Part shown: positions 1-64,000 of the stretch, one piece after another
Layout: every line of letters begins with the position of its first letter
Numbering within the stretch: position 1 is the first letter of the stretch
From: a virus
DNA: 64,000 nucleotides
Reading direction: 5' to 3' (one strand)
Virus record (IMG/VR): IMGVR_UViG_3300032294_003343
Coordinates: 62,001-126,000 of that record
Program-made: the position numbers and the translations under genes
The notes under the pieces: model-generated
The model's input: only the letters and a program-made list of their open reading frames with translations
What the model was told of the DNA's origin: nothing
Databases searched by the model: none

Positions 1-2802
1 GTAATAGAAAATCTTACTTTGTCTATCACTTGGATTTTCAGAAATTTTGTCGCTTATAAATCCATCAGTAGCACAATATAATGTTCCATCGTGATAAGTG
101 AATAACCTGACTCCACCTGTAGAAGGAAGTACTACAGATTGATTAAAATCAATTACCTTAGCGTTTGTAGGTTCATATGTTTCGCCAATTATAAAAGACA
201 CATCTGAATATCCGACCAAGGAATCACCAGCATCATTGTTCAGCTTTCCAAATTGGATAAATGGGTGATCGTAGTCGTAAGAATTGGCAGTGGCATCTAA
301 ATATTTTGGACTATATGTATCTAAAGATATAAAATTTTTCTTTTCAATAAATGGATTCTTTTGTTGACCAAGGTAAATCTTAATATCTCTGTCTTCTACA
401 ATCCATCTAATTTTTGAGAGCTTGTTATTTATATCGAAAACATCTTCATTTGATTGAATTTGTATTAGGTCAATTACAATCTCGTTAGGTCTATCATTAT
501 TTTCTGGCAAGTCTGCGAATTCTATTTGAAGTTTTCCAATAGTGCCTTTCCAAATAGGAGAGATTTTATATTGTATGTATTCATCAGATGTGTGCATTGC
601 TGTTTCTGCACTAATGTTGAAAATACCACCTTCGTATGCCCAATAAGCTTTAATCTTGCCTAAACACAATGTTTTTGATTTAGGTTTTGCTTTGATCCTA
701 ATTGAAATTACAGATTTTAAATCTACTTCTAAACTTAAGTTATCAATCACAATACAAGGATTACCAGTTAATGCAGGGGTGATTTTCAAGACATATTTAT
801 CATATGGATCATTGAAAATATCATAGTTGGTTTCTGTTGTTGCTGTTAAATCTGAAACAAATTTTCCAATGACCCAAGATTGCTCGTCAGAAGATACAAC
901 CCCAGCGCTAGAAACAGAATAGAATTGCCAATCTGCTACCAATCCTGTAGTGGTAATAGTTTTTTCTACGGTATTCATTCCACTAGACAATTTCATAGTT
1001 GTGGAATTAAATTCTATTGAATATTGTCCGTAAAGATCAGCAACTTGAAAACCTTGATATCCGGTGAGAGAATTTGTTGGAATTTGCTCTGAGCTATTTA
1101 AAGTTGTTTCATTTCGTAAATCAGTTGATGTTGCAGCTTGGCTAGTATTAAGGTTGATAACCTTAGCTTCAAAAGTATAGCTTGGTTTATAAACAACAAA
1201 ATTACCAGTGGATAAATAATCAGAATAATTTAATAAATATCTGTTGCCAGTATTTATATAGCCAGTTTCTATATAAAATCCTAAAACTGTACTGCCTGAA
1301 ACAATATATTGTGTAATGTTTACCAATGAAGGTGTGTTGTTTACACCATTATATACATAAATACCATTGTATATTCCATTAGTTCCAGATACTGTTTGGT
1401 CTTTTAGTAAAAATAAATCATTTATTATAAGATCGTGTCCATCTAAAGAAGTGAAGTTGTTCCAGCTTGAAACAGATTTCCAAGACGCACACTTCACATC
1501 AATATAGTTTTGACTTGGTAAATTTTCACGTAAAAGTTGTTCCCAATCGGATCCTTCGGAAATTTCATATAATCTAGAACCATAAGCAGTGGCACCAGTT
1601 GAAGAAACTGTATTTCCTTTGATTACTAAAAATTCATTATATTGTTGATGATTATTTTCTTTAGGAAATCTTGCAATTGCCACATTGTCATCATTTCTTG
1701 ACAAAGTATTGCTATCATAAGAATAAAATTGTGCTGGAGCAGGATCATTCATGAAAATTTCATCAAAAATCATTTTAGTCCAGCTTTCATCAGTTTCTGG
1801 ATTTGATAATGGAATTTCCGAATAAGACCAAACTTCTGGCTTTTTATCAATGCCAGCAAGAACTTGATTCTTTCCTACTGCTAAACATCTAACACCAAAA
1901 TCTGAAGCTTCATAGTCAGTAATATTATTCGAAATAATTGTTGATGTCTCTAAAGATTCAGTTTCAGTTTCTTTGACTATTACTTCTTCTGTAATTAAGT
2001 TTGTTGGTTCTGATAATGAAACTGTAAGTGTTCTAGAATATCTATGTATTTTTTTGTCAAAACATCCCAAAAATAATTTATTATAAGCTGATACCATTGA
2101 AAGAATGCCACCAGAAACTGCAGCTAATTCTCCAAACGGATACACTTGTTCCCATTGACTACCACTATATGCAGTGCTCAACTTTGCTCTAAACAATCTT
2201 GGTAATTGATCAGAGGCAACATACAAATAAGGTTCAGTTTCATGCTCAAATTTGTGTGAAATCATCGTAGAAGCAGATAGATCTACACTGTTTTCCTGCA
2301 AAATAAAAACTGGACCGCTAATGTATTCACCATTGTAGAACCAAATCTTTCCAGAAACACCAGATAAATAAATTCCATCATCAGCAGCAACCATTGAAGT
2401 GATTGCTCTTTCACCCTGGTTTGAAAAATCAATTATCTTTTCAAATGACACAAGATTAGCTGTATGGATTGATGCATAATATTTTTCTAAAACTACATTG
2501 ATAGTTGAAGCAGTGATTGGAGTTTCAAAGATTAGATAGTTTTTGTAATCGTCTACACCATAATTTACTGATGAGTTAACTGTAAGTTCATCTTGTGAAT
2601 TAACTTTATAGACTCTTCCCAAATCATCAGAATTGGTGCCTACAAGTTTATAAGCAGTTCCAGCAGTGTATGCAGGATCTAAACTGTCCACCAAAGATAT
2701 GTTAGTAAATCTTTTCTTTGTGATACCAGAAAAGTATAATATTTTTTCGCTATCGTTAGGACCTTTCCAAGAACAACTAGCTGTAAAAATTGTTGGCACC
2801 AT
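1..2802 (-). CDS. Large virion protein, propeller-like, 3' end outside window (partial)
   Basis: Open without a stop for all 934 visible codons on the minus strand and continuing past base 1. The start ATG (2802-2800) overlaps the upstream gene's TAA as TAATG, so the two are translationally linked. The protein begins MVPTIFTASCSWKGP. Residues about 100-320 contain repeated short strands of the type 'DGIYLSGVSGKIWFYN', 'PYLYVASDQLPRLFRAKL' and 'NQVLAGIDKKPEVWSYS', and the visible end has 'HDGTLYCATDG'. These look like blades of a beta-propeller. Around residues 449-497 there is a module with 'LLKDQ' followed by 'NGIY', also seen twice in the next gene. It is the last visible gene of the minus-strand structural arm, so a tail-fibre, baseplate or virion-surface role is likely by context. 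I do not recognise a named family. Confidence 0.75.
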   Translation of the reverse strand, partial: MVPTIFTASCSWKGPNDSEKILYFSGITKKRFTNISLVDSLDPAYTAGTAYKLVGTNSDDLGRVYKVNSQDELTVNSSVNYGVDDYKNYLIFETPITASTINVVLEKYYASIHTANLVSFEKIIDFSNQGERAITSMVAADDGIYLSGVSGKIWFYNGEYISGPVFILQENSVDLSASTMISHKFEHETEPYLYVASDQLPRLFRAKLSTAYSGSQWEQVYPFGELAAVSGGILSMVSAYNKLFLGCFDKKIHRYSRTLTVSLSEPTNLITEEVIVKETETESLETSTIISNNITDYEASDFGVRCLAVGKNQVLAGIDKKPEVWSYSEIPLSNPETDESWTKMIFDEIFMNDPAPAQFYSYDSNTLSRNDDNVAIARFPKENNHQQYNEFLVIKGNTVSSTGATAYGSRLYEISEGSDWEQLLRENLPSQNYIDVKCASWKSVSSWNNFTSLDGHDLIINDLFLLKDQTVSGTNGIYNGIYVYNGVNNTPSLVNITQYIVSGSTVLGFYIETGYINTGNRYLLNYSDYLSTGNFVVYKPSYTFEAKVINLNTSQAATSTDLRNETTLNSSEQIPTNSLTGYQGFQVADLYGQYSIEFNSTTMKLSSGMNTVEKTITTTGLVADWQFYSVSSAGVVSSDEQSWVIGKFVSDLTATTETNYDIFNDPYDKYVLKITPALTGNPCIVIDNLSLEVDLKSVISIRIKAKPKSKTLCLGKIKAYWAYEGGIFNISAETAMHTSDEYIQYKISPIWKGTIGKLQIEFADLPENNDRPNEIVIDLIQIQSNEDVFDINNKLSKIRWIVEDRDIKIYLGQQKNPFIEKKNFISLDTYSPKYLDATANSYDYDHPFIQFGKLNNDAGDSLVGYSDVSFIIGETYEPTNAKVIDFNQSVVLPSTGGVRLFTYHDGTLYCATDGFISDKISENPSDRQSKIFYY

Positions 2803-5800
2803 TATACTTTTGGTCTCCTAATTGCATTCCACTTAACTTCAGGTTGTGTAATATTATTTCCAAAGTCTCTGAACTTAATTTCAACTTTCTTAACTCCATC
2901 ACTTTCGCCTGTAAAATCAACCTTTACATATGGAGAATAAGGTATCCACTCTGACCAAGCGCCATTTCCAGAGTCTAACAATCTTCTAATTTGGAAATCT
3001 TTGATACCAGTGACTAAGTCAAAACCATCAATTTTCATCCAAGATTCTGGCAAATTAGATATTGAAGTTTCTTGATTAGTTTTGGGATTAAAGAAACTAA
3101 CTGTGCCAAATGGCTCCTGTGTATCTACTAAAGCTTGTGAAGTAGCAACAAAGCTAATTGGATTTGATTCAGACACATTACCCATATAGTCCATTAATTG
3201 AACCCAGATTTTTCTTTGTCCTGAAAAACCAATATTTTGATTTTGGAATGCTGTGTTTTGTGGTCCTAAAGCATAATAATTCAAATGACCATACAGATAT
3301 AAATAATATTCATTCTCACCGCTAACTATAAACTTATCCCAAGGAAGCCAAGGCGTGTAATTTATGAAAGAATTATCTATCTCTTTACCAACTCTAAATG
3401 CAAGAATTCCTGACTCATTGTCTTCGGCTTGTATAGATAATTGAACCATTCTCAAGGTTGATTCATTCGCAACCAAAATGTTTGGCACATCTCCAAGATA
3501 TGAAGGTGCATTGATATCTATCTTTGATGCACTGCTTAATTTAGTGGGGTAGCTTGAAATATTTCCATGAGAAATAGCTCTAACTCTGTATTGAATTGCA
3601 TTGTTTTGAGTAGAATTTGCTGCTTTTTCCTCGTATTTAGTATGAAGTTTGTGCCAAAGGTTATTTGCTCTTCTGTATCCTGTAAATTCACCGTTTTGGA
3701 TATAATCCACATCAGAAAGTTCTATACCGTTTGCTCTTCCAAGCGCAGAATTGAATGGTACTGTAATTGCCACCCAAATTACATCAGATTGAGAAATATT
3801 GTTATTCCAATCTGAATCATCTAATTTCACTTGAACTAAATTATTGTTTGGACTGTTAGTAAAACCAGCTACAAATGGATTGTAAGATACAGATTTCCAA
3901 GATGTCAATGGATTACTATAATCTGGCAAAGAACCAATATTGCCAAAGAATCTTATTTTCAATTCATCCATAGGGAAAGATTTATTATTAGCATTCCAAT
4001 GCAATTTGAATTCGAATAGTTTTGGCTTAGTTGAAGATACAAAGTTTGAAATTTCACCAATAGTAATCGATTTGAAGAAAGTTGTGCTTACAAATCTATC
4101 AACTAAATTACCATTAAATGTTACATTTGATTTGTACCAATTTGTATTAGCATTAATTGTTCCACTAATAACTCTCAAAGGCACATCATAACCTGTGGAA
4201 GTGATAGCAAAACCAGAAACAGATTTTATATAAACGCCATTTTCAGAGTTCTCTATTTGATCTTTAACAAGAATTTTACTTCCAACTGCCAAAGAAGATA
4301 ATGAAGTTCCATCTATAGTAAGAGATGTTATGTTAGCAATAGATATGTTTGTTCCAGTAGTTGCTAATGAAATTTGCTCCACTACAGGCTGTGTTGCTGC
4401 AAATGATAAATTTGAAGTTCCAAGTGTAATAGGATCTGGTGTTGTTAAGTACCATTTTGTACTTGCATAATCATAATCCATCGGAATTCTTACTACCATG
4501 CCTGAATAAATTTCTTCACTTGAGTTCATTTCAGGAACTCTTTCTAATCTCCAGGCAGTTGAAGCTGTTCCAACTCTCGTCTGATAGTAAACACCATTTT
4601 GTGATGTTGTTGCCTGGCCAGCTACAAAAATATAATCTGTAGTAGAAGTAATAAAACTTCCATTTAAGAGTAATGTACCCGCAGTTCCAGCAGTTAATCT
4701 ATTTGAAGAGTAAGTTGGAGAATTTGGTAATGGGGTAAAGCTATATTGCTGTGCATCTAAAGTTAATTTTGGTAAAGTATTAGCTGTATCGTATTGGTAA
4801 TCAATTAAGTCAGTCAAACCACTTAGTAATTTTTGACCTAAATAGTGTTTGGAGTTAGTCAAGCCTTCATCTGATAAAAGAGTTGATTTGATTGTGCTGT
4901 CATTATCAAATTGTTCTTTATAAACGTTAGGAATTCCAGACCATTTCAAATCTTGGAAATAAGTTGAGCCATCACTGTTATATGAGCTTTTTCTAACGCC
5001 AAAACCAACAAAGTATCCTAATCCAGAAGTGTTAGAATTAATGGGTAAAAGCATATCAGTTACTCCTACAACATTGATTCCACTTCCGGTAATTTCTTTG
5101 ACTAGTAAAAATGTTCCAGTGGATGTTTTATTCTTGTATCTACCTGTGTAAGAATTTGGTAGTTGATCTGTTATTTCAAATAAAAATTTAGTTACATCTG
5201 TTTGAGGTTGATAAGATCTCAAAACTTGTCTTCTTAATTTATTATCTTCAGTTCTATAAGAAACAGAAATTTCATTCTTTTCACCACTGAACTTTACTAA
5301 GATAGTCGGAGCATTGAGTGGAGCATCGGAATAAGCGAAACCATCATCACATCTTACTCCAAAAGGTCTATCCCAGTTTACAGTAAGATTATTTTGTGTA
5401 TGAGATCTGAATGAAGATACTGAACTAAAAGCAACATATACGTCATCAGATCCATGTTTGAAAGCTAACTCGAATCTACATCTATTGCTTAATGATGGTT
5501 TATATAATTGTAGTTCGTAATGTAAAGGAATGACGTATGAATTTGAACTATCTAATTTATCTATTTCATAAAGTTCAGATGTGATATTTGTTGTGAAAGA
5601 TAAAGCTGAAGGAGCATCTGTAAGGACAATAAAATCTTCATTTACAGAATCGCTCCAGCCATATTCAATTTCTGTTAGTGGAGAATTAATTATGGCTATG
5701 TCATCATTGGTGCAATCACCAATATCAATTGAAAGTTTAGATTTTCCTTGAGCTAGGAATAACTCTTCGACTACTAAACCACCAGAAAAAGTTGTTCCTG

Positions 5801-7154
5801 TAGCTTGTGATATTTGATAACCAAAAGCACTTCCTACAGATGAACTGCCAAAAGAAGTAAGTATTGCATTGCCTAATAAATAACTTTTTCTTGATGCTAC
5901 AGATTGATCTATATATGGTGTGTAATAAGCTTCTACCATACATAAATTAGTAGTACCCATAGATGAGTAATACATTTCCATAACACCACCAGATTGAAGC
6001 AACGGTAAAATACTATGAGGTAATGTAGTAGTTTGCTTGCTTGCACTATCAGATCCATTAATTCTTGTGTAGAGATATGCTGTTGGATTGTCGTTATTAG
6101 GTATATCAACTCTACAAACAATTTCATTACCATTTGCACTAGTGTCTGGAGCAGCATAAAGTTTCATGAATGCTTGCGAAGTCACAGCAACACCAGAGGT
6201 TGTGAAAGAGAAACCTGCTTGTGAATAAAAGTCAGTCTTATTTGTAGATGGTACTAATTTTGTTCTGCTGTAGAAAAATGCACCTTTACCATAACTAGCA
6301 CTTGTAAGACCAATATTTGCGCCTAATGAAAGCGATGAAGAAGAATAATTACCATCAAAATATCTGTAAGTGTTTAGTGTTGTAGATGCTATAGATGCTG
6401 ATGGTATAAGTGTTCTCTTTACACTATTACGGGCAGAATAAGCATCATATGTTCCGCCAGTGTTTGAAATTTCGTAAACACTTGCTATATATCTACCAAT
6501 TCCTGAAGATTCTGTTTGAGCTGCAACTTGATTTCCACTAACAAATGACAGAAGGGTATTTTTTCCTACAAACCCAGACTTTGCACTTGGAATCTCTGGA
6601 AAATCAGGATTTACTGGAATTTGACCTTCCCATCTAATTTGGTCAAATATACCATAACCCATTGGATACTCAATATCGGTACCATTAGGCCCTTCAAGAA
6701 TGGCCTTCATATAAACAGTTGAGAGACCACCTGATGCACTCAAAGGCCAATTATAAACCTTAAATAATCCAGTTCCTGCTATTGGAGTTGCCATAGTCCC
6801 TTGATTAAGAGTATTGTCAAAGAAATATAATGGATTTAAAGTATATTCATAATCAAAATCTGGGTCATAAACATAAGAACTTGAAGGCCAGTTTGATATA
6901 GCTACTGTTGCTGTAGGTTCAAATTCTGGGTCGTTTGAAAGATATAGAGTTTTGATTCTTCTTAAATAAGTAAGCTCACGAGTGCCACTATCTCTTACTT
7001 CAAAACTAAAAGTAAGAGTATTTTGATTATCGTCAAGGGTTGGATCTTTAGAATATGAATTACTTGAATATGGTTGTCCCAGATTTATAAATTCAGATTG
7101 AAGATATCCACTTGTAAGATTATTGGGTAAAATTATTGAAACGTTATATGGCAC
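2802..7154 (-). CDS. Giant beta-rich virion protein with NGVY modules and Ig-like C terminus
   Basis: 1450 codons starting at GTG (7154). An in-frame TAG lies five codons upstream, so there is no longer option, and a GGTGG sequence sits 6 nt before the GTG. The N-terminal part is Ser/Thr/Tyr-rich beta sequence. Two tandem modules with a 'SQNGVYY' (about residue 815-890) and a 'LVKDQIENSENGVY' core (about 941-1005) belong to a type common in phage tail and fibre proteins. Residues about 1180-1450 look like Ig-like or fibronectin-like domains, with strands such as 'GQRKIWVQLMDYMGNVSES' and 'VKKVEIKFRDFGNNITQP'. No signal peptide or membrane helix is visible. Position between other giant genes of the minus arm suggests a fibre or baseplate appendage. 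The exact role is unknown. Confidence 0.8.
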   Translation of the reverse strand: MPYNVSIILPNNLTSGYLQSEFINLGQPYSSNSYSKDPTLDDNQNTLTFSFEVRDSGTRELTYLRRIKTLYLSNDPEFEPTATVAISNWPSSSYVYDPDFDYEYTLNPLYFFDNTLNQGTMATPIAGTGLFKVYNWPLSASGGLSTVYMKAILEGPNGTDIEYPMGYGIFDQIRWEGQIPVNPDFPEIPSAKSGFVGKNTLLSFVSGNQVAAQTESSGIGRYIASVYEISNTGGTYDAYSARNSVKRTLIPSASIASTTLNTYRYFDGNYSSSSLSLGANIGLTSASYGKGAFFYSRTKLVPSTNKTDFYSQAGFSFTTSGVAVTSQAFMKLYAAPDTSANGNEIVCRVDIPNNDNPTAYLYTRINGSDSASKQTTTLPHSILPLLQSGGVMEMYYSSMGTTNLCMVEAYYTPYIDQSVASRKSYLLGNAILTSFGSSSVGSAFGYQISQATGTTFSGGLVVEELFLAQGKSKLSIDIGDCTNDDIAIINSPLTEIEYGWSDSVNEDFIVLTDAPSALSFTTNITSELYEIDKLDSSNSYVIPLHYELQLYKPSLSNRCRFELAFKHGSDDVYVAFSSVSSFRSHTQNNLTVNWDRPFGVRCDDGFAYSDAPLNAPTILVKFSGEKNEISVSYRTEDNKLRRQVLRSYQPQTDVTKFLFEITDQLPNSYTGRYKNKTSTGTFLLVKEITGSGINVVGVTDMLLPINSNTSGLGYFVGFGVRKSSYNSDGSTYFQDLKWSGIPNVYKEQFDNDSTIKSTLLSDEGLTNSKHYLGQKLLSGLTDLIDYQYDTANTLPKLTLDAQQYSFTPLPNSPTYSSNRLTAGTAGTLLLNGSFITSTTDYIFVAGQATTSQNGVYYQTRVGTASTAWRLERVPEMNSSEEIYSGMVVRIPMDYDYASTKWYLTTPDPITLGTSNLSFAATQPVVEQISLATTGTNISIANITSLTIDGTSLSSLAVGSKILVKDQIENSENGVYIKSVSGFAITSTGYDVPLRVISGTINANTNWYKSNVTFNGNLVDRFVSTTFFKSITIGEISNFVSSTKPKLFEFKLHWNANNKSFPMDELKIRFFGNIGSLPDYSNPLTSWKSVSYNPFVAGFTNSPNNNLVQVKLDDSDWNNNISQSDVIWVAITVPFNSALGRANGIELSDVDYIQNGEFTGYRRANNLWHKLHTKYEEKAANSTQNNAIQYRVRAISHGNISSYPTKLSSASKIDINAPSYLGDVPNILVANESTLRMVQLSIQAEDNESGILAFRVGKEIDNSFINYTPWLPWDKFIVSGENEYYLYLYGHLNYYALGPQNTAFQNQNIGFSGQRKIWVQLMDYMGNVSESNPISFVATSQALVDTQEPFGTVSFFNPKTNQETSISNLPESWMKIDGFDLVTGIKDFQIRRLLDSGNGAWSEWIPYSPYVKVDFTGESDGVKKVEIKFRDFGNNITQPEVKWNAIRRPKV

Positions 7155-7175
7155 TTGTAACCACCGCTAAACAGG

Positions 7176-7191
7176 GAATATTAAAATATTC
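7176..7191. repeat. Short perfect inverted repeat between two virion genes
   Basis: GAATATT and AATATTC are separated by two bases, giving a 7-bp stem in the 57-base gap between the 321-aa and 1450-aa genes. No T-run follows on the transcribed (minus) strand, so it is unlikely to be a classic terminator. It may be an RNA processing site or a protein-binding dyad, or chance in AT-rich DNA. Confidence 0.3.
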
Positions 7192-7211
7192 TTTGCCAGC
7201 CGATGTAGCCC

Positions 7212-8177
7212 CTATAAAAGTTGAAAATCAAACTGGAAAGGTATTGATTTTTGTACAGTTAATGGGCAATGCACATCAAAGTACATAAATCCATCTACAA
7301 AATCAATATTGTTATATCTACCTTGTTTATAGAAAGTATATGAAGCTGAATAAACAGATATATCATTAGTTGTGTCAGCAGAAACAAAATACATATCAAC
7401 ATACACTGGTGCTTTGACTGTATCTAAACCGTTTGGTAAATAAACCTTGAGTTGTAAATTAGGTGAAAGATCTCCAGCAGACAATGTGTTTTCAATTATT
7501 GTATTGCAAATTATCTTGAAATAAATTGTTTTAGAAATTGGTCCATTGCCATTATTGTAATATTCAACATCATCTGTAGATGAATTTGAGTTTATTAATG
7601 CTGGAACAGTGGAAATTACAGGGTTTCCTTGCCTTACTGGTCTTGGAATAGATAATGAAGAATCATCATAACTTCCAATTGAAAATTCAGGCATTTTGCT
7701 AGTATCATCTATGATGAAAGGATTAGTAGCGTTAAACGCCTTAAAGTTTTGTGCACTAAAACTCTTTGCAAAAAAGTTCAATTCAGAAATTTTAACACCA
7801 TTTATAGATTTGTCTAAAATGATGATAAGAGTGTCATTAGATTCAAAGCTATATTTTGTATTTTGAAAATTAATTACATAGTCTTTGTCTCCTAATGAAA
7901 AAATTATGTAATTAGGATCAACTTCTACTATAGAATCAAACTTAAACTTGACAGAAACAAATTGAACATAAGAAATTATTTTTTCAAAACTTATTTCACA
8001 AAAGTTTTCTGATATAGTCAAATTTGCAACAGTTTGTTTCTTAAGCAACAATCTAATATTGTTATCACTTTGACTAATAAGGTAATTTTTATCATAAGAT
8101 GTGAACTCAAATGATAAAATATTTTCATCATCAATGACACTTATGATTGGTTTATTGTTTTCAATTTGTAAATTCAT
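7212..8177 (-). CDS. Virion-associated hypothetical protein (321 aa)
   Basis: Starts at ATG 8177, four bases from the previous gene's stop; GGAAT upstream is only a weak Shine-Dalgarno. The sequence is beta-rich, with hydrophobic alternating strands in the first 130 residues ('YLISQSDNNIRLLLKKQT', 'YVINFQNTKYSFE') and a proline-containing linker around 'SIPRPVRQGNP'. Its C-terminal half ('LQLKVYLPNGL', 'PVYVDMYFVSAD') reads like a single beta-sandwich. No family recognised. Co-orientation and tight spacing with the giant genes on either side suggest a structural or assembly partner. A 57-base gap follows it and holds a small perfect hairpin (7176-7191). Confidence 0.7.
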   Translation of the reverse strand: MNLQIENNKPIISVIDDENILSFEFTSYDKNYLISQSDNNIRLLLKKQTVANLTISENFCEISFEKIISYVQFVSVKFKFDSIVEVDPNYIIFSLGDKDYVINFQNTKYSFESNDTLIIILDKSINGVKISELNFFAKSFSAQNFKAFNATNPFIIDDTSKMPEFSIGSYDDSSLSIPRPVRQGNPVISTVPALINSNSSTDDVEYYNNGNGPISKTIYFKIICNTIIENTLSAGDLSPNLQLKVYLPNGLDTVKAPVYVDMYFVSADTTNDISVYSASYTFYKQGRYNNIDFVDGFMYFDVHCPLTVQKSIPFQFDFQLL

Positions 8178-8180
8178 AAT

Positions 8181-11100
8181 TTATTCCGATACTAAAATAT
8201 TGTCATTGGAAATAATACGCATACCTTTAGGATGAAATAGCTCATTGTTATCTCCCCAAGTTGACAATATTGTTCCAGAATTATTGACTAAATGTAATCT
8301 TGAGTTTGCACCAAAATTTATTACATCATCAGTCAAAGCGTAGAAATTAGAATAATCTGTTGCTGGACCTGGGAGAGCTTTAACTACATCATTATTAAAT
8401 GTCAGCTTTGTTTCTATATATCCATTTGAAATATTGTAAACTTGTAATTTTCCAGTGTCATTGATATCTAAAGCTGGACTACCTAGAAGAACATTACCAT
8501 TAGGAAGTAAATATGCTGACCCAAGCTTGTTATCATAGTAATTTACGATATCAGATGTAATTGCCCATTTCAAAGTTAGGTCTGTATTGTCAGAATAACA
8601 GAGAACAGAATTTGAATGTGGTTGAGCAATAACAATCAATGAATTTGTTTCATCGTATTGAACTGAAACTGGATTGTAAATATTTGCAAAATAAATTGGC
8701 CCTTGCAACAAATCCAAAATAATATCATTGGTTTGTGAATTTGGTCCATACATTTCAGTTGTTGATACTACACCATCACCATTGTAGTCAGTCACAGAAT
8801 TTACAACAGTAGTAGTTGTAGGTAATCCTGTAGTAACTGTTGATGTTCCTGTGATTGAAGTACTAATTCCAGCTACAAATTGTTCTGTTCTATTTGTAGT
8901 TGAAACTGTTGAGGTTGGAATAATCGCTGACAAGGCTGTATTTGTGTTCAGTGAATTTCCAGAATTAGTAAAGCAACCTCTGTCAAGTCTTACTTTTTTA
9001 GTAAGAGAATTATTGATTGCTGTGTTTAAAGCTATACCTTCAACTGTGTCCTTGATAGTAAATACATATGTTGAAGAAGAATCAAAAATTGGTTCTAGAT
9101 AATCTCCAGATAATCTAGTATCATCTCCTCTAACTGAGATGTTGTCATAAGTGATATAAATTTTTGTCAAATCCACAAAAGATATGTTTTGTGAAAAAGC
9201 GATAAATATTTTTCTTGTATTAGGATTGAATGAAGCAGAAAGAGCCACAAAATCTCTAGATGTAAGTTTAAGTCTGATATTACCCTGAATAACTTTGGTA
9301 AATACTCCATTGATATCAGTCATAATAATTCTATCATTTTTGCTATCACAAATAATGTTTCCACCATTGGGCAAAGATTGATAATCTGTAGGAGTATCTA
9401 AACCATAATTTGTTGATTTTAAGAATATTTGATTAGGAGTAAGATAATTTCTCAAAGTCCCAGCATCAATTCCATCTTCCACAGTCGTTTCAAGAACATT
9501 ACTTGCTGCTGATATCAAGTTATTATTTCTTAAATAAACCCAATTACCCACGTTTGAAGTGTCATAAATTTTGAGATAATTTGTGTCATCTGGATTAGTG
9601 ACTCCATATCCAGCATTTTTATTATAGTAAACATCACTTATCCATCCAAACTTTTGGTTAGTCGTATCAGTAATATTTCTATCATAAGATCTTGTTGTAG
9701 CACTACCAACAGTTGAGTAATTGATTCTTAGATTATTTACAGTCGGTGCTGCACTTTGAAATTCGTTTGAATATAAAGAAAACAAAACATCAAAATATCT
9801 ACCTGTACTTGAGTTTACATTTGGTGTAGCTATAATTACTTCAGTTTCAGATACGGTTTTCAAATTGTAGAATAAATCTGAACTTACATCTGATCTGCTC
9901 TGGACAGTATATTTTGTTCCAGAGGGTACATCAATGTCATATTGAACTTGATTGTATTGAGTATTAATATCTCCAGAATCAAATCTCATTAAGAAATTTG
10001 CATTTTTGTACTTATATATTTCATTCCAAACAAACACTGATGAAGTTTGGTCAATAGCATTTCTTCTTGCCAAAACTAAACTATCGTAGTTTCCTGATGA
10101 ATTAATTTGGGCATCAGTTGGAGTAAGTAGTTCAAATTTTGTTTGCTTCTCAGCATTCCAACCTTGATCTGTCGAAAAATAAAATCCAAAGCCCAGAATA
10201 GATGATTTTAAACTACTATCACCAAAATCAGATAAATTTACTGAGGAATAAGTAGCAGTTGAACCTATAAATCCATATGTAGTATCATCAAAAATCTTTA
10301 CGTTAGTAGCTGGAGTTATGTAGATTGTAGAAGAACCTGTACCCGTATTTGGAGCAAAATCAATCTTTTGATCATATTGTAAATTTGGATCAGTGCTTCC
10401 ATTACCAACTACCAAGAACATATAAATTTTGCCTAATGCTGCTCCTGTTTCTCCCAGACCTGCAGAAAAGCCAAAACCAACTTTAGAATCAAAATCCAAT
10501 GACACTGGTTGATTAAAAAGTGTGTAAGCATACAAACTTGTGTCTACTTTAACTTTGTTAGCTGCATAAGAAGTAGTGAAAACTAAACCAGTATCCCAAG
10601 ATCCAGTTGTGTCAAAAATACTTGAAACTGGTTGTGAAAGAGTAAGGTAATTTAGTGGAGTGTCAATTGTAAAACTACCTGTTGTTGCTGATCCTGCAAT
10701 CTTTATATTGCTGAAGAAAGCATTTGTAGTTGATCCTAAGGAAGACGCTACTGTTTTTGCTTGCAAAAAATCATTTTGTACTACGAATGATTTATCCCCT
10801 ACAAAACTACTCGATGTAACAGATCCACTAATTCCAGATCCTGATGTATTTGGTGCTGTATCATAAATTGTTGCTAAAGTATATTGACTTGGAACTGATG
10901 TAGTCTGAGCAAAATTAGCCGAATTACCAGTTGAAGCGTTTGCAGAAGTGTTTGGAAAAATACCTGGTACATAAGTGAAAGTATTTATTTGCGTTGAATC
11001 AATAAATGTAAATCCAACTCCGCCAGATTTTTTTAACGCAATCAACATCTGAAGTCTATTGGCTATAGAAAGATCTGACATTTTATCGTTAGCGTCATTA

Positions 11101-11846
11101 TTTACTACAGCCAGTAATGCAGTTTCTAATTGATCATGAGTCAGATTGCCTTTGTCCTCTAAGCTGTTATGACTTATTGTTGGAAGTCTTGCTGAATTTA
11201 AAATGCCAGTTGTAATTTTAGCAGCGTCAACAGAATTTATATTTTCACTAGTTATTTGGTTTTTAACTTCTAAGGATAAATCAATTGGAGAAGGATTTCC
11301 TGTTCCACCAATATGCTTGTGATTCTTAATTAGGTACGAAAGGGTTGAAAATAAAGTTATGTCTTGTCTTGTAGTTTCGTATAAATTAACAAGATTATTA
11401 GCTACATCAACATCCAAATATCCTAATGAAATGTAATTTACCGTGTCATTAATTTGTGTTAATGATGCTACAAAATCAACATCACCAGTAATAGCAGTGT
11501 TTTCATTTTCATAAGCATAAACATATACTTTTGATATTCCAACTGTAGTAGGAATTGTAGGCAAAGTAACATCTTTAGAAGCAGTAGTGTTTGCAGCTTT
11601 ATATGAAACAAAACCCTTGCCAGAAGTGATGGTTATTTTTGTAAGCTTAAATTCGTTTGAGTAAGTTTGAATACGCCATGATGGGACCGTTGGATCTTCT
11701 TCTATGATGCCATTCTTGAAAATTTGATACAGATTGTACATTTGATTTTCGATGGCTTTGAAACGATTCTCATCTAAATCAATGTTTTCTGAAAGATCTT
11801 GGTTTGGTTCAATATATCCAAACCCATAAATTGGTGTATTTCCCAT
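8181..11846 (-). CDS. Tail fibre/baseplate-type protein with NHL-like C terminus (1221 aa)
   Basis: The ATG (11846-11844) overlaps the upstream stop as TAATG. Residues about 1-260 have a layout I associate with phage baseplate or fibre N-terminal regions: a short 'IEPNQDLSENIDLDENRFKA' helix segment, a beta domain, then 'KNHKHIGGTGNPSPIDL', 'DAAKITTGILNSARLP' and 'GNLTHDQLETALLAV'. The centre is Ser/Thr/Asn-rich beta sequence with repeated 'GFGF' and 'SSTG' patches. The C-terminal third carries propeller-like repeats: 'NGGNIICDSKNDRIIMTD', 'YLLPNGNVLLGSPALD' and a final NHL-type 'FHPKGMRIISNDNILVSE'. That last blade runs to the very C terminus, so the propeller may close with a neighbour or be incomplete. 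Likely exposed on the virion; receptor or glycan binding is an inference from fold type only. Confidence 0.8.
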   Translation of the reverse strand: MGNTPIYGFGYIEPNQDLSENIDLDENRFKAIENQMYNLYQIFKNGIIEEDPTVPSWRIQTYSNEFKLTKITITSGKGFVSYKAANTTASKDVTLPTIPTTVGISKVYVYAYENENTAITGDVDFVASLTQINDTVNYISLGYLDVDVANNLVNLYETTRQDITLFSTLSYLIKNHKHIGGTGNPSPIDLSLEVKNQITSENINSVDAAKITTGILNSARLPTISHNSLEDKGNLTHDQLETALLAVVNNDANDKMSDLSIANRLQMLIALKKSGGVGFTFIDSTQINTFTYVPGIFPNTSANASTGNSANFAQTTSVPSQYTLATIYDTAPNTSGSGISGSVTSSSFVGDKSFVVQNDFLQAKTVASSLGSTTNAFFSNIKIAGSATTGSFTIDTPLNYLTLSQPVSSIFDTTGSWDTGLVFTTSYAANKVKVDTSLYAYTLFNQPVSLDFDSKVGFGFSAGLGETGAALGKIYMFLVVGNGSTDPNLQYDQKIDFAPNTGTGSSTIYITPATNVKIFDDTTYGFIGSTATYSSVNLSDFGDSSLKSSILGFGFYFSTDQGWNAEKQTKFELLTPTDAQINSSGNYDSLVLARRNAIDQTSSVFVWNEIYKYKNANFLMRFDSGDINTQYNQVQYDIDVPSGTKYTVQSRSDVSSDLFYNLKTVSETEVIIATPNVNSSTGRYFDVLFSLYSNEFQSAAPTVNNLRINYSTVGSATTRSYDRNITDTTNQKFGWISDVYYNKNAGYGVTNPDDTNYLKIYDTSNVGNWVYLRNNNLISAASNVLETTVEDGIDAGTLRNYLTPNQIFLKSTNYGLDTPTDYQSLPNGGNIICDSKNDRIIMTDINGVFTKVIQGNIRLKLTSRDFVALSASFNPNTRKIFIAFSQNISFVDLTKIYITYDNISVRGDDTRLSGDYLEPIFDSSSTYVFTIKDTVEGIALNTAINNSLTKKVRLDRGCFTNSGNSLNTNTALSAIIPTSTVSTTNRTEQFVAGISTSITGTSTVTTGLPTTTTVVNSVTDYNGDGVVSTTEMYGPNSQTNDIILDLLQGPIYFANIYNPVSVQYDETNSLIVIAQPHSNSVLCYSDNTDLTLKWAITSDIVNYYDNKLGSAYLLPNGNVLLGSPALDINDTGKLQVYNISNGYIETKLTFNNDVVKALPGPATDYSNFYALTDDVINFGANSRLHLVNNSGTILSTWGDNNELFHPKGMRIISNDNILVSE

Positions 11847-12073
11847 TACTTAATTTCTTGTGGTTTGTATTCTGATGTTACTTTTTCTACGCCCCAGTTT
11901 GCATAACCCCAGCGTAAAACATCTTGCTCTTCTATTATATTATTTTTATTGACATTGATAACTTGTAAAGCCTGAGTGACATTAGACCTTAAAGTCAAAC
12001 CACTTTGCATATTAATGGTATTTTGTCTAATTTGATCATTGATTACAAATGAAAGAGATTGAAATAATGGCAT
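11846..12073 (-). CDS. Small virion-operon protein (75 aa)
   Basis: I chose ATG 12073 rather than the longer frame start at 12112, because AAGGAG (12085-12080) sits 6 nt before it and the longer form would overlap the upstream gene by 29 nt. The Shine-Dalgarno sequence overlaps that gene's TAA stop. The protein begins MPLFQSLSFVINDQIRQN and is mostly helical and polar, with a C-terminal 'DVLRWGYANWGVEKV' patch. No family recognised. It sits between the hub-like protein and the 1221-aa fibre-type protein. A small connector or chaperone is plausible but unproven. Confidence 0.75.
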   Translation of the reverse strand: MPLFQSLSFVINDQIRQNTINMQSGLTLRSNVTQALQVINVNKNNIIEEQDVLRWGYANWGVEKVTSEYKPQEIK

Positions 12074-12083
12074 GTTAAACTCC

Positions 12084-14993
12084 TTATAATGCAATTGGCA
12101 TATTGGTACCACGTACTGATGCTGTAATTAAGTTATTTCCTTTATCGTAGTTGTAATCTATACTTTGATATATATATCTATCTGTTGAATTGACAACTTT
12201 ACCTTGAAATACTTTAATAGAAAACTTCCCATGAAAATTCAATGGTTTTGTAACATAACATTGAAAAGATATAGAACTTATAGGGGTTTTAGAAACTAAC
12301 TCAATGCTGTCAGTAATTCTTCTCAACACCTCTTGATCTGGAATCTCATTTCTTTGTGTTGACCACATTAAGTATTTCTTGAATCCGACATATGGAGCTT
12401 GTGCTGAATTTCTTGGAGCATTTGCAAGAAATTTCAATAATCTATCAGGAATTTGTAATGTTGCAGGATCCAATGATACTGAATTATTAGAATATCTTTC
12501 ATCTGCTAAAAATCCTGTCATTGCAACCCCAAAAACTCTTACCCCAGCTGAAAGTGATTGAACATTTGTGCTTATTGTGTAATCATTAACCAAAAGTCCA
12601 TGTAAATCAGATTGAAAGTTTGTCATAAACTTTGTAGTATTTGATGCATTACTGTCAAAAGAATATCCAGTTCCTGCTGAGTTAAGACCTGTAAATTTCA
12701 AGTCAGTATCTTCGTAATTGTTTCTGCACTCTAATTTGAAACCATATTTTTCAGCCCATCTGAATGTCGGTAAAGAATAAGGGTTATTTAACCTTTCAAG
12801 CAACTTTCCTAATTTTTCATAAATTTTATCTAAGGGATTTAATTTTATAAGATCTTGATTGTTAGTAGAATTACTATTTAATCTCAAGTCAATTCCAGAT
12901 ATCACACCGCCATTGAATAAATCAGCATTATTTCTAGAATAAAATGACCAAAAACCAGAACAAGCCATAATCGAATCAATTGCTAGGTCATGTCTCATAC
13001 CAGCAATCATCAAGTTTTTATCAAAATATAGATTATCTAAAACAAAAGATGCAATGTCTTGGCAAGTGAGAGTGAAAGTGCTTTCATTTCCTTTTCTAGA
13101 ATATGATGTACTATTTATGAAGCCTTGAAAAAATGGCTTTAAATCACCTTGCACATAACCTGCTTCAATTGTCACACAAAGTAAATTATTTTCAATTGCA
13201 TCAATAAAACTTTGGCCCTCTTTAGAATCGATGTTCTTAAGAGTGATTGTTGCAGTTTTAGAAATTCTACTGAGATTTGTCAATTCTGCAGCACAATTAA
13301 CTGACCAACCTTCAACCCAAGCTGTAATATCACCAACATTGAAAAATAATTGACTAAGCACTGGGTCAATAAATTTATAATCATCAAAGCCCACATTGCC
13401 ACTTCCTACATTTGCAACTTTATTTGCGGCTAAAACTGCAGGGTGTGGAACTTCACATTGTAAAAATGCTGGACCTTCAATAGTTGTGTTATAAATTAGC
13501 TTAAATAACACTGTTTTTTTATCTGGATCAGCACTAGTAGCTAGAGGCTCTCTTATTATAGTTATGTCTTCAAATTGCTTTCCATCAAGTCTAAGATCAG
13601 CAAAATAAGAAATATTTTTATCTATTGGGTTTAATTTTTGAGATGGATTTGTAGAATTTGGTGCATCATTGTATCCAGTATTTCTAGGATTATTATTTAT
13701 CCTATATGAAGCTTGTTCAAATGTTTGTTTGACAACATTTAAAAAAGCTTGTATATTAGAAATCTTTTTCAGAGAATATCTAAATTCTGCTGTGATGTAA
13801 TTTTTTCTTTGATTAACTGGTTGATTATTATTATAATTATTAAAAATAAGTGCTGAATATCTAAACTTTAAATTAGTATTAGACAAAGAAATATACACAT
13901 AAGTCTCAGGTGGACAATATACTTCACGTCCACTAAAGTTGATTACTGTGTTCCATCTTGAAATATCTGGACTAAAGCCTATTAATAAATTTGGTCCTGC
14001 AAAATGAACAAATACATCATATGAATTCATATTATTTTTATCAAAAACAGGAGCCACTAAATCGGTTTGTGTGAAGTATTGACGTGTGTATGGATCATAT
14101 ATTTTTAAAACAGGTTTACTGTCAATCTTAAACTCTATAAAAAAATCATTTATATAGTCATTATTGGCAACAGCAGGTTTGACGATTATTCTAATTGCCG
14201 AATCGTTTGGTTGCATATTACTTGCTGAAAAATTTATGTGAAATCCATTATTTCCATTACTGCCTCTCGCATTTATCGATTGTGGAGGGCTATCATCTGG
14301 ATTATAAATTTGAGCACCAGTTTGATATACAGCATCAAAAGCTGTAGGAAATATTCTTTGAATTGTTGTGTTTGTTTTTTCAGAAGTTACTTCAACTTGT
14401 GCTCCATAATTTGGATCTTTTACAGTTCTCAAAGTACCTGTATTTCTTCCAGAAATTTTTGGACCAATATATTTATATGCTTCTGTACCACCATTATCCA
14501 AATGCCAAATATTATATGTAGTTAAGACATTTCCCAAACCACTAAATGGTATCTTTGGTAAATGCTGAGAATTGTCTACAAAATTTGATGATTGAGAAGA
14601 CACAGCACTTGTACTTGGGGTATCTACAAAAATAGGATTATATGCTGTATCAGGTCCTTTTAATCTATCAAGTACTGGGTCTATTTCATTTGGAGCTATT
14701 GCACCATAAGCAAATGTGCAAGAAGAGGCACTTATAGCTGTATTTATTTCTGGTATTTTAGCATTTTGAAGTGATGATACTGTTCTTAATCTTGAACTGT
14801 ATTTTGGTTCTGTAGTTCCATTTGAATAAGTATAAGATGGTTCAAAATCATAATTTAATACGTTCAAGTTATCTTGGGATTTTGTAGCTACAGATGCTGA
14901 GTATTCCCCTGAAAAAAATCCACTTTCAGGAGCATTCATAACACTTAAAGTGACTTTTGTTTTTAATTGTCGTGGATCTGGGGAAAGGTTCAT
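12084..14993 (-). CDS. Probable baseplate hub / late-control-D-like tail protein (969 aa)
   Basis: The ATG at 14993 has no Shine-Dalgarno sequence but a TATAAT box exactly 6 nt upstream. The N-terminal 500 residues are beta-rich, with a region about 250-400 resembling a concanavalin-type sandwich ('KPVLKIYDPYTRQYF', 'CPPETYVYISLSNTNLKF'). From about residue 560 the pattern matches tail hub proteins (gpD / gp27 / VgrG-like): 'WVEGWSVNCAAELTNLSR', 'TITLKNID', 'FFQGFINSTSYSRKGNES' and 'TFTLTCQDIASFVLD'. In known hubs this is the barrel that attaches the tube tip to the spike. A later region about 770-969 ends with 'YQSIDYNYDKGNNLITASVRG', typical of the closing barrel strands. The family call rests on pattern memory, not a search. 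Confidence 0.6.
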   Translation of the reverse strand: MNLSPDPRQLKTKVTLSVMNAPESGFFSGEYSASVATKSQDNLNVLNYDFEPSYTYSNGTTEPKYSSRLRTVSSLQNAKIPEINTAISASSCTFAYGAIAPNEIDPVLDRLKGPDTAYNPIFVDTPSTSAVSSQSSNFVDNSQHLPKIPFSGLGNVLTTYNIWHLDNGGTEAYKYIGPKISGRNTGTLRTVKDPNYGAQVEVTSEKTNTTIQRIFPTAFDAVYQTGAQIYNPDDSPPQSINARGSNGNNGFHINFSASNMQPNDSAIRIIVKPAVANNDYINDFFIEFKIDSKPVLKIYDPYTRQYFTQTDLVAPVFDKNNMNSYDVFVHFAGPNLLIGFSPDISRWNTVINFSGREVYCPPETYVYISLSNTNLKFRYSALIFNNYNNNQPVNQRKNYITAEFRYSLKKISNIQAFLNVVKQTFEQASYRINNNPRNTGYNDAPNSTNPSQKLNPIDKNISYFADLRLDGKQFEDITIIREPLATSADPDKKTVLFKLIYNTTIEGPAFLQCEVPHPAVLAANKVANVGSGNVGFDDYKFIDPVLSQLFFNVGDITAWVEGWSVNCAAELTNLSRISKTATITLKNIDSKEGQSFIDAIENNLLCVTIEAGYVQGDLKPFFQGFINSTSYSRKGNESTFTLTCQDIASFVLDNLYFDKNLMIAGMRHDLAIDSIMACSGFWSFYSRNNADLFNGGVISGIDLRLNSNSTNNQDLIKLNPLDKIYEKLGKLLERLNNPYSLPTFRWAEKYGFKLECRNNYEDTDLKFTGLNSAGTGYSFDSNASNTTKFMTNFQSDLHGLLVNDYTISTNVQSLSAGVRVFGVAMTGFLADERYSNNSVSLDPATLQIPDRLLKFLANAPRNSAQAPYVGFKKYLMWSTQRNEIPDQEVLRRITDSIELVSKTPISSISFQCYVTKPLNFHGKFSIKVFQGKVVNSTDRYIYQSIDYNYDKGNNLITASVRGTNMPIAL

Positions 14994-15028
14994 ATTAATA
15001 TTATAAAAAATAAAGTAGGTTTACACCT
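14994..15028 (-). promoter_or_regulatory. TATAAT box 6 nt before an ATG, with small preceding hairpin
   Basis: On the minus strand TATAAT (15005-15000) is followed by ATTAAT and then the ATG at 14993, so the expected transcription start (7 nt after the box) is the A of the start codon. No good -35 hexamer lies 16-18 nt upstream. A small hairpin with a GTAA loop (AGGT/ACCT, 15017-15028) follows the stop of the 3472-aa gene and is trailed by a T-rich run, so a weak terminator may precede this promoter. Confidence 0.5.
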
Positions 15029-18000
15029 TTACTGGTCTATTGCAGTTATTGGGTAAGCAGTTGGGTATTGAGGATCTGTAGCATATCCTCCTGGTCTAGT
15101 TATAGTAAATGAGTAAGAAGATGGCGTAACGTTAGATGCTAAAATAATTGAATGATTCCCCCCAGCTGCTATATCAGAAATGCCCTGGACACTCATATTT
15201 GGAAGAACTAAACCACTTGGAATACCGTCTCTAATATTCAAAAATGTTGAACTTGGAATGGATTGAACATATCCTAACTGTCCAAAATCATTTAATCCAT
15301 AAGGGAAAAATAGTTTTTCAGATACAGCTAAGTATCCAAACTTGCCTGTTGAAACCTTGAGAAAATTTTGAGGAGGGTCTAAACCTGGAAATACATCAGA
15401 GACTATTCCTGAACTAAAATCAAATTGAGGTACTTCACTTGCTGAAAAATTGTAAAGATATATTGCATGGTCAAAGAATGGATTTTGTGAAGCTGTGATC
15501 ACAACTAATCTGTTTTCATAAGTTGAAATATCATAGGCGTATCCCCAGCCTCGTAAACTAGACAATCCAGTAAACCAAACTATTTGGTTGTCTATATCAT
15601 ATGAAAGTCCAGTTACAAATCCTGATTCATTATTAAATCCAACTTCTAGTTTGAATGGATTTAGATAATTAGTATTTCCAGGTAATAAATCTGGATTTGG
15701 ATCAATGTTTATAGGAAAAAATCCTGTATCAATAATTCCAGTTTTTGGTGTGTATCTATGACTTCCTGCTACCCATACTTGCTTATTGTCAGTAAAGGCG
15801 AGAATATAGGAATTACAAGATACATCCAATAAACCATTATTTGATGTGTAACTTGCCCCGCTGAAATTATTAGCTCTTTCAAGAATAGGTTGAAAACTAT
15901 AAATGTTTGTTCTTGGTAATGACTGTCCAAAAATTCCATTAATATTAGAACCACATACCAATAGCACTCTTTTACCTATTGTTGTATCTTCTGCAATAAT
16001 AGCTGAGCAAAAATCTCCAGCAGAAACCTTGAGAACTTTAAATTTTGATGCAAGAGGTACTAACGTCAGAGAATTTTGCTGAGTTATGTTTGACGGAAAA
16101 CCAAGTTGTCCATTGCTGTTCGACCCACTTGCATAAAGTTTTCCATCTGCATCTACTACAAAGGTGTGATATAAACCACTTTCAATTATAGTATATTGCT
16201 TTTTGTCGTCAACTAATTCAAATCCATACCTATTTGGTGAATTTGACCCACTTGCTATTGCTCCATACAATGCTTGTCCAGATGAAAACAATTTATTTGC
16301 TAACGGGTTAGGAATTGCAGAAACATTTACATCTACAGTATATCTATTTCCCAAATTTGTAGCCGGAGAAGAAGCAAATTTTTGTGTGTCAAAAACAACC
16401 AAACTTACTGTAAATATTCCAACTGTGTTAAATTGATTTGCAAAAGTTGAATTATATCCAGACTTTACGCCATCAATTGACCATTCGAATGTGATACTAG
16501 ATCCATCTTCAGGGTCATAAGAATTAGTGCCATCAAAGGTAAAAGTATCTCCAACCTTTAATTCAATATAGCCTGTAACAGTTGGCTCATTTCCAAGTAT
16601 TGCTATTGGGTTTTGATTTGGTGGTGGAGGCACAGGATCTTCAAACACAAATACTGTTTTATTAACTGGGTCAGATTCTAGACCTAAATTATCAAAAACA
16701 CTTAAAGTTATTGTATGATTACCCACACTATCAAAAGATGTTTCGAAAGTAGGTGTATTGGAGTTTTGATTCACTCCATCTTTAAGCCATTTGTATCCAT
16801 TGATGAATTGATTTGAATCAGAATCATAACTTCCAAAGGACGTAAATACTATTGGTGTATTTATTTTTATAGATACAATTCCAGGTGGCAATGTATCTAA
16901 CAATGCTATAGGTTTATTATTTTTAACAATGTAATCAAGAGTTGCTGTATTTGTTGCAGCTAAATTATCTGTTACCTTTAGAGAAACTTTGTATGTGCCT
17001 GGATTATTATAAGTTGTAGCAGCAATTACTTGATCTGATATTTTGCCATTACCAAAATCCCAAGCGTAAATGAGTGGTCCTCCTATATTGTCAGGGTCAT
17101 AACTACCAGCAGCTGAAAAAGTTACGGTAACTGGAGCAAAACTTGTATTTGACGAAGGATTAGCTGCTATATTTGCTACGGGTGGTTCATTAGGAGCATT
17201 AACTTTGACACCAATATTGGCTAAATCACTAAAAGCACCATCGTCATCTTGAACTTTCAATGTAACAGAATAAGGGATAAATCTTGGAGTGCTGAAAGTG
17301 TAAGTGAAAGATTTAGTTCTAAAAGGAGTGCCTAGCAATCCATTTATATACCATTCATAATTTACAACTGTTCCATCAAGATCATAAGAATTAGAATCAA
17401 ATGTTACTGTAAATGGTGCAGTTCCAAAGATCACATTATTTACAGGAGTGCTGCTTGTTGATATGACCGCAAATGGCTTTCTATTATTAATAAATACAAT
17501 TTTAGACGCTGTATTGGATAAACCAAAGTTATCAAAAACAGTAAGAGTTACGGTGTAGTTTCTATTGCCATCATTATAAGATTTTGTGGGATTTTTTTGC
17601 AGTGGATCAGTTGTAGTAAAATTAGTGCCATCTCCAAAGTCCCAAGACCATCTAACTAAAGAATTTTCAGGATCACTTGAATTATCAATAAATGTTATCG
17701 GATCAAAAGTGAATGCACCTATTGGACTGTATGAAAAATTTGCAACAGGTGGTTGATTGTTTATTTGAATCGTCTTAGTAGAATCAACAGTTTCAAGACT
17801 TACACCACTACGATTATCAGTTGCGGTCAATTTAGCAATGAAAACACCAACTGTTTTATATATATGAGAAATTGGAGCAGGATTGACAAATTGTGTAGAG
17901 GTGCCATCTCCAAAGTCTAATCTATAAAGGATGATAGAACCATCTGGATCTCTAGAGTTTGATACATCGAAAACAAAAGTATCATTTATTACTCCAGAAT

Positions 18001-21000
18001 TTTTATCAACATTCAAGATAGCAATTGGAAGAATATTGTCAGGAGCTGTGACATTTACTGAAACGCTAGCGGTATTAGAAGCACCAAAATCATCAGTAAC
18101 TGTTAGGGACACTGTGTATGATCCTTCTGTTGCAAAGTTAATTGTGGCATTTGGTGTAGATGCAACAATTGTGCCAGCTATACTCCAACTATAGGATACA
18201 ATAATTCCATCTTCATCTGTTGATGTATCACCATTGAATGTCAAGCTACCAGGTGCCTTTACAGATAATGATGTGTATGTAATTCTAGATACAGGATTTC
18301 TATTAGTAACAGTAATCAACAAATTATCCGTAGATGTATCACCTATATTATCAGTAACTGTAAGAGAAGCGTTATATGTTCCAGGTTTGGCATATATATG
18401 AGGCTCTGTAATTCTTCCTTGAGAAATAATTGTGCCATCACCAAAATTCCAAGCATATTTAGTGATGTTTCCATCACTATCATTTGAGTTGTTTCCAAAG
18501 AAATTAACTTGAGTCTTAGATAATACTGGATTTGGAGAGGCTGTAATTATTGCAACTGGAGGATTGTTTTTGACGATAATATCTAAAACATAAGTATTTG
18601 TAAGATTGCCATCATCAGTAACTGTTAGCTTTACTGGGTATGTACCTGATTTAGTAAATGTATGAGAAACATTTTTTTGATATGTTTGAGCGTTAAGGAA
18701 TAAAGTACTGCCTGTTTCAAATTCCCAAAACCAACTTACTATTTTTCCGTCAGCATCAGTGGAAACATCTGTGAATAATATTGTGGCTGGTGCCAAAATA
18801 TTATTGGAATTAATTACAAATAAAGCTTGAGGTGGTTGATTTACTGGTGGCGGGACGACAGTAAATTTAATTGACGAAGTGGCTGTTTTCTTATTTGTTC
18901 CATCGGGCAAACCATCATCAGTCACAGTGAGAACAACTGTATATTCTCCTGGAAATAAATAAGTATTAGTTGGGTTTTTTAAAGTTGGATCAGTTGTCGA
19001 AAATGTTTTTCCATCACCAAAATTCCAATTCCATTGAGTGATAAAACCATCAGGGTCAGAAGATGTTTCGGTAAATTTAACAACTAATGGTTTGAAACTC
19101 GTTTGATTGCCTGTAATATTTGAAATTACTGGTGCTTGATTTACTAATGGATTTACAATTACTTCTTTAGTAATGGAAGTTGATTTACCACCATTGTCTG
19201 TAACTGTAAGAGAAACTAAATATCTTCCAGCAGAAAAATAAGTATGAGATGGATTTTGTACATTATCTGTAAAACCATCATCAAAGTCCCAATTCCAAGA
19301 AGCAATCGTACCGTCAGCATCAGTTGAAGTATCAACAAAATCAATCACTAATTTTCTATTCTGCTGAGAGTAAATGAAGTTTGCAATTGGCGGATTATTT
19401 CCTGGAGGCAAAACTGTAATTTCAATTGTTCCTGACACTTGGAGCCCTCCAGAATCAGTTACAGTAAGAACAACTCTATATTTGCCAGGATTAGCATAAA
19501 TGTGTTCTGGATTTTGAACGTCAGCTGTTTGATTATCTCCAAAGTTCCAGTTCCAAGCAACTAACGGTCCCTCATCATCACTTGAAGTATCAGTAAATTG
19601 CACTTTTAATGTTGGAGAAAATGAGGTTTGAGCCCACTTGAAATTTGGTGATGGTGGATTATTTACTACACCATTTACATTAATTGTTGGACCGAAATAT
19701 TTGCTTGATAATCTTGCTAAATTATCCTTGACAAAAAGAGTTGGTGTAAATGAACCTGCTCTTGTGTAATCATATGTAAAAGGTGTATTATCAAATTTAA
19801 TTGCAGTATTTCCATCACCAAAATCCCATTCATAAATTTGAATAAATGATCCATCATTTGCTGGATTAGATTGATCTGTAAAAGTAACAGTTAGCGTAAC
19901 ATCTCCAGAGGTAGGAGTTGCTGAAAATTTAGCTTGAGGCGAAAGATTATTTACTGGAGCTGGATTGACTGTTATTATTATTGAAGCCGGAGCACTACTT
20001 ACACCACTAGCGTTTGTAACAATAAGAGTTACTTTATATTCAATAGCATTCGTTGTGTTATTAACAAAAGTGTGTGCTGGATTTTCTTCTGTAGATTGAG
20101 TGTTGTCACCAAAATTCCAAGCATAAGTGAGTGTGCTACCACCAGGATCATAAGAATTAGTAGAAAGAAAATTCACAATCAGGGCAGATTGTCCGCTAGT
20201 AGGATTTGCTTGTATATTGGCAACAGGTGCTAATGATTCAACTGTAGAGCCTGAATTATTTACACATTCAATATCGAACTTTCTGATTCCCAAAATTTTT
20301 GAATATGGATGAAATAAAACTGCTTCTAAAAAACATTTACCTGTGTCGTAAGCTACAAAAACTTTTCCATCATACTCTTGTTTTTTGCATGTAATTAAGG
20401 CTGGTTTTTGTCTAGGAACTTCAGCATTGAGTTCACTATCAGTTTCAAAATAAGTTATAATATTTTGCCTATTTATTAATTCTGAAACTAAACTTTCATC
20501 TAATTTTCCTTTGATTAAGTGTAATTTGTCAGTACGTTTTTTACCCAATGAGCTTGAAGATAATCCGTATTCGAAGTAATAAATTCCACCATTACACCAA
20601 AAAACAGATCTATGTAAGCCTAATTTTTCATCATAATCAGATGTCAATCCATAAATATTATATTTTTCATCTAAAGTATTACCAGCAATAGCATCTAAAT
20701 CAAAAAGTGTATTTCTTTCTTGTGCCTGATAATTTGAAATAAGTTTGAAATTAATTTTTCTTGGTGATGCATTTAAAGAGTATGCAACAATATAATCTCT
20801 TGATGAAATTTGAACAACAGTAGGAAAAGAAGAATATGCTATACCTGAAGATGTTATTGGCTCTATCAATCTAAAATCAGATATATATGTTGGGGCAATA
20901 CCATCTACAAAAATTGTTTTATCTGTAACAGGTTCTTTAATATTAGTAGTATTTAATGAAATTGATCTAAAAACAATTGCCCCTGGATCTGCATATCCAA

Positions 21001-24000
21001 CATTGAATAATTGTGGTGCTTCATCAGAAATTACATAAGAATTATATTTTGTTCCTTTAAAAGCTTTAGCTAAAGTCGAAAAGTTAGCATCAGTCTTTGC
21101 TTGTCCATCTATATATGGAAACCATGAAAGCTTATTTCTCATGTCAGTGTTTGCAGCAATTAAAGAATCATAATCGTGCGAACTTGTTGCATTTACATTC
21201 GAGTTTCTTTCTGTAAGCAAAAATGTGTTTATTCTAGATCTTTGATTGATATGCTTATCTGATGATATGACAAATGGAAATTCACCCTTAACTGTTACTC
21301 CAAGTCCTGTAATAGTGTTATAGCCTACAGGATATTTTTCGTACTGTTGATTGAAAAAAGAATCAGTAGAGATAATTGCTGTTTGATTTTCTTCACCAGG
21401 TTTTGTTGTAGGCACAGTATAAGCAATTATTATAGATTTTTCAAACCCTGATTCGCAAGCTGAAAGATTTGTAGCAACATTTTGTTTTCCACCTTTGTAA
21501 GCTGCTCTCTCTCTTTTTGCTTGAGACATATTTCTAGTAGAGCTTCTAAATTGTGAAGGTGTTGTGAAATTTTTTGATTTTTCTAGTTCTATATAATGGT
21601 CTATTTTATTCTTTCCATATACTGAACCAGTTTCAAAATAACCCTTAGCATCTGATTCTGAAGATCCTTTATTGCTTCTTGTAGATGCTTCTAATAAATT
21701 TGCTTTTCTTAAGTTATCTGGAGTGCTTATTTGAGGAGGTAGTATCAGACCGTATCCTGGTCCTCTTGCTATAAATCCACCTCTTATGTGTAAAGTAGAT
21801 TCTTGTATAGTGCCATCTTCATTCCTAAGCGATGAATTTCCAAATAAATCTGGTTTGCCTGGGGGAAAATCTCCATTTATTCTATGAAATATTGTTTGAG
21901 CTAAAATTGTTTGTAGATCATTGAAAGAAATATTTATTGCGTTGATATAAGAAGTGCCAGAGCCACTGTTTTTCCCACTTGGTATAGCTAAAAGTCCATT
22001 ACCATAAACCCAAGTAGAATATCCAGTATCCGAATTAAGATACTCAGGGTCGAGTTTGATACCATATATTCTATTACCAGTAATTGGATCTACAGGATAG
22101 CTTTTCTCAACTTTTTTTGCCTTCCAACCTGGGTGTCTAATTATTTTAGCTTCAGAATTATTAGGGTCAAGCCATCTTGGATTTACATATGGATCTACTT
22201 TAGAGATATCATCACATAACTCTGATATAGATTTAGGTGACAGAGTCCATGTATTTAGGTTAGGAGTTACTGTATTCTGCCAAGTAATATCGCCTTCTTC
22301 TTCGTCTCTCGCATCAGTATTTTGCTGCCAAAATCTTCTCGTGTAATAAGTTGTTTCAAAATCACTTGAAACTTGAAATTTTGTTTTTTCTACAAAAGTA
22401 TTATTATTACCAGATGTTACAAAATTGCTTAATGAATTATTACGTACAAGTTTTACTTTTCCTAATTGTAATTGATCATTGTCAATTTCGATTTTAGAAA
22501 TTCTTGATATTCCATAATAAGGACCATTGGAAGCTTCATCTTCAGGTGCGTCATCAATAGCATTAACTTCAGGACCAGAAGGAGTAATAAAAATTAAATT
22601 AGTGTTTAGAACAGTGTCAGCTGGAAAAGTTTTTTCAACCAGTCTTACAGGCTTGACTGTTATGACAGGAGCATTTGCAGACAAAATAAAATCTTTGTTA
22701 TTTACTAGTCTTGGTATACCTTCATAATCAGGTGGACTATTCTTGTCAAGTTTAGAATATTCTATATTAGCCCTGTAAAAATTTTGATATTTTTCTACTC
22801 TGTCAATTTTTACTATTATGCTTGCAAATTTATCATCTGAAAAATTATCTAAAAATTTTAATCTAATTGATGAGCCAGCTGCAAATTTGTTATTAATGTT
22901 ATAGTCTGAAGGAATTTGAATAGTAAAATATGCTTTACCTGTATTAGCAACGTCATTAACATAATCAATAATTTTGTAAGACTTGACTAAATTCTTAACT
23001 TTATCTTCAACCTCTATTCCATCGTAAGGAATTACTTGACTACTCTCATAAGAAGGGATTGGGTTAATATAGATAATTCCACTGCCATCTACAAAATCAA
23101 AAGTTGTTCTTGATACAACTTCTGATTTGTCTGGAAGTCCTGGATCAAAATCATAAACTTCGAACTCGTCAGGATACTTTCCATCGGTGCCTCGATTTAA
23201 TAATTCATCAATTGATTTACCAGAAGTTATGTCGTTTTTAACTATATAAATGAATAGTTCTTTACGAGATGTATCTAGATTGCCACCATTCCAAGGTTTT
23301 GCTAATTTGATCTTGCCATTGTTAATTCTTGGTTTGCCAAATATTACATTGGTACCAATACCAGTCTTTGGGAATGCACTTGTATTGACTTCGAAGTAAT
23401 CTACAATATTTTCTTTCGTATCAGTAAGATATACAATTCCAGAATTCTTAATTTTTTGCTTTATATCATCTGTAATCCAAACTAATGATTCTGTATTTCT
23501 GTTTGGTTTTGTAATTAAGAAATTATCTTTTGGTAAATTTTCAGTTGATAAATATCCAATTGGACTTGTAGATTGGGGCTTTGATGTGGTGAATGTATTA
23601 AGTCTAGGATATGGGGAATCTTGATTATCAACATCATCTATCTTATTGTCAGGATTACAAAGATCAATTCTTAATGTTTTGAAAGATGAAGAGTCTGTAG
23701 ATATTTTGTAACTCTTAACAGATTCATTTTTCGAATTTGATTGTAATGTAGGACCCTTGGAAGTTTCTGTAATTAATAAGTTACCACTTTGAAGTTGCCC
23801 TGAAGATTTCAATTCAATTTCTAAATATCTATACCCTGAAAGATTTTGGTCACCATAATAATGTGGCTCACTTTCACTACCATTATAGAATCTTACATTA
23901 CCAGTGCCTTCTATAATAAATTCTTTATCTTGTGACAAAGACATAGAATTGAACTTCCAGCCTCTTAATGGTATGGGCACTGAACCTGGGAAATCATATT

Positions 24001-25447
24001 TATCTAAAGTCAACTCTCTACTGGTTTCATTAATATCATAACAACCAGTAGCTGATCTAACAAACTTTATGGGGAAATCATAGTTTTTTGGTGGACTTTC
24101 TAAATCATCTAATGGCTCTTTCGATTTTATTGTGTCAACTAAGCCAAAAATCCATTTTTGTTGATTGTTGAAATCTAAGACTTTTAAAGTTTCTAGTAAA
24201 CCATCAGACTCTCTGACTTCTATTTCACCATGATAATTTCTAAATGTTTGTTCAATAAGACCAACGTTTCCAGAATTAGTGTTTATTGTTGCATATGTTG
24301 GTAAAGGTATTGTGCGATCTATATTTCTAAATTTTTTTCTATTTTTACCATCTGAATTAAATCCAACAACATATGCAGTCAATGGGTCCGTATGCGCATT
24401 CTTCCAATCTAATATTTTAGATTCAAATGAAACTTTTCTAGGAGAATCAGATTTAAGTCTGATTCTTGCTGTGCATTTAGGCAAGTCTATGAGCGTGGCA
24501 TTGGGGAAAGGTAGCAAATTATAATTTTGTGAATCTGCTTGAGAATGATCTTTTTTTACAAAATCTTGATCACCAGCTTCAACAGGGATATTGCTTGAAA
24601 TGCTTACATAACCTGAATTTGAGCTTGTTGTTGTCCAAGCATTTATAAATTTTTCATTTTCAACTTCTAAATCTAATAATTCAGGATTAGGAATAACAAA
24701 TGTCTTAGCAAATGATGTCACTTGACCTTTTGGGTTAGTAAATTTTATTTTCAAACCAACATATGCTTTAGATTCAGGATTGATAGTTTCATACCAATTT
24801 AAACTTGTATATTTTGGCCATTGTCTTACTGTATCTTTAGTAAGTTCTTTATTTCTCCAGAATTCATCTTCATTGTCAGGGCACACAGGTGAACCAATAA
24901 AATAATTTTCAGATGGATAATACTCGTCAATATCAACAAATTCATTAGTTTCTAAGCCAACAAAAAATTCACCTTCAATAGATCCAGACATTATTTTATT
25001 TCCCATAGTTGTTGGGTTATATGTCTCAGTGTAAAGTATTACTGTCTCAGAATAATCTTTATCCAGTCCGCCGTTTACTTCGATTCCACCAAATGACTGA
25101 ATAAAAAACGTTATTGGAATTTTTGCTAGGTTTCTTTGCCCATCTACAAAATTACCAAATCCAAAATTACCACCTCTTTGTTCTTGAAAAATTGGGTCGT
25201 ATCCATCCCAAGGATGACTTTTTGGACTTGCACTTCCTCCACGGGTAGTCTCTGGTAGCTCTCCAATATACATTGCACAAGTGACACCCTTGAAAAAGAA
25301 AGACGGATATGCACCTGCAGAAACTACCTGGAAAATGTTATTAAAACCACCAATTAAATCATCTGTTATCAGATTTATCTGATAATCAAACTTAAATTTA
25401 CCAGTATATTGAGCACTGCTTGCTCTATCTATTTTGTAGGTGGCCAT
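15029..25447 (-). CDS. Giant virion protein with ~14 PKD domains and RCC1-like C terminus (3472 aa)
   Basis: The largest gene in the window. It starts at ATG 25447, just after the upstream stop, with AAGAAG as a weak Shine-Dalgarno. Residues 1 to about 1735 are beta-rich and unassigned, including an acidic linker 'NAIDDAPEDEASNGP'. Residues about 1736-3046 are tandem PKD-type Ig-like domains of about 90 residues each. Each has a core such as 'YAWNFGDN', 'WNWNFGDG' or 'WSWDFGDG', a 'SYDPDG' or 'STDADG' turn, a 'VSLTVTDN' strand and an 'N(Q)PP' linker. Residues about 3050-3460 hold RCC1-like repeats: 'GLYHTFVVDADGKLYASG', 'SNSNGQLGFPS', 'VSAGDFCSAII', 'GLNDFGQLGY' and 'AAGGNHSIIL'. No signal peptide, anchor motif or membrane helix is visible, which fits a virion-mounted rather than cell-anchored protein. 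Glycan or receptor binding is inferred from PKD biology. Confidence 0.85.
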   Translation of the reverse strand: MATYKIDRASSAQYTGKFKFDYQINLITDDLIGGFNNIFQVVSAGAYPSFFFKGVTCAMYIGELPETTRGGSASPKSHPWDGYDPIFQEQRGGNFGFGNFVDGQRNLAKIPITFFIQSFGGIEVNGGLDKDYSETVILYTETYNPTTMGNKIMSGSIEGEFFVGLETNEFVDIDEYYPSENYFIGSPVCPDNEDEFWRNKELTKDTVRQWPKYTSLNWYETINPESKAYVGLKIKFTNPKGQVTSFAKTFVIPNPELLDLEVENEKFINAWTTTSSNSGYVSISSNIPVEAGDQDFVKKDHSQADSQNYNLLPFPNATLIDLPKCTARIRLKSDSPRKVSFESKILDWKNAHTDPLTAYVVGFNSDGKNRKKFRNIDRTIPLPTYATINTNSGNVGLIEQTFRNYHGEIEVRESDGLLETLKVLDFNNQQKWIFGLVDTIKSKEPLDDLESPPKNYDFPIKFVRSATGCYDINETSRELTLDKYDFPGSVPIPLRGWKFNSMSLSQDKEFIIEGTGNVRFYNGSESEPHYYGDQNLSGYRYLEIELKSSGQLQSGNLLITETSKGPTLQSNSKNESVKSYKISTDSSSFKTLRIDLCNPDNKIDDVDNQDSPYPRLNTFTTSKPQSTSPIGYLSTENLPKDNFLITKPNRNTESLVWITDDIKQKIKNSGIVYLTDTKENIVDYFEVNTSAFPKTGIGTNVIFGKPRINNGKIKLAKPWNGGNLDTSRKELFIYIVKNDITSGKSIDELLNRGTDGKYPDEFEVYDFDPGLPDKSEVVSRTTFDFVDGSGIIYINPIPSYESSQVIPYDGIEVEDKVKNLVKSYKIIDYVNDVANTGKAYFTIQIPSDYNINNKFAAGSSIRLKFLDNFSDDKFASIIVKIDRVEKYQNFYRANIEYSKLDKNSPPDYEGIPRLVNNKDFILSANAPVITVKPVRLVEKTFPADTVLNTNLIFITPSGPEVNAIDDAPEDEASNGPYYGISRISKIEIDNDQLQLGKVKLVRNNSLSNFVTSGNNNTFVEKTKFQVSSDFETTYYTRRFWQQNTDARDEEEGDITWQNTVTPNLNTWTLSPKSISELCDDISKVDPYVNPRWLDPNNSEAKIIRHPGWKAKKVEKSYPVDPITGNRIYGIKLDPEYLNSDTGYSTWVYGNGLLAIPSGKNSGSGTSYINAINISFNDLQTILAQTIFHRINGDFPPGKPDLFGNSSLRNEDGTIQESTLHIRGGFIARGPGYGLILPPQISTPDNLRKANLLEASTRSNKGSSESDAKGYFETGSVYGKNKIDHYIELEKSKNFTTPSQFRSSTRNMSQAKRERAAYKGGKQNVATNLSACESGFEKSIIIAYTVPTTKPGEENQTAIISTDSFFNQQYEKYPVGYNTITGLGVTVKGEFPFVISSDKHINQRSRINTFLLTERNSNVNATSSHDYDSLIAANTDMRNKLSWFPYIDGQAKTDANFSTLAKAFKGTKYNSYVISDEAPQLFNVGYADPGAIVFRSISLNTTNIKEPVTDKTIFVDGIAPTYISDFRLIEPITSSGIAYSSFPTVVQISSRDYIVAYSLNASPRKINFKLISNYQAQERNTLFDLDAIAGNTLDEKYNIYGLTSDYDEKLGLHRSVFWCNGGIYYFEYGLSSSSLGKKRTDKLHLIKGKLDESLVSELINRQNIITYFETDSELNAEVPRQKPALITCKKQEYDGKVFVAYDTGKCFLEAVLFHPYSKILGIRKFDIECVNNSGSTVESLAPVANIQANPTSGQSALIVNFLSTNSYDPGGSTLTYAWNFGDNTQSTEENPAHTFVNNTTNAIEYKVTLIVTNASGVSSAPASIIITVNPAPVNNLSPQAKFSATPTSGDVTLTVTFTDQSNPANDGSFIQIYEWDFGDGNTAIKFDNTPFTYDYTRAGSFTPTLFVKDNLARLSSKYFGPTINVNGVVNNPPSPNFKWAQTSFSPTLKVQFTDTSSDDEGPLVAWNWNFGDNQTADVQNPEHIYANPGKYRVVLTVTDSGGLQVSGTIEITVLPPGNNPPIANFIYSQQNRKLVIDFVDTSTDADGTIASWNWDFDDGFTDNVQNPSHTYFSAGRYLVSLTVTDNGGKSTSITKEVIVNPLVNQAPVISNITGNQTSFKPLVVKFTETSSDPDGFITQWNWNFGDGKTFSTTDPTLKNPTNTYLFPGEYTVVLTVTDDGLPDGTNKKTATSSIKFTVVPPPVNQPPQALFVINSNNILAPATILFTDVSTDADGKIVSWFWEFETGSTLFLNAQTYQKNVSHTFTKSGTYPVKLTVTDDGNLTNTYVLDIIVKNNPPVAIITASPNPVLSKTQVNFFGNNSNDSDGNITKYAWNFGDGTIISQGRITEPHIYAKPGTYNASLTVTDNIGDTSTDNLLITVTNRNPVSRITYTSLSVKAPGSLTFNGDTSTDEDGIIVSYSWSIAGTIVASTPNATINFATEGSYTVSLTVTDDFGASNTASVSVNVTAPDNILPIAILNVDKNSGVINDTFVFDVSNSRDPDGSIILYRLDFGDGTSTQFVNPAPISHIYKTVGVFIAKLTATDNRSGVSLETVDSTKTIQINNQPPVANFSYSPIGAFTFDPITFIDNSSDPENSLVRWSWDFGDGTNFTTTDPLQKNPTKSYNDGNRNYTVTLTVFDNFGLSNTASKIVFINNRKPFAVISTSSTPVNNVIFGTAPFTVTFDSNSYDLDGTVVNYEWYINGLLGTPFRTKSFTYTFSTPRFIPYSVTLKVQDDDGAFSDLANIGVKVNAPNEPPVANIAANPSSNTSFAPVTVTFSAAGSYDPDNIGGPLIYAWDFGNGKISDQVIAATTYNNPGTYKVSLKVTDNLAATNTATLDYIVKNNKPIALLDTLPPGIVSIKINTPIVFTSFGSYDSDSNQFINGYKWLKDGVNQNSNTPTFETSFDSVGNHTITLSVFDNLGLESDPVNKTVFVFEDPVPPPPNQNPIAILGNEPTVTGYIELKVGDTFTFDGTNSYDPEDGSSITFEWSIDGVKSGYNSTFANQFNTVGIFTVSLVVFDTQKFASSPATNLGNRYTVDVNVSAIPNPLANKLFSSGQALYGAIASGSNSPNRYGFELVDDKKQYTIIESGLYHTFVVDADGKLYASGSNSNGQLGFPSNITQQNSLTLVPLASKFKVLKVSAGDFCSAIIAEDTTIGKRVLLVCGSNINGIFGQSLPRTNIYSFQPILERANNFSGASYTSNNGLLDVSCNSYILAFTDNKQVWVAGSHRYTPKTGIIDTGFFPINIDPNPDLLPGNTNYLNPFKLEVGFNNESGFVTGLSYDIDNQIVWFTGLSSLRGWGYAYDISTYENRLVVITASQNPFFDHAIYLYNFSASEVPQFDFSSGIVSDVFPGLDPPQNFLKVSTGKFGYLAVSEKLFFPYGLNDFGQLGYVQSIPSSTFLNIRDGIPSGLVLPNMSVQGISDIAAGGNHSIILASNVTPSSYSFTITRPGGYATDPQYPTAYPITAIDQ
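15060..16300 (-). other. RCC1-like propeller region of the giant protein
   Basis: The last about 410 residues of the 3472-aa protein show repeats with the RCC1 signature: a Gly-rich 'ASGSNSNGQLG' turn followed about 30-50 residues later by 'KVSAGDFCSAII'. Equivalent blades are 'VCGSNINGIFGQS', 'AVSEKLFFPYGLNDFGQLG' and 'DIAAGGNHSIILAS'. About five to seven blades would fit the length, but the middle ones are degenerate and I cannot count them reliably. The domain is C-terminal to the PKD stalk and so may be its distal tip. Confidence 0.65.
16310..20240 (-). repeat. Tandem array of about 14 PKD-domain coding repeats
   Basis: About 3.9 kb encoding 14 PKD-like domains in a row. I counted domain starts after each 'PP', 'NP', 'KP' or 'AP' linker. 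Protein repeats are diverged, without long identical DNA runs, so the array is old or under selection for diversity. Domains 8, 11, 13 and 14 lack the WDFGDG core and have 'YSWSIAG', 'YEWYING', 'YKWLKDG' and 'FEWSIDG' instead. Confidence 0.8.
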
Positions 25448-25448
25448 T

Positions 25449-28400
25449 TTAACTTCTTAGGAATCTTTCTAACATAGTTTGTACAGTCTGCTGGGTTTCC
25501 TTACGCAGCTCTTTAATTCGCTCTTCTGTCTTCATTTCTATGTTGTAAATTTCTTGAATTATTTCTTTTTTGATAGTGTGGAATTCATTTTTAGTGATTA
25601 CATTGGACACTAAATTATTTGTTACATTTTCAATTTTCTTGACAAGCAACTCTTCTACTTTGTTTTCAACTATCTTCTCTGTCTTTTTCTGCTCTTCTTT
25701 TTCTTGATGATAATTATTTGTGGTAAAAGTTTGACGATTATCTACCTTGTAATAATTATCTTTCTTCTCTTTATAAACATCAATTTTAATCTGAGATGTA
25801 CTATTTACAATACGATTTTGAACTTGCTCAATCTTTTGAATTTTCTGTGTAACTTTTCTTTCATTGGTAGTTTTTTGAACATTCAAAACATCTAATAATT
25901 GAAAGAAATTATTGACTTTTCTATCTTTACTTGTCTTTGTTACTTTTTGCTCATTATAAAAATTCATCATATCAAAGAAGTTTTGTTCAACTTTATATGA
26001 ATTACCCTGGACTTTGATAGTTTCTTTATTCATCCTATCTAATCGCTTAGATATACGGGCAAATTCTCTTTCAGTTCGCTTTTCTTGCTTGATTTGTTGT
26101 GTTATGTTTAGTTCAGTAAATAAATTAGAAATATTTTTTTTATTACTCTCAAAACTATAACGATTCAAGATAGTTGTGTTTTTCTCTGTCTCAAGCAAGT
26201 TTAGATTTTGAATAAATTCTTGCAATTGAACTTTTTGTGTTTTATTAGTAATTTGAACATTAGAATTATTAATTTCATTATTTACAATGTTGATATCTTG
26301 TAAAGTTTCTCTAATCTTTTGTCTTTGAGAAATATTACTAATTTTACTTTCAAATCTATTGAAAGATTGGATGTAATTCTTGCTCAAATTTATGGCAGTA
26401 ATGAAGTCTTTCTGATCAATCTTACTGGTGCGATTTACAATATTATTTTCTTGAATAATATTGCTCACATAATTCAAGTTCTTTACTATTTGGTCAACAT
26501 TTCTAACCTGTGCGATCTTGCTTATTTGCTGAACACTTGTTTTAAATTCTTGATAGTTCTGGGATATCAAATTCAAATCTTTAGTAATTTGATTGATATT
26601 ATTAGTGTTAGAAATCTTAGAAATATTCTGAGCAGTTTCTTGTGTGACATTTACAGTGTCCAAAATTTCAACATTTTTAACAAGATTGGAAATTCTATTG
26701 TAGATCTTTCTTTCTTGCACAGTCTTTGTTAAATTTACAATGTTAAGTAAATCTTTACTTTCAATATTAGAAATCTTTTGAACAACTTCTGTAATTTGAT
26801 TCACACTTGACAGTTTTATGTTGGATATATCATTGGTTTTTGTGAGATTTATTATTTTATTTAATTGATTGATATTTTCTAGTTGGCTAATCTGTTTGAC
26901 AATATTTACTTGTTCTTGAGTTATGTTATTTATCTTGTTTATTTGGCTTAATTTTTCAATATTTTCAGATACAAGATTCAATTGGGAAACTTTTAAGTTT
27001 TCAACATTTGATACATCTACAGTCTTAGAAACATTGATAAGATTTTTCAAATTTTGTATTTCTGTCTTAAACTCTGAACTATTCAAATTACTTATTTCAT
27101 CTATGTTTTCTGTAATTTGATTGATATTGTTATATCTTGCCAGTCTTGTAATTTTTCTGACAATATTTTCAGATTTCTTGATGTCTTGTGTTACATTGAT
27201 ATTCTTCAATAAATTAATTTTTTCTGTAATATTTTCTGTGTTAAAGTTTGAAAGTTTCTCCACAATAAACTCAACATTAGATTTATTAATTATTTCATTT
27301 AAATTTTCAACATTTTTTTGGTCCACACGAACTGAAGATAACTTTGGATTTATTGAAATCGTATTTAAATTTTCAATGACATTTGAAATATTTTTATAAC
27401 TTTGCGCTATTCTAGTGAAAGATTTTGATTCTGATAAATTGACAAAAGATTTAAATTCTTCTACATTTATAGAAGATAATTTGTTGACAATTTGATTTTC
27501 AGTATTGTTATAATCAACAACATTTTTAGAAAGATTGACTAAGTTTTTGATGTTCTCAATTGTAGAGTTTGAAACTTTAGTAATTTCTATATTATTATTT
27601 TTAGAATAGTTAATAATATCAACTAAATTCTTAATATTAGAGGTGTTGATATTACTTTGTCTCAATACTGTGTAAATACTATTTAGTTGTTCTTCATTAG
27701 TAACCAAAGACAACAAAGCTCTTACTGTTTGATTATTAGATATATTGCTTATTTTATTGACAATTATGTTAGAATATTCATCAATGTAATCAGTATTATT
27801 TAGAACATTTTTGATCTCTTTTGCTACAAAATTGCTGGTCTTTTCTTGAATATGAACCATTCTGTGGTGAACAAAAGAAATGTTTTGCTGTGCTACATTT
27901 AAGTCATTCTTGATTTTTGTAATCTTATTTTCAACATATTGATTACTATTTTTTATTGTTTTCAAAACCGCATATTGAAATTCATAATCATTGGCAGTGT
28001 ATTCATAGTTAACATTTTTTGTTAAGTTTAAAATATTTTTGTAATGATTATTTTTATGAGTAACACTATGCCTATGAATATTCTGATAAGTATTTTTTAA
28101 ATTGACTTCAGTTTGCTTGATTTGCTGAACTGTGTCATTAAAGAAGTTTAAGTTCTGAATAAATTCTCTGTATCTATTTTCAATATGTCTATAGAAATTA
28201 TAAGAAGTAGACAGGTTTTTTAGATTTGTCTCATAAACAGTTTTTTCAGAATGATTAAGTATTCTATTAAAATCAATACTCAAATTCTTACTATGCTGGT
28301 TGACTATCTTGAAGAATTGATTTTCAATATTAGGCGCAATATTTAAGTCTTTTAAGAAAGCCTTATATAAATTTTCAAAATCAATTTTAGTAGCTTCAGA

Positions 28401-29333
28401 AAATTTATTTAAATTGGTAACTTGCTGGTTTACTGTTCTATTGGTGTTGTTTATAAAATTTAAGTCAGTATTGTTAGTATTACTGATGTTGTTTACTGTT
28501 CTAGAGGATCTAAGCTGTAAATCTAGTCTGTTATTATTTAATAAATTTATTTCATTGATATTAGTGATAGAATTATTATTTATAGCTCTTGTGTTAGTAG
28601 TATTTTTCGACAAAGATACATCTTGCAAATAAGCGTTTATTTCATCTTTCTTTGAATTACCAGACCTTACTTCAAATTTTTTTTTTACTCTTACTTCACT
28701 AGGATTTAAACCTAGTTTCTTAATTGCATCATTTACTAGAGCTTCATTTTCACTTATAATATCTGCATTTTCTGAATCTTCAAAAAATTGATTAAATCCG
28801 CCAGATACAACACCTGATGAAAGCATTTCCATAAATCTTGGATATAGTTGAAAAAATCCATTAGCTACACTTTCATCTACTGATTCGAATTGTTCAATGT
28901 CAAGTTTTTTTATGGAATCATCAGATTTTAGTGACTTTAAATTTTGCAAAGCCATCATAAACTCTATCTGATCGGAGTTCAAACCCAAAGAGCTATAGTC
29001 AACTACTTTTTGTTTAAACTCCTTGATTTTTGTCGGATAAATAATATCTGGATCTGTATTGACTTTATTAAGTTCTAAATTTTCAGAATAATTGGAATGA
29101 AAAGGATTAATTCTAAAGAGTTTTCTTGGTAAAATTTTTGCAGAAACATCTGGAATGTTATAATCGTCTGGATCTTCAGTTGTACCAGCAGTATGAAGCT
29201 CTTTCTTAATGTTATAAGAAATAGCCTTAGTAGATGGTATGTATTGAAAATAACAATTTAATTCTGCAGACGTGACAAATGCGTCTGACTGAATTGAAAT
29301 TTTATCATATTCGATAAAATCAATATCTGACAT
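25449..29333 (-). CDS. Asn/Ile/Lys-rich repetitive fibrous protein (1294 aa)
   Basis: Starts at ATG 29333 with no visible Shine-Dalgarno. Residues 1 to about 240 are of mixed composition ('EYDKISIQSDAFVTSAEL', acidic stretches). The following about 1000 residues are dominated by Asn, Ile, Lys, Ser, Leu and Val in degenerate units of about 30-40 residues, with cores like 'VQKISNIESKDLLNIVNLTK' and 'QNISKISNTNNINQITKDL'. Hydrophobic residues recur every 3-4 positions, which suggests long helices or a helical solenoid. The C terminus ('EIIQEIYNIEMKTEERIKEL') is a strong charged coiled coil. Its stop is 1 base before the ATG of the giant PKD gene. It could be a long coiled-coil fibre, a tape-measure-like ruler or a trimerising stalk; the sequence alone does not decide. 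Confidence 0.8.
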   Translation of the reverse strand: MSDIDFIEYDKISIQSDAFVTSAELNCYFQYIPSTKAISYNIKKELHTAGTTEDPDDYNIPDVSAKILPRKLFRINPFHSNYSENLELNKVNTDPDIIYPTKIKEFKQKVVDYSSLGLNSDQIEFMMALQNLKSLKSDDSIKKLDIEQFESVDESVANGFFQLYPRFMEMLSSGVVSGGFNQFFEDSENADIISENEALVNDAIKKLGLNPSEVRVKKKFEVRSGNSKKDEINAYLQDVSLSKNTTNTRAINNNSITNINEINLLNNNRLDLQLRSSRTVNNISNTNNTDLNFINNTNRTVNQQVTNLNKFSEATKIDFENLYKAFLKDLNIAPNIENQFFKIVNQHSKNLSIDFNRILNHSEKTVYETNLKNLSTSYNFYRHIENRYREFIQNLNFFNDTVQQIKQTEVNLKNTYQNIHRHSVTHKNNHYKNILNLTKNVNYEYTANDYEFQYAVLKTIKNSNQYVENKITKIKNDLNVAQQNISFVHHRMVHIQEKTSNFVAKEIKNVLNNTDYIDEYSNIIVNKISNISNNQTVRALLSLVTNEEQLNSIYTVLRQSNINTSNIKNLVDIINYSKNNNIEITKVSNSTIENIKNLVNLSKNVVDYNNTENQIVNKLSSINVEEFKSFVNLSESKSFTRIAQSYKNISNVIENLNTISINPKLSSVRVDQKNVENLNEIINKSNVEFIVEKLSNFNTENITEKINLLKNINVTQDIKKSENIVRKITRLARYNNINQITENIDEISNLNSSEFKTEIQNLKNLINVSKTVDVSNVENLKVSQLNLVSENIEKLSQINKINNITQEQVNIVKQISQLENINQLNKIINLTKTNDISNIKLSSVNQITEVVQKISNIESKDLLNIVNLTKTVQERKIYNRISNLVKNVEILDTVNVTQETAQNISKISNTNNINQITKDLNLISQNYQEFKTSVQQISKIAQVRNVDQIVKNLNYVSNIIQENNIVNRTSKIDQKDFITAINLSKNYIQSFNRFESKISNISQRQKIRETLQDINIVNNEINNSNVQITNKTQKVQLQEFIQNLNLLETEKNTTILNRYSFESNKKNISNLFTELNITQQIKQEKRTEREFARISKRLDRMNKETIKVQGNSYKVEQNFFDMMNFYNEQKVTKTSKDRKVNNFFQLLDVLNVQKTTNERKVTQKIQKIEQVQNRIVNSTSQIKIDVYKEKKDNYYKVDNRQTFTTNNYHQEKEEQKKTEKIVENKVEELLVKKIENVTNNLVSNVITKNEFHTIKKEIIQEIYNIEMKTEERIKELRKETQQTVQTMLERFLRS

Positions 29334-29352
29334 AAATTAATTGTAAAGGAGA

Positions 29353-29997
29353 TTATTTCTTTTTGAACTTTGATTTAGATTTACCAACTTGTGCTTCTGT
29401 TGATAATTCGTCTCTGTGCTTTTCTGGATGAGTCATTAACTTACCATAATTAGGACTGCCAGGTGTGTCATCATAAAGTTCATTGAAATATTCTTCCACT
29501 GGCTCAAGAATTTCTTCTTTTGATGGTTTTTCTGCAATTTTGATAAACTTAGCGTTAGTGTGTGAAATGTTCAAGTCTCCCTCTTCTCCAGACAATAAAG
29601 CGACTACATAATCGTCTATTCTAGCTAAATCTTCTTCAAGATTTTGAATTTGCTTTGCTAGAGCAGCTTGATCTCTTTTTAATTCTTCACGAGATTCTCG
29701 AGTAGAAACATCAACGTTTTTTCCACCTATATTTTGAAACAATGATGTGTCGTACACTTGTCTTATGTTTTTCTTTTCGATCAAGTCTTCTTTTTGTTGT
29801 TTAAGTAATTGCAAAAACTTATCTAACTTATAATCTTTATTATCAAACTTAACGTTGATAGCTATTCTTTTGTAAGGTTCAAAATCTTTTTCAATTTTTT
29901 GAATTTCTGCTGTGATTTTTTCTATATTTTTGTCAAAATCAGGCTTAGATAATGCAGTAGTATAAGTTTCTATTTGCGCTTGTACTATCTTAAACAT
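29353..29997 (-). CDS. Coiled-coil protein in virion operon (214 aa)
   Basis: The ATG (29997-29995) overlaps the upstream TAA as TAATG, with AAGGAG 8 nt upstream. The protein is highly charged and helical. Residues about 15-85 and 100-150 are coiled-coil-like ('IQKIEKDFEPYKRIAI', 'DQAALAKQIQNLEEDLARID'), followed by an acidic linker and a Lys-rich end 'QVGKSKSKFKKK'. No family recognised. It lies between the 881-aa and the Asn-rich proteins and may be a scaffold, chaperone or internal virion protein. Confidence 0.75.
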   Translation of the reverse strand: MFKIVQAQIETYTTALSKPDFDKNIEKITAEIQKIEKDFEPYKRIAINVKFDNKDYKLDKFLQLLKQQKEDLIEKKNIRQVYDTSLFQNIGGKNVDVSTRESREELKRDQAALAKQIQNLEEDLARIDDYVVALLSGEEGDLNISHTNAKFIKIAEKPSKEEILEPVEEYFNELYDDTPGSPNYGKLMTHPEKHRDELSTEAQVGKSKSKFKKK

Positions 29998-32642
29998 TAT
30001 CTTACTCCTTGATTTTGATCTTGCTCATTGAAAAAAGGTGATTCTGTAGGTTCAGATTGGTTGGGGCTCTCTGGTAATTTAGTCACTCCAGCATCCATTG
30101 GGTATTTGACCATTGGTGTAATAATGTCAGGGTTCTTCAATAATTCTGTTGTTTCATAATAGTCTTTTCTTGCTTGCATAAGAGCTTGATACACTTCATT
30201 TCTGATAGCTCCTACTTGAGGCAAAATTCCATTAGGTGTAGCAATGATATTTGCCATTGGTATACCAAGTTTTTTCAAAGTATTCATTTGAACTTGCAAT
30301 GGTTTTAATTTTTGCAACAAAACTCGCTTTCTGATTAGGTGCTGAGAAATATTTTTCATACTAGACCATTCAGCTCTTTTTCTCTGAACTTCTATTAATT
30401 CTTTCTCATACTTGGCAAGTAAACCAGTCATTTGAGTTTTTTGAACGTTATTAAGATAATTTGGATTTATATTCTTAAAAGCATTTCTAAAAATATTTAA
30501 AGCAGCTTTGTATTGATTTTCCACATCTTTGCAAAAATCTAAGAAATCTTTCAACTTAACCTTAAAGTCTTCTGGTAAATCACCAACAGTATAGTCAGTT
30601 TTACCACCACCTAGTTGTACTATTTGTTGTTCGGCATTCTTGAGATTTTCTTCTTTTGTAGTAAGTTGTCCCATTAAGTATTGAGACTGAACTGAAAATT
30701 TTGCTAGAGCATTGGCATCCTGATCAGCAACACCAGCAGCTATTAAAGTTTCTTGTTGATTAACTAAAATTTGTCTGCCTCTATCAGTTAAATTTCCACT
30801 AGCATCATAAAACATTTGACTTTGAGGAGCGTTTTTACCAAATATATTAAGTTGCGCTAAAGATTCAATCAAGAGATTTTTCATATAAACAACAATTGGC
30901 AATAAAGTGTTAGCTGCTTGTGTCCATCTCCCCTTAAATACTTCTGAAAGAATTTGACTTCCAATATCTTTGATAGCAATTGTACCTATAACTATTGAAC
31001 CTACAGTTGTAATAAGAGTAATTATTTTAGAAATAGCAACTGTTAATTTATTAGTTGAAATCTCTGGATTGCCTACTTGGGCATTATATTGAGCAGTTTT
31101 TATATTTGAATTATTACTGGCTGTAGATGTTTTGTCTGATAGTATGCTTTGTTCGATATTTTGAAATTCTGTCTGTATAGAGCTTTCAGATATTGTGTTT
31201 GATTGAACTTGAGAAATAACATTTTTTACAGAAGTAGAAAATGTAATGAAGAAATTAATTATTTTCTTTACAGTAGGATCATTTGTTAAACTTTTGGCAA
31301 ATTCAATAAATCTTTGATATTGACCACCAATAGCATCAAAAATTTCTCTCAAACCCTTTAACACATCATTCTTAACTTTTTGATCTATTCTAGGAGCAGT
31401 TTGAGCATAAATATGTTTGGTTACCTCAGGGCTTGCCAATTTTAAAAATTTGTGATGAGAATTACTAAAAGGCACTCTACTTTCTGGAATTTGCGGAAAA
31501 TTCTGAGTATTAGAATTATAAATATCTTCTGATGGACGATTTCTTCTAGTTTCAGGAGAAGTATCCCCGCCAAATATACTTGAAGCTTGATTTAATATAA
31601 TTTTAGCAGATCTTAAGTCATAATACATACTTCGAAGTGCTCTAAACATTGGCTGTGTGACTAAAAATTTAAATGCCTCTCCCATGCCTTTTATCAATTC
31701 TACTAATTGCTTATTGGCTTCTTCAGTTTTCATCATGTCAAAGATTGCTCTTTGCATATTGAACTTTTGTTCTTGTGAATTAAGTGCATCTCTACTTTGT
31801 TGGAATCTTCTTCTGATTTCCTCACTTTGATCTGGAAGACTTGCCTGAGAAAGCGAAATTAGCTGATTGAAAATCAATTGGTCTTGAGGATCTTTTGATA
31901 AATAACCAAGGTTAACTTTAGGTTGATTTCCAGCAACAGCATCTCTTAATACAGAAAAAATATCAATAGTTGGATTGAGTTTTTGATAGTCGCAAGCCAA
32001 ATCAATAATATTTTTTACTGTATTCATTTGCAACTTCTGACCATAATGTTCTATGAAGAAGTGTAATATGTCAGATGCTTTGGCATTACAAACTCTCGAT
32101 TTATTAATACAATAATCAATAATTCCAATGACATCAGTGAAAGGCAATTTTAATTTTTCCTCAAATTGATAAAAAATTTCACGAGCTTCATCAGCATTCA
32201 TCATCATATTGAGGCGAGCAATTATTGTATCTTTTGTTTCCAAATAAGGTGCAAACTTAGAACCTGGATCTTCTGTAGCTCTTGCACCTTCTTGTATTTG
32301 TTCTCTTACATAATCAGCCACTGAACTTGATTGATTTGCTCCAGAACCAGAATTATTTTGAGCCATCCATCTTTCAAGAAAAACGTCATTATTTGTTCGT
32401 CCTGGAGCAATTGTTGTGTTTAGAAAGGTAACTACATAAGGTCTTTTTAAAAATGCTACTCTATCAGCAGGAGTTGGTAAAGCATTCAATTGTCTAAAAA
32501 GATCATTCATGTCAGCAACTTGAGCAGTAACAATCTTTTTCTCTAAAATTATGTTACTGGCCAGGATCTTGGTGCTGTCAGAAATATCAGACGAATCCTG
32601 ACTCACAGATGATAATAAAGTTTCATTGAATACTAATTTCAT
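29997..32642 (-). CDS. Large helical protein with two hydrophobic segments (881 aa)
   Basis: Starts at ATG 32642, five bases after the stop of the 58-aa zinc-ribbon gene, without a clear Shine-Dalgarno. Predominantly alpha-helical and Gln-rich. Residues about 530-558 ('KIITLITTVGSIVIGTIAI') and about 578-598 ('LLPIVVYMKNLLIESLAQ') are hydrophobic enough to be membrane-active helices, followed by long helical stretches ('KNAEQQIVQLGG', 'KYEKELIEVQRKRAEW') and a Pro-rich tail. Long helical proteins with central hydrophobic segments are typical of tape-measure or DNA-ejection proteins. That would fit the tail context, but no peptidase or lysozyme domain is visible and the assignment is tentative. 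Confidence 0.75.
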   Translation of the reverse strand: MKLVFNETLLSSVSQDSSDISDSTKILASNIILEKKIVTAQVADMNDLFRQLNALPTPADRVAFLKRPYVVTFLNTTIAPGRTNNDVFLERWMAQNNSGSGANQSSSVADYVREQIQEGARATEDPGSKFAPYLETKDTIIARLNMMMNADEAREIFYQFEEKLKLPFTDVIGIIDYCINKSRVCNAKASDILHFFIEHYGQKLQMNTVKNIIDLACDYQKLNPTIDIFSVLRDAVAGNQPKVNLGYLSKDPQDQLIFNQLISLSQASLPDQSEEIRRRFQQSRDALNSQEQKFNMQRAIFDMMKTEEANKQLVELIKGMGEAFKFLVTQPMFRALRSMYYDLRSAKIILNQASSIFGGDTSPETRRNRPSEDIYNSNTQNFPQIPESRVPFSNSHHKFLKLASPEVTKHIYAQTAPRIDQKVKNDVLKGLREIFDAIGGQYQRFIEFAKSLTNDPTVKKIINFFITFSTSVKNVISQVQSNTISESSIQTEFQNIEQSILSDKTSTASNNSNIKTAQYNAQVGNPEISTNKLTVAISKIITLITTVGSIVIGTIAIKDIGSQILSEVFKGRWTQAANTLLPIVVYMKNLLIESLAQLNIFGKNAPQSQMFYDASGNLTDRGRQILVNQQETLIAAGVADQDANALAKFSVQSQYLMGQLTTKEENLKNAEQQIVQLGGGKTDYTVGDLPEDFKVKLKDFLDFCKDVENQYKAALNIFRNAFKNINPNYLNNVQKTQMTGLLAKYEKELIEVQRKRAEWSSMKNISQHLIRKRVLLQKLKPLQVQMNTLKKLGIPMANIIATPNGILPQVGAIRNEVYQALMQARKDYYETTELLKNPDIITPMVKYPMDAGVTKLPESPNQSEPTESPFFNEQDQNQGVR

Positions 32643-32647
32643 AAGGT

Positions 32648-32824
32648 TTATTCTGCTTTTGTAATTTTAAATGTAGATGTTGAACAGTGCGGGCATTTGC
32701 CTTGAAGTGCATGTCTACTACTCTTCATCACAATTTTCTTAGGAGCGGAAACCATAACCATAGTTCTGCACTTTACACAATACATATTATGGGTTGTTCC
32801 TGCGTCTGTAATTTCTGAACTCAT
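32648..32824 (-). CDS. Small zinc-ribbon protein, DUF5679-like (58 aa)
   Basis: A 58-residue frame from ATG 32824 to TAA at 32648, with AAGGAG (32839-32834) 9 nt upstream. The sequence has two CxxC knuckles, C16-V-K-C19 and C44-P-H-C47, separated by a basic strand region ('APKKIVMKSSRHALQGK') and ending 'TFKITKAE'. This arrangement (YCVKC, then KG.CP.C..K.F.I) matches the small zinc ribbons I know as DUF5679, common in phages and archaea and of unknown function. It is the first gene of the minus-strand structural arm and sits opposite the FmdB-like zinc ribbon that starts the plus arm. Nucleic-acid or protein binding is an inference from the fold. Confidence 0.8.
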   Translation of the reverse strand: MSSEITDAGTTHNMYCVKCRTMVMVSAPKKIVMKSSRHALQGKCPHCSTSTFKITKAE

Positions 32825-32901
32825 TTTCGAGTACTCCTTATTTAAGATTTCGTAGGATATTGTACAATTACCTGTATATCCCTATAATTAAAAAATAAAA
32901 T
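32825..32901. promoter_or_regulatory. Divergent control region between the two structural arms
   Basis: 77 bases separate the two structural arms. On the plus strand TTGTAC (32860-32865) and TATAAT (32883-32888) are separated by 17 bases, a good sigma70-like promoter. Transcription would start about 7 nt before the ATG at 32902, and no Shine-Dalgarno is present for that gene. An imperfect dyad GGATAT (32855-32860) / ATATCC (32876-32881) spans the promoter core and could be an operator. For the minus arm I see only a weak TACAAT (32867-32862 region) and a strong AAGGAG Shine-Dalgarno. Confidence 0.5.
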
Positions 32902-33246
32902 ATGCCTAGATACGAATACTTATGTGAATGCTCAACTGAACCTAAATCATTCACGATATCTCTTTCTTTTAGTGAATACCAACCTGTAATTCCTTGCCCT
33001 TGTGGAAATGGTGAAGCTAAACGTGTTTTTAATAGCTTTACAGTTCAAGAAGGATTGACAGCAAAAGAAAAACAATTCGGTACCACTGTTAAAAGAAAAC
33101 AAATGACTGAATTTGTCAAAGATCAAAAATCTGTTAGAAAAAATTCTTATGATCCAAATTCAAGAGAAGCTAAATCAAACGAGTATTGGACTGGAAAAGA
33201 AGGATTGGACGGTATAACATCTTTACCTGTGAATAAAAAGGATTAA
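32902..33246 (+). CDS. FmdB-like zinc-ribbon protein (114 aa)
   Basis: First gene of the plus-strand arm. The N terminus 'MPRYEYLCEC' followed by a second Cys pair 'CPCG' (C32, C34) is the layout of FmdB-family putative regulatory zinc ribbons (usually MPxYEYxCxxCG...CPxCG). Both pairs here are tighter than usual (CxC), so metal binding may be altered. The C-terminal 70 residues are Lys-rich and disordered. The ATG is the first possible start; only about 7 nt of leader are expected from the upstream TATAAT box and there is no Shine-Dalgarno. It may be a phage regulator or a small structural protein. Confidence 0.75.
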   Translation: MPRYEYLCECSTEPKSFTISLSFSEYQPVIPCPCGNGEAKRVFNSFTVQEGLTAKEKQFGTTVKRKQMTEFVKDQKSVRKNSYDPNSREAKSNEYWTGKEGLDGITSLPVNKKD

Positions 33247-33249
33247 AAT

Positions 33250-34032
33250 ATGAATGAAAGTGTAAATCAAGAGCCAGAATCATTTATCGTGCAAAATGTT
33301 ACTCTTGGCCCACATTATGTAAGTGATATTAGATTGAATTTCGGTCCATTACAAGCAATTGATCTTACTTGGGAAGATCCTAAAGTAGTAAAAGCTTCTA
33401 AGGATTTGAGAAATTCATTAAGACTTGGATTGTTAAGAAAAATCTCTCCTGAACAATTTGACACAATCGAAGAGAGAGCTGCAATTAAGGGTAAGAAAGA
33501 ATTACTCAAACAACAAAGTGATAATAATCTTCGAACTGTTGATGTAGATGGAAAGACAATTGAAGCTGAAAGCATTGATGCTGAAAAGGCATATAAAAGC
33601 AAAAATGATGTAACTACAGCTGGATATGCGAATGATTCACTTTCATACGCAATGGCTTTAGATATTGCTCAAACACAAGCAGAACTCCAAGGCGAAGACT
33701 TATCAGTTGAGCAATTTGCAGACAAAGTTCAAAAAAATCCTGGCATAATCAATCAACTACTGGCTCAACAAAAGAACCTAGATGCAAATAGCTCTGTATC
33801 AGGAGTGGAGACTAGAGGAAGAGCATTTGTAGCCGAACCTCCTAGTGATGCAATAAGGGGCTCAAGTGTAAGAGAAGTAGAGATGACAAATTACAATCGT
33901 GATAGAAGAGTAGCAGGAGCTGATTTCAACTATAACGATACAGGTGATGATGGTTATGATTCAATTGCTGATGCTATTGATTTAGAAGCTGATATGGGCG
34001 AAGGCGCAGAGGGCTCAATCAAGAGAGTTTAG
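33250..34032 (+). CDS. Hypothetical protein in neck-gene region (260 aa)
   Basis: ATG at 33250 with AAGGA 8 nt upstream, 3 bases after the previous stop. Residues 1-90 contain a compact region ('VSDIRLNFGPLQAIDLTW', 'LRKISPEQFDTIEERAA'). The middle is helical and the C-terminal 90 residues are acidic and low complexity ('DYNDTGDDGYDS'-type, rich in D, G, A). A terminator-like hairpin follows 20 bases after the stop. No family recognised. Possibly a virion or head-completion component by position. Confidence 0.7.
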   Translation: MNESVNQEPESFIVQNVTLGPHYVSDIRLNFGPLQAIDLTWEDPKVVKASKDLRNSLRLGLLRKISPEQFDTIEERAAIKGKKELLKQQSDNNLRTVDVDGKTIEAESIDAEKAYKSKNDVTTAGYANDSLSYAMALDIAQTQAELQGEDLSVEQFADKVQKNPGIINQLLAQQKNLDANSSVSGVETRGRAFVAEPPSDAIRGSSVREVEMTNYNRDRRVAGADFNYNDTGDDGYDSIADAIDLEADMGEGAEGSIKRV

Positions 34033-34051
34033 AAAGTTTAATCTAGACTGA

Positions 34052-34087
34052 ATAAAGGCTATCCAGTCGGATGGCCTTTATTTTTTT
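34052..34087 (+). terminator. Strong intrinsic-terminator-like hairpin
   Basis: 13-bp stem (34052-34064 with 34069-34081, one G-U wobble) with the 4-base loop AGTC, followed by a run of seven T (34081-34087). This is the clearest Rho-independent terminator in the window. It lies 20 bases after the 260-aa gene and immediately before the Shine-Dalgarno of the next gene, so the 369-aa gene needs read-through or RNA processing, since I see no new TATAAT box between them. Confidence 0.8.
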
Positions 34088-34097
34088 GGGAGAAAAT

Positions 34098-35207
34098 ATG
34101 GCAAACGATTTTTCAGCTCAATCTTTTACTAACAGCACATTAGTTTATTACAACACTCAACCATCATATCCAGGGATCTTTATTGAATGGGAAAGATCTG
34201 GAGCACAAAATGTTGCCTTTTATAAAATTCAAAAAAGCTCTAACTTTGAAGGCACATACACAACACTTGCTACAGTTCCATTTCCAACTAACGAAGGAGT
34301 AGACACTAATGGATCACCTTCAGATTATTACAGAATTCAAGAAGTAGATACCAACGGAAATGTACTTAATACATCGTCTCCAATGCTAGGGGATGAATTA
34401 CTCGTAAAAAGTAGTTTAAGGTATGAATTAGAGCATCTTTTGAACATTCCTATATATGACGAAGAAGTAATTTTCAGAAGAAATAGAAGTGTAGGTTCTG
34501 TAGCGTTCCCATTTTGGAATTCAGTACCAAAAGCAGAAGTAAGAATTTCAGGTCCATCAAACCAAGGTGATAGAGACCCATTAATTCAATTATCAGAAAC
34601 AGACCCAATTTACTCAACAATTAATACAACATATGACCCAATCATTAAAAATAGAGATGGCTATGAATCACAATACACTAATGGAAACAATTACCCAAAT
34701 GGTTTATTGGTGAAGTATGATTTTATGGGAAACATATATTTTATTGATGTAAATGGCAATCCAGTGGAAATTCATAGCTACGATAATGTTTTAGTTTCAT
34801 ATAGCATAAAAATGATTACAAATGACCATATGAACAGTAGCTTGTACATGGCATTACAAGCAATAAATTCACAACCTGGTGCAAGTAAATACCCAACAGT
34901 AGCAGCAGCTCCATACTTTTACGATCCAGCATTAGTTTTCGGTGCAGCATATTACATCTTGAGAAGCCTTCTTACAAGCTTGACAAATAGACAAAGAAGA
35001 TTACTTATTGAAGATCCTGATGCAAGGATTACTGATGACATAAGACAATCAGCAACTATGTACAAAGAAGAGTTTGAAAAGATGTTGGAAAAATTACCTA
35101 TTGCTACTTACCCAGGAATTAGATCTGTTGTTGTACCAGAGTTTAATATGCCAGGAGGAAGAAGTAGATTTTTCAGATATATCTGGAATATTGGTACTGG
35201 AGGATAA
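34098..35207 (+). CDS. Neck/connector-type virion protein with FN3-like N terminus (369 aa)
   Basis: ATG 34098 is preferred over the longer frame start at 34071: GGGAG (34088-34092) precedes it, and the longer form would be translated out of the terminator stem. Residues about 5-95 look like a fibronectin-type module ('GIFIEWERSGAQNVAFYKIQ', 'DYYRIQEVDTNGNVL'). The rest includes 'ALVFGAAYYILRSLLTSL' and a C terminus 'RSRFFRYIWNIGTGG'. The helical part with 'RQRRLLIEDPD' resembles portal or neck-associated proteins only in general character. A head-tail joining role is an inference from the downstream Mu gp36-like gene. Confidence 0.7.
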   Translation: MANDFSAQSFTNSTLVYYNTQPSYPGIFIEWERSGAQNVAFYKIQKSSNFEGTYTTLATVPFPTNEGVDTNGSPSDYYRIQEVDTNGNVLNTSSPMLGDELLVKSSLRYELEHLLNIPIYDEEVIFRRNRSVGSVAFPFWNSVPKAEVRISGPSNQGDRDPLIQLSETDPIYSTINTTYDPIIKNRDGYESQYTNGNNYPNGLLVKYDFMGNIYFIDVNGNPVEIHSYDNVLVSYSIKMITNDHMNSSLYMALQAINSQPGASKYPTVAAAPYFYDPALVFGAAYYILRSLLTSLTNRQRRLLIEDPDARITDDIRQSATMYKEEFEKMLEKLPIATYPGIRSVVVPEFNMPGGRSRFFRYIWNIGTGG

Positions 35208-35360
35208 ATTGTTCTGTTGCTTAATCTAGCAACAATTAAATTTAAAATTTTAAATGAACAATTTTCTTTTAAAGATTAACGTTAATATACATTTTAATAT
35301 TAAATCTTAATTCCCATTATTAATGGGTGTAAGAAAAGAGAAAACTATGAGGATGAAAAA
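35208..35360. repeat. Intergenic region with a series of palindromes
   Basis: The longest non-coding gap in the window (153 bases). It holds a hairpin TGTTGC/GCAACA with an 8-base loop (35215-35234), a perfect 16-bp palindrome (35240-35255), a perfect 12-bp palindrome around AACGTT (35275-35286), a 12-bp palindrome TTTAATATTAAA (35293-35304) and CCCATTA/TAATGGG around one base (35313-35327). A GAGG Shine-Dalgarno follows. I see no coding potential, tRNA or clear -10/-35 pair. Regulatory binding, RNA processing or termination are all possible. Confidence 0.55.
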
Positions 35361-35777
35361 ATGAACAGAGTGATTAGAGTTTTGGACGACATAAAGACTA
35401 GAGTAGCACAAGTCAACCCAGATTTGAGCAGTAAGATCAATGATGCTGTTTTTGATATGGGAAGCAACATGCCTATGGAAACTGAAGATTCCACAATTGA
35501 CACAGGGGTCAATCCAAAGATTGAATCTTTTGCTAGACCACGTCCAAATGTTAGTGTAGTGAGTGATGATGAAACAGTGCATAGCTTTGCTGTTGAGATT
35601 AAGGCTAAGCACAATGGGCCAATTCCAGACACTCAATTAATGAGCAAGATTTTGCAATCAATTGAAAGTCATTCTGATACAGCCAAAGAGTTTGCTGCTG
35701 GAGATGGTCCAGAATCAAATTCATTCGAGGTTGTTAGTTTCAAATACGAAAGAAGAGACGACAAAAAGAAACAATAA
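35361..35777 (+). CDS. Hypothetical protein (138 aa)
   Basis: ATG 35361 with GAGG about 7 nt upstream. N-terminal helix 'VIRVLDDIKTRVAQVNPDL', a central segment 'SVVSDDETVHSFAVEIKAKH' and a basic end 'KYERRDDKKKQ'. No recognised family. The TAA stop lies within a hairpin whose other arm contains the start codon of the next gene. Confidence 0.7.
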   Translation: MNRVIRVLDDIKTRVAQVNPDLSSKINDAVFDMGSNMPMETEDSTIDTGVNPKIESFARPRPNVSVVSDDETVHSFAVEIKAKHNGPIPDTQLMSKILQSIESHSDTAKEFAAGDGPESNSFEVVSFKYERRDDKKKQ

Positions 35778-35795
35778 ACTGTAAAATCAGTTTAT
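35774..35795 (+). promoter_or_regulatory. Hairpin covering a stop codon and the next start codon
   Basis: ATAAACTG (35774-35781) and CAGTTTAT (35788-35795) form a perfect 8-bp stem with a 6-base loop. The left arm contains the TAA of the 138-aa gene and the right arm contains AT of the ATG of the 179-aa gene, which has no Shine-Dalgarno. Ribosomes ending the first gene would open the stem, so translational coupling is a natural reading. There is no T-run for termination. Confidence 0.5.
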
Positions 35796-36333
35796 GAACG
35801 ACGATCAGATCAAGGCCTTAAGACACTCTTTCACAAACCCGCATAGAGAAGATCTCCCCAAGCCAAAAGTCAATAAATTTGGACATACAGTGCTTGGGGA
35901 TGAAATGGAAATGACTGATCGTGAAATTGACCTAAAAATCAATGAATTTGGTGATGTTAGCGCAGAACCAAAGCAAAGTCTTTTTGACAGCCCAGAATTT
36001 CAAAAATGGGCAGAAAAACAACCCATATTGAAGCCATCTGAATCTGAAATGGAAGAAGAAGTAGAACAACATTCAGCAATTACTCCAAATGCTGTCAATA
36101 TTGCAGATTTAATTTCTGAACTTGACGAGATGGATGGTACTACTGAACGCAAGCAAGTAGAAAAGCATCAAATGAAAAATTGCGCAAATGAACACTGCTT
36201 GTATGCTTTGCCAATTGATGCTAAATTTTGCTTAAAGTGTGGCACAGCTCAATTAGCAAAATTCTGCGTTGAATGTGGGTTTAAGTTTTCAGCTATGGAA
36301 AAGTTCTGTCCTGATTGCGGAAACAAAAGATAG
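35794..36333 (+). CDS. Protein with C-terminal double zinc ribbon (179 aa)
   Basis: ATG 35794 lies in a stem-loop and lacks a Shine-Dalgarno. Residues 1-125 are acidic and mostly disordered, with a helix 'NIADLISELDEMD'. The last 50 residues carry two zinc ribbons in series: a first knuckle pair ending 'AKFCLKCGTAQ', then 'AKFCVECGFKF' and 'EKFCPDCGNKR'. This is the double zinc-ribbon (DZR) style common in small adaptor proteins. Third zinc-ribbon gene within 3.7 kb. Function unknown; a scaffold or regulator of virion assembly is possible. Confidence 0.75.
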   Translation: MNDDQIKALRHSFTNPHREDLPKPKVNKFGHTVLGDEMEMTDREIDLKINEFGDVSAEPKQSLFDSPEFQKWAEKQPILKPSESEMEEEVEQHSAITPNAVNIADLISELDEMDGTTERKQVEKHQMKNCANEHCLYALPIDAKFCLKCGTAQLAKFCVECGFKFSAMEKFCPDCGNKR

Positions 36334-36353
36334 GTAAAGAGGCTGGATACCTA
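36331..36353 (+). promoter_or_regulatory. Stop-codon hairpin before the PHP-like gene
   Basis: TAGGTA (36331-36336, containing the TAG stop) pairs with TACCTA (36348-36353) across an 11-base loop, followed by a T-rich stretch. It is too weak to call a terminator with confidence. The next ATG (36368) has no Shine-Dalgarno, so coupling or RNA processing is possible. Confidence 0.35.
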
Positions 36354-36367
36354 GTATTTTCTTTATT

Positions 36368-37048
36368 ATGGAACGCTCTTGGTATCATATAGCAAAAGAA
36401 TGCACTGCCCTTAGAAAAAATGTTTTAAGAGCTGATTTATGTGTGTTCATTGATAATGAAGAAGCTTTTTCTAACGAAGATTATTTGAACTCAACAATAA
36501 AGTCAATTCTGACAGCAGCCATCATTAATGGCTTAGATATTGTAGGTATTTTATCTCCAGACACACCATCTGTAGGTTTAAGAGCAAAGCAAATGGCTCA
36601 GCAACAACAAATGGATATTGTTGTTGCTCCCGGACAAACTTACATCTGTACTGGAAAAGAAGAATTGTATGTTTACAATTTATTAAAATCAGTGCCAAAA
36701 AATCTTTCTATTGATAAAGCTTGTGGTTTTGTTCATGATCATAATGGGTTTGTTTTAGCTACAAATGTTAATTCAAAGTTGGCTCAAACCTTGAATCGTT
36801 TGCAAGGAAGTAAATATGCCCCTGATGGAGTTGAAATTTTTAACGCTAAATCTGGAGGATATAGAGACGTTGATATTGATTTCCCTAGATTTGTAAACTC
36901 AGGTTCTACTTCAGCTAATGACCTTGACAACTCAAATGTTTTTACTTTAATGCACAGAGAAGATGCACAGAAAATGGGATTGATACAAGGTGACGAAGGT
37001 GTTGAATACACACCAAAATATTTAAAACCACAAACAGGAGTAGTATAA
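36368..37048 (+). CDS. Degenerate PHP-domain-like protein (226 aa)
   Basis: ATG 36368 is the first start available. The order of motifs resembles a PHP phosphoesterase: 'RADLCVFID' where PHP proteins have DLHxHT, 'NGLDIVGILSPDTPS' where they have a GLDxIxITDHDT motif, 'DIVVAPGQTYI' in place of the PGxE strand, and 'CGFVHDHNGFVLATN' in place of a later His strand. Nearly all metal ligands are replaced, so it is probably not an active hydrolase. The gene overlaps the gp36-like gene by one base (TAATG), placing it in the neck operon. A structural or binding role for a dead PHP fold is an inference; the fold call itself is moderate. Confidence 0.65.
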   Translation: MERSWYHIAKECTALRKNVLRADLCVFIDNEEAFSNEDYLNSTIKSILTAAIINGLDIVGILSPDTPSVGLRAKQMAQQQQMDIVVAPGQTYICTGKEELYVYNLLKSVPKNLSIDKACGFVHDHNGFVLATNVNSKLAQTLNRLQGSKYAPDGVEIFNAKSGGYRDVDIDFPRFVNSGSTSANDLDNSNVFTLMHREDAQKMGLIQGDEGVEYTPKYLKPQTGVV

Positions 37049-37542
37049 TGCCACGTTCTTACTGCACAACAAACGATGTTAAGCAATATCTCCCACCCAA
37101 TGTTGTAACAGAGGGTGATAATCCAATTCCTAACTTTAGAAATCCTACTCCAGAATCAGCATCAAATATCGACTTAGATTTCTTTATCCAGCAAGCATCA
37201 GCAGAAATTGATGCTAATCTTGCAACAATGTATGATGTCCCTTTGAAGCAAGTAAATATAGGTGGTGATGTCTCTTATCCTCACCCAGTCCCCGTCATTT
37301 GTGCTATTCTTTCAGCTCAAATGTACTATATGCAAGCACTTCAAGGAGCAGATCCACAATATTCTGAAGCACAAAAAGTAAGGTTTGACTTCGCCCAAAA
37401 TGAAATTGTCAGAATTCAAAACGGTGAAATTAGACTGTTTGGTCAAAGAAATACCCGTGGAGACAGGTTTGTAAGATCTACCTTGAGAGGAGTGGTAAAT
37501 AACCCAACAGAGGGCAAGCGTTCAAAAGGCCAAAGTCAATAG
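37048..37542 (+). CDS. Head-tail connector, Mu gp36 / DUF1320-like (164 aa)
   Basis: ATG overlaps the previous stop, with GGAG 7 nt upstream. The pattern 'YCTTNDVKQYLP' at the N terminus, 'FFIQQASAEIDANLATMYD', 'VPL', then 'PVPVICAILSAQMYYMQAL' is that of the Mu gp36-like / DUF1320 family (head completion or connector, forms a ring below the portal). Length 164 is slightly above the usual 130-150 because of a basic tail 'EGKRSKGQSQ' and an insertion before the first helix. Position directly before a likely tail-terminator-type gene mirrors the Mu-like order gp36-gp37. Confidence 0.7.
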   Translation: MPRSYCTTNDVKQYLPPNVVTEGDNPIPNFRNPTPESASNIDLDFFIQQASAEIDANLATMYDVPLKQVNIGGDVSYPHPVPVICAILSAQMYYMQALQGADPQYSEAQKVRFDFAQNEIVRIQNGEIRLFGQRNTRGDRFVRSTLRGVVNNPTEGKRSKGQSQ

Positions 37543-37551
37543 GTGAAATAA

Positions 37552-38328
37552 ATGCTTGAACGAGTTTATGATACCTTAAGAGGCATTTTATTTTATGAAT
37601 TGCCAAAAAATGCAAAAGGTGAAGCAGTAATTTTTGACAGACCTGTTTCTGGATTTTATATTGGAGAAGCAGGGGTAAAGCCTAATGCAATTTCGATTGT
37701 TTTCAAGGGTGCTAGTTCTCCATTAAAAGATATATCATTTGGTTTACAAGAGTTTGAACATAATGTGTCGATTGAAATCAGTGTTGGAGCTGACAATATT
37801 GAAACCACCGAAAGAGTCACACAAGAAGCTACCAGAATAATATTGTCCATATTGAGAAAACATAGAAGAATCTGGGTTGTAGATATTTGCCCAATTTGTG
37901 AAAAGTTTTCTCTTTCACCAGCCCATTTTACTGTTGATCACAATGACATATTAAGTTCATATGCAACTACAGTTACTAATGAATTTAATAATCTTTGGGC
38001 AGAAACGCACCCAGCAAATTTAGCGCCACCAACTTTACCAGATTCAGGTAAAGCAGCAGAAGCATTTATCAGAATGTATAACGATGTAGGGGCTGGAACT
38101 ACAGTAACAAATTTACCAACTAAAGCTAGAAATAATATTTTAAGAATGCAAGCAGATAATGTTGAGCCTGTCAGAATGCTTTATGATGTGCTTTGCAATG
38201 ACAATAAATCTTCTGACGATGCTACAGGTAAACAACTTTTCAGAAGTGGCACTATTACAATTACAGCAAAAGAATTAATAAGACAAATTTACTTTGGTCC
38301 AGATAATGTACCAACAACTGCATATTAA
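37552..38328 (+). CDS. Neck or tail-terminator-like protein (258 aa)
   Basis: ATG 37552, with AGGTG 6 nt upstream. Residues about 20-150 contain an alpha/beta pattern ('NAISIVFKGASSPLKDI', 'FEHNVSIEISVGADNIET', 'ATRIILSILRKHRRIWV', 'YATTVTNEFNNLW') like phage tail-terminator or minor tail proteins: an assay-like strand order with a long helix and the final 'TTVTNEF' strand. The C-terminal 100 residues are an added helical extension. The assignment is based on order after the gp36-like gene and on this pattern; no single diagnostic motif exists. Confidence 0.6.
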   Translation: MLERVYDTLRGILFYELPKNAKGEAVIFDRPVSGFYIGEAGVKPNAISIVFKGASSPLKDISFGLQEFEHNVSIEISVGADNIETTERVTQEATRIILSILRKHRRIWVVDICPICEKFSLSPAHFTVDHNDILSSYATTVTNEFNNLWAETHPANLAPPTLPDSGKAAEAFIRMYNDVGAGTTVTNLPTKARNNILRMQADNVEPVRMLYDVLCNDNKSSDDATGKQLFRSGTITITAKELIRQIYFGPDNVPTTAY

Positions 38329-38330
38329 CA

Positions 38331-41300
38331 ATGAGTCTCGTATCCAAAAAAGGTCTTGAGTTTATTATCAATCAAATCGGTAAAGCAAAATACGCTTACA
38401 AAGATTTGGTTGGTGATTTATCTTTGAATCGTGGATATTATTTAGATTATGAAAGAATTGTAATAAAGCTTAGAGGTTCAACAATTTTTCACGACTATGA
38501 TTTAGCTGGAAAAACACCTCAAGGACTTACAACAAAGCCATACCAAACTTTTGATACTGTTGAAGATATTTCTTTTGGTTTTCAGGGTGGACAATATACA
38601 GTAGATCAAAAAATTTCTAGCTTTGCAAATACAGGTGGATGGACCCCTCAATATTACAATCCGCCAGCACCAGAAGGATGGGGAGTTTGGGATTACAATG
38701 CTTGGCAATACTTTGTTCCACCTTATAATGCTGCTGGTAATGCAAACACGTCTTACATCATTTACAATATAAATTCTGAGCCTGGGGATGGTTCAGAAAG
38801 AGTTAATTATGACTATCCTGTGAGATGGGATGGTAGTTTATATAGAAGAGTAAATTTATTTAATTCTTCAAGATGGATATCACTTAAAAATACGGGGACA
38901 GTTTCAAATAACGAAGCACATATTATAATTCCTAAATCTTATTTTGAAGGTGCACAATTTATAAACCCGCTTACGAATACTCCAAAAGATTTAGGTATAG
39001 CTTCTCACATCTTTCTCAAAACGCAAGGCATAGGTTCTACTTTTTCACTTGGTGGAAGTATGGCAGGACTAGCTCTCACTTATCTTGCTTACAATTTATC
39101 AGAAGTTTCTTCTACTGGTTCAACAACCGAAAGAATCAAAGATCATTATTTGTTTAAGGTTAAGACACCATCAACTTGGACTGCAGATTATTGGTATCAT
39201 TTAGCATTTTATTGGGATACTCACGATACAAATTTCCTTTCATCGTATCCAACATACACATCTGGAACTGCTATAACCTTTAATTCAAACAATTTTTCAT
39301 CAGCCTGGAACATCTATCCAAGGAAAACTTATTTACAAAAAGATATTCAGAACTACATTACATTTGATAAGACAGGTGTAAATGATACAAATATTTATCT
39401 TTTTTCAAGAAGTAAAACTAATCAAAAATATTACGATGGCGATTATATTACAACAACAGAACCATTCAGATATTTATATCCAGAAACTTTTAGCGCATAT
39501 GGAGACACGAATTCTTTAGCAAACTATGTTTCATTAAGTTCATATGAATATTTACCTGTGTTGATAGCAACTAAGAATATAATATCTGGTAATCAATATG
39601 AAAATGGAGACATAGACTTTTACTTATTCTTTGGTAAAGCAATGCCCCAAGAATCTGTTCCTGTAGATTGGGAAGACTTTACAAATTACCCAATTATAGA
39701 CAAGGACTATGATATTGTTGCTAAAATAATTTTGTCTTATCCATCATTTAAAACATCTGGAACAATAAAAACAAAAACTAGTACAACTTACAATTTAAAT
39801 AATGCATCTATAGTTTATATAAAAAGAAGTGCTGACAATTTTGTTGTGCCTCCAATTGGTGATAGTGAATTAATTGATGAAACCTTATTGGATGTTATTT
39901 CAATGACTTCATTCACTAGAAATGATGATTATGAAGACATTTATGACCAACTGGGTGTAGATTTAGTAGCTCCATTCACTAATTTTAAATCATATGGAAC
40001 AAATAGTTATATAGATTTTAAGAACAACAGCTTCAAAAAAACAAAACTTTTACATAATTTGTTGAAATACCCAATAGCACCAGCATTAAAATCTAACTTC
40101 CAAACAACTAAAGGTTCAGGAAAAATTACAATATCATCTGGAAACAATGTTGTTGTGGGAAGCGCTTCAAAATTCACAAAAGAAGTTACTGAAGGTGATT
40201 ACCTTTATAGTTCTGATGGAACAATTTTATATGGGCAAGTTCTTTCAATCATTACAGATACATACTTGACACTTGAAGAAAATTATAAATCATCTGTTGA
40301 CAATCAAGGTTATGGTATTAAGAATAATCCATTAGAAACAGAACCAATTAATATTGAAGTTGAAGAAATTGGAGCAAATGCAATGATTTCTTGGCTTTCC
40401 ATTCCTCCAACTAAAATTATTTTCAAATATGATGAAAGTGGCATGCAACTTAATGACATCAATTTTGAAAGCGATACAGAATTTGAATTTTATCAAGAGG
40501 TATCAAACATTCCAGATTTGCTTGATCAAGAAACAACTGGTACCAAACTTACAAAAGATTATGCTTTTTCAATTGTATTTCAAAATACTAGCAGTGACAA
40601 ATTCATAAAAAATATCAAATTAAATTCTTCAAAGTTTTTTATTACTGATGATGAGTATCTAAATAGACAGAAAAAAAATCTAACAACTTCTGGCTACTTT
40701 AAGCAAGGTTCGCAAACTGAGCAAACTAATAATTCACCTGGCACTTTTAACTCAATGGAAGAATATAGAGTTTATGGAAGTGCTGCAATTATTCCAAATA
40801 TGCAAATGGGCGAAAGTAGAGCAATATTAACAAAACAAGTTCAGCCTACAGATTCTACAAAACAAACAGAATCAGACTTTATTGCTAATCTTAAGTCCTT
40901 AAATCCAAGCATTTCAGAAGCAGAGATTCAAGACAAAATTAGTGATTACGAACTAACTAATTCTTTTTACACTCCAGATTTGAATCAATTTCCAAATACT
41001 TTTTCTACTATTAAAGAAATGGGTATGACAGTTTCTAACTATGCATTCAACAGAAGTAAACATTGGGTTTCAAACTACGATGAAATTATTGGAGCTGAAA
41101 AAGATAGTAAAACTTTTACAGCACAGAATGTTTTAGATTTAAGGTCTGATTCTTTCATTATTTCAATTGCTGGATATTCAACTTCAGACGCTTCAATAAA
41201 TAGTCTTGAAAACATTTATAAACAACAAATATCAATAGTTGACGCTACAAATATAAACCAAACTTCTAAAGGTAGTTTCAAAAGTGTCAACTATGATAGA

Positions 41301-43034
41301 TTTGCTTTTAAGATTACACCAAATGATTATCAAGATATAAAATCCTTAAAAATAAGATTACAAAGTCTAGCTGTTTGTAATAATCCTAATGCTTATATTC
41401 AGGTGAGTATTTGGGATAATTATAATAGCCTCCCAAATGCAAAGCTAATTACTGGTTCAAAAGTGTTCTATACAACTATAAAGAACATTCTTGATGATGT
41501 TTATTTCTATGTGAATTACTCATTAACAAAAGGTAGAACTTATTGGATAGTTTTTGAATCAAATACAAATCCTCCAAATTATGATGCTAAAACACTTGGA
41601 TTAATTAGTGTAAGTGGAACAGCAGTAAGTGGACTTTATAATCCAGCTACAAATACAACAGCTGATTTTAATAAATATCAAAAGTATGCTTCTATTGGGT
41701 TTGGCAGTACTATGCCAAGTGATATTTCTACTTGGTATGAAATTGCTTCTATAGGCTCTTCTTCCATAATGACATTGTCAGGAAGTGCTGGAACAAGCGA
41801 CAATCAAAGTTATGTAATTAAGTACGACCTTAGATTACAGATACAAGAGTCATCCACTCCAACTGCTTCTAACATGGCCTTTTATGACGGATATTCTTGG
41901 ACAGTATCTACAGGTACACCATACGTTGAGTTCTTTGATCTGGATCACGAAATTTATGCTGCATTTAATAGGGATTTCAATTACTCTTCTCTTGTAATGC
42001 CAGCACCTAATAAATCAAGAGCAAACAATACTGATTATTATGTAGACGAATTTTGGACAATAAATAATCAAAACTTATTTACTCCATCACAACTAAGCAT
42101 TTACCCAAGATCGTTTGTATCAAGAGTGGTTGCAATTGGTGCCACTGGAACTTCTGGCACAAACTTACTCTACATGCCGGAAGAAAATTTTGATCCCTCT
42201 GTTATGGTTGGTATAGCAGTGACTTCAAATGTCATTGCAAGTGGCACAGCAATTACAAACTTGACTTATGATTCAACAAGTAGCTTATATAAAGTTTACT
42301 TGAGCAATAATTTATCAGGTACAGCAAATACTCATTACTTTGGGGACAATACAAATAGATATATAAAAAGAGCACATGACATTCATTTATATCTTAAGTA
42401 CAATGTAGACAACCATCTTCAAACAACATATATAAAACTTGAAAAATCTCCCACATGGATCACTCAGTGGTATAAAAAGTCTGACTGGAATTATCTTGAA
42501 TTAGATAATAATGAAATGAGTGATTTATCATCAGCGCACCATAATATTAATTTTGATAATTTTAGTGGATTGGGACAAACAAATTACTTCAATGGTTCTG
42601 CTATAGGAAATTTCACTTCTCTTTCATCAATTGGAGCAACTTTTGATTTTAGAATTACAACAAATGGTGGAATAAAATTCTTCATAAACAATGAAGAAAA
42701 ACCATATATAAGTGATTGGAATAACACTACTTCAACATCGTTCACAACTTCATATGTTGCTACAGGAAGTTCACAACCTATTTCTTTAGAATTACAATTT
42801 AATAATTATCAAAACTTACATAGTTTGAAATTAGAGTGGAGAGTAACTGGCACTTCATCATGGCAAGAAGTAAATAGCTCTTTTTACCAAGATGTTTCTG
42901 TTAGTCCAATTTTAATAGATAGCAATAAAATTGAAAATCTTACTTACTTAGTTGTTGGTAAAACTTTGGAAGAAATAAATGATCAATATTATGGTTTTCC
43001 AGTTACTGACAAGATTGTGATTAGGAACAAATAA
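38331..43034 (+). CDS. Giant beta-rich virion protein (1567 aa)
   Basis: ATG 38331, two bases after the previous stop and without a Shine-Dalgarno. Tyr/Ser/Thr/Asn-rich beta protein throughout. Residues about 596-660 hold a phage-type beta module ('GSGKITISSGNNVVVGSA', 'LYGQVLSIITDTYLTLE'). Residues about 990-1085 resemble a choice-of-anchor-R-like sandwich: 'SLKIRLQSLAVCNN', 'AYIQVSIWDNYNSLPNAKL' and 'LTKGRTYWIVFESNT'. The C-terminal part ('TFDFRITTNGGIKFFINNEE') may be a lectin-like sandwich. Its size and its place ahead of the tail-tube genes suggest a neck whisker, collar or tail appendage. No enzyme signature seen. Confidence 0.8.
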   Translation: MSLVSKKGLEFIINQIGKAKYAYKDLVGDLSLNRGYYLDYERIVIKLRGSTIFHDYDLAGKTPQGLTTKPYQTFDTVEDISFGFQGGQYTVDQKISSFANTGGWTPQYYNPPAPEGWGVWDYNAWQYFVPPYNAAGNANTSYIIYNINSEPGDGSERVNYDYPVRWDGSLYRRVNLFNSSRWISLKNTGTVSNNEAHIIIPKSYFEGAQFINPLTNTPKDLGIASHIFLKTQGIGSTFSLGGSMAGLALTYLAYNLSEVSSTGSTTERIKDHYLFKVKTPSTWTADYWYHLAFYWDTHDTNFLSSYPTYTSGTAITFNSNNFSSAWNIYPRKTYLQKDIQNYITFDKTGVNDTNIYLFSRSKTNQKYYDGDYITTTEPFRYLYPETFSAYGDTNSLANYVSLSSYEYLPVLIATKNIISGNQYENGDIDFYLFFGKAMPQESVPVDWEDFTNYPIIDKDYDIVAKIILSYPSFKTSGTIKTKTSTTYNLNNASIVYIKRSADNFVVPPIGDSELIDETLLDVISMTSFTRNDDYEDIYDQLGVDLVAPFTNFKSYGTNSYIDFKNNSFKKTKLLHNLLKYPIAPALKSNFQTTKGSGKITISSGNNVVVGSASKFTKEVTEGDYLYSSDGTILYGQVLSIITDTYLTLEENYKSSVDNQGYGIKNNPLETEPINIEVEEIGANAMISWLSIPPTKIIFKYDESGMQLNDINFESDTEFEFYQEVSNIPDLLDQETTGTKLTKDYAFSIVFQNTSSDKFIKNIKLNSSKFFITDDEYLNRQKKNLTTSGYFKQGSQTEQTNNSPGTFNSMEEYRVYGSAAIIPNMQMGESRAILTKQVQPTDSTKQTESDFIANLKSLNPSISEAEIQDKISDYELTNSFYTPDLNQFPNTFSTIKEMGMTVSNYAFNRSKHWVSNYDEIIGAEKDSKTFTAQNVLDLRSDSFIISIAGYSTSDASINSLENIYKQQISIVDATNINQTSKGSFKSVNYDRFAFKITPNDYQDIKSLKIRLQSLAVCNNPNAYIQVSIWDNYNSLPNAKLITGSKVFYTTIKNILDDVYFYVNYSLTKGRTYWIVFESNTNPPNYDAKTLGLISVSGTAVSGLYNPATNTTADFNKYQKYASIGFGSTMPSDISTWYEIASIGSSSIMTLSGSAGTSDNQSYVIKYDLRLQIQESSTPTASNMAFYDGYSWTVSTGTPYVEFFDLDHEIYAAFNRDFNYSSLVMPAPNKSRANNTDYYVDEFWTINNQNLFTPSQLSIYPRSFVSRVVAIGATGTSGTNLLYMPEENFDPSVMVGIAVTSNVIASGTAITNLTYDSTSSLYKVYLSNNLSGTANTHYFGDNTNRYIKRAHDIHLYLKYNVDNHLQTTYIKLEKSPTWITQWYKKSDWNYLELDNNEMSDLSSAHHNINFDNFSGLGQTNYFNGSAIGNFTSLSSIGATFDFRITTNGGIKFFINNEEKPYISDWNNTTSTSFTTSYVATGSSQPISLELQFNNYQNLHSLKLEWRVTGTSSWQEVNSSFYQDVSVSPILIDSNKIENLTYLVVGKTLEEINDQYYGFPVTDKIVIRNK

Positions 43035-43888
43035 TGGCAATGAATTATGCTTCAGCAAACACAATGAATAATTTAGTGCTTGCTCTTGATCAAACAGCCA
43101 GAACAGTTGATATGGCATTAGCTTCTCAGGAATATGCCTTATCATATAATACTGCTGAGCGTAATTTACAATTGCTATATGGTTTATCAGCAATAAAATC
43201 TCAGAATTATAACATGGTTCTTGATGTCTTAAGTTTTGGTAAAGGTTTAGTAAAAACTGCTTTATCAACCACCAATATTGAACTACCTAGTGGAAATGAA
43301 CAAGGATACACAATTCAAGAAGTATTAGGAAATATTGACGTAATGTCAGATGGATATATTTTTGGGAAGATTTTTCTAACTTCTGATAGTGTTGATGGTG
43401 AGGAATTAGTATTTTCTTTAGCAAGACCAATAAATGATCCAAATGGCAGTCCTTTGATTATAAGTAAGGATATTGATATAGATACTGCTGAAGAAATTAT
43501 TAAAACGTCACAAGAGTTATCATTTACGACAGATAAATCTTATGCAATAGAAATATATAAATTTATAGCAGATATTTCTTATTATGATCAGACAATCAAA
43601 AACTCTAGAGTATTTTTCAAACTTATAGATGAAAGATTACCAAGAGGATACTTTGGGTACACAGAAGAGAATATTTCAAAAATAGTTATCTCATCAATCA
43701 TAAGAAATTATGCATTAATTTCAGAACAATATAATACACAGAAAAATTTAACTAAAAGCATCATCACAAATTGGGTAGGAAGTTCAACTTGGAACCCTGA
43801 CTTTGCATCATATTGGCAAAATTCAGATCAAACGTTACCTAGTAGGCTTTTATCTTACTTGTCATCAGAGTTGAGTATAAATATATAA
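43034..43888 (+). CDS. Virion-operon hypothetical protein (284 aa)
   Basis: ATG overlaps the upstream TAA (TAATG), with AGGA 7 nt upstream. N-terminal about 90 residues are helical ('NLVLALDQTARTVDMALA', 'NTAERNLQLLYGLSAIK') and the centre is mixed alpha/beta. Not recognised. Sits between two giant beta-rich genes and may be a small assembly partner or trimer cap. Confidence 0.7.
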   Translation: MAMNYASANTMNNLVLALDQTARTVDMALASQEYALSYNTAERNLQLLYGLSAIKSQNYNMVLDVLSFGKGLVKTALSTTNIELPSGNEQGYTIQEVLGNIDVMSDGYIFGKIFLTSDSVDGEELVFSLARPINDPNGSPLIISKDIDIDTAEEIIKTSQELSFTTDKSYAIEIYKFIADISYYDQTIKNSRVFFKLIDERLPRGYFGYTEENISKIVISSIIRNYALISEQYNTQKNLTKSIITNWVGSSTWNPDFASYWQNSDQTLPSRLLSYLSSELSINI

Positions 43889-43889
43889 A

Positions 43890-46340
43890 ATGGCAATTTC
43901 ATCAAAAGTAGAAGAGATAGTTTTAGAACTTACAAAAACGGTGGGTAATATTTACGATGCCTTGAATTATGGTATTGGCAATGTAGATATTCCTGGGTCT
44001 TCAATTTTTGAAATCAACAATTTGCTTTCTATGGCAAATACTGGCTTTCCTTACTTTGGTATTTTAGAAACTGCTCCTTTAGGCTGCGATACGACATATG
44101 ATATTGCTTTTGATCCTTATTATGTTACTGTTAGAAGCGGACAAGTTGCATACAATGGCTCTGTAATAAATTTACAACCACAAAAAATACCACTTAAAAA
44201 AGAATGGTCAAAAAACTACTCAACTGGTGGTTTTGGTGCAAGTTATAAATATGGGGTGACTTTAGGCTTACCAATTTCAGAAGTACAAAAAGCAACTCAA
44301 GTTTGGGCAACTACTGTTAGTGATACTTGTTTAGCTGGAACTTCTGTTCTTTTGGTCAAAGATACTTCAATTGCAATTAATTTGGGATTCCCTATTCAAG
44401 CATTTGTTGGCAATTATCTGATTACATTTTCAAACGTTACCGATGATCTTACTGGATTAATTGTTGACCCTTCATATTATAATGGTGCTTCATTTGGAAC
44501 ATTACCAGCAACATATTATCTTGACAACCCAGTGACATTTTTATTCCAACCAAGAGTTAAATACATAACAGGTTTTCCAATTTTAGAAACTTCTGAAAAT
44601 GTAAATACTTTTGATTATTTTCCACCATTACCTCAAAGCTGGATACCTATCAGTAAAGTTATGGTGAAAAATCCTGAGAATCCAGTAGTTGTTGATTCGG
44701 GCACAGGCTTAACTAGAACTATTGTAGATATGCCCACTGATATATCAACATATCAAATTTTAGGTGATTCTGCTGATAAAAACCTTATAATTCAAAGCTG
44801 TACAGAAGCTAACAATGCTTTGACATCATACAAGACAAACGATTATGTAAGAAATACTGTTTCAGCAGTTTATCGTTATATAAACACTGTGTCCGCAAAT
44901 TCTGGAATGTCAAACAGAGAGCTTTTATCAACACAGCCATTTAGAAAAACAGAATTTTATTCTAAAGGCACTTCTTTTAGTGGTTTAGAAAGATTTGAAC
45001 TTCCTTATAATTTTGCCAGAGCTTATTTTGAAACTATTGGGTCTGACGTGCAACACACCTTTGCAATTTTCAGAGGCGACTTGATTACTTACAACGCAGC
45101 AATAGGAAGCAATAATACAGCTGCTGCAACTGGATTGACTAATACTGTAATACCTTGTTCAAACTATGTTTCTTCATTATCATCAGGCACTCAAATTTAT
45201 GGTGTCACTATAGTTTACAATATTTCAACAGATGAATATGTTGAAAGTATACCAGTGTATAGTAATCTAGTTTCGTCTAATTTTACAAGTAGTAATTATT
45301 TGGTGGAATTAAATTGGTCAGGCGCTGGTATTACTAATCCGCTTTTTTATCATATTTATAAAAAACCACAATTAAGTAGTGATTTGATAGAAAGAAAAAT
45401 CACTAATATTAATGAAATTCAGTACCCGTCATATAATACAATGACAACTATTATAGACGACACTGATTTAGTTCTCAACAATGGTCTGACTGCTTTCAAA
45501 ATTACTCCAAATGAAGATTGTTTTATTGGCGGAGTAACTTTAAAATTAAAATATATTGCTGGTGGGCAATCGACAGGTTCAGGAACTTCAGGCATCTCTG
45601 TTTCAATTTATTCAGCAACTGGTTCTACTCCAACTCCAAATGGAATGATTACCACAGCATCATTAATAAGAAATTCGGATGTAATTCAAGGTACTAACGA
45701 ATATACAGTTAAGTTTAATACTGGAGCAAATTTAGAGCAAGGTACATCTTATTGGCTTATGATAAATAAGCCTTCAGATTTTACTACTGGATTAGGTTCA
45801 ACTAGTTTATTTACTAGAATTATAGCTGGTGGTTCAGGACAAGGATTAACATCTATCAATGATGGGTCGTCATGGACAGGTACAGGTGGAACTGCATATC
45901 ACAAATTCAGAGGCTACCTTGATGATGGTAATATTTCTGGAGAGATATTGAGAAGGGGTGTTAAGCTAACCAACAGAATTGCTTTACAGCCAAGTGCAAT
46001 TTCAGTTTATGTTCCTAATGTAGAAGATTTAACTTCTTCTAATGTTGTGTTCAATGGCTCTACTACTGGTATAGCAACAACAGATGACCAGACAATTAAG
46101 AATGATCTGATTGTTACTGTTATAGCTCAAAATGGCGATAATGGTGAACCAATCACATTAACTACTACAGTTCCAAAAGGTACACTTAGAAACCAAAGAT
46201 TTCCTCTTGGAAATGATTTACAAGTTTTTGATAGAGTCATTGATGCTTATGTTTCTCCAGGAGCTAACTTGACTAGAATAAATAATGGTCCAATTTTATG
46301 GGATATTTATGATCTTATAACTATTGAAACTACACCATAG
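43890..46340 (+). CDS. Large virion protein with sandwich module (816 aa)
   Basis: ATG 43890, one base after the previous stop. The N terminus 'ISSKVEEIVLELTKTVGNIY' is helical. Residues about 70-130 ('YVTVRSGQVAYNGSVINL') look like the baseplate or fibre 'VxxGxAxxNGxxI' type strand pair. Residues about 535-640 repeat the choice-of-anchor-R-like pattern of the 1567-aa protein ('VTLKLKYIAGGQ', 'GISVSIYSATGSTPTPNG', 'LEQGTSYWLMINKPSDF'). A fibre, collar or baseplate appendage is likely. There is no sheath-like signature. Confidence 0.75.
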   Translation: MAISSKVEEIVLELTKTVGNIYDALNYGIGNVDIPGSSIFEINNLLSMANTGFPYFGILETAPLGCDTTYDIAFDPYYVTVRSGQVAYNGSVINLQPQKIPLKKEWSKNYSTGGFGASYKYGVTLGLPISEVQKATQVWATTVSDTCLAGTSVLLVKDTSIAINLGFPIQAFVGNYLITFSNVTDDLTGLIVDPSYYNGASFGTLPATYYLDNPVTFLFQPRVKYITGFPILETSENVNTFDYFPPLPQSWIPISKVMVKNPENPVVVDSGTGLTRTIVDMPTDISTYQILGDSADKNLIIQSCTEANNALTSYKTNDYVRNTVSAVYRYINTVSANSGMSNRELLSTQPFRKTEFYSKGTSFSGLERFELPYNFARAYFETIGSDVQHTFAIFRGDLITYNAAIGSNNTAAATGLTNTVIPCSNYVSSLSSGTQIYGVTIVYNISTDEYVESIPVYSNLVSSNFTSSNYLVELNWSGAGITNPLFYHIYKKPQLSSDLIERKITNINEIQYPSYNTMTTIIDDTDLVLNNGLTAFKITPNEDCFIGGVTLKLKYIAGGQSTGSGTSGISVSIYSATGSTPTPNGMITTASLIRNSDVIQGTNEYTVKFNTGANLEQGTSYWLMINKPSDFTTGLGSTSLFTRIIAGGSGQGLTSINDGSSWTGTGGTAYHKFRGYLDDGNISGEILRRGVKLTNRIALQPSAISVYVPNVEDLTSSNVVFNGSTTGIATTDDQTIKNDLIVTVIAQNGDNGEPITLTTTVPKGTLRNQRFPLGNDLQVFDRVIDAYVSPGANLTRINNGPILWDIYDLITIETTP

Positions 46341-46350
46341 GTTTAGAGCT

Positions 46351-47823
46351 ATGAGAAAAGACATTCTTGCTAGTTCGCTACAAACAGATATTCATGCTTT
46401 TGGTGTTGATCAAACAATCATAGTACCTAGTATTGGAAGTTCAGAATCAGTCCCAAATCAGTACCTATATAAAGAAGCATACAATAATTTTAGTTCTCAC
46501 TTATATGCCCCAGCTTTTGAAACAGGTTATTACGATATCTTTGCCTTATCAAGAGAATTTGGAGAAGATCCTGATTTTAATTTGTCTTTTAATAATATAA
46601 ATACAAATTATCTTTTCTCTATCGATAATTTTAACATGCAAGGTGCTCAAGAATCTGACGCTGGAGAAAGATACGCAGGTGAAGGAGCAAACCCAAACAC
46701 TTTCCAACTAGGACCTAAAGAGTATAATGTTAGTTTTACATATCCTTTTAAAGTTGATAGTTGGGGGTATTTAGATTTTTCATTAGCAGCATTTTTCGAT
46801 TATTGCATACAAGCTTTTCAAGGTAGTCCAACTTCAATTATTGGAAGATTTACCTCAGATAATTCATCTACAATCGCAGCTGGAACTACTCAATTATATG
46901 TAGACAATATTGCAGAATTTATGGGTTTGACAGTTCCTTTTAATGCAAAAATAAAGTCTGATAATAATGCAAACTATGATTTAGTTGAAGTTACAGGGGT
47001 AAATAAAGCAAGTAGAATGCTCACTGTTGTAGCAGGAATCAATGCTGCTATAAGTAGAGATTCATCTTATATTTCAGTAAATCCTCAATCTTTAGGAAAA
47101 GAAGCATCATTCTCTTTGTTTACTTTGAAACAAGGATTATTAAGTGGTTGTTTGGTTGAAAAATTTGCAATAAATTTCAAGCCTGGCGAACAAATTATAG
47201 CATATATAGATTTGAAAGTGCTGAATGTAGACAGAACATATCAAGTTCAAATGTTTAATAATTTCACCTCAATAATTCAAAACTATTTTAAGAAAAAACC
47301 AAGTTATATACTCAATGGTTATAACGTTAGGGTTTATAAAAGTGCTCCAGAATATGGATTATTTGGCTTAGGTACTATGATTGATTCAAAATTATTCAGA
47401 GGCTTTCAACAATCACAATTAGATAGTATTTATGTCACAGAAATTGATATAAGTATTGAAAATAATTTGAAACCAATATTTACATTGAATTCCAAAGGGA
47501 GCGATCCAAAGCAAAATTTCTTTAAGAATTCTCTTCCTTATGGCTATTATTCGGAGGGACGTAAAATATCAGGTTCAATCACTTACACTGGCCCAATAAA
47601 ACCTTGGGCAATGGTTGAATTTTTATCTGGACCAAGCAGCATTAATAATGATGGTATAACTTTTGATATGGGCCCAATTAAGTTAGAATTGCCTGAAGTT
47701 GTATGGTCAACAGTTTCTCAAGAACATTCTAGAATGGATTATCAAAAGAATAAAGTTAATTTTTCAGTGGCAACTCAAAACTATACATTTGACCCAGTAT
47801 TAAAATCAACAGGAAGTTATTAA
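46351..47823 (+). CDS. Tail-tube-like protein with inserted decoration domain (490 aa)
   Basis: I chose ATG 46351, 10 bases after the previous stop, over the upstream TTG at 46324, which would overlap the upstream gene and lacks a Shine-Dalgarno. The overall pattern is that of phage tail-tube proteins: an early region with 'KEYNVSFTYPFKVDSWGY', 'GKEASFSLFTLKQGLLSG', 'CLVEKFAINFKPGEQIIAYI', then 'LDSIYVTEIDISIENNL' and 'ISGSITYTGPIKPWAMVEF'. Residues about 160-240 look like an inserted beta domain ('SSTIAAGTTQLYVDNIAEF', 'DLVEVTGVNKASRMLTVVA'). Length 490 is well above a simple tube protein. Homology is by pattern only. Confidence 0.6.
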   Translation: MRKDILASSLQTDIHAFGVDQTIIVPSIGSSESVPNQYLYKEAYNNFSSHLYAPAFETGYYDIFALSREFGEDPDFNLSFNNINTNYLFSIDNFNMQGAQESDAGERYAGEGANPNTFQLGPKEYNVSFTYPFKVDSWGYLDFSLAAFFDYCIQAFQGSPTSIIGRFTSDNSSTIAAGTTQLYVDNIAEFMGLTVPFNAKIKSDNNANYDLVEVTGVNKASRMLTVVAGINAAISRDSSYISVNPQSLGKEASFSLFTLKQGLLSGCLVEKFAINFKPGEQIIAYIDLKVLNVDRTYQVQMFNNFTSIIQNYFKKKPSYILNGYNVRVYKSAPEYGLFGLGTMIDSKLFRGFQQSQLDSIYVTEIDISIENNLKPIFTLNSKGSDPKQNFFKNSLPYGYYSEGRKISGSITYTGPIKPWAMVEFLSGPSSINNDGITFDMGPIKLELPEVVWSTVSQEHSRMDYQKNKVNFSVATQNYTFDPVLKSTGSY

Positions 47824-48209
47824 TGAGTATTTTTGTAGATGCTGGAAAAAGATTTGAATTGAAATTAAACTGCAATATCATAAAAAATGATAACGGGGAT
47901 GTTCTTTGCTACAAAATTGATCCAAACGGTGAATGCGAAATATCTTGTGATGTCAAAGGTAGAAACTTTGCTGATATGTCAAATATTATAGAAGACGCAA
48001 CCATCATCAATTCAGTAACAGGCAACCCGCTTCTTAGAACATCTGTGCTTTGCAAAAATATTATAACAAATTTCTTTTCTGTTATTAAGATCATAGATGG
48101 GGAAAATGTTGAAACTTATTATCCAGATCCACATAATGTAAGTATGATCAGATACGAATTGGTTAAAGCTTTATCAAAAAAATGGTTGGAAATGACAGGC
48201 GGAAAGTAA
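47823..48209 (+). CDS. Tail-module hypothetical protein (128 aa)
   Basis: ATG overlaps the previous TAA, with GGAAG 6 nt upstream. A compact alpha/beta protein with a Cys-containing beta region ('CYKIDPNGECEISCDVKGR') and a C-terminal helix ('SMIRYELVKALSKKWLEM'). It lies between the two tail-tube-like genes. Unrecognised; a chaperone or tube-tip subunit is possible by position. Confidence 0.7.
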   Translation: MSIFVDAGKRFELKLNCNIIKNDNGDVLCYKIDPNGECEISCDVKGRNFADMSNIIEDATIINSVTGNPLLRTSVLCKNIITNFFSVIKIIDGENVETYYPDPHNVSMIRYELVKALSKKWLEMTGGK

Positions 48210-49448
48210 ATGCCAGATATTATAAACAATGTTATAAATGGGTTATATCCAGCATCAGGACATAATATTTATGTTAGTGAATTAGCCCCATTTAATAACC
48301 CAAGTTTATATGAACAACAGCTTAAATCATTTGGTGGATTTAGAATTGCTAAAAATGACACATGGTCAAGATCTCATTTATGGGATTTATATCTACTTAG
48401 CGCTAATATGACCAACAGAGTCACCCACTCTTCTAGAAACTTTTTCTATAAAAGATTTTCAAATGAATACAAACCATTATATTGCTCTACATTTAATGAC
48501 AATGCTGGACAAGATGTTTACCAACCCATACAGAATTTTTCTGGATTATCTGTCTTAAATCGTCCAACATTTAGTAATTACAAATACTCTGGAAGTTTTA
48601 CTTTCAACCCAATTTTATCTACAAACATAAATCAACAATATGCTGCTGAAAGTATAATTTATAGAGCATCATATTTTCCACTTTATCCTTTGATTTTTTG
48701 TTCAAGTATTCCTACTCATAAATCTTTTGGACCAGCCTTTTTGAGTAGTTTTCAAATTTCAGTTGATGGTATGGATCAACTTGGAGATGTTGAAATTTCT
48801 TGCGCACTTGTAGGTGGAAGATCCGTAATTTCACCTGATGGTGTAACAGTTTATAGACCTTTTTTGAACAATAATTTGATTTCAATGAAAAACTTAGGCG
48901 ACACAGATTTTGAAAACGAAATCAACAATTTTCAAGACAAATATAGAGTCATAAATTTATCTGACTGCGCATTTCATCCAGGATTATTCACAGGCAAAGA
49001 TGCATTTAAAAATTTTGGACTTGCTGTTCAAAGCGCATATAGTGCAAATACCATGCCCATCCACAAAATAGTAAGCATGTCATTGTCAATCCAACAATCT
49101 ATTGACTTTACATATACCTACCCTGGATATTCTATTGGAACCAATTTGACTGAATTTTTTGATGTTGCGGGACCAAGATTTGCTTCCTTAAGCAATAGAA
49201 AAGTAACGGGAACGATTAAGTTATTCAGTCCACAAAATTATCCATTTATAACTACTAATGCTTCTTCTCTAACATTGTATTTTGGTAGTGTGTTTTTCTA
49301 TACAATGAAAAATGTTGATTGGCAGCAACCAATAATCACCATCAATCCTGGAAGTGGATTCTTTATTGAGTATAATTTTTCCGCAAGGTTGAATGAATTT
49401 ACAGCTTTTAATGGATTGCTTAATTCAAGAGTATCAGAATTTTTATGA
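48210..49448 (+). CDS. Second tail-tube-like protein (412 aa)
   Basis: ATG one base after the previous stop, with GGAAAG upstream. Shares the tube-like layout with the 490-aa protein: 'YKYSGSFTFNPIL', 'AFLSSFQISVDGMDQLGD', 'VEISCALVGGR', 'HKIVSMSLSIQQSIDFTY' and 'RKVTGTIKLFSPQNYPF'. The two may be a tube plus tube-initiator or distal-tail pair. Sequence identity between them is low by eye, so paralogy is inferred from strand order. The stop overlaps the next start (ATGA). Confidence 0.55.
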   Translation: MPDIINNVINGLYPASGHNIYVSELAPFNNPSLYEQQLKSFGGFRIAKNDTWSRSHLWDLYLLSANMTNRVTHSSRNFFYKRFSNEYKPLYCSTFNDNAGQDVYQPIQNFSGLSVLNRPTFSNYKYSGSFTFNPILSTNINQQYAAESIIYRASYFPLYPLIFCSSIPTHKSFGPAFLSSFQISVDGMDQLGDVEISCALVGGRSVISPDGVTVYRPFLNNNLISMKNLGDTDFENEINNFQDKYRVINLSDCAFHPGLFTGKDAFKNFGLAVQSAYSANTMPIHKIVSMSLSIQQSIDFTYTYPGYSIGTNLTEFFDVAGPRFASLSNRKVTGTIKLFSPQNYPFITTNASSLTLYFGSVFFYTMKNVDWQQPIITINPGSGFFIEYNFSARLNEFTAFNGLLNSRVSEFL

Positions 49449-50035
49449 TGAAAGAATTTATAGAATTTTACGAAAAAGTTAAATCAAACAAAACACATAT
49501 TATTACAATCGATTCTGTAAAGTTTATTGTTCGTGAAATTACTTGGAAAGAAGGCTTACTGATTGATGCAAAATCGTTCAGAAAGAAAGACAATATTGTT
49601 TATCAAAATTCAGAATTTGAAAAAAGAGAAATTTTGAAGATTGCTATTCTGAGAGTATTTGACACCAATACTAATACTGATTACATACCTGATTTTGAAA
49701 CATCATTATTAGAAAAACTTGATTACACAATCATAGAAAAACTTTGGGTCGAATATCAAAATTATCTTTATCTTAACGCCGATGAAGCTAATTTTTACTA
49801 CATTGCAACAAAAAAATATTATAATCCAAATGATACAGAAACATACCCCGTGCCACCCTTAATCGTTGAAATTGATTATATGACACGAGGTTTAGTTTCT
49901 ATGAGTAAAGATGAATTTGCCAATCTTAGTATGAAAGAATTTGAAACAATTCAGTTAATTTTAGCTACTAAGAATGAAGCAAAGCCAGAAAGTGCAGCAG
50001 ATCTTGATATTGATTTAGAAAAAGAAATGCGCTAA
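49445..50035 (+). CDS. Probable tail assembly chaperone (196 aa)
   Basis: ATGA overlap with the previous gene; a second ATG follows immediately. The N-terminal pattern 'IITIDSVKFIVREITWKEG' followed by helices 'KREILKIAILRVFD' and 'EKLWVEYQNYLY' is characteristic of tail assembly chaperones that follow the tube gene. The C terminus is acidic ('AADLDIDLEKEMR'). It ends the plus arm and overlaps the convergent glycosyltransferase by 4 bases. I looked for a programmed frameshift near the end and found no second frame to extend into. Confidence 0.55.
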   Translation: MMKEFIEFYEKVKSNKTHIITIDSVKFIVREITWKEGLLIDAKSFRKKDNIVYQNSEFEKREILKIAILRVFDTNTNTDYIPDFETSLLEKLDYTIIEKLWVEYQNYLYLNADEANFYYIATKKYYNPNDTETYPVPPLIVEIDYMTRGLVSMSKDEFANLSMKEFETIQLILATKNEAKPESAADLDIDLEKEMR

Positions 50036-50841
50036 AGAGTAAATGAAAGTGTGTTTTTGTATTTATTTCTAACCATTTCAGCAATTGCAGTTCTGTCCCA
50101 TTGATGGAATAAAAAATACTTCTCTCCACTTTCATTACAAACATCTGTTCCATCAAAAAATACATCAACATTATCTCTTTTTATTGCTTCACCTGTAGCA
50201 CAAAAAGTATCAGTATATGGATGGCATAGCATAATATTAGGATTTTGTTTAAATTGTCTGTATAGATATCCCAACATAGCCTGATCTGGAATTACATAGC
50301 TATATCTTCTATTTATTGCTGTGAGAATAAGTGTGCAATAATTTAGAAATGCACTAGTTTTTCCGCCATATGTTCCACCATTGATTACATAAGAATCATC
50401 ATATCTTTCTTTGTTAAAAACTAATGTATTCAAAGTCCATTCATGCCATGCAGCATTACAATCATTTTCTTTTATTTGCATGCCTTCACAAACTAAAAAT
50501 AACTCTTTTTCTGGATGGCTTGCCATAAACTCAAATGGATCTTTTTGAATAATTACATCTCGCATGTCCCATTGCATGCAGTAATCAAAATCTTTACCAT
50601 GTTCACAAATCCAATTGTAATATGCAACATATGTCAAGTTGAAAGGATTCATGTTTTCTTCAACTTCTACTATATAATCGTAGTATTTTCTAAGTTTCTC
50701 TATGTTGCTTTGTGAAACATCATGTACACAAATTAGTTTCTTGAAGTTTTTTTGTTTTGCTAAAGATTGAAGATAAATATCAGCATCAATAGAGTCTAAT
50801 ATTCGATCACCTTGCAAAAAATTAAGCATTAAGTTATTCAT
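50032..50841 (-). CDS. GT-A type glycosyltransferase-like protein (269 aa)
   Basis: ATG 50841 has no Shine-Dalgarno and a TATAAT box exactly 6 nt upstream. The sequence has the alternating alpha/beta start of nucleotide-diphospho-sugar transferases and a key 'QWDMRDVIIQKDPFEFM' motif (D92, R94, D95), which matches the DxRDVxxQxDPF metal/nucleotide motif of a GT-A group known from plants and bacteria. Further 'VINGGTYGGKTSAFLNY' and 'VIPDQAMLGYLYRQF' fit the acceptor side. It is the last gene of the minus sugar operon. Substrate unknown. Confidence 0.7.
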   Translation of the reverse strand: MNNLMLNFLQGDRILDSIDADIYLQSLAKQKNFKKLICVHDVSQSNIEKLRKYYDYIVEVEENMNPFNLTYVAYYNWICEHGKDFDYCMQWDMRDVIIQKDPFEFMASHPEKELFLVCEGMQIKENDCNAAWHEWTLNTLVFNKERYDDSYVINGGTYGGKTSAFLNYCTLILTAINRRYSYVIPDQAMLGYLYRQFKQNPNIMLCHPYTDTFCATGEAIKRDNVDVFFDGTDVCNESGEKYFLFHQWDRTAIAEMVRNKYKNTLSFTL

Positions 50842-50878
50842 AAAAACATTATACTCTTTAGAATCAAAAATTATTTTT
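50842..50878 (-). promoter_or_regulatory. TATAAT box 6 nt before the glycosyltransferase ATG
   Basis: TATAAT (50853-50848) is followed by GTTTTT and ATG 50841, predicting a leaderless mRNA. The 37-base gap after the upstream SDR gene is the only real gap in this minus-strand operon, so a separate promoter here is plausible. No TTGACA-like hexamer is visible. Confidence 0.45.
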
Positions 50879-51712
50879 CTATTTATTAAAATTACCAGAT
50901 ATCAATAATTCTTCATAAGTTTTCTTAATTCCAGAATGCAATCCAATCAAATTGATATCAAAAAGATGCAGATTATATTCACCATAATAACTTAATCCTA
51001 AATTTTCTTTTTCAATAATTGTTTCAACATTATAATCAGATAAGTTATTGATAATTGTTGCAATATCAGATAGTTTGTATTTTTGCTGATATGAACAATT
51101 TATAGTTTGTTGTTTTACACTAGCATCGATTGTGAACTTTACAACTTGACATAAATCATCCATATAGAAAAAGTCCATAAATTTATCTTGATGAATTTGT
51201 ATAGGTTTTCTATTTATGTAATTTATTATGTTAGCTTTGATCATTCTAGAAGTAAGTTCATCACTATTGAAAACATTAAATAGTCTTATATTATAAAAAC
51301 CTTTCAATAAAAGTCCAGATTTAGCAATTAAGTTCTTGCTCATTCCATATGGATCGATTGGATGTGCGCACTTCAAATCAGTTGAAAAGTCTATGTTATA
51401 TCTTCGGTCTAATTCTGCACCTGATCCAAATGAAATATATTTATCAAAAGACAAAGAATTATCTAAAATATTTTGATGCATAATACAGTTTTCGTAAAAA
51501 ACAGTATTTTCATCATCTTTAAGTCTACTTCCACCAGTTGTTGCAGTATGAATGACAACATCAAAATACTTGTCTTTAAAAAAATGTTTTACTTCTTCTG
51601 AATTTAATAAATTAAGATTTGATCTATTAGTCAGAGTCAAATTATAATCTTTAAGATTTTTTGCTAAATTTCTAGCTACAAATCCATTTGAACCTGTGAT
51701 CAGGATATTCAT
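50879..51712 (-). CDS. NAD-dependent epimerase/dehydratase, SDR family (277 aa)
   Basis: ATG overlaps the ThDP-enzyme stop as ATGA. N-terminal Rossmann motif 'ILITGSNGFVARNL' (GxxGFxxxN type) and the catalytic Y122-G-M-S-K126 (YxxxK), preceded by 'YISFGSGAE' in the Ser/Thr position. It is shorter than typical sugar epimerases (300-340 aa) but complete. Likely acts on a nucleotide-activated sugar made by this island. Substrate unknown. Confidence 0.8.
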   Translation of the reverse strand: MNILITGSNGFVARNLAKNLKDYNLTLTNRSNLNLLNSEEVKHFFKDKYFDVVIHTATTGGSRLKDDENTVFYENCIMHQNILDNSLSFDKYISFGSGAELDRRYNIDFSTDLKCAHPIDPYGMSKNLIAKSGLLLKGFYNIRLFNVFNSDELTSRMIKANIINYINRKPIQIHQDKFMDFFYMDDLCQVVKFTIDASVKQQTINCSYQQKYKLSDIATIINNLSDYNVETIIEKENLGLSYYGEYNLHLFDINLIGLHSGIKKTYEELLISGNFNK

Positions 51713-53430
51713 TTAATGTCTTCTAAACTTCCAGGAATAATTTTGCCATTTTCATCAATACCTTTTGCAGATACTTTTGGCTCATGAAGTTCCCAAGGAT
51801 CTGTCATCACTTCAATAATTTCAGGACCTGAATGTGAAAAAGTACTTTGTATTAAGTCAAGTTGATTATTGTTCAATATTTGACTGTACTTAATCCCAAA
51901 AGCATCAGATATTTTTTTGAAATTTGGAAGAGTAACTCCTGATGAAGGTTCAGAACCAACTAAATTTCCTTTGAAAAATGAATTTTGTGTAAGTTTGATT
52001 GATAAGTACCCATCATTATTCAGAATAAATATTTTGATTGGTAAATTATGATGAACGACAGTTTGCAATTCTTGCAAGTTCATCATAATACTCCCGTCGC
52101 CTTCTATGCAAATGATAGTTTTATTACATCCATAATAGGCTCCTATTGCTGCAGGAAGACCATAGCCCATTGGAGCAGTACCTTCATTAGAAAAAAGCTG
52201 TTGATTTGATCGCAGCCTTACAGTCTTGTGAAGAACAACATGAGCTGTTCCATCACTAGTAACTATAATGCTATCATCATCAAGAAATTCTTCTAACTTT
52301 TCAGAAAACACATAGGTACTTACATAGTTTTCTAACTTTCTATGTTTATCTAATACAAGTTGTTCTTCAGATCTTTTGAGCTTAATATAGTCCAGCCATT
52401 CTCTTATATCAAAGTTTGCTTCATATGTTTCAAAAAACTCAAAAAAATTCTTTAAATCTAAATTGATTCCAATGAAAGAATCATTTTGATCAAATTTTTT
52501 TATTTCAAAATTATCTACATCTATTACTATTTTTTTAGCATTTGGAGCAAACTTGTTAAGATCGTATCCAATTACTTTAGGATTTAATCTAGACCCTAAA
52601 GATATAATAAAATCAGCTTGTTGAATTATCTGGTTTGATGTTTTTTGCCCTAAGATTCCAATTTTACCAGTGTAAAATTCATAATCATAATTGATAATGT
52701 CTACTGCTGAATGAGGTCCTGATACAACTGGCAACTGATACTTTTGAATAAAATTCTTAAGCTCATTGATGGTGCCAGAAGATTTAATTCCATTGCCTAT
52801 AACAACAACTGGCTTTGATTTTTGAAAATTATCAAAACAACTTTTCAATAATTCTATTTGTTTTGAATTGTCACTTTCATCAAATATTTGAGCAGATTTA
52901 AGAGATTCAACATCAATTTCCGAGGCTTGAATATCAAGAGGTACATCCAACCATACGGGTCCTGGTCTCTTATTAACGCATTCATTCCATGCAGTTTCCA
53001 AATGATATTTAATTTCATTTTTATCATAAACTGTTTCTGCATACTTAGTCATAGTTTTTACTGTATTGACAATATCAAATTCTTGTTGTCCAATTTGTCT
53101 ACATCCAGTATTGATTGACATTTGCTCAGTAGGAACTTGACCAGATATAACTATCATTGGGATAGAATCTTGGTAAGCACACAAAACTCCAGTAATTGCA
53201 TTTGTTCCTCCTGGACCAGTAGTAACCAAAACACAACCAGGTTTACCAGAAGTTCTGAAATATGCTTCTGCTGCCATTGCACAGGCTTGTTCATGGTGAT
53301 TGCAAACGTATCTTAAGCCTGATTTACCAAGTGAATCAATTAAATGCATACAGCCTCCACCGGATACGGTGAAGACTGTGTCTATGCCTTTTTCTTTTAT
53401 AAATTCAAAAATATAGTCTGATAATTTCAT
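51709..53430 (-). CDS. ThDP-dependent enzyme, acetolactate synthase (IlvB)-like (573 aa)
   Basis: ATG overlaps the synthase stop as ATGA. All three IlvB-type domains are present: N-terminal PYR domain with catalytic Glu47 in 'NHHEQACAMAAEAYFR', a middle domain with 'GPHSAVDIINYDYEFY', and a C-terminal PP domain with the ThDP motif 'IEGDGSIMMNLQELQT' to 'ILNNDGYLSI' (about 440-475). Families with this layout include acetolactate synthases and sugar-modifying decarboxylases or two-carbon transferases such as YerE. In a sugar island a sugar-branching or keto-acid role is more likely than amino-acid synthesis; no regulatory-subunit gene is near. Confidence 0.8.
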   Translation of the reverse strand: MKLSDYIFEFIKEKGIDTVFTVSGGGCMHLIDSLGKSGLRYVCNHHEQACAMAAEAYFRTSGKPGCVLVTTGPGGTNAITGVLCAYQDSIPMIVISGQVPTEQMSINTGCRQIGQQEFDIVNTVKTMTKYAETVYDKNEIKYHLETAWNECVNKRPGPVWLDVPLDIQASEIDVESLKSAQIFDESDNSKQIELLKSCFDNFQKSKPVVVIGNGIKSSGTINELKNFIQKYQLPVVSGPHSAVDIINYDYEFYTGKIGILGQKTSNQIIQQADFIISLGSRLNPKVIGYDLNKFAPNAKKIVIDVDNFEIKKFDQNDSFIGINLDLKNFFEFFETYEANFDIREWLDYIKLKRSEEQLVLDKHRKLENYVSTYVFSEKLEEFLDDDSIIVTSDGTAHVVLHKTVRLRSNQQLFSNEGTAPMGYGLPAAIGAYYGCNKTIICIEGDGSIMMNLQELQTVVHHNLPIKIFILNNDGYLSIKLTQNSFFKGNLVGSEPSSGVTLPNFKKISDAFGIKYSQILNNNQLDLIQSTFSHSGPEIIEVMTDPWELHEPKVSAKGIDENGKIIPGSLEDIK

Positions 53431-54500
53431 TGCAAATCATCTTTTGTTAATGGACTACCTTTTTTCAAATCTTTGTTTAGGATAAATTCATTATCCATAA
53501 ATTCTCTAGAAGTGATTTGATTTATGTCTGGTAAATAAGGTACAGCCGCATAAACATCCTTTAATGTTACAGTATACCCTTTTTTCAAATCCTTATTTAT
53601 ATAAAAGCCTCGGTAAAGAGCAGCTAAATATTCACTCTCTTTTTCATCAATAATTCTTCTTTGTGATGAGGATGTTCCACACATTTGGTTTGACTTATGA
53701 AATGCTTTGAACCATTCGTCAACTTGATGAGGTAAAGAACAATATTTACTTACTTCTTTCTGCTCATGGTTTTTTGGATAAGGTATATCAATGTGTCTCT
53801 CCCAAGTCCTTACTCCTTTTGCATAAGAAATGAACATTGAAGATTCCCAATCGTGATACTCATGAGTGGAAAAACCAATTGTATGATTTGGATATTTAGA
53901 TTTCAAATAGTCTATTTGATTTAACTCAAGTTCAGAGTCTTCGCTTGGATATTTAGAAACACAATGATTTATAGCTAATGGGATTTTTCTATTGTCAAAA
54001 AATCTAACGACATCATCAATTTGTTTTTCATTAGCCCCACCAGTAGAGATAATTACAGGTTTCTTAGTACTGGCAATTTTTTGAAGCAGAATCCAATCAT
54101 TGATATCTGCACTAGAAACTTTGATAATTGGTAAATCAAATTGCACACACCAATCAACAGACTTTTCGTCAAAAGGTGTAGCCATGGGTATGCAATTAGT
54201 TTTCTTGATGTATTCGACAAGTTCAGACATTTCGTCAAAACTTAGCTTTGTTTTTAAAGTTTTTTGAATGTATCTTTCTTTTTTGGGAAGAGTAAGTAAA
54301 TCTTGATTCTTCCCATTATCAACAAACTCACTATGAATGAAATTTTCAACATCTCTGAATTGCAACTTAATTGCAGCTTTGATTTTGTTATTTCGTACAA
54401 CAGAAGCAAATTCTTTAACTATTTGTTTGCCTCTTGACAAAGAGCCCCAATGGTTATTTGCAAGCTCTAAAACAAATAAATTATGGAAAATTTCGTTCAT
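53427..54500 (-). CDS. NeuB-family nonulosonate synthase (357 aa)
   Basis: Two domains: a NeuB-type TIM barrel (about 1-275) and a C-terminal SAF domain (about 285-357, ending 'NKDLKKGSPLTKDDLQ'). Diagnostic NeuB motifs are 'LELANNHWGS' (12-20, EXXXNHXG), 'FDEKSVDW', 'IIKVSSADINDW', 'VIISTGGANEKQI', 'INHCVSKYPSEDSELELNQI' and 'IGFSTHEYHDW'. The family condenses phosphoenolpyruvate with a six-carbon sugar to give nine-carbon acids such as sialic, legionaminic or pseudaminic acid. The sequence deviates from bacterial NeuB ('KLQFRDVENF' instead of the usual VKFQ), so the exact sugar is open. The ATG has a TATAAT box 6 nt upstream and no Shine-Dalgarno. No CMP-transferase is visible. Confidence 0.8.
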   Translation of the reverse strand: MNEIFHNLFVLELANNHWGSLSRGKQIVKEFASVVRNNKIKAAIKLQFRDVENFIHSEFVDNGKNQDLLTLPKKERYIQKTLKTKLSFDEMSELVEYIKKTNCIPMATPFDEKSVDWCVQFDLPIIKVSSADINDWILLQKIASTKKPVIISTGGANEKQIDDVVRFFDNRKIPLAINHCVSKYPSEDSELELNQIDYLKSKYPNHTIGFSTHEYHDWESSMFISYAKGVRTWERHIDIPYPKNHEQKEVSKYCSLPHQVDEWFKAFHKSNQMCGTSSSQRRIIDEKESEYLAALYRGFYINKDLKKGYTVTLKDVYAAVPYLPDINQITSREFMDNEFILNKDLKKGSPLTKDDLQ

Positions 54501-54535
54501 AAAAATATTATAGTGTAAATTGAACTAAAGGTAAA
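54501..54535 (-). promoter_or_regulatory. Internal promoter: TTTACC-17-TATAAT, 6 nt before the NeuB ATG
   Basis: TATAAT (54512-54507) overlaps the TAA stop of the FkbM gene. The 6 bases ATTTTT separate it from the ATG at 54500. TTTACC lies 17 bases upstream (54535-54530), 4 of 6 matches to TTGACA. The predicted transcript starts at the A of the ATG. Because the stop codon itself sits inside TATAAT, chance is a real alternative. Confidence 0.4.
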
Positions 54536-55404
54536 GTAATTCCAGTTTGATCAATAACTTCAGACTTGTATCCATATGATTCCAAAATCTTTGTAAATGT
54601 ATCAATGTTAAGTACTCCATTTACATTATGAGCTTCCACAATAATTTTGGGTTTATAATGATCAAAAAACTCTTTATTTTCAAAGATAAAAGATTCTGCA
54701 CCCTCAATATCACACTTAATAAAATCAACTCTATCAAGGTTATATTTTTGTACGATATCAAAAAGAGTGTAACATTTTACTTCAACAATCTCGCCTCTTT
54801 CTCCAACAAGATCAACTGCTGAAGATCCCATATTTTGTTCAAGCGAAAATTTCAGTGTTCCAGTATGTGTCCAAACTGCAGCATTTAATAATTCAATATT
54901 CTCTGATTGAAACAACGCAATATTTTTTTGCAAGCATTCGAAGTTTGTAAAATCAGGTTCCATAGCAATAACTTTTCCTGACTTTCCAACATTATTTGAA
55001 AAAGCTATTGACGTTAAGCCAGAATATGCACCAAGGTCAAACACTACATGTCCTTCTGACAAATTAGCAAAATCCAAATATTGCTCAATTGTTACAAATG
55101 GTTCAGCAAGTGATGGGCAAAAAGGCTCAAATAAATCAAATCCCTTGACCTTATGTTGTGCAGGTTTTGAAAAATCTACTACTTTTTTCCCATCTACAAT
55201 TTTGTAAGAAACTGAACTAAAATAATAGTCAAACCCATACATTATAGTTTTTATGTAAACATTTTGTCTTTTATTGATAATAACGATTTGATCATCATTA
55301 ATAATGTGGATATTGTCATCTACTTCTACCACTTGCATGTTCAGTTCTAACATTGCTTCATAAACTGTTTTCTTTTTTGGTAAAACATCAGTTTCAGTTA
55401 CCAT
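54508..55404 (-). CDS. FkbM-family SAM methyltransferase (298 aa)
   Basis: ATG 55404 with AAGGAG 8 nt upstream; overlaps the RmlB-like gene's end by 7 bases. Rossmann-type SAM motif I 'VVFDLGAYSGLTSIAF' (120-134), motif II acid 'AMEP' (147-150) and 'VDFIKCDIEGAE' (226-237) are the FkbM hallmarks. Residues 1-115 are an extra N-terminal alpha/beta region. The family usually O-methylates sugars or glycans. Target unknown. Confidence 0.8.
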   Translation of the reverse strand: MVTETDVLPKKKTVYEAMLELNMQVVEVDDNIHIINDDQIVIINKRQNVYIKTIMYGFDYYFSSVSYKIVDGKKVVDFSKPAQHKVKGFDLFEPFCPSLAEPFVTIEQYLDFANLSEGHVVFDLGAYSGLTSIAFSNNVGKSGKVIAMEPDFTNFECLQKNIALFQSENIELLNAAVWTHTGTLKFSLEQNMGSSAVDLVGERGEIVEVKCYTLFDIVQKYNLDRVDFIKCDIEGAESFIFENKEFFDHYKPKIIVEAHNVNGVLNIDTFTKILESYGYKSEVIDQTGITLPLVQFTL

Positions 55405-56351
55405 ATAAAATTCTCCTTATAGTATTTGATAATTTCAATAATTTCATTATCAAAAATACACTTTGGTGTCCATCCAAGATTTCGCAATTTACTGTCATTG
55501 AGTGCATATCTGACATCTTGACCTGGTCTAACAATATTAAAATCGATGTACTCTCTCGGATCTTCAATATGTTTGTCAAAGTAGATATCTAATATTTTTT
55601 CAACTGTTCTTATATTTGATTGTTCAAATCCACCAGCAACATTAAATATCTCATTTTTACAATTGTTCTCAATTATAGTCAAAACAGCGCTGGCGGTATC
55701 TTTAGCATGCAACCAATTTCTTACAGGTTTGCCTTCTGCATGTAAAGGTATTCTTCTGCCAAGTTTAAGGAATTTACACGCTTTTGGGATAAGTTTTTCT
55801 ACATATTGACCTATGCCATAATTATTTGTTGGTCTGATTATAATATAGGGTATGTTGTAAGTTCTTGACCATGCTGTAATCAATTGATCTGCAGCAGCCT
55901 TGGTTGCTGAATAAGGGTTAGATGGCTTAAGAACGTCAGTTTCAATATGTTCACCATCTGATATATCACCATAAACTTCATCAGTGCTAAAATGAATAAA
56001 TGTAGGAACAATATATCCCTCTTTTTGATAAGCCCTCAAAAGTTCAAGAATGTTATAAACACCATCAATGTTTGAATGTAAAAAATCATCACTTTTACGT
56101 ATTGAATTATCTACATGTGTTTCGGCTGCAGTATTGATAAAATAATCGCAGTCAACCAATCTATCTAAATCACATATATCTTTTTCTTCAAACTTAAACT
56201 TTGGATTAGATTTAAATTCTTCCAATTTAGAAATTCTTGATGCATATGTACATTTATCAATTCCGAAAACATACCAGCCTTTATCAAGACAAGCTTGAGT
56301 TACATATGACCCAATAAATCCTAAGCATCCTGTCACGTATACTACTTTCAT
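55398..56351 (-). CDS. rmlB-like: dTDP-glucose 4,6-dehydratase-like SDR (317 aa)
   Basis: I chose ATG 56351 (ATGA overlap with the upstream methyltransferase) rather than the TTG 24 bases upstream. GxxGxxG motif 8-14 ('GCLGFIG'), active-site 'STDEVYG' with T123-D124-E125, and Y147-S-A-T-K151. 'AETHVDNSIRKS' and 'RPTNNYGIGQY' are typical of RmlB. RmlB makes the 4-keto-6-deoxy sugar that feeds many deoxy-sugar pathways; other dehydratases share these motifs, so dTDP-glucose specificity is inferred. Confidence 0.8.
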   Translation of the reverse strand: MKVVYVTGCLGFIGSYVTQACLDKGWYVFGIDKCTYASRISKLEEFKSNPKFKFEEKDICDLDRLVDCDYFINTAAETHVDNSIRKSDDFLHSNIDGVYNILELLRAYQKEGYIVPTFIHFSTDEVYGDISDGEHIETDVLKPSNPYSATKAAADQLITAWSRTYNIPYIIIRPTNNYGIGQYVEKLIPKACKFLKLGRRIPLHAEGKPVRNWLHAKDTASAVLTIIENNCKNEIFNVAGGFEQSNIRTVEKILDIYFDKHIEDPREYIDFNIVRPGQDVRYALNDSKLRNLGWTPKCIFDNEIIEIIKYYKENFIW

Positions 56352-57223
56352 GATGTTTTCTTTTTCTTTTTGCAAGCTAGCATATATAAGTTTGTGAAAT
56401 GAACATAATCTAAAGCTGCCTGATAATTCAAAACTTGCTCCTTGATAATTTCAAGTCCACAAGATTCAATTAAGCAATGCAAAGATTTATTAGAATAAAA
56501 ATTTATATGTTCATGCCAATGTTTTTTAGTTTTATATAGATCTAATGACTCATTATTTTTTGCCATAAGATCTTCACAAGGAACCTCTAGATATAAAACC
56601 GTATTTTCGCTCATGGATTCAATTATATCCATAAGTAATTGCTTTGGATAAGAGACATGTTCAAGAACATTGCTACAAACTACCAAATCATAAGCATGAT
56701 TTTTAATCATAGATGGTTCTATTTTTTCACAATTTGGAAACAATGTTTTGTCTGTCCATTCATAGATGTAAACTTTGCTAGCTGTTTCTAAAAATGGAGT
56801 GTTTTTACCATCATCTCCTCCCCAATCCAATACGAGTGGTTTAATGCTGATAAAGTCAAGAAAACTTTCAATTTCTTTTTTATATCCAATAGCTACATCC
56901 AAATTTTTCTGTTTATCTTTATAACCTGGTTCATAAGAATCTCTGACATCTATATATTTTGATTCTCTGTAATTCTCATATAAGTTTTTTAATTCATGAT
57001 CTTCAAATCTGAAATCACTGAATAAAAAACCACAATCTTGGCATTGCACAGACTTGCAAGGCATATAAATAGTGCCATTTGGTACTCCATACAAATTCCA
57101 TGTGTCATCTATTTCAAATAAATCATAATCGAATATCATTTTTGACATAAATGGCATCAAAATAGCAGAAGATTTTTCTAGTTTTTTACTTTCACAACAA
57201 GGGCAGGATAAAGCTAAATTCAT
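56348..57223 (-). CDS. Zinc-ribbon SAM methyltransferase, C-methyltransferase-like (291 aa)
   Basis: First gene of the minus-strand sugar operon. The N terminus has two Cys pairs, C7/C10 and C61/C64, forming a zinc-binding cluster, then a class I methyltransferase domain with 'LVLDWGGDDGK' (130-140), 'YDLVVCSNVLEHVSYP' and 'VLYLEVP'. Zinc-ribbon-plus-Rossmann enzymes of this type (TylC3/NovU group) methylate a carbon of keto-sugars. Upstream 'TATAAT' 19 nt away and a weak GAG Shine-Dalgarno. Some members of this fold lack activity; the GxxD-type glycine motif here is WGGDDG, which is slightly unusual. Confidence 0.75.
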   Translation of the reverse strand: MNLALSCPCCESKKLEKSSAILMPFMSKMIFDYDLFEIDDTWNLYGVPNGTIYMPCKSVQCQDCGFLFSDFRFEDHELKNLYENYRESKYIDVRDSYEPGYKDKQKNLDVAIGYKKEIESFLDFISIKPLVLDWGGDDGKNTPFLETASKVYIYEWTDKTLFPNCEKIEPSMIKNHAYDLVVCSNVLEHVSYPKQLLMDIIESMSENTVLYLEVPCEDLMAKNNESLDLYKTKKHWHEHINFYSNKSLHCLIESCGLEIIKEQVLNYQAALDYVHFTNLYMLACKKKKKTS

Positions 57224-57350
57224 TTTGCATTCTCAAAAAAATATTATACATTCATAATTAACAAACGTAAAAACTTGACCAACATAATCTCTATAGTTAT
57301 TGAAAATTGATTTTTTTATAAGTAGGTATAATTAAATTAGGATTATTTAT
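57224..57350. promoter_or_regulatory. Divergent promoter region of the sugar island
   Basis: 127 bases between the two sugar operons. Minus strand: TTTACG (57271-57266), 17 bases, TATAAT (57248-57243), then a short leader to ATG 57223. Plus strand: TATAAT (57327-57332) followed by an AGGA Shine-Dalgarno and ATG 57351, with no clear -35 (a TTGACC at 57275-57280 is too far upstream). Both operons could therefore be switched from here. No coding frame or RNA gene seen. Confidence 0.6.
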
Positions 57351-57752
57351 ATGAATAGAAAATATTTACCAACTCTTTCAGAACTCGTTGATCGTCTTTC
57401 AATTGTGCAGCTTAAAGAAGTTTTTATAACTGAACATAAGGCTGAATATGCAGAGGAAATTGCTGCAATTGTTCATGATATCCAGGCACATCTTGATGAA
57501 AATGATGCTGTTGTAGATGCAGAGGTAATTCGTGCAATAGTTGTTCTTTCGCAAATGAATTTACATATTTGGCATAATGAAACTAATTATCGTAAGGGTA
57601 TCAAGGATGGAAACAATCTTGAACTAACTCATGGATTGAATGGAATTAGAAATACTGCTAAAAACAAAATTCAAGAAGTTTGTGGTGGTAGAAAAGATTA
57701 TAAGATCGATTGTCTTGCTGCTGATTTCAAAGATTGGGAGATTAGCTGGTAA
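57351..57752 (+). CDS. Small helical protein of the sugar island (133 aa)
   Basis: ATG 57351 with AGGA 8 nt upstream. Entirely helical. The motif 'LSELVDRLSIVQLKEVF' near the N terminus followed by a second helix pair with 'LSQMNLHIWHNETNYRKG' resembles small conserved proteins next to polysaccharide genes that carry a GELIDKITIL-type motif (DUF6165-like). That match is from memory and weak. Overlaps the next start by one base (TAATG). Confidence 0.7.
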   Translation: MNRKYLPTLSELVDRLSIVQLKEVFITEHKAEYAEEIAAIVHDIQAHLDENDAVVDAEVIRAIVVLSQMNLHIWHNETNYRKGIKDGNNLELTHGLNGIRNTAKNKIQEVCGGRKDYKIDCLAADFKDWEISW

Positions 57753-58690
57753 TGGAAAAAGTCTTAATTACTGGTGGAGCTGGATATTTAGGTTCTACCC
57801 TTACTGAAGTGTTGTTGTCTAAAGGCTATGCAGTTACTGTATTAGACAATTTAACTTATAAGCAACTTTCTCTCACGTCTTTCTGTCATAATAAAAACTT
57901 CAATCTTATTGTTGGAGATGTACGGGATACCAAACTTCTTACAAGTCTGGTGGAAACTCATGACATCATCATTCCATTAGCTGCAATTGTAGGTATGCCA
58001 GCTTGTAAAAAAGATCCAGATCTAACAGTAGCTGTAAATTATCAACAAATTAAAAACATTGTTGAGGTAATTCAGCCAAGTCAGAAATTGTTAGTTCCTA
58101 ATACAAACTCTCAATATGGAAGTTCTGAAACAATCATTACAGAAGAAAGTCCATTCAATCCTCTTTCTCTTTATGCGCAAACAAAATGCGATGCTGAAAA
58201 GCGTGTTTTAGAATGGGGTAATGGTATTTCTTTAAGGCTTGCAACAGTATTTGGAGTTTCTTACAGACAAAGAATGGATTTGCTTGTAAATGATTTTGTT
58301 TATCGAGCTTTCACTGATGAGTTTTTAGTTTTATTCGAATCTCATTTCTTACGAAACTATGTGCATGTAAGAGATGTTGCTAAAGCTTTTGTTCATTTGA
58401 TTGAAAATTATGAAACCTGCAATAACAATGCATTCAATGTAGGTCTTACTTCTGCAAACATGTCAAAACTTCAACTTGCTCAAAAGGTCAAAGAATATGT
58501 GCCAAGCTTAGTCATTATTGAAGAACAATTTAAAGAAGATTTTGATAAGAGAAACTATGTTGTTTCTAATGAGAAACTTGAAAAAACAGGTTGGTCATGT
58601 GATTTTTCATTGGACGCTGGAATTCAAGAATTGCTTATGGCATATCAAATGATAGCGAATTTCAAGAATAAAGATTTTACAAATTTATAG
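57752..58690 (+). CDS. NAD-dependent sugar epimerase/dehydratase (312 aa)
   Basis: N-terminal 'VLITGGAGYLGSTL' Rossmann motif, D-binding 'VTVLDNLTY', a 'VPNTNSQYGSS' substrate loop and catalytic Y141-A-Q-T-K145. Complete length for the family. Separate from the RmlB-like and 277-aa enzymes, so the island carries three SDR enzymes. GGGAG about 11 nt upstream of the ATG. Confidence 0.8.
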   Translation: MEKVLITGGAGYLGSTLTEVLLSKGYAVTVLDNLTYKQLSLTSFCHNKNFNLIVGDVRDTKLLTSLVETHDIIIPLAAIVGMPACKKDPDLTVAVNYQQIKNIVEVIQPSQKLLVPNTNSQYGSSETIITEESPFNPLSLYAQTKCDAEKRVLEWGNGISLRLATVFGVSYRQRMDLLVNDFVYRAFTDEFLVLFESHFLRNYVHVRDVAKAFVHLIENYETCNNNAFNVGLTSANMSKLQLAQKVKEYVPSLVIIEEQFKEDFDKRNYVVSNEKLEKTGWSCDFSLDAGIQELLMAYQMIANFKNKDFTNL

Positions 58691-58697
58691 GAATATT

Positions 58698-59717
58698 ATG
58701 AAAGTACTCTTCGTTTACAAACCTTTTTATCAACATGATACAAAATCAGAAAACCATCAAGAAAAGCTTAGAGGTTCATTTCATGCAGCTTTTGGTGAAG
58801 ATAACCCAGATTATCAAATGGAAGTTTTACATTTCGGTAATGCTCCTGGATTAATTAGAACCCCCAAAGAAATGAATGAAGAAATGCTCAAGAGAGATTT
58901 CGATATTTGTATTGTATGCGAAGAACTTCATTTTGCGGTTGAGCTAGATACTATCAAAAAACTTGGTAAGAAGTTATTTCTTACTAATTGGGACTTGTTT
59001 ATTGGAACAGCTCCGAGCATACATGTCAACTTCAGATTAATGATTAAGAAGCCTAGAATCTGGGGTGAGCACAAATTTCCAGTTCCAATGATTGAAGCAA
59101 CTCAATATTGTAAGTTTTTAGTTGGTGACTATGGTTACGATGAAATTCTTCCAAATATGTATGCTATTGATCAGCCTATAGATTCACGAGTTTTTAATAC
59201 TGAAGGATGCACTGAAGAAAGTAGAACTACAGATGTTGGCTTCAATGGAATGATTTATATTCAAGAAAGAGCTAGATATTATGAACTCTTTCGAAAAGCT
59301 AATCTGCCTATCACATATACCGGAAGCGTCAACAAAGATATTTTCCCAGCTCAAGTTTTGTCAACTAAAGACTATGCTGAGATTTATAAGAAAACCAAAA
59401 TCTCTTTGTGTTTTACAGAAGCAATTTTTAGTCCAAACAATCATACAAGAAAAGGCAGAATTTCAGAAGTAGCATCTTGTGGAAGTTTTTTACTTACTAC
59501 TCATCCTGACTGTATGAAGTATCGTGATAAGTCTTGGTACAAAATTGGGGAGCATTTTGACTCTATGGATGAATCTGACTGTGTAGATAAAGTTAGATAT
59601 TATTTGAATAATCCTGAAAAAAGAATTCAAATGGCTGATGCAATGCATAAACATTGGCAAGAAAATTATTCTCCAGTCAAATGGTGGGGAAATGTCTTTA
59701 GATGGGCAAAATTATAA
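58698..59717 (+). CDS. CgeB-like family 1 glycosyltransferase (339 aa)
   Basis: AGGA 5 nt before the ATG. Two Rossmann-like halves are expected for GT-B enzymes. The C-terminal half has the Glyco_trans_1_2 / CgeB signature: 'HTRKGRISEVASCGSFLL', 'TTHPDCMKYRDKSWYKIG' and 'DKVRYYLNNPEKRIQMADAM'. Donor and acceptor unknown. It likely adds the sugar built by this island. Confidence 0.8.
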   Translation: MKVLFVYKPFYQHDTKSENHQEKLRGSFHAAFGEDNPDYQMEVLHFGNAPGLIRTPKEMNEEMLKRDFDICIVCEELHFAVELDTIKKLGKKLFLTNWDLFIGTAPSIHVNFRLMIKKPRIWGEHKFPVPMIEATQYCKFLVGDYGYDEILPNMYAIDQPIDSRVFNTEGCTEESRTTDVGFNGMIYIQERARYYELFRKANLPITYTGSVNKDIFPAQVLSTKDYAEIYKKTKISLCFTEAIFSPNNHTRKGRISEVASCGSFLLTTHPDCMKYRDKSWYKIGEHFDSMDESDCVDKVRYYLNNPEKRIQMADAMHKHWQENYSPVKWWGNVFRWAKL

Positions 59718-59725
59718 ACTGTTAG

Positions 59726-59751
59726 TATAATGAGAATAAGGTAAAAAATAT
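59726..59751 (+). promoter_or_regulatory. TATAAT box and Shine-Dalgarno before the radical SAM gene
   Basis: TATAAT (59726-59731) and AAGG about 10 nt before ATG 59752. No -35 hexamer 17 nt upstream. The gap after the glycosyltransferase stop is 34 bases, so an internal promoter is possible. Confidence 0.4.
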
Positions 59752-61260
59752 ATGCGAAAACTAGATATTTTGTTTGTACACCCCAATGCTTCTGAAATTA
59801 TTTACCAGGATTTGAGCAAAAAAAGTGCTGCAATTGAACCACCAATTTGGGCAGGCATGTTGGCAAATCACGTAAGGACTAGAAATTTTTCAGCTGCTAT
59901 CTTAGATTGTGAAGCTGAGAGATTGAATTGGGAAGATGCTAGTAAAACTATTGTTGATTATAATGCAAAAGTAATTTGTTTTGTAGTTTATGGCCAACAA
60001 CCTTCTGCTTCTTCACAAAACATGACTGGAGCAGTTGGTATTGCTAGATTAGTAAAGCAACTTACAGATACTCCTATTGTCTTTGTTGGTGGCCATGTTG
60101 CTGCATTACCAGATGAAGTTCTTGCTGAAGATTGTGTTGATATCGTACTTCTTAACGAAGGTGTGTATGCAATCTCAAACTTGCTTTCTACAGATTTGTC
60201 TGTCGAGCAGCTTAAAAACTGCACTGGAATTGGATTCAAATTAGATGGACAAATTTACAAAAATGAACCAGAAAGAATTGTTCCTAAATCCTTATTAGAG
60301 CAAGATTTACCTGGAATGGCTTGGGATTTACTTCCATCATTCAATAAATACAGAACTGCAGGATGGCATTCATGGAGTAATAATACGGAAAATGCTCCTT
60401 TTGCTGCTCTTTACACAAGTTTAGGTTGTCCTTACAAGTGCTCGTTTTGTATGATCAACATCATCAATAGAACAAGTAATCTCCCATTGATTACTTCTGA
60501 AGATTCTAATATGTTCAGATGGTGGACCCCAGAATTTATTATCAAGCAGTTTGATTATTTTGCTGAAAACAATGTTAGAAATATCAAGATTGCTGATGAA
60601 TTATTTGTATTGAATCCAAATCATTTTCAAAAAATATGTAACTTAATTATTGAGCGTGGATATGATTTTAACATCTGGGCATATTCTCGTGTAGATACTT
60701 GTAAACCACAATTTTTAGATACATTAAAGAAAGCTGGTGTTAATTGGCTTGGACTTGGAATTGAAAACCCAAATCAAACTTTGAGACAAGAGATTCACAA
60801 AGATCACTTTGTTGATGTAAAAATTACTGATTTGATGCAAAATATGAGAGATGCTGGAATAAGCATTGGTGGAAATTATATTTTTGGATTGCCAATGGAT
60901 ACTCATGAATCTATGCAAAATACTTTAGATTTTGCTATGGCTAATAAAACCGAAATGGCAAATTTTTACTGTGCTATGGCATATCCAGGAAGCCCACTTT
61001 ATAAAACAGCAGTTGCAAAGGGTTGGAAGCTTCCAGAAACATATTCAGGATATAGCCAACATTCATATGACATGTTGAATTTGTCAAATGATTTTCTTTC
61101 TGCCAAAGACATCGTAGCATTCCGAGATAAAGCTTTTGTAACTTATCATTCTGATGAAAACTACTTAAACTTGTTAGAAAATAAATTTGGCGTTCATGCA
61201 AAACACAATGTTGAAGATGTGTTGAAGATTAAACTTAAGAGAAAGTTATTAGGTGATTAA
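59752..61260 (+). CDS. B12-binding radical SAM protein (502 aa)
   Basis: Two domains in the usual order: a B12-binding-like Rossmann domain (about 1-190; 'DILFVHPN', 'IVFVGGHVAALPDEVL', 'DIVLLNEG') and a radical SAM TIM barrel with C226-P-Y-K-C230-S-F-C233 binding the 4Fe-4S cluster. 'YIFGLPMDTHESM' and 'YCAMAYPGSPLYK' are typical of the barrel. The B12-binding domain lacks an obvious DxHxxG motif, so cobalamin may be absent or base-off differently. Likely a methylation or rearrangement of the sugar. Confidence 0.8.
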   Translation: MRKLDILFVHPNASEIIYQDLSKKSAAIEPPIWAGMLANHVRTRNFSAAILDCEAERLNWEDASKTIVDYNAKVICFVVYGQQPSASSQNMTGAVGIARLVKQLTDTPIVFVGGHVAALPDEVLAEDCVDIVLLNEGVYAISNLLSTDLSVEQLKNCTGIGFKLDGQIYKNEPERIVPKSLLEQDLPGMAWDLLPSFNKYRTAGWHSWSNNTENAPFAALYTSLGCPYKCSFCMINIINRTSNLPLITSEDSNMFRWWTPEFIIKQFDYFAENNVRNIKIADELFVLNPNHFQKICNLIIERGYDFNIWAYSRVDTCKPQFLDTLKKAGVNWLGLGIENPNQTLRQEIHKDHFVDVKITDLMQNMRDAGISIGGNYIFGLPMDTHESMQNTLDFAMANKTEMANFYCAMAYPGSPLYKTAVAKGWKLPETYSGYSQHSYDMLNLSNDFLSAKDIVAFRDKAFVTYHSDENYLNLLENKFGVHAKHNVEDVLKIKLKRKLLGD

Positions 61261-61803
61261 ATGAAAAAGGCACTCATTATTACTTGGGAAAAGTATCAAG
61301 ACCACGAACTAATTTATCCATATTATTCATTAAAAGAACATGGGTATGAAGTGACTTTGATGGCTAATCAAGTTGGAAAAATTTGGGGCAGCTTGGGAAC
61401 TCATATGCCTTGTGATGTTGAGACTAAAGTTTTTGAAGATGAAAATATTCGTCAAGAATTTTTAAAAGATTACGAAATTCTAGTAGTTCCTGGTGGTGTC
61501 AAAGCACTTGAAAAATTGCGACAAGAAAAGGGTGTTTTGGAATTTATTCGTCAGTGGAATTCACAAAATAAAACAATTTTCTGTATTTGCAATGGTGCTC
61601 AGTTATTAATTTCAGCAAAAATCTTAAATGGTAGAGTGATGTCTGGTTATTACTCTATTGATGTTGACATCGAAAATGCTGGTGCTACTTATGATAGAAG
61701 CCCAGTAGTAGTTGATGAAAATATCATTTCTTGCCCACATTATGACTTTATGGGCTTGTGGCTTAAGACTGCTTTTGAAGTACATGAAAACAGGAACATA
61801 TAG
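61261..61803 (+). CDS. DJ-1/PfpI-family protein (180 aa)
   Basis: ATG directly after the previous stop (GGTGATTAAATG). Flavodoxin-like fold: 'ALIITWEKYQDHE' with a plausible catalytic E16, 'ILVVPGGVKALEKL' and the nucleophile elbow 'IFCICNGAQLLISA' with C110. The usual His after the Cys (CHGPQ) is Asn here (N111), which should change the triad. Such proteins act as glyoxalases, deglycases or amidases. Its ORF overlaps the next gene by 20 bases. Confidence 0.8.
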   Translation: MKKALIITWEKYQDHELIYPYYSLKEHGYEVTLMANQVGKIWGSLGTHMPCDVETKVFEDENIRQEFLKDYEILVVPGGVKALEKLRQEKGVLEFIRQWNSQNKTIFCICNGAQLLISAKILNGRVMSGYYSIDVDIENAGATYDRSPVVVDENIISCPHYDFMGLWLKTAFEVHENRNI

Positions 61804-62458
61804 CAATAATATTGTCAAGAAACCTTGGGGTTATGAATATTTAGTATTTGAAAATTCCCAAGTGGCTTTATGGGCTTTATTTATTGCAAAAAATCACCAA
61901 ACATCAATGCACTGTCATCCCAATAAAACAACTGGGCTGATAGTGCTTGATGGAGCTTGTGAGATAAGTTTTTTTTCTAACTCTTTTGTTGTAGATGAGC
62001 TGGACAAAATTATGATTAGAAAAGGCTTATTTCATTCAACTAAATCAATAAGCGAAAATGGATCAGTAGTTTTTGAAATTGAAACACCAAATAACAAGCA
62101 AGATTTAGTTCGATTCGATGATTCTTATGGTAGAAAAGGTTTACCTTATGAGGGCAAAGAATTTGAACAACCCAAATCTGACAGTTGTTTGTGGATCAAT
62201 GAAGATTTTCAATTAAATTTTTCAAAATTTGCAAATTGTGAGTTAGAAATTCACACAGTTGATGATATTTCATTTTTTGACAATTACGATGATTCAGTCA
62301 ATTTTATATTTTTAAGTGGCGGTGTTATGACAAACTATGACGTAACACTTGTTAATCCTGGCGACATCATCAACAATATTATTGCAAAAAAAATTACTAG
62401 TATTTTTAAAAATATCATTCCAAATACAAAATTATTGATTATCAAAAAGGCAAAATAA
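61784..62458 (+). CDS. Cupin-domain protein, mannose-6-phosphate isomerase-like (224 aa)
   Basis: I chose ATG 61784 (residue 1 of 'MKTGTYSNNIVKKPWGYEYL') rather than the start 72 bases upstream: 'KKPWGYE' is the conserved beginning of cupin GDP-mannose/phosphomannose enzymes, and the longer form would be translated from the PfpI gene. Metal-ligand region 'TSMHCHPNKTTGLIVLDG' (two His), then 'LFHSTKSIS' and a typical 'ETPNNKQDLVRFDDSYGR' segment. The second half ('INFIFLSGGV'-type) may be a decayed second cupin. Sugar isomerase or epimerase role inferred. Confidence 0.75.
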   Translation: MKTGTYSNNIVKKPWGYEYLVFENSQVALWALFIAKNHQTSMHCHPNKTTGLIVLDGACEISFFSNSFVVDELDKIMIRKGLFHSTKSISENGSVVFEIETPNNKQDLVRFDDSYGRKGLPYEGKEFEQPKSDSCLWINEDFQLNFSKFANCELEIHTVDDISFFDNYDDSVNFIFLSGGVMTNYDVTLVNPGDIINNIIAKKITSIFKNIIPNTKLLIIKKAK

Positions 62459-62484
62459 GCATATAATTATTTAGAGGTTTTAAT
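62439..62484 (+). promoter_or_regulatory. Candidate promoter TTATCA-17-TATAAT
   Basis: TTATCA (62439-62444), 17 bases, TATAAT (62462-62467), then AGAGG 7 nt before ATG 62485. The -35 lies in the last codons of the cupin gene. Good spacing, 4 of 6 matches to TTGACA. Confidence 0.45.
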
Positions 62485-63405
62485 ATGTCTACTTATCCAG
62501 AAAGAAAACAAAGATTTGAAAATTTAAAAGAAGCATGGTCATTGAATCAATTGAATGATTTGATGTTACAATACAATCCTCCTCAAAATTTATTGTCTGA
62601 TTTCAAGTTTGCTGTAATGCTTTATATTTCAAAAGCATTTGATTTTGAATTTACAGCTGATGAAACTGAATTTATTAACAGGCTTGATAGCAAGAGATAT
62701 TTTAAGGATAATGTCACGCCAAATGGAGCTGTCGTTCCAAAAAAAGAATATCAATTAGAATTTAATATGGTCTTGAGGGCATGGTCTAAATTAGTTCAAA
62801 ATATGATATCAGGCCAACCAAGTTTACTTAATAAAATTAGAATGACACCTAATGTAAGAATTAAGTTTGGTGTTGAGCTTGAAGAAAATTATGGTAGGCC
62901 ATTAAATACTAGTATTCCACATTCTGATGCCTGGATTGATGGTCCTTGGGGAATAATTTGTTTCACACCATTGCTAGGCGATGTTGAAAACAACAATTTA
63001 TATCATTATAAGCCAAAAAATCCTGATCAATTTAACGATGATTGGTTAGCATTATCGCCAACTTTCGGAGATATGCAATGGGTTTTAGAGTATTACGAGC
63101 AATCTGATGAAATAACTCCAGTGAAAGGCAAAATTCATTTAGTTGATTATGCTCTTATTCACGAAACACATAGAAATGAAAATTGTGGAACAAGAATTTC
63201 TATCGACACTACTATTTATGTGGGAGATTATGATATTCACGAAGATCGACAATCTGAATATCTTGATGAAATGAAGATTTTTGGAGAAGATCTGTTTATT
63301 ACAACAAATAGATCAGTGCATGAAAATCAAATAGTAGATAAAAAAACTTCTTTTTCTCATTACACATCAGGTACGTTAAAAATCCATAATTGCAATGACA
63401 ACTGA
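62485..63405 (+). CDS. 2OG-Fe(II) oxygenase-like protein (306 aa)
   Basis: The pattern H146-x-D148 in 'SIPHSDAWIDGPWG', a later 'HLVDYALIHETHRNE' with H226 and R237 eleven residues downstream ('CGTRISIDTTIYVG') matches the HxD...H...R facial triad and 2OG-binding Arg of Fe(II) dioxygenases, and resembles StrG-like sugar hydroxylases. Residues 1-120 are a helical N-terminal region. Likely hydroxylates or oxidises the island's sugar. Overlaps the next gene by 11 bases. Confidence 0.65.
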   Translation: MSTYPERKQRFENLKEAWSLNQLNDLMLQYNPPQNLLSDFKFAVMLYISKAFDFEFTADETEFINRLDSKRYFKDNVTPNGAVVPKKEYQLEFNMVLRAWSKLVQNMISGQPSLLNKIRMTPNVRIKFGVELEENYGRPLNTSIPHSDAWIDGPWGIICFTPLLGDVENNNLYHYKPKNPDQFNDDWLALSPTFGDMQWVLEYYEQSDEITPVKGKIHLVDYALIHETHRNENCGTRISIDTTIYVGDYDIHEDRQSEYLDEMKIFGEDLFITTNRSVHENQIVDKKTSFSHYTSGTLKIHNCNDN

Positions 63406-64000
63406 TTATCTTACAGATGTATTTACTAAAATTTCATTATGCAGACATTTTGAAAACGTAGTTTATGAAAAAATACAAGATAAATCTATAAGAGCACCAA
63501 CTTATTTATCAGCTGGTCAGGAAAGCATTCCATGTTCAATTGCCTCTTATCTTCAAGCTAAAAATATTGACCCGAATATTTTTATTCAGCATAGGGGGCA
63601 TTCAACTTATTTGGCTTTTGATGCTTCGCCTGAAAAGCTTGTTGATGAGTTGCTCGGCCTAGAATCAGGTTGCTCTTTTGGTATGGGTGGATCAGCATCA
63701 ATTCAATCATTTGAAAAAAATATTTTTGGACATGATGGTTTGATGGGTTCACAAGTGCCCATAGCTGTTGGTCATTGTTATGAAACTAGAAGTCCGACAA
63801 TTGTTTTTATGGGAGATGCTTCTGCCGAAGAAGACTATGTAGGATCTGCAATAGGTTGGGCATCTACTAAAAATTTACCCATACTTTTTATCGTTGAAGA
63901 TAATAATTTATCAATACTAACAGAGAAAAAAGTAAGAAGAAATTGGGCTATGCACGATTTGGCAATAGCCTACAAAATGAATGCTTATGATATCAGTGAT
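63395..64000 (+). CDS. ThDP-dependent dehydrogenase E1 alpha-like (partial, 3' cut by window)
   Basis: 202 residues visible with no stop, starting at ATG 63395 inside the end of the oxygenase gene. 'IQHRGHSTYLAFD' and 'SFGMGGSASIQSF' are the substrate/ThDP-side motifs, and 'VFMGDASAEEDYVGSAIGWA' to 'FIVEDNNLSI' is the ThDP-Mg binding motif (139-174) of pyruvate dehydrogenase E1-alpha/transketolase-like enzymes. An E1-beta-like partner would be expected next, outside the window. A second ThDP enzyme in the island, after the IlvB-like one. Confidence 0.8.
   Translation, partial: MTTDYLTDVFTKISLCRHFENVVYEKIQDKSIRAPTYLSAGQESIPCSIASYLQAKNIDPNIFIQHRGHSTYLAFDASPEKLVDELLGLESGCSFGMGGSASIQSFEKNIFGHDGLMGSQVPIAVGHCYETRSPTIVFMGDASAEEDYVGSAIGWASTKNLPILFIVEDNNLSILTEKKVRRNWAMHDLAIAYKMNAYDISD

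Follow-up and report, generated by a model that had tools for sequence, protein, structure and literature searches.

The analyzed window, a stretch of 64,000 nucleotides within a 169-kb piece from a giant phage that is rare and uncultured, includes a gene of 3472 codons formed by a single open reading frame (15029..25447) that starts with ATG and is read on the minus strand, from 25447 to 15029; a plus-strand reading of this interval was ruled out by 227 stops. In IMG/VR, the gene is present in nine contigs, from which seven additional, distinct copies (L001, L002, L003, L012, L014, L016, and L017) entered the comparison, L015 and L023 being apparently close copies of L014, and the L016 copy being truncated by a contig end. 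The gene is intact in other copies, and is therefore no assembly artifact, and it is retained in each related contig found. The L017 copy comes from a record of 358,269 bases. There, the gene for a coiled-coil protein, described below, is split across both contig ends (L017/G001), as would fit a genome of this size that is circularly permuted.

The gene is encoded in a tail module beside hub/baseplate genes and is the fourth in a minus-strand run with products of 881 aa, 214 aa, 1294 aa, 3472 aa, 969 aa, 88 aa, 1221 aa, 321 aa, and 1450 aa, beyond which the run continues. The next gene (12084..14993, minus strand) encodes a baseplate-hub-like protein of 969 aa that matched phrog_196 in four of four relatives and NF047561 weakly; PDB sequence profiles returned nothing for this protein, and neither it nor the 1221-aa protein had a match in the phage collection by tblastn. 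The genes encoding 88, 1221, 321, and 1450 aa (2802..12112, minus strand) are 85–99% identical among near relatives, and the 1450-aa product matches phage head-decoration/structural families. The preceding gene (25449..29333, minus strand) encodes a very long coiled coil of 1294 aa (1294–1548 aa in relatives), and the order of coiled-coil gene, 3472-aa gene, and hub-like gene is conserved wherever the contigs of relatives hold the flanks. In L012 (2365-7011), the coiled-coil protein reaches 1548 aa, compared with about 1300 aa in most relatives, and its BLAST segments overlap, which points to an internal duplication. The first two genes of the run, encoding 881 and 214 aa (29353..32642, minus strand), are fast evolving, at 25–67% identity versus about 90% for the adjoining coiled-coil gene; the 881-aa protein has a helical look with a hydrophobic stretch and is possibly tape-measure-like.

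The same genome contains separate tail-fiber candidates with PHROG fiber matches (G000:1694-12402), so the 3472-aa protein may be an accessory rather than the main receptor-binding fiber. The window also holds a sugar/cell-surface cluster (50032-61260) with an acetolactate-synthase-type TPP enzyme, a NeuB-like synthase, a GDP-mannose dehydratase-like protein, epimerases, methyltransferases, a glycosyltransferase, and a B12/radical SAM protein. Head genes outside the window (G000:C1:134428-154263) are akin to those of Bacillus phage G (Donellivirus), with major capsid proteins that are 48% identical over their whole length and homologous portal and protease/scaffold proteins; however, neither PKD nor RCC1 has a match in phage G, and its tail genes have no detectable relation to those of this phage in the parts compared (about 200 kb, phmmer). 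RCC1 searches of phage G, LR745208, and Tunturi_5 gave no match, and a PKD-like match was obtained in Tunturi_5 alone, below the cut-off.

Domain architecture of the 3472-aa protein

Pfam searches of the full protein recovered PKD domains (PKD_4, E = 6.4e-170; PKD, E = 2e-117) and an RCC1-like C terminus (WD40_RLD, 6.4e-20; RCC1, 1.7e-10), with nothing convincing beyond these, and no trimerization or chaperone domain was recognized. The PKD domains form a stalk at about residues 1728-3032 (16352..20266, minus strand). A genome-wide HMM search with the PKD_4 model gave 14 separate matches at E ≤ 4.7e-4, every one within this frame; 11 of the 14 units individually exceed the curated Pfam cut-off (PF18911/PF00801), and in the alignment they are spaced 86–101 aa apart. 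A PKD domain measures about 4 nm, and at ∼4 nm per domain the 14 Ig-like domains would make a fixed-length rod of roughly 55–60 nm.

Beyond the stalk lies the tip, an RCC1-like beta-propeller at about residues 3045-3448 (15104..16315, minus strand) that was recognized by Pfam, the RCC1 HMM, an AlphaFold2 model, and Foldseek. The genome-wide RCC1 search found two repeats above cut-off, both in this frame alone, and the tip searched by itself matched RCC1 at E 1e-12; sequence evidence assigns residues 3053-3231 to an RCC1-like family and gives hints for the final portion of the tip. Residues 2930-3472 were modeled with AlphaFold2 from seven homologs at moderate confidence (mean pLDDT 60, pTM 0.61), with pLDDT blocks of 80–88 in the first blades and lower values in the last. 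In Foldseek searches with this model, all 50 best PDB matches were RCC1-like propellers, led by RPGR (TM 0.71 by target length, E 7.7e-14) and including HERC2, RCC1, and UVR8, and the alignments covered about 390–480 columns, that is, the whole domain. The tip is thus predicted to be a closed, complete seven-bladed RCC1-like propeller, alike in fold to these cellular propellers but only 12–17% identical to them in the fold alignments, and the roles of the cellular proteins are nuclear, ciliary, or light-sensing. A scan of genome contigs for the tip found none.

The N-terminal base, residues 1-1727, was without a match above noise in Pfam, PHROG, NCBIfam, and PDB sequence profiles, and residues 1-1740 matched no fiber family in PHROG or Pfam; a weak Pfam "La domain" match below cut-off was judged to be chance. 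It comprises a hypervariable, predicted all-beta portion (residues 1-420; 24188..25447, minus strand), a middle portion of no family with weak, non-significant local fold likeness to carbohydrate-binding modules (residues 421-1000; 22448..24187, minus strand), and a conserved portion adjoining the stalk (residues 1001-1727; 20267..22447, minus strand; 64–79% mean pairwise identity). Modeling of residues 1-1180 with AlphaFold gave a low-quality, mostly beta structure (pLDDT 48), which returned no PDB fold match below 1e-3; weak matches to CBM22 and CBM11 were set aside. With this low-confidence query, the sole strong fold match was A0A6J7WIV8 (E 2.2e-12, probability 1.00; 14% identity), an uncharacterized 970-aa protein of an uncultured Caudovirales phage, and parts of the base may therefore occur elsewhere without this architecture. 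Residues 1440-1735 (20243-21130, minus strand) show blade-like beta repeats by eye that might represent a second propeller or a sialidase-like fold, with no family match in Pfam or PHROG.

An earlier, sequence-only reading of this DNA had described a single 3472-residue gene with an unassigned base of ∼1700 residues, 14 PKD domains, and an RCC1-like propeller at its end. Its frame and length hold, with the strand corrected to minus; HMM search and alignment both give exactly 14 PKD domains, the base is indeed without a sequence-family match, and the outcome that the reading had named as refuting it, a C terminus predicted to be something other than a propeller, did not occur. DNA and protein searches of a cultured phage collection with the whole gene, its first 1735 residues, and the tip gave no match at normal limits.

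RCC1-like and PKD domains in other phages

RCC1-domain proteins are encoded by several other phages, specifically S-SRM01 (gp335, gp337, and gp344), Clostridioides phage LIBA6276 (gp39), Bacillus phage SP-15 (gp063), and Brevibacillus phage Jenst (gp140 and gp141). They share RCC1-like repeats with the protein described here, but their similarity to it is very low (best tblastn E 2e-3; phmmer 1e-25 for LIBA6276), and none of these four phages has a PKD domain above the family cut-off. In S-SRM01, the RCC1-domain genes adjoin baseplate-wedge and distal long-tail-fiber genes, and in LIBA6276 the gene lies between tail-fiber genes, both phages being unrelated to this one; in SP-15 it adjoins a pectate-lyase gene. 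The RCC1 gene of Vibrio phage 1.139.A is an exception, located near the terminase, so the link between RCC1 and fiber genes holds often, though not always, in this small sample. The PHROG families of phage RCC1 proteins (phrog_7220, phrog_4219, and phrog_16766) are filed under DNA metabolism, a category that looks doubtful given the position of these genes in S-SRM01 and LIBA6276.

That filing, together with the database name, would suggest that the RCC1-like domain has a part in DNA or nucleoid condensation, and the authors of the phAPEC6 study speculated that its 11 RCC1-like proteins order DNA; phAPEC6 also bears hairy appendages, with no link between the two demonstrated (PMC7247149). Here, the domain shares one polypeptide with a 1700-aa base and 14 PKD domains, encoded within a run of tail genes, the tip is acidic overall (32 D/E versus 23 K/R), and RCC1-domain genes elsewhere stand beside fiber genes, all of which make a DNA-condensing role scarcely credible.

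PKD domains are likewise familiar in phages, reported both for T4 Hoc and for adherent gut phages (PMC13370021) and, as one PKD-like domain each, for the receptor-binding proteins of Deep-Blue and Vp4 (PMC11406892). These are PKD/Ig-like modules in surface or receptor-binding proteins, as here; however, T4 Hoc, Deep-Blue, and Vp4 have one or two such domains instead of a fixed array of 14, and an RCC1-like propeller is not mentioned in the papers on these proteins. The Hoc precedent, and the presence of separate fiber genes in this genome, could accommodate a general adhesin on the capsid or tail with which the particle would cling to polymers or surfaces instead of a host receptor, but Hoc-type proteins are short and the present gene is locked into a tail module, and we consider such a role very improbable. 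In the literature covered, with most subscription journals outside its scope, no phage PKD array capped by an RCC1-like propeller was described. The combination thus appears unusual, as the sequence-only reading had proposed, although phage RCC1-like and PKD domains are each already known.

A fixed rod with variable ends

All regions of the protein are under purifying selection by dN/dS, estimated from pairs with near-saturated synonymous sites, and base and tip co-occur in every contig where both were examined. Within one protein, the PKD units share a mean identity of 32%, compared with about 50–90% between positional counterparts in relatives, and in L017, L014, and L002 the best match of all 14 units was their own counterpart. 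The array is therefore old, fixed, and not turning over, and a young array or one growing by duplication was ruled out by this complete positional orthology. Complete gene copies span only 3461–3479 aa, which, with the 14 positional orthologs, indicates that length is under selection. The product is accordingly real and intact, a giant protein under selection in which a rod fixed at 14 domains ends in an RCC1-like tip. The idea that array length tracks a tape measure found no support, the array remaining at 14 while the coiled-coil neighbor, at most a putative tape measure, varies from 1294 to 1548 aa.

A length fixed across diverged phages, the adjoining hub-like gene, and retention of the gene in every related contig would also suit a structural component of the tail tip or baseplate, in which rod and base build up the tip or the region around it and the host is not bound directly. 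This is distinctly unlikely, both ends being strongly variable and apparently exchanged, and Ig-like rods with a propeller head being more typical of appendages.

The variation is concentrated at the ends. Mean pairwise identity is lowest in residues 1-420 (26–53%), which also hold the most indels, and rises to 62–81% with few indels from about residue 960 to 3300, before declining to 50–62% at the very end; the propeller's first half, at 80%, ranks with the best-conserved parts. The dN/dS ratio follows the same pattern at the N terminus, at 0.10–0.17 in residues 1-420 versus 0.06–0.13 elsewhere, with a peak of 0.155–0.168 in residues 1-180. Co-variation of the N-terminal part with the fast-evolving 881-aa gene was not supported, L002 being an outlier in that gene but not in the N terminus.

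At the C terminus, the variable portion (residues 3290-3472; 15032..15580, minus strand) appears to recombine, as judged by identity profile, trees, and AU tests. The last 180 residues of the tip are 43–60% identical for L002, L014, and L017, whereas residues 3030-3290 are 76–90% identical outside L017. The tree of residues 3290-3472 places L012 with the window copy, L001, and L003, and L002 with L014, whereas the stalk tree places L002 with the window copy, L001, and L003. AU tests rejected the latter grouping for residues 3290-3472 (p 0.0009) and the tip-favored groupings for the stalk (p 0.004 and 0.018), p-values that are optimistic because the groups were picked after the trees were seen. 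At the N terminus, L014 and L017 are sisters in the tree of residues 1-720 (100/100 support). Up to about residue 1200, L017 is no more distant from the other copies than L014, and past there it is clearly more distant, a ratio dropping from about 1.0 to mostly 0.6–0.9; that L014 and L017 share one N-terminal type, although L017 lies far from every other copy past residue ~1400, suggests exchange of an N-terminal module. The stalk does not significantly reject the L014 and L017 pair (AU test, p 0.18), so that conflicting topology is unproven for the N-terminal part taken by itself, and the case for N-terminal exchange is carried by the divergence profile instead. Together, the sequence comparisons suggest that both ends recombine independently of the rod.

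The expected pattern of a conserved, virion-binding N terminus and a variable C-terminal head was thus not found, since the N terminus is the most variable region and the end of the tip varies as well. The "base" of the sequence-only reading is not the conserved anchor that its name implies, while stalk and first propeller half are conserved. In most well-known tail fibers, the N-terminal end is the virion end, and an appendage mounted the other way round, with the propeller end docked on the virion, the hypervariable, beta-rich N-terminal part facing the host, and the PKD rod as a spacer, would place the variable, indel-rich, apparently exchanged region with the highest dN/dS outward and the well-conserved first propeller half inward. 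Given this general rule for tail fibers, the variability of the tip end, and the location of RCC1-domain genes within the fiber loci of other phages, an inverted arrangement is rather unlikely.

The 3472-aa protein is instead probably a tail-associated appendage that serves adsorption and contains a spacer of fixed length. This best reading partly supports what the sequence-only reading had proposed, a phage tail operon product with a stalk and a head for binding, and it draws on the hub-like neighbor, the predicted full propeller, and the adjacency of RCC1 and fiber genes elsewhere; the most variable region being the N terminus and not the tip, unlike in usual tail fibers, counts against it, as do the separate fiber candidates and the lack of any recognized trimerization or chaperone domain. 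We infer presence in virions, orientation, and host binding as follows. The protein would be produced together with the tail module and be anchored on the tail tip or close to it, next to the hub, with the large beta-rich base fixing it to the virion and the rod holding the C-terminal propeller away from the particle, so that the more variable second half of the propeller would touch a cell-surface ligand. Variation in the base may reflect adaptation to interacting proteins or an additional binding surface. An extension of the latter idea, which we consider unlikely as a whole, is a double-headed adsorption arm of fixed length, in which a 14-domain PKD ruler of selected length would separate two independently exchangeable recognition modules, namely a hypervariable, beta-rich N-terminal head and a C-terminal RCC1-like propeller with a changeable half.

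The component parts are of known kinds, and what is new is that PKD and RCC1-like domains are combined, that the array is fixed, and that the ends are apparently exchangeable. The protein is a clear case of an Ig-like rod held at exactly 14 domains across deep divergence while its ends vary and are apparently swapped, and with this fixed rod a role of spacer length in phage adsorption becomes open to testing. The case is also one more sign that phage "regulator of chromosome condensation" genes, filed as DNA metabolism, often belong to the machinery that contacts the host.
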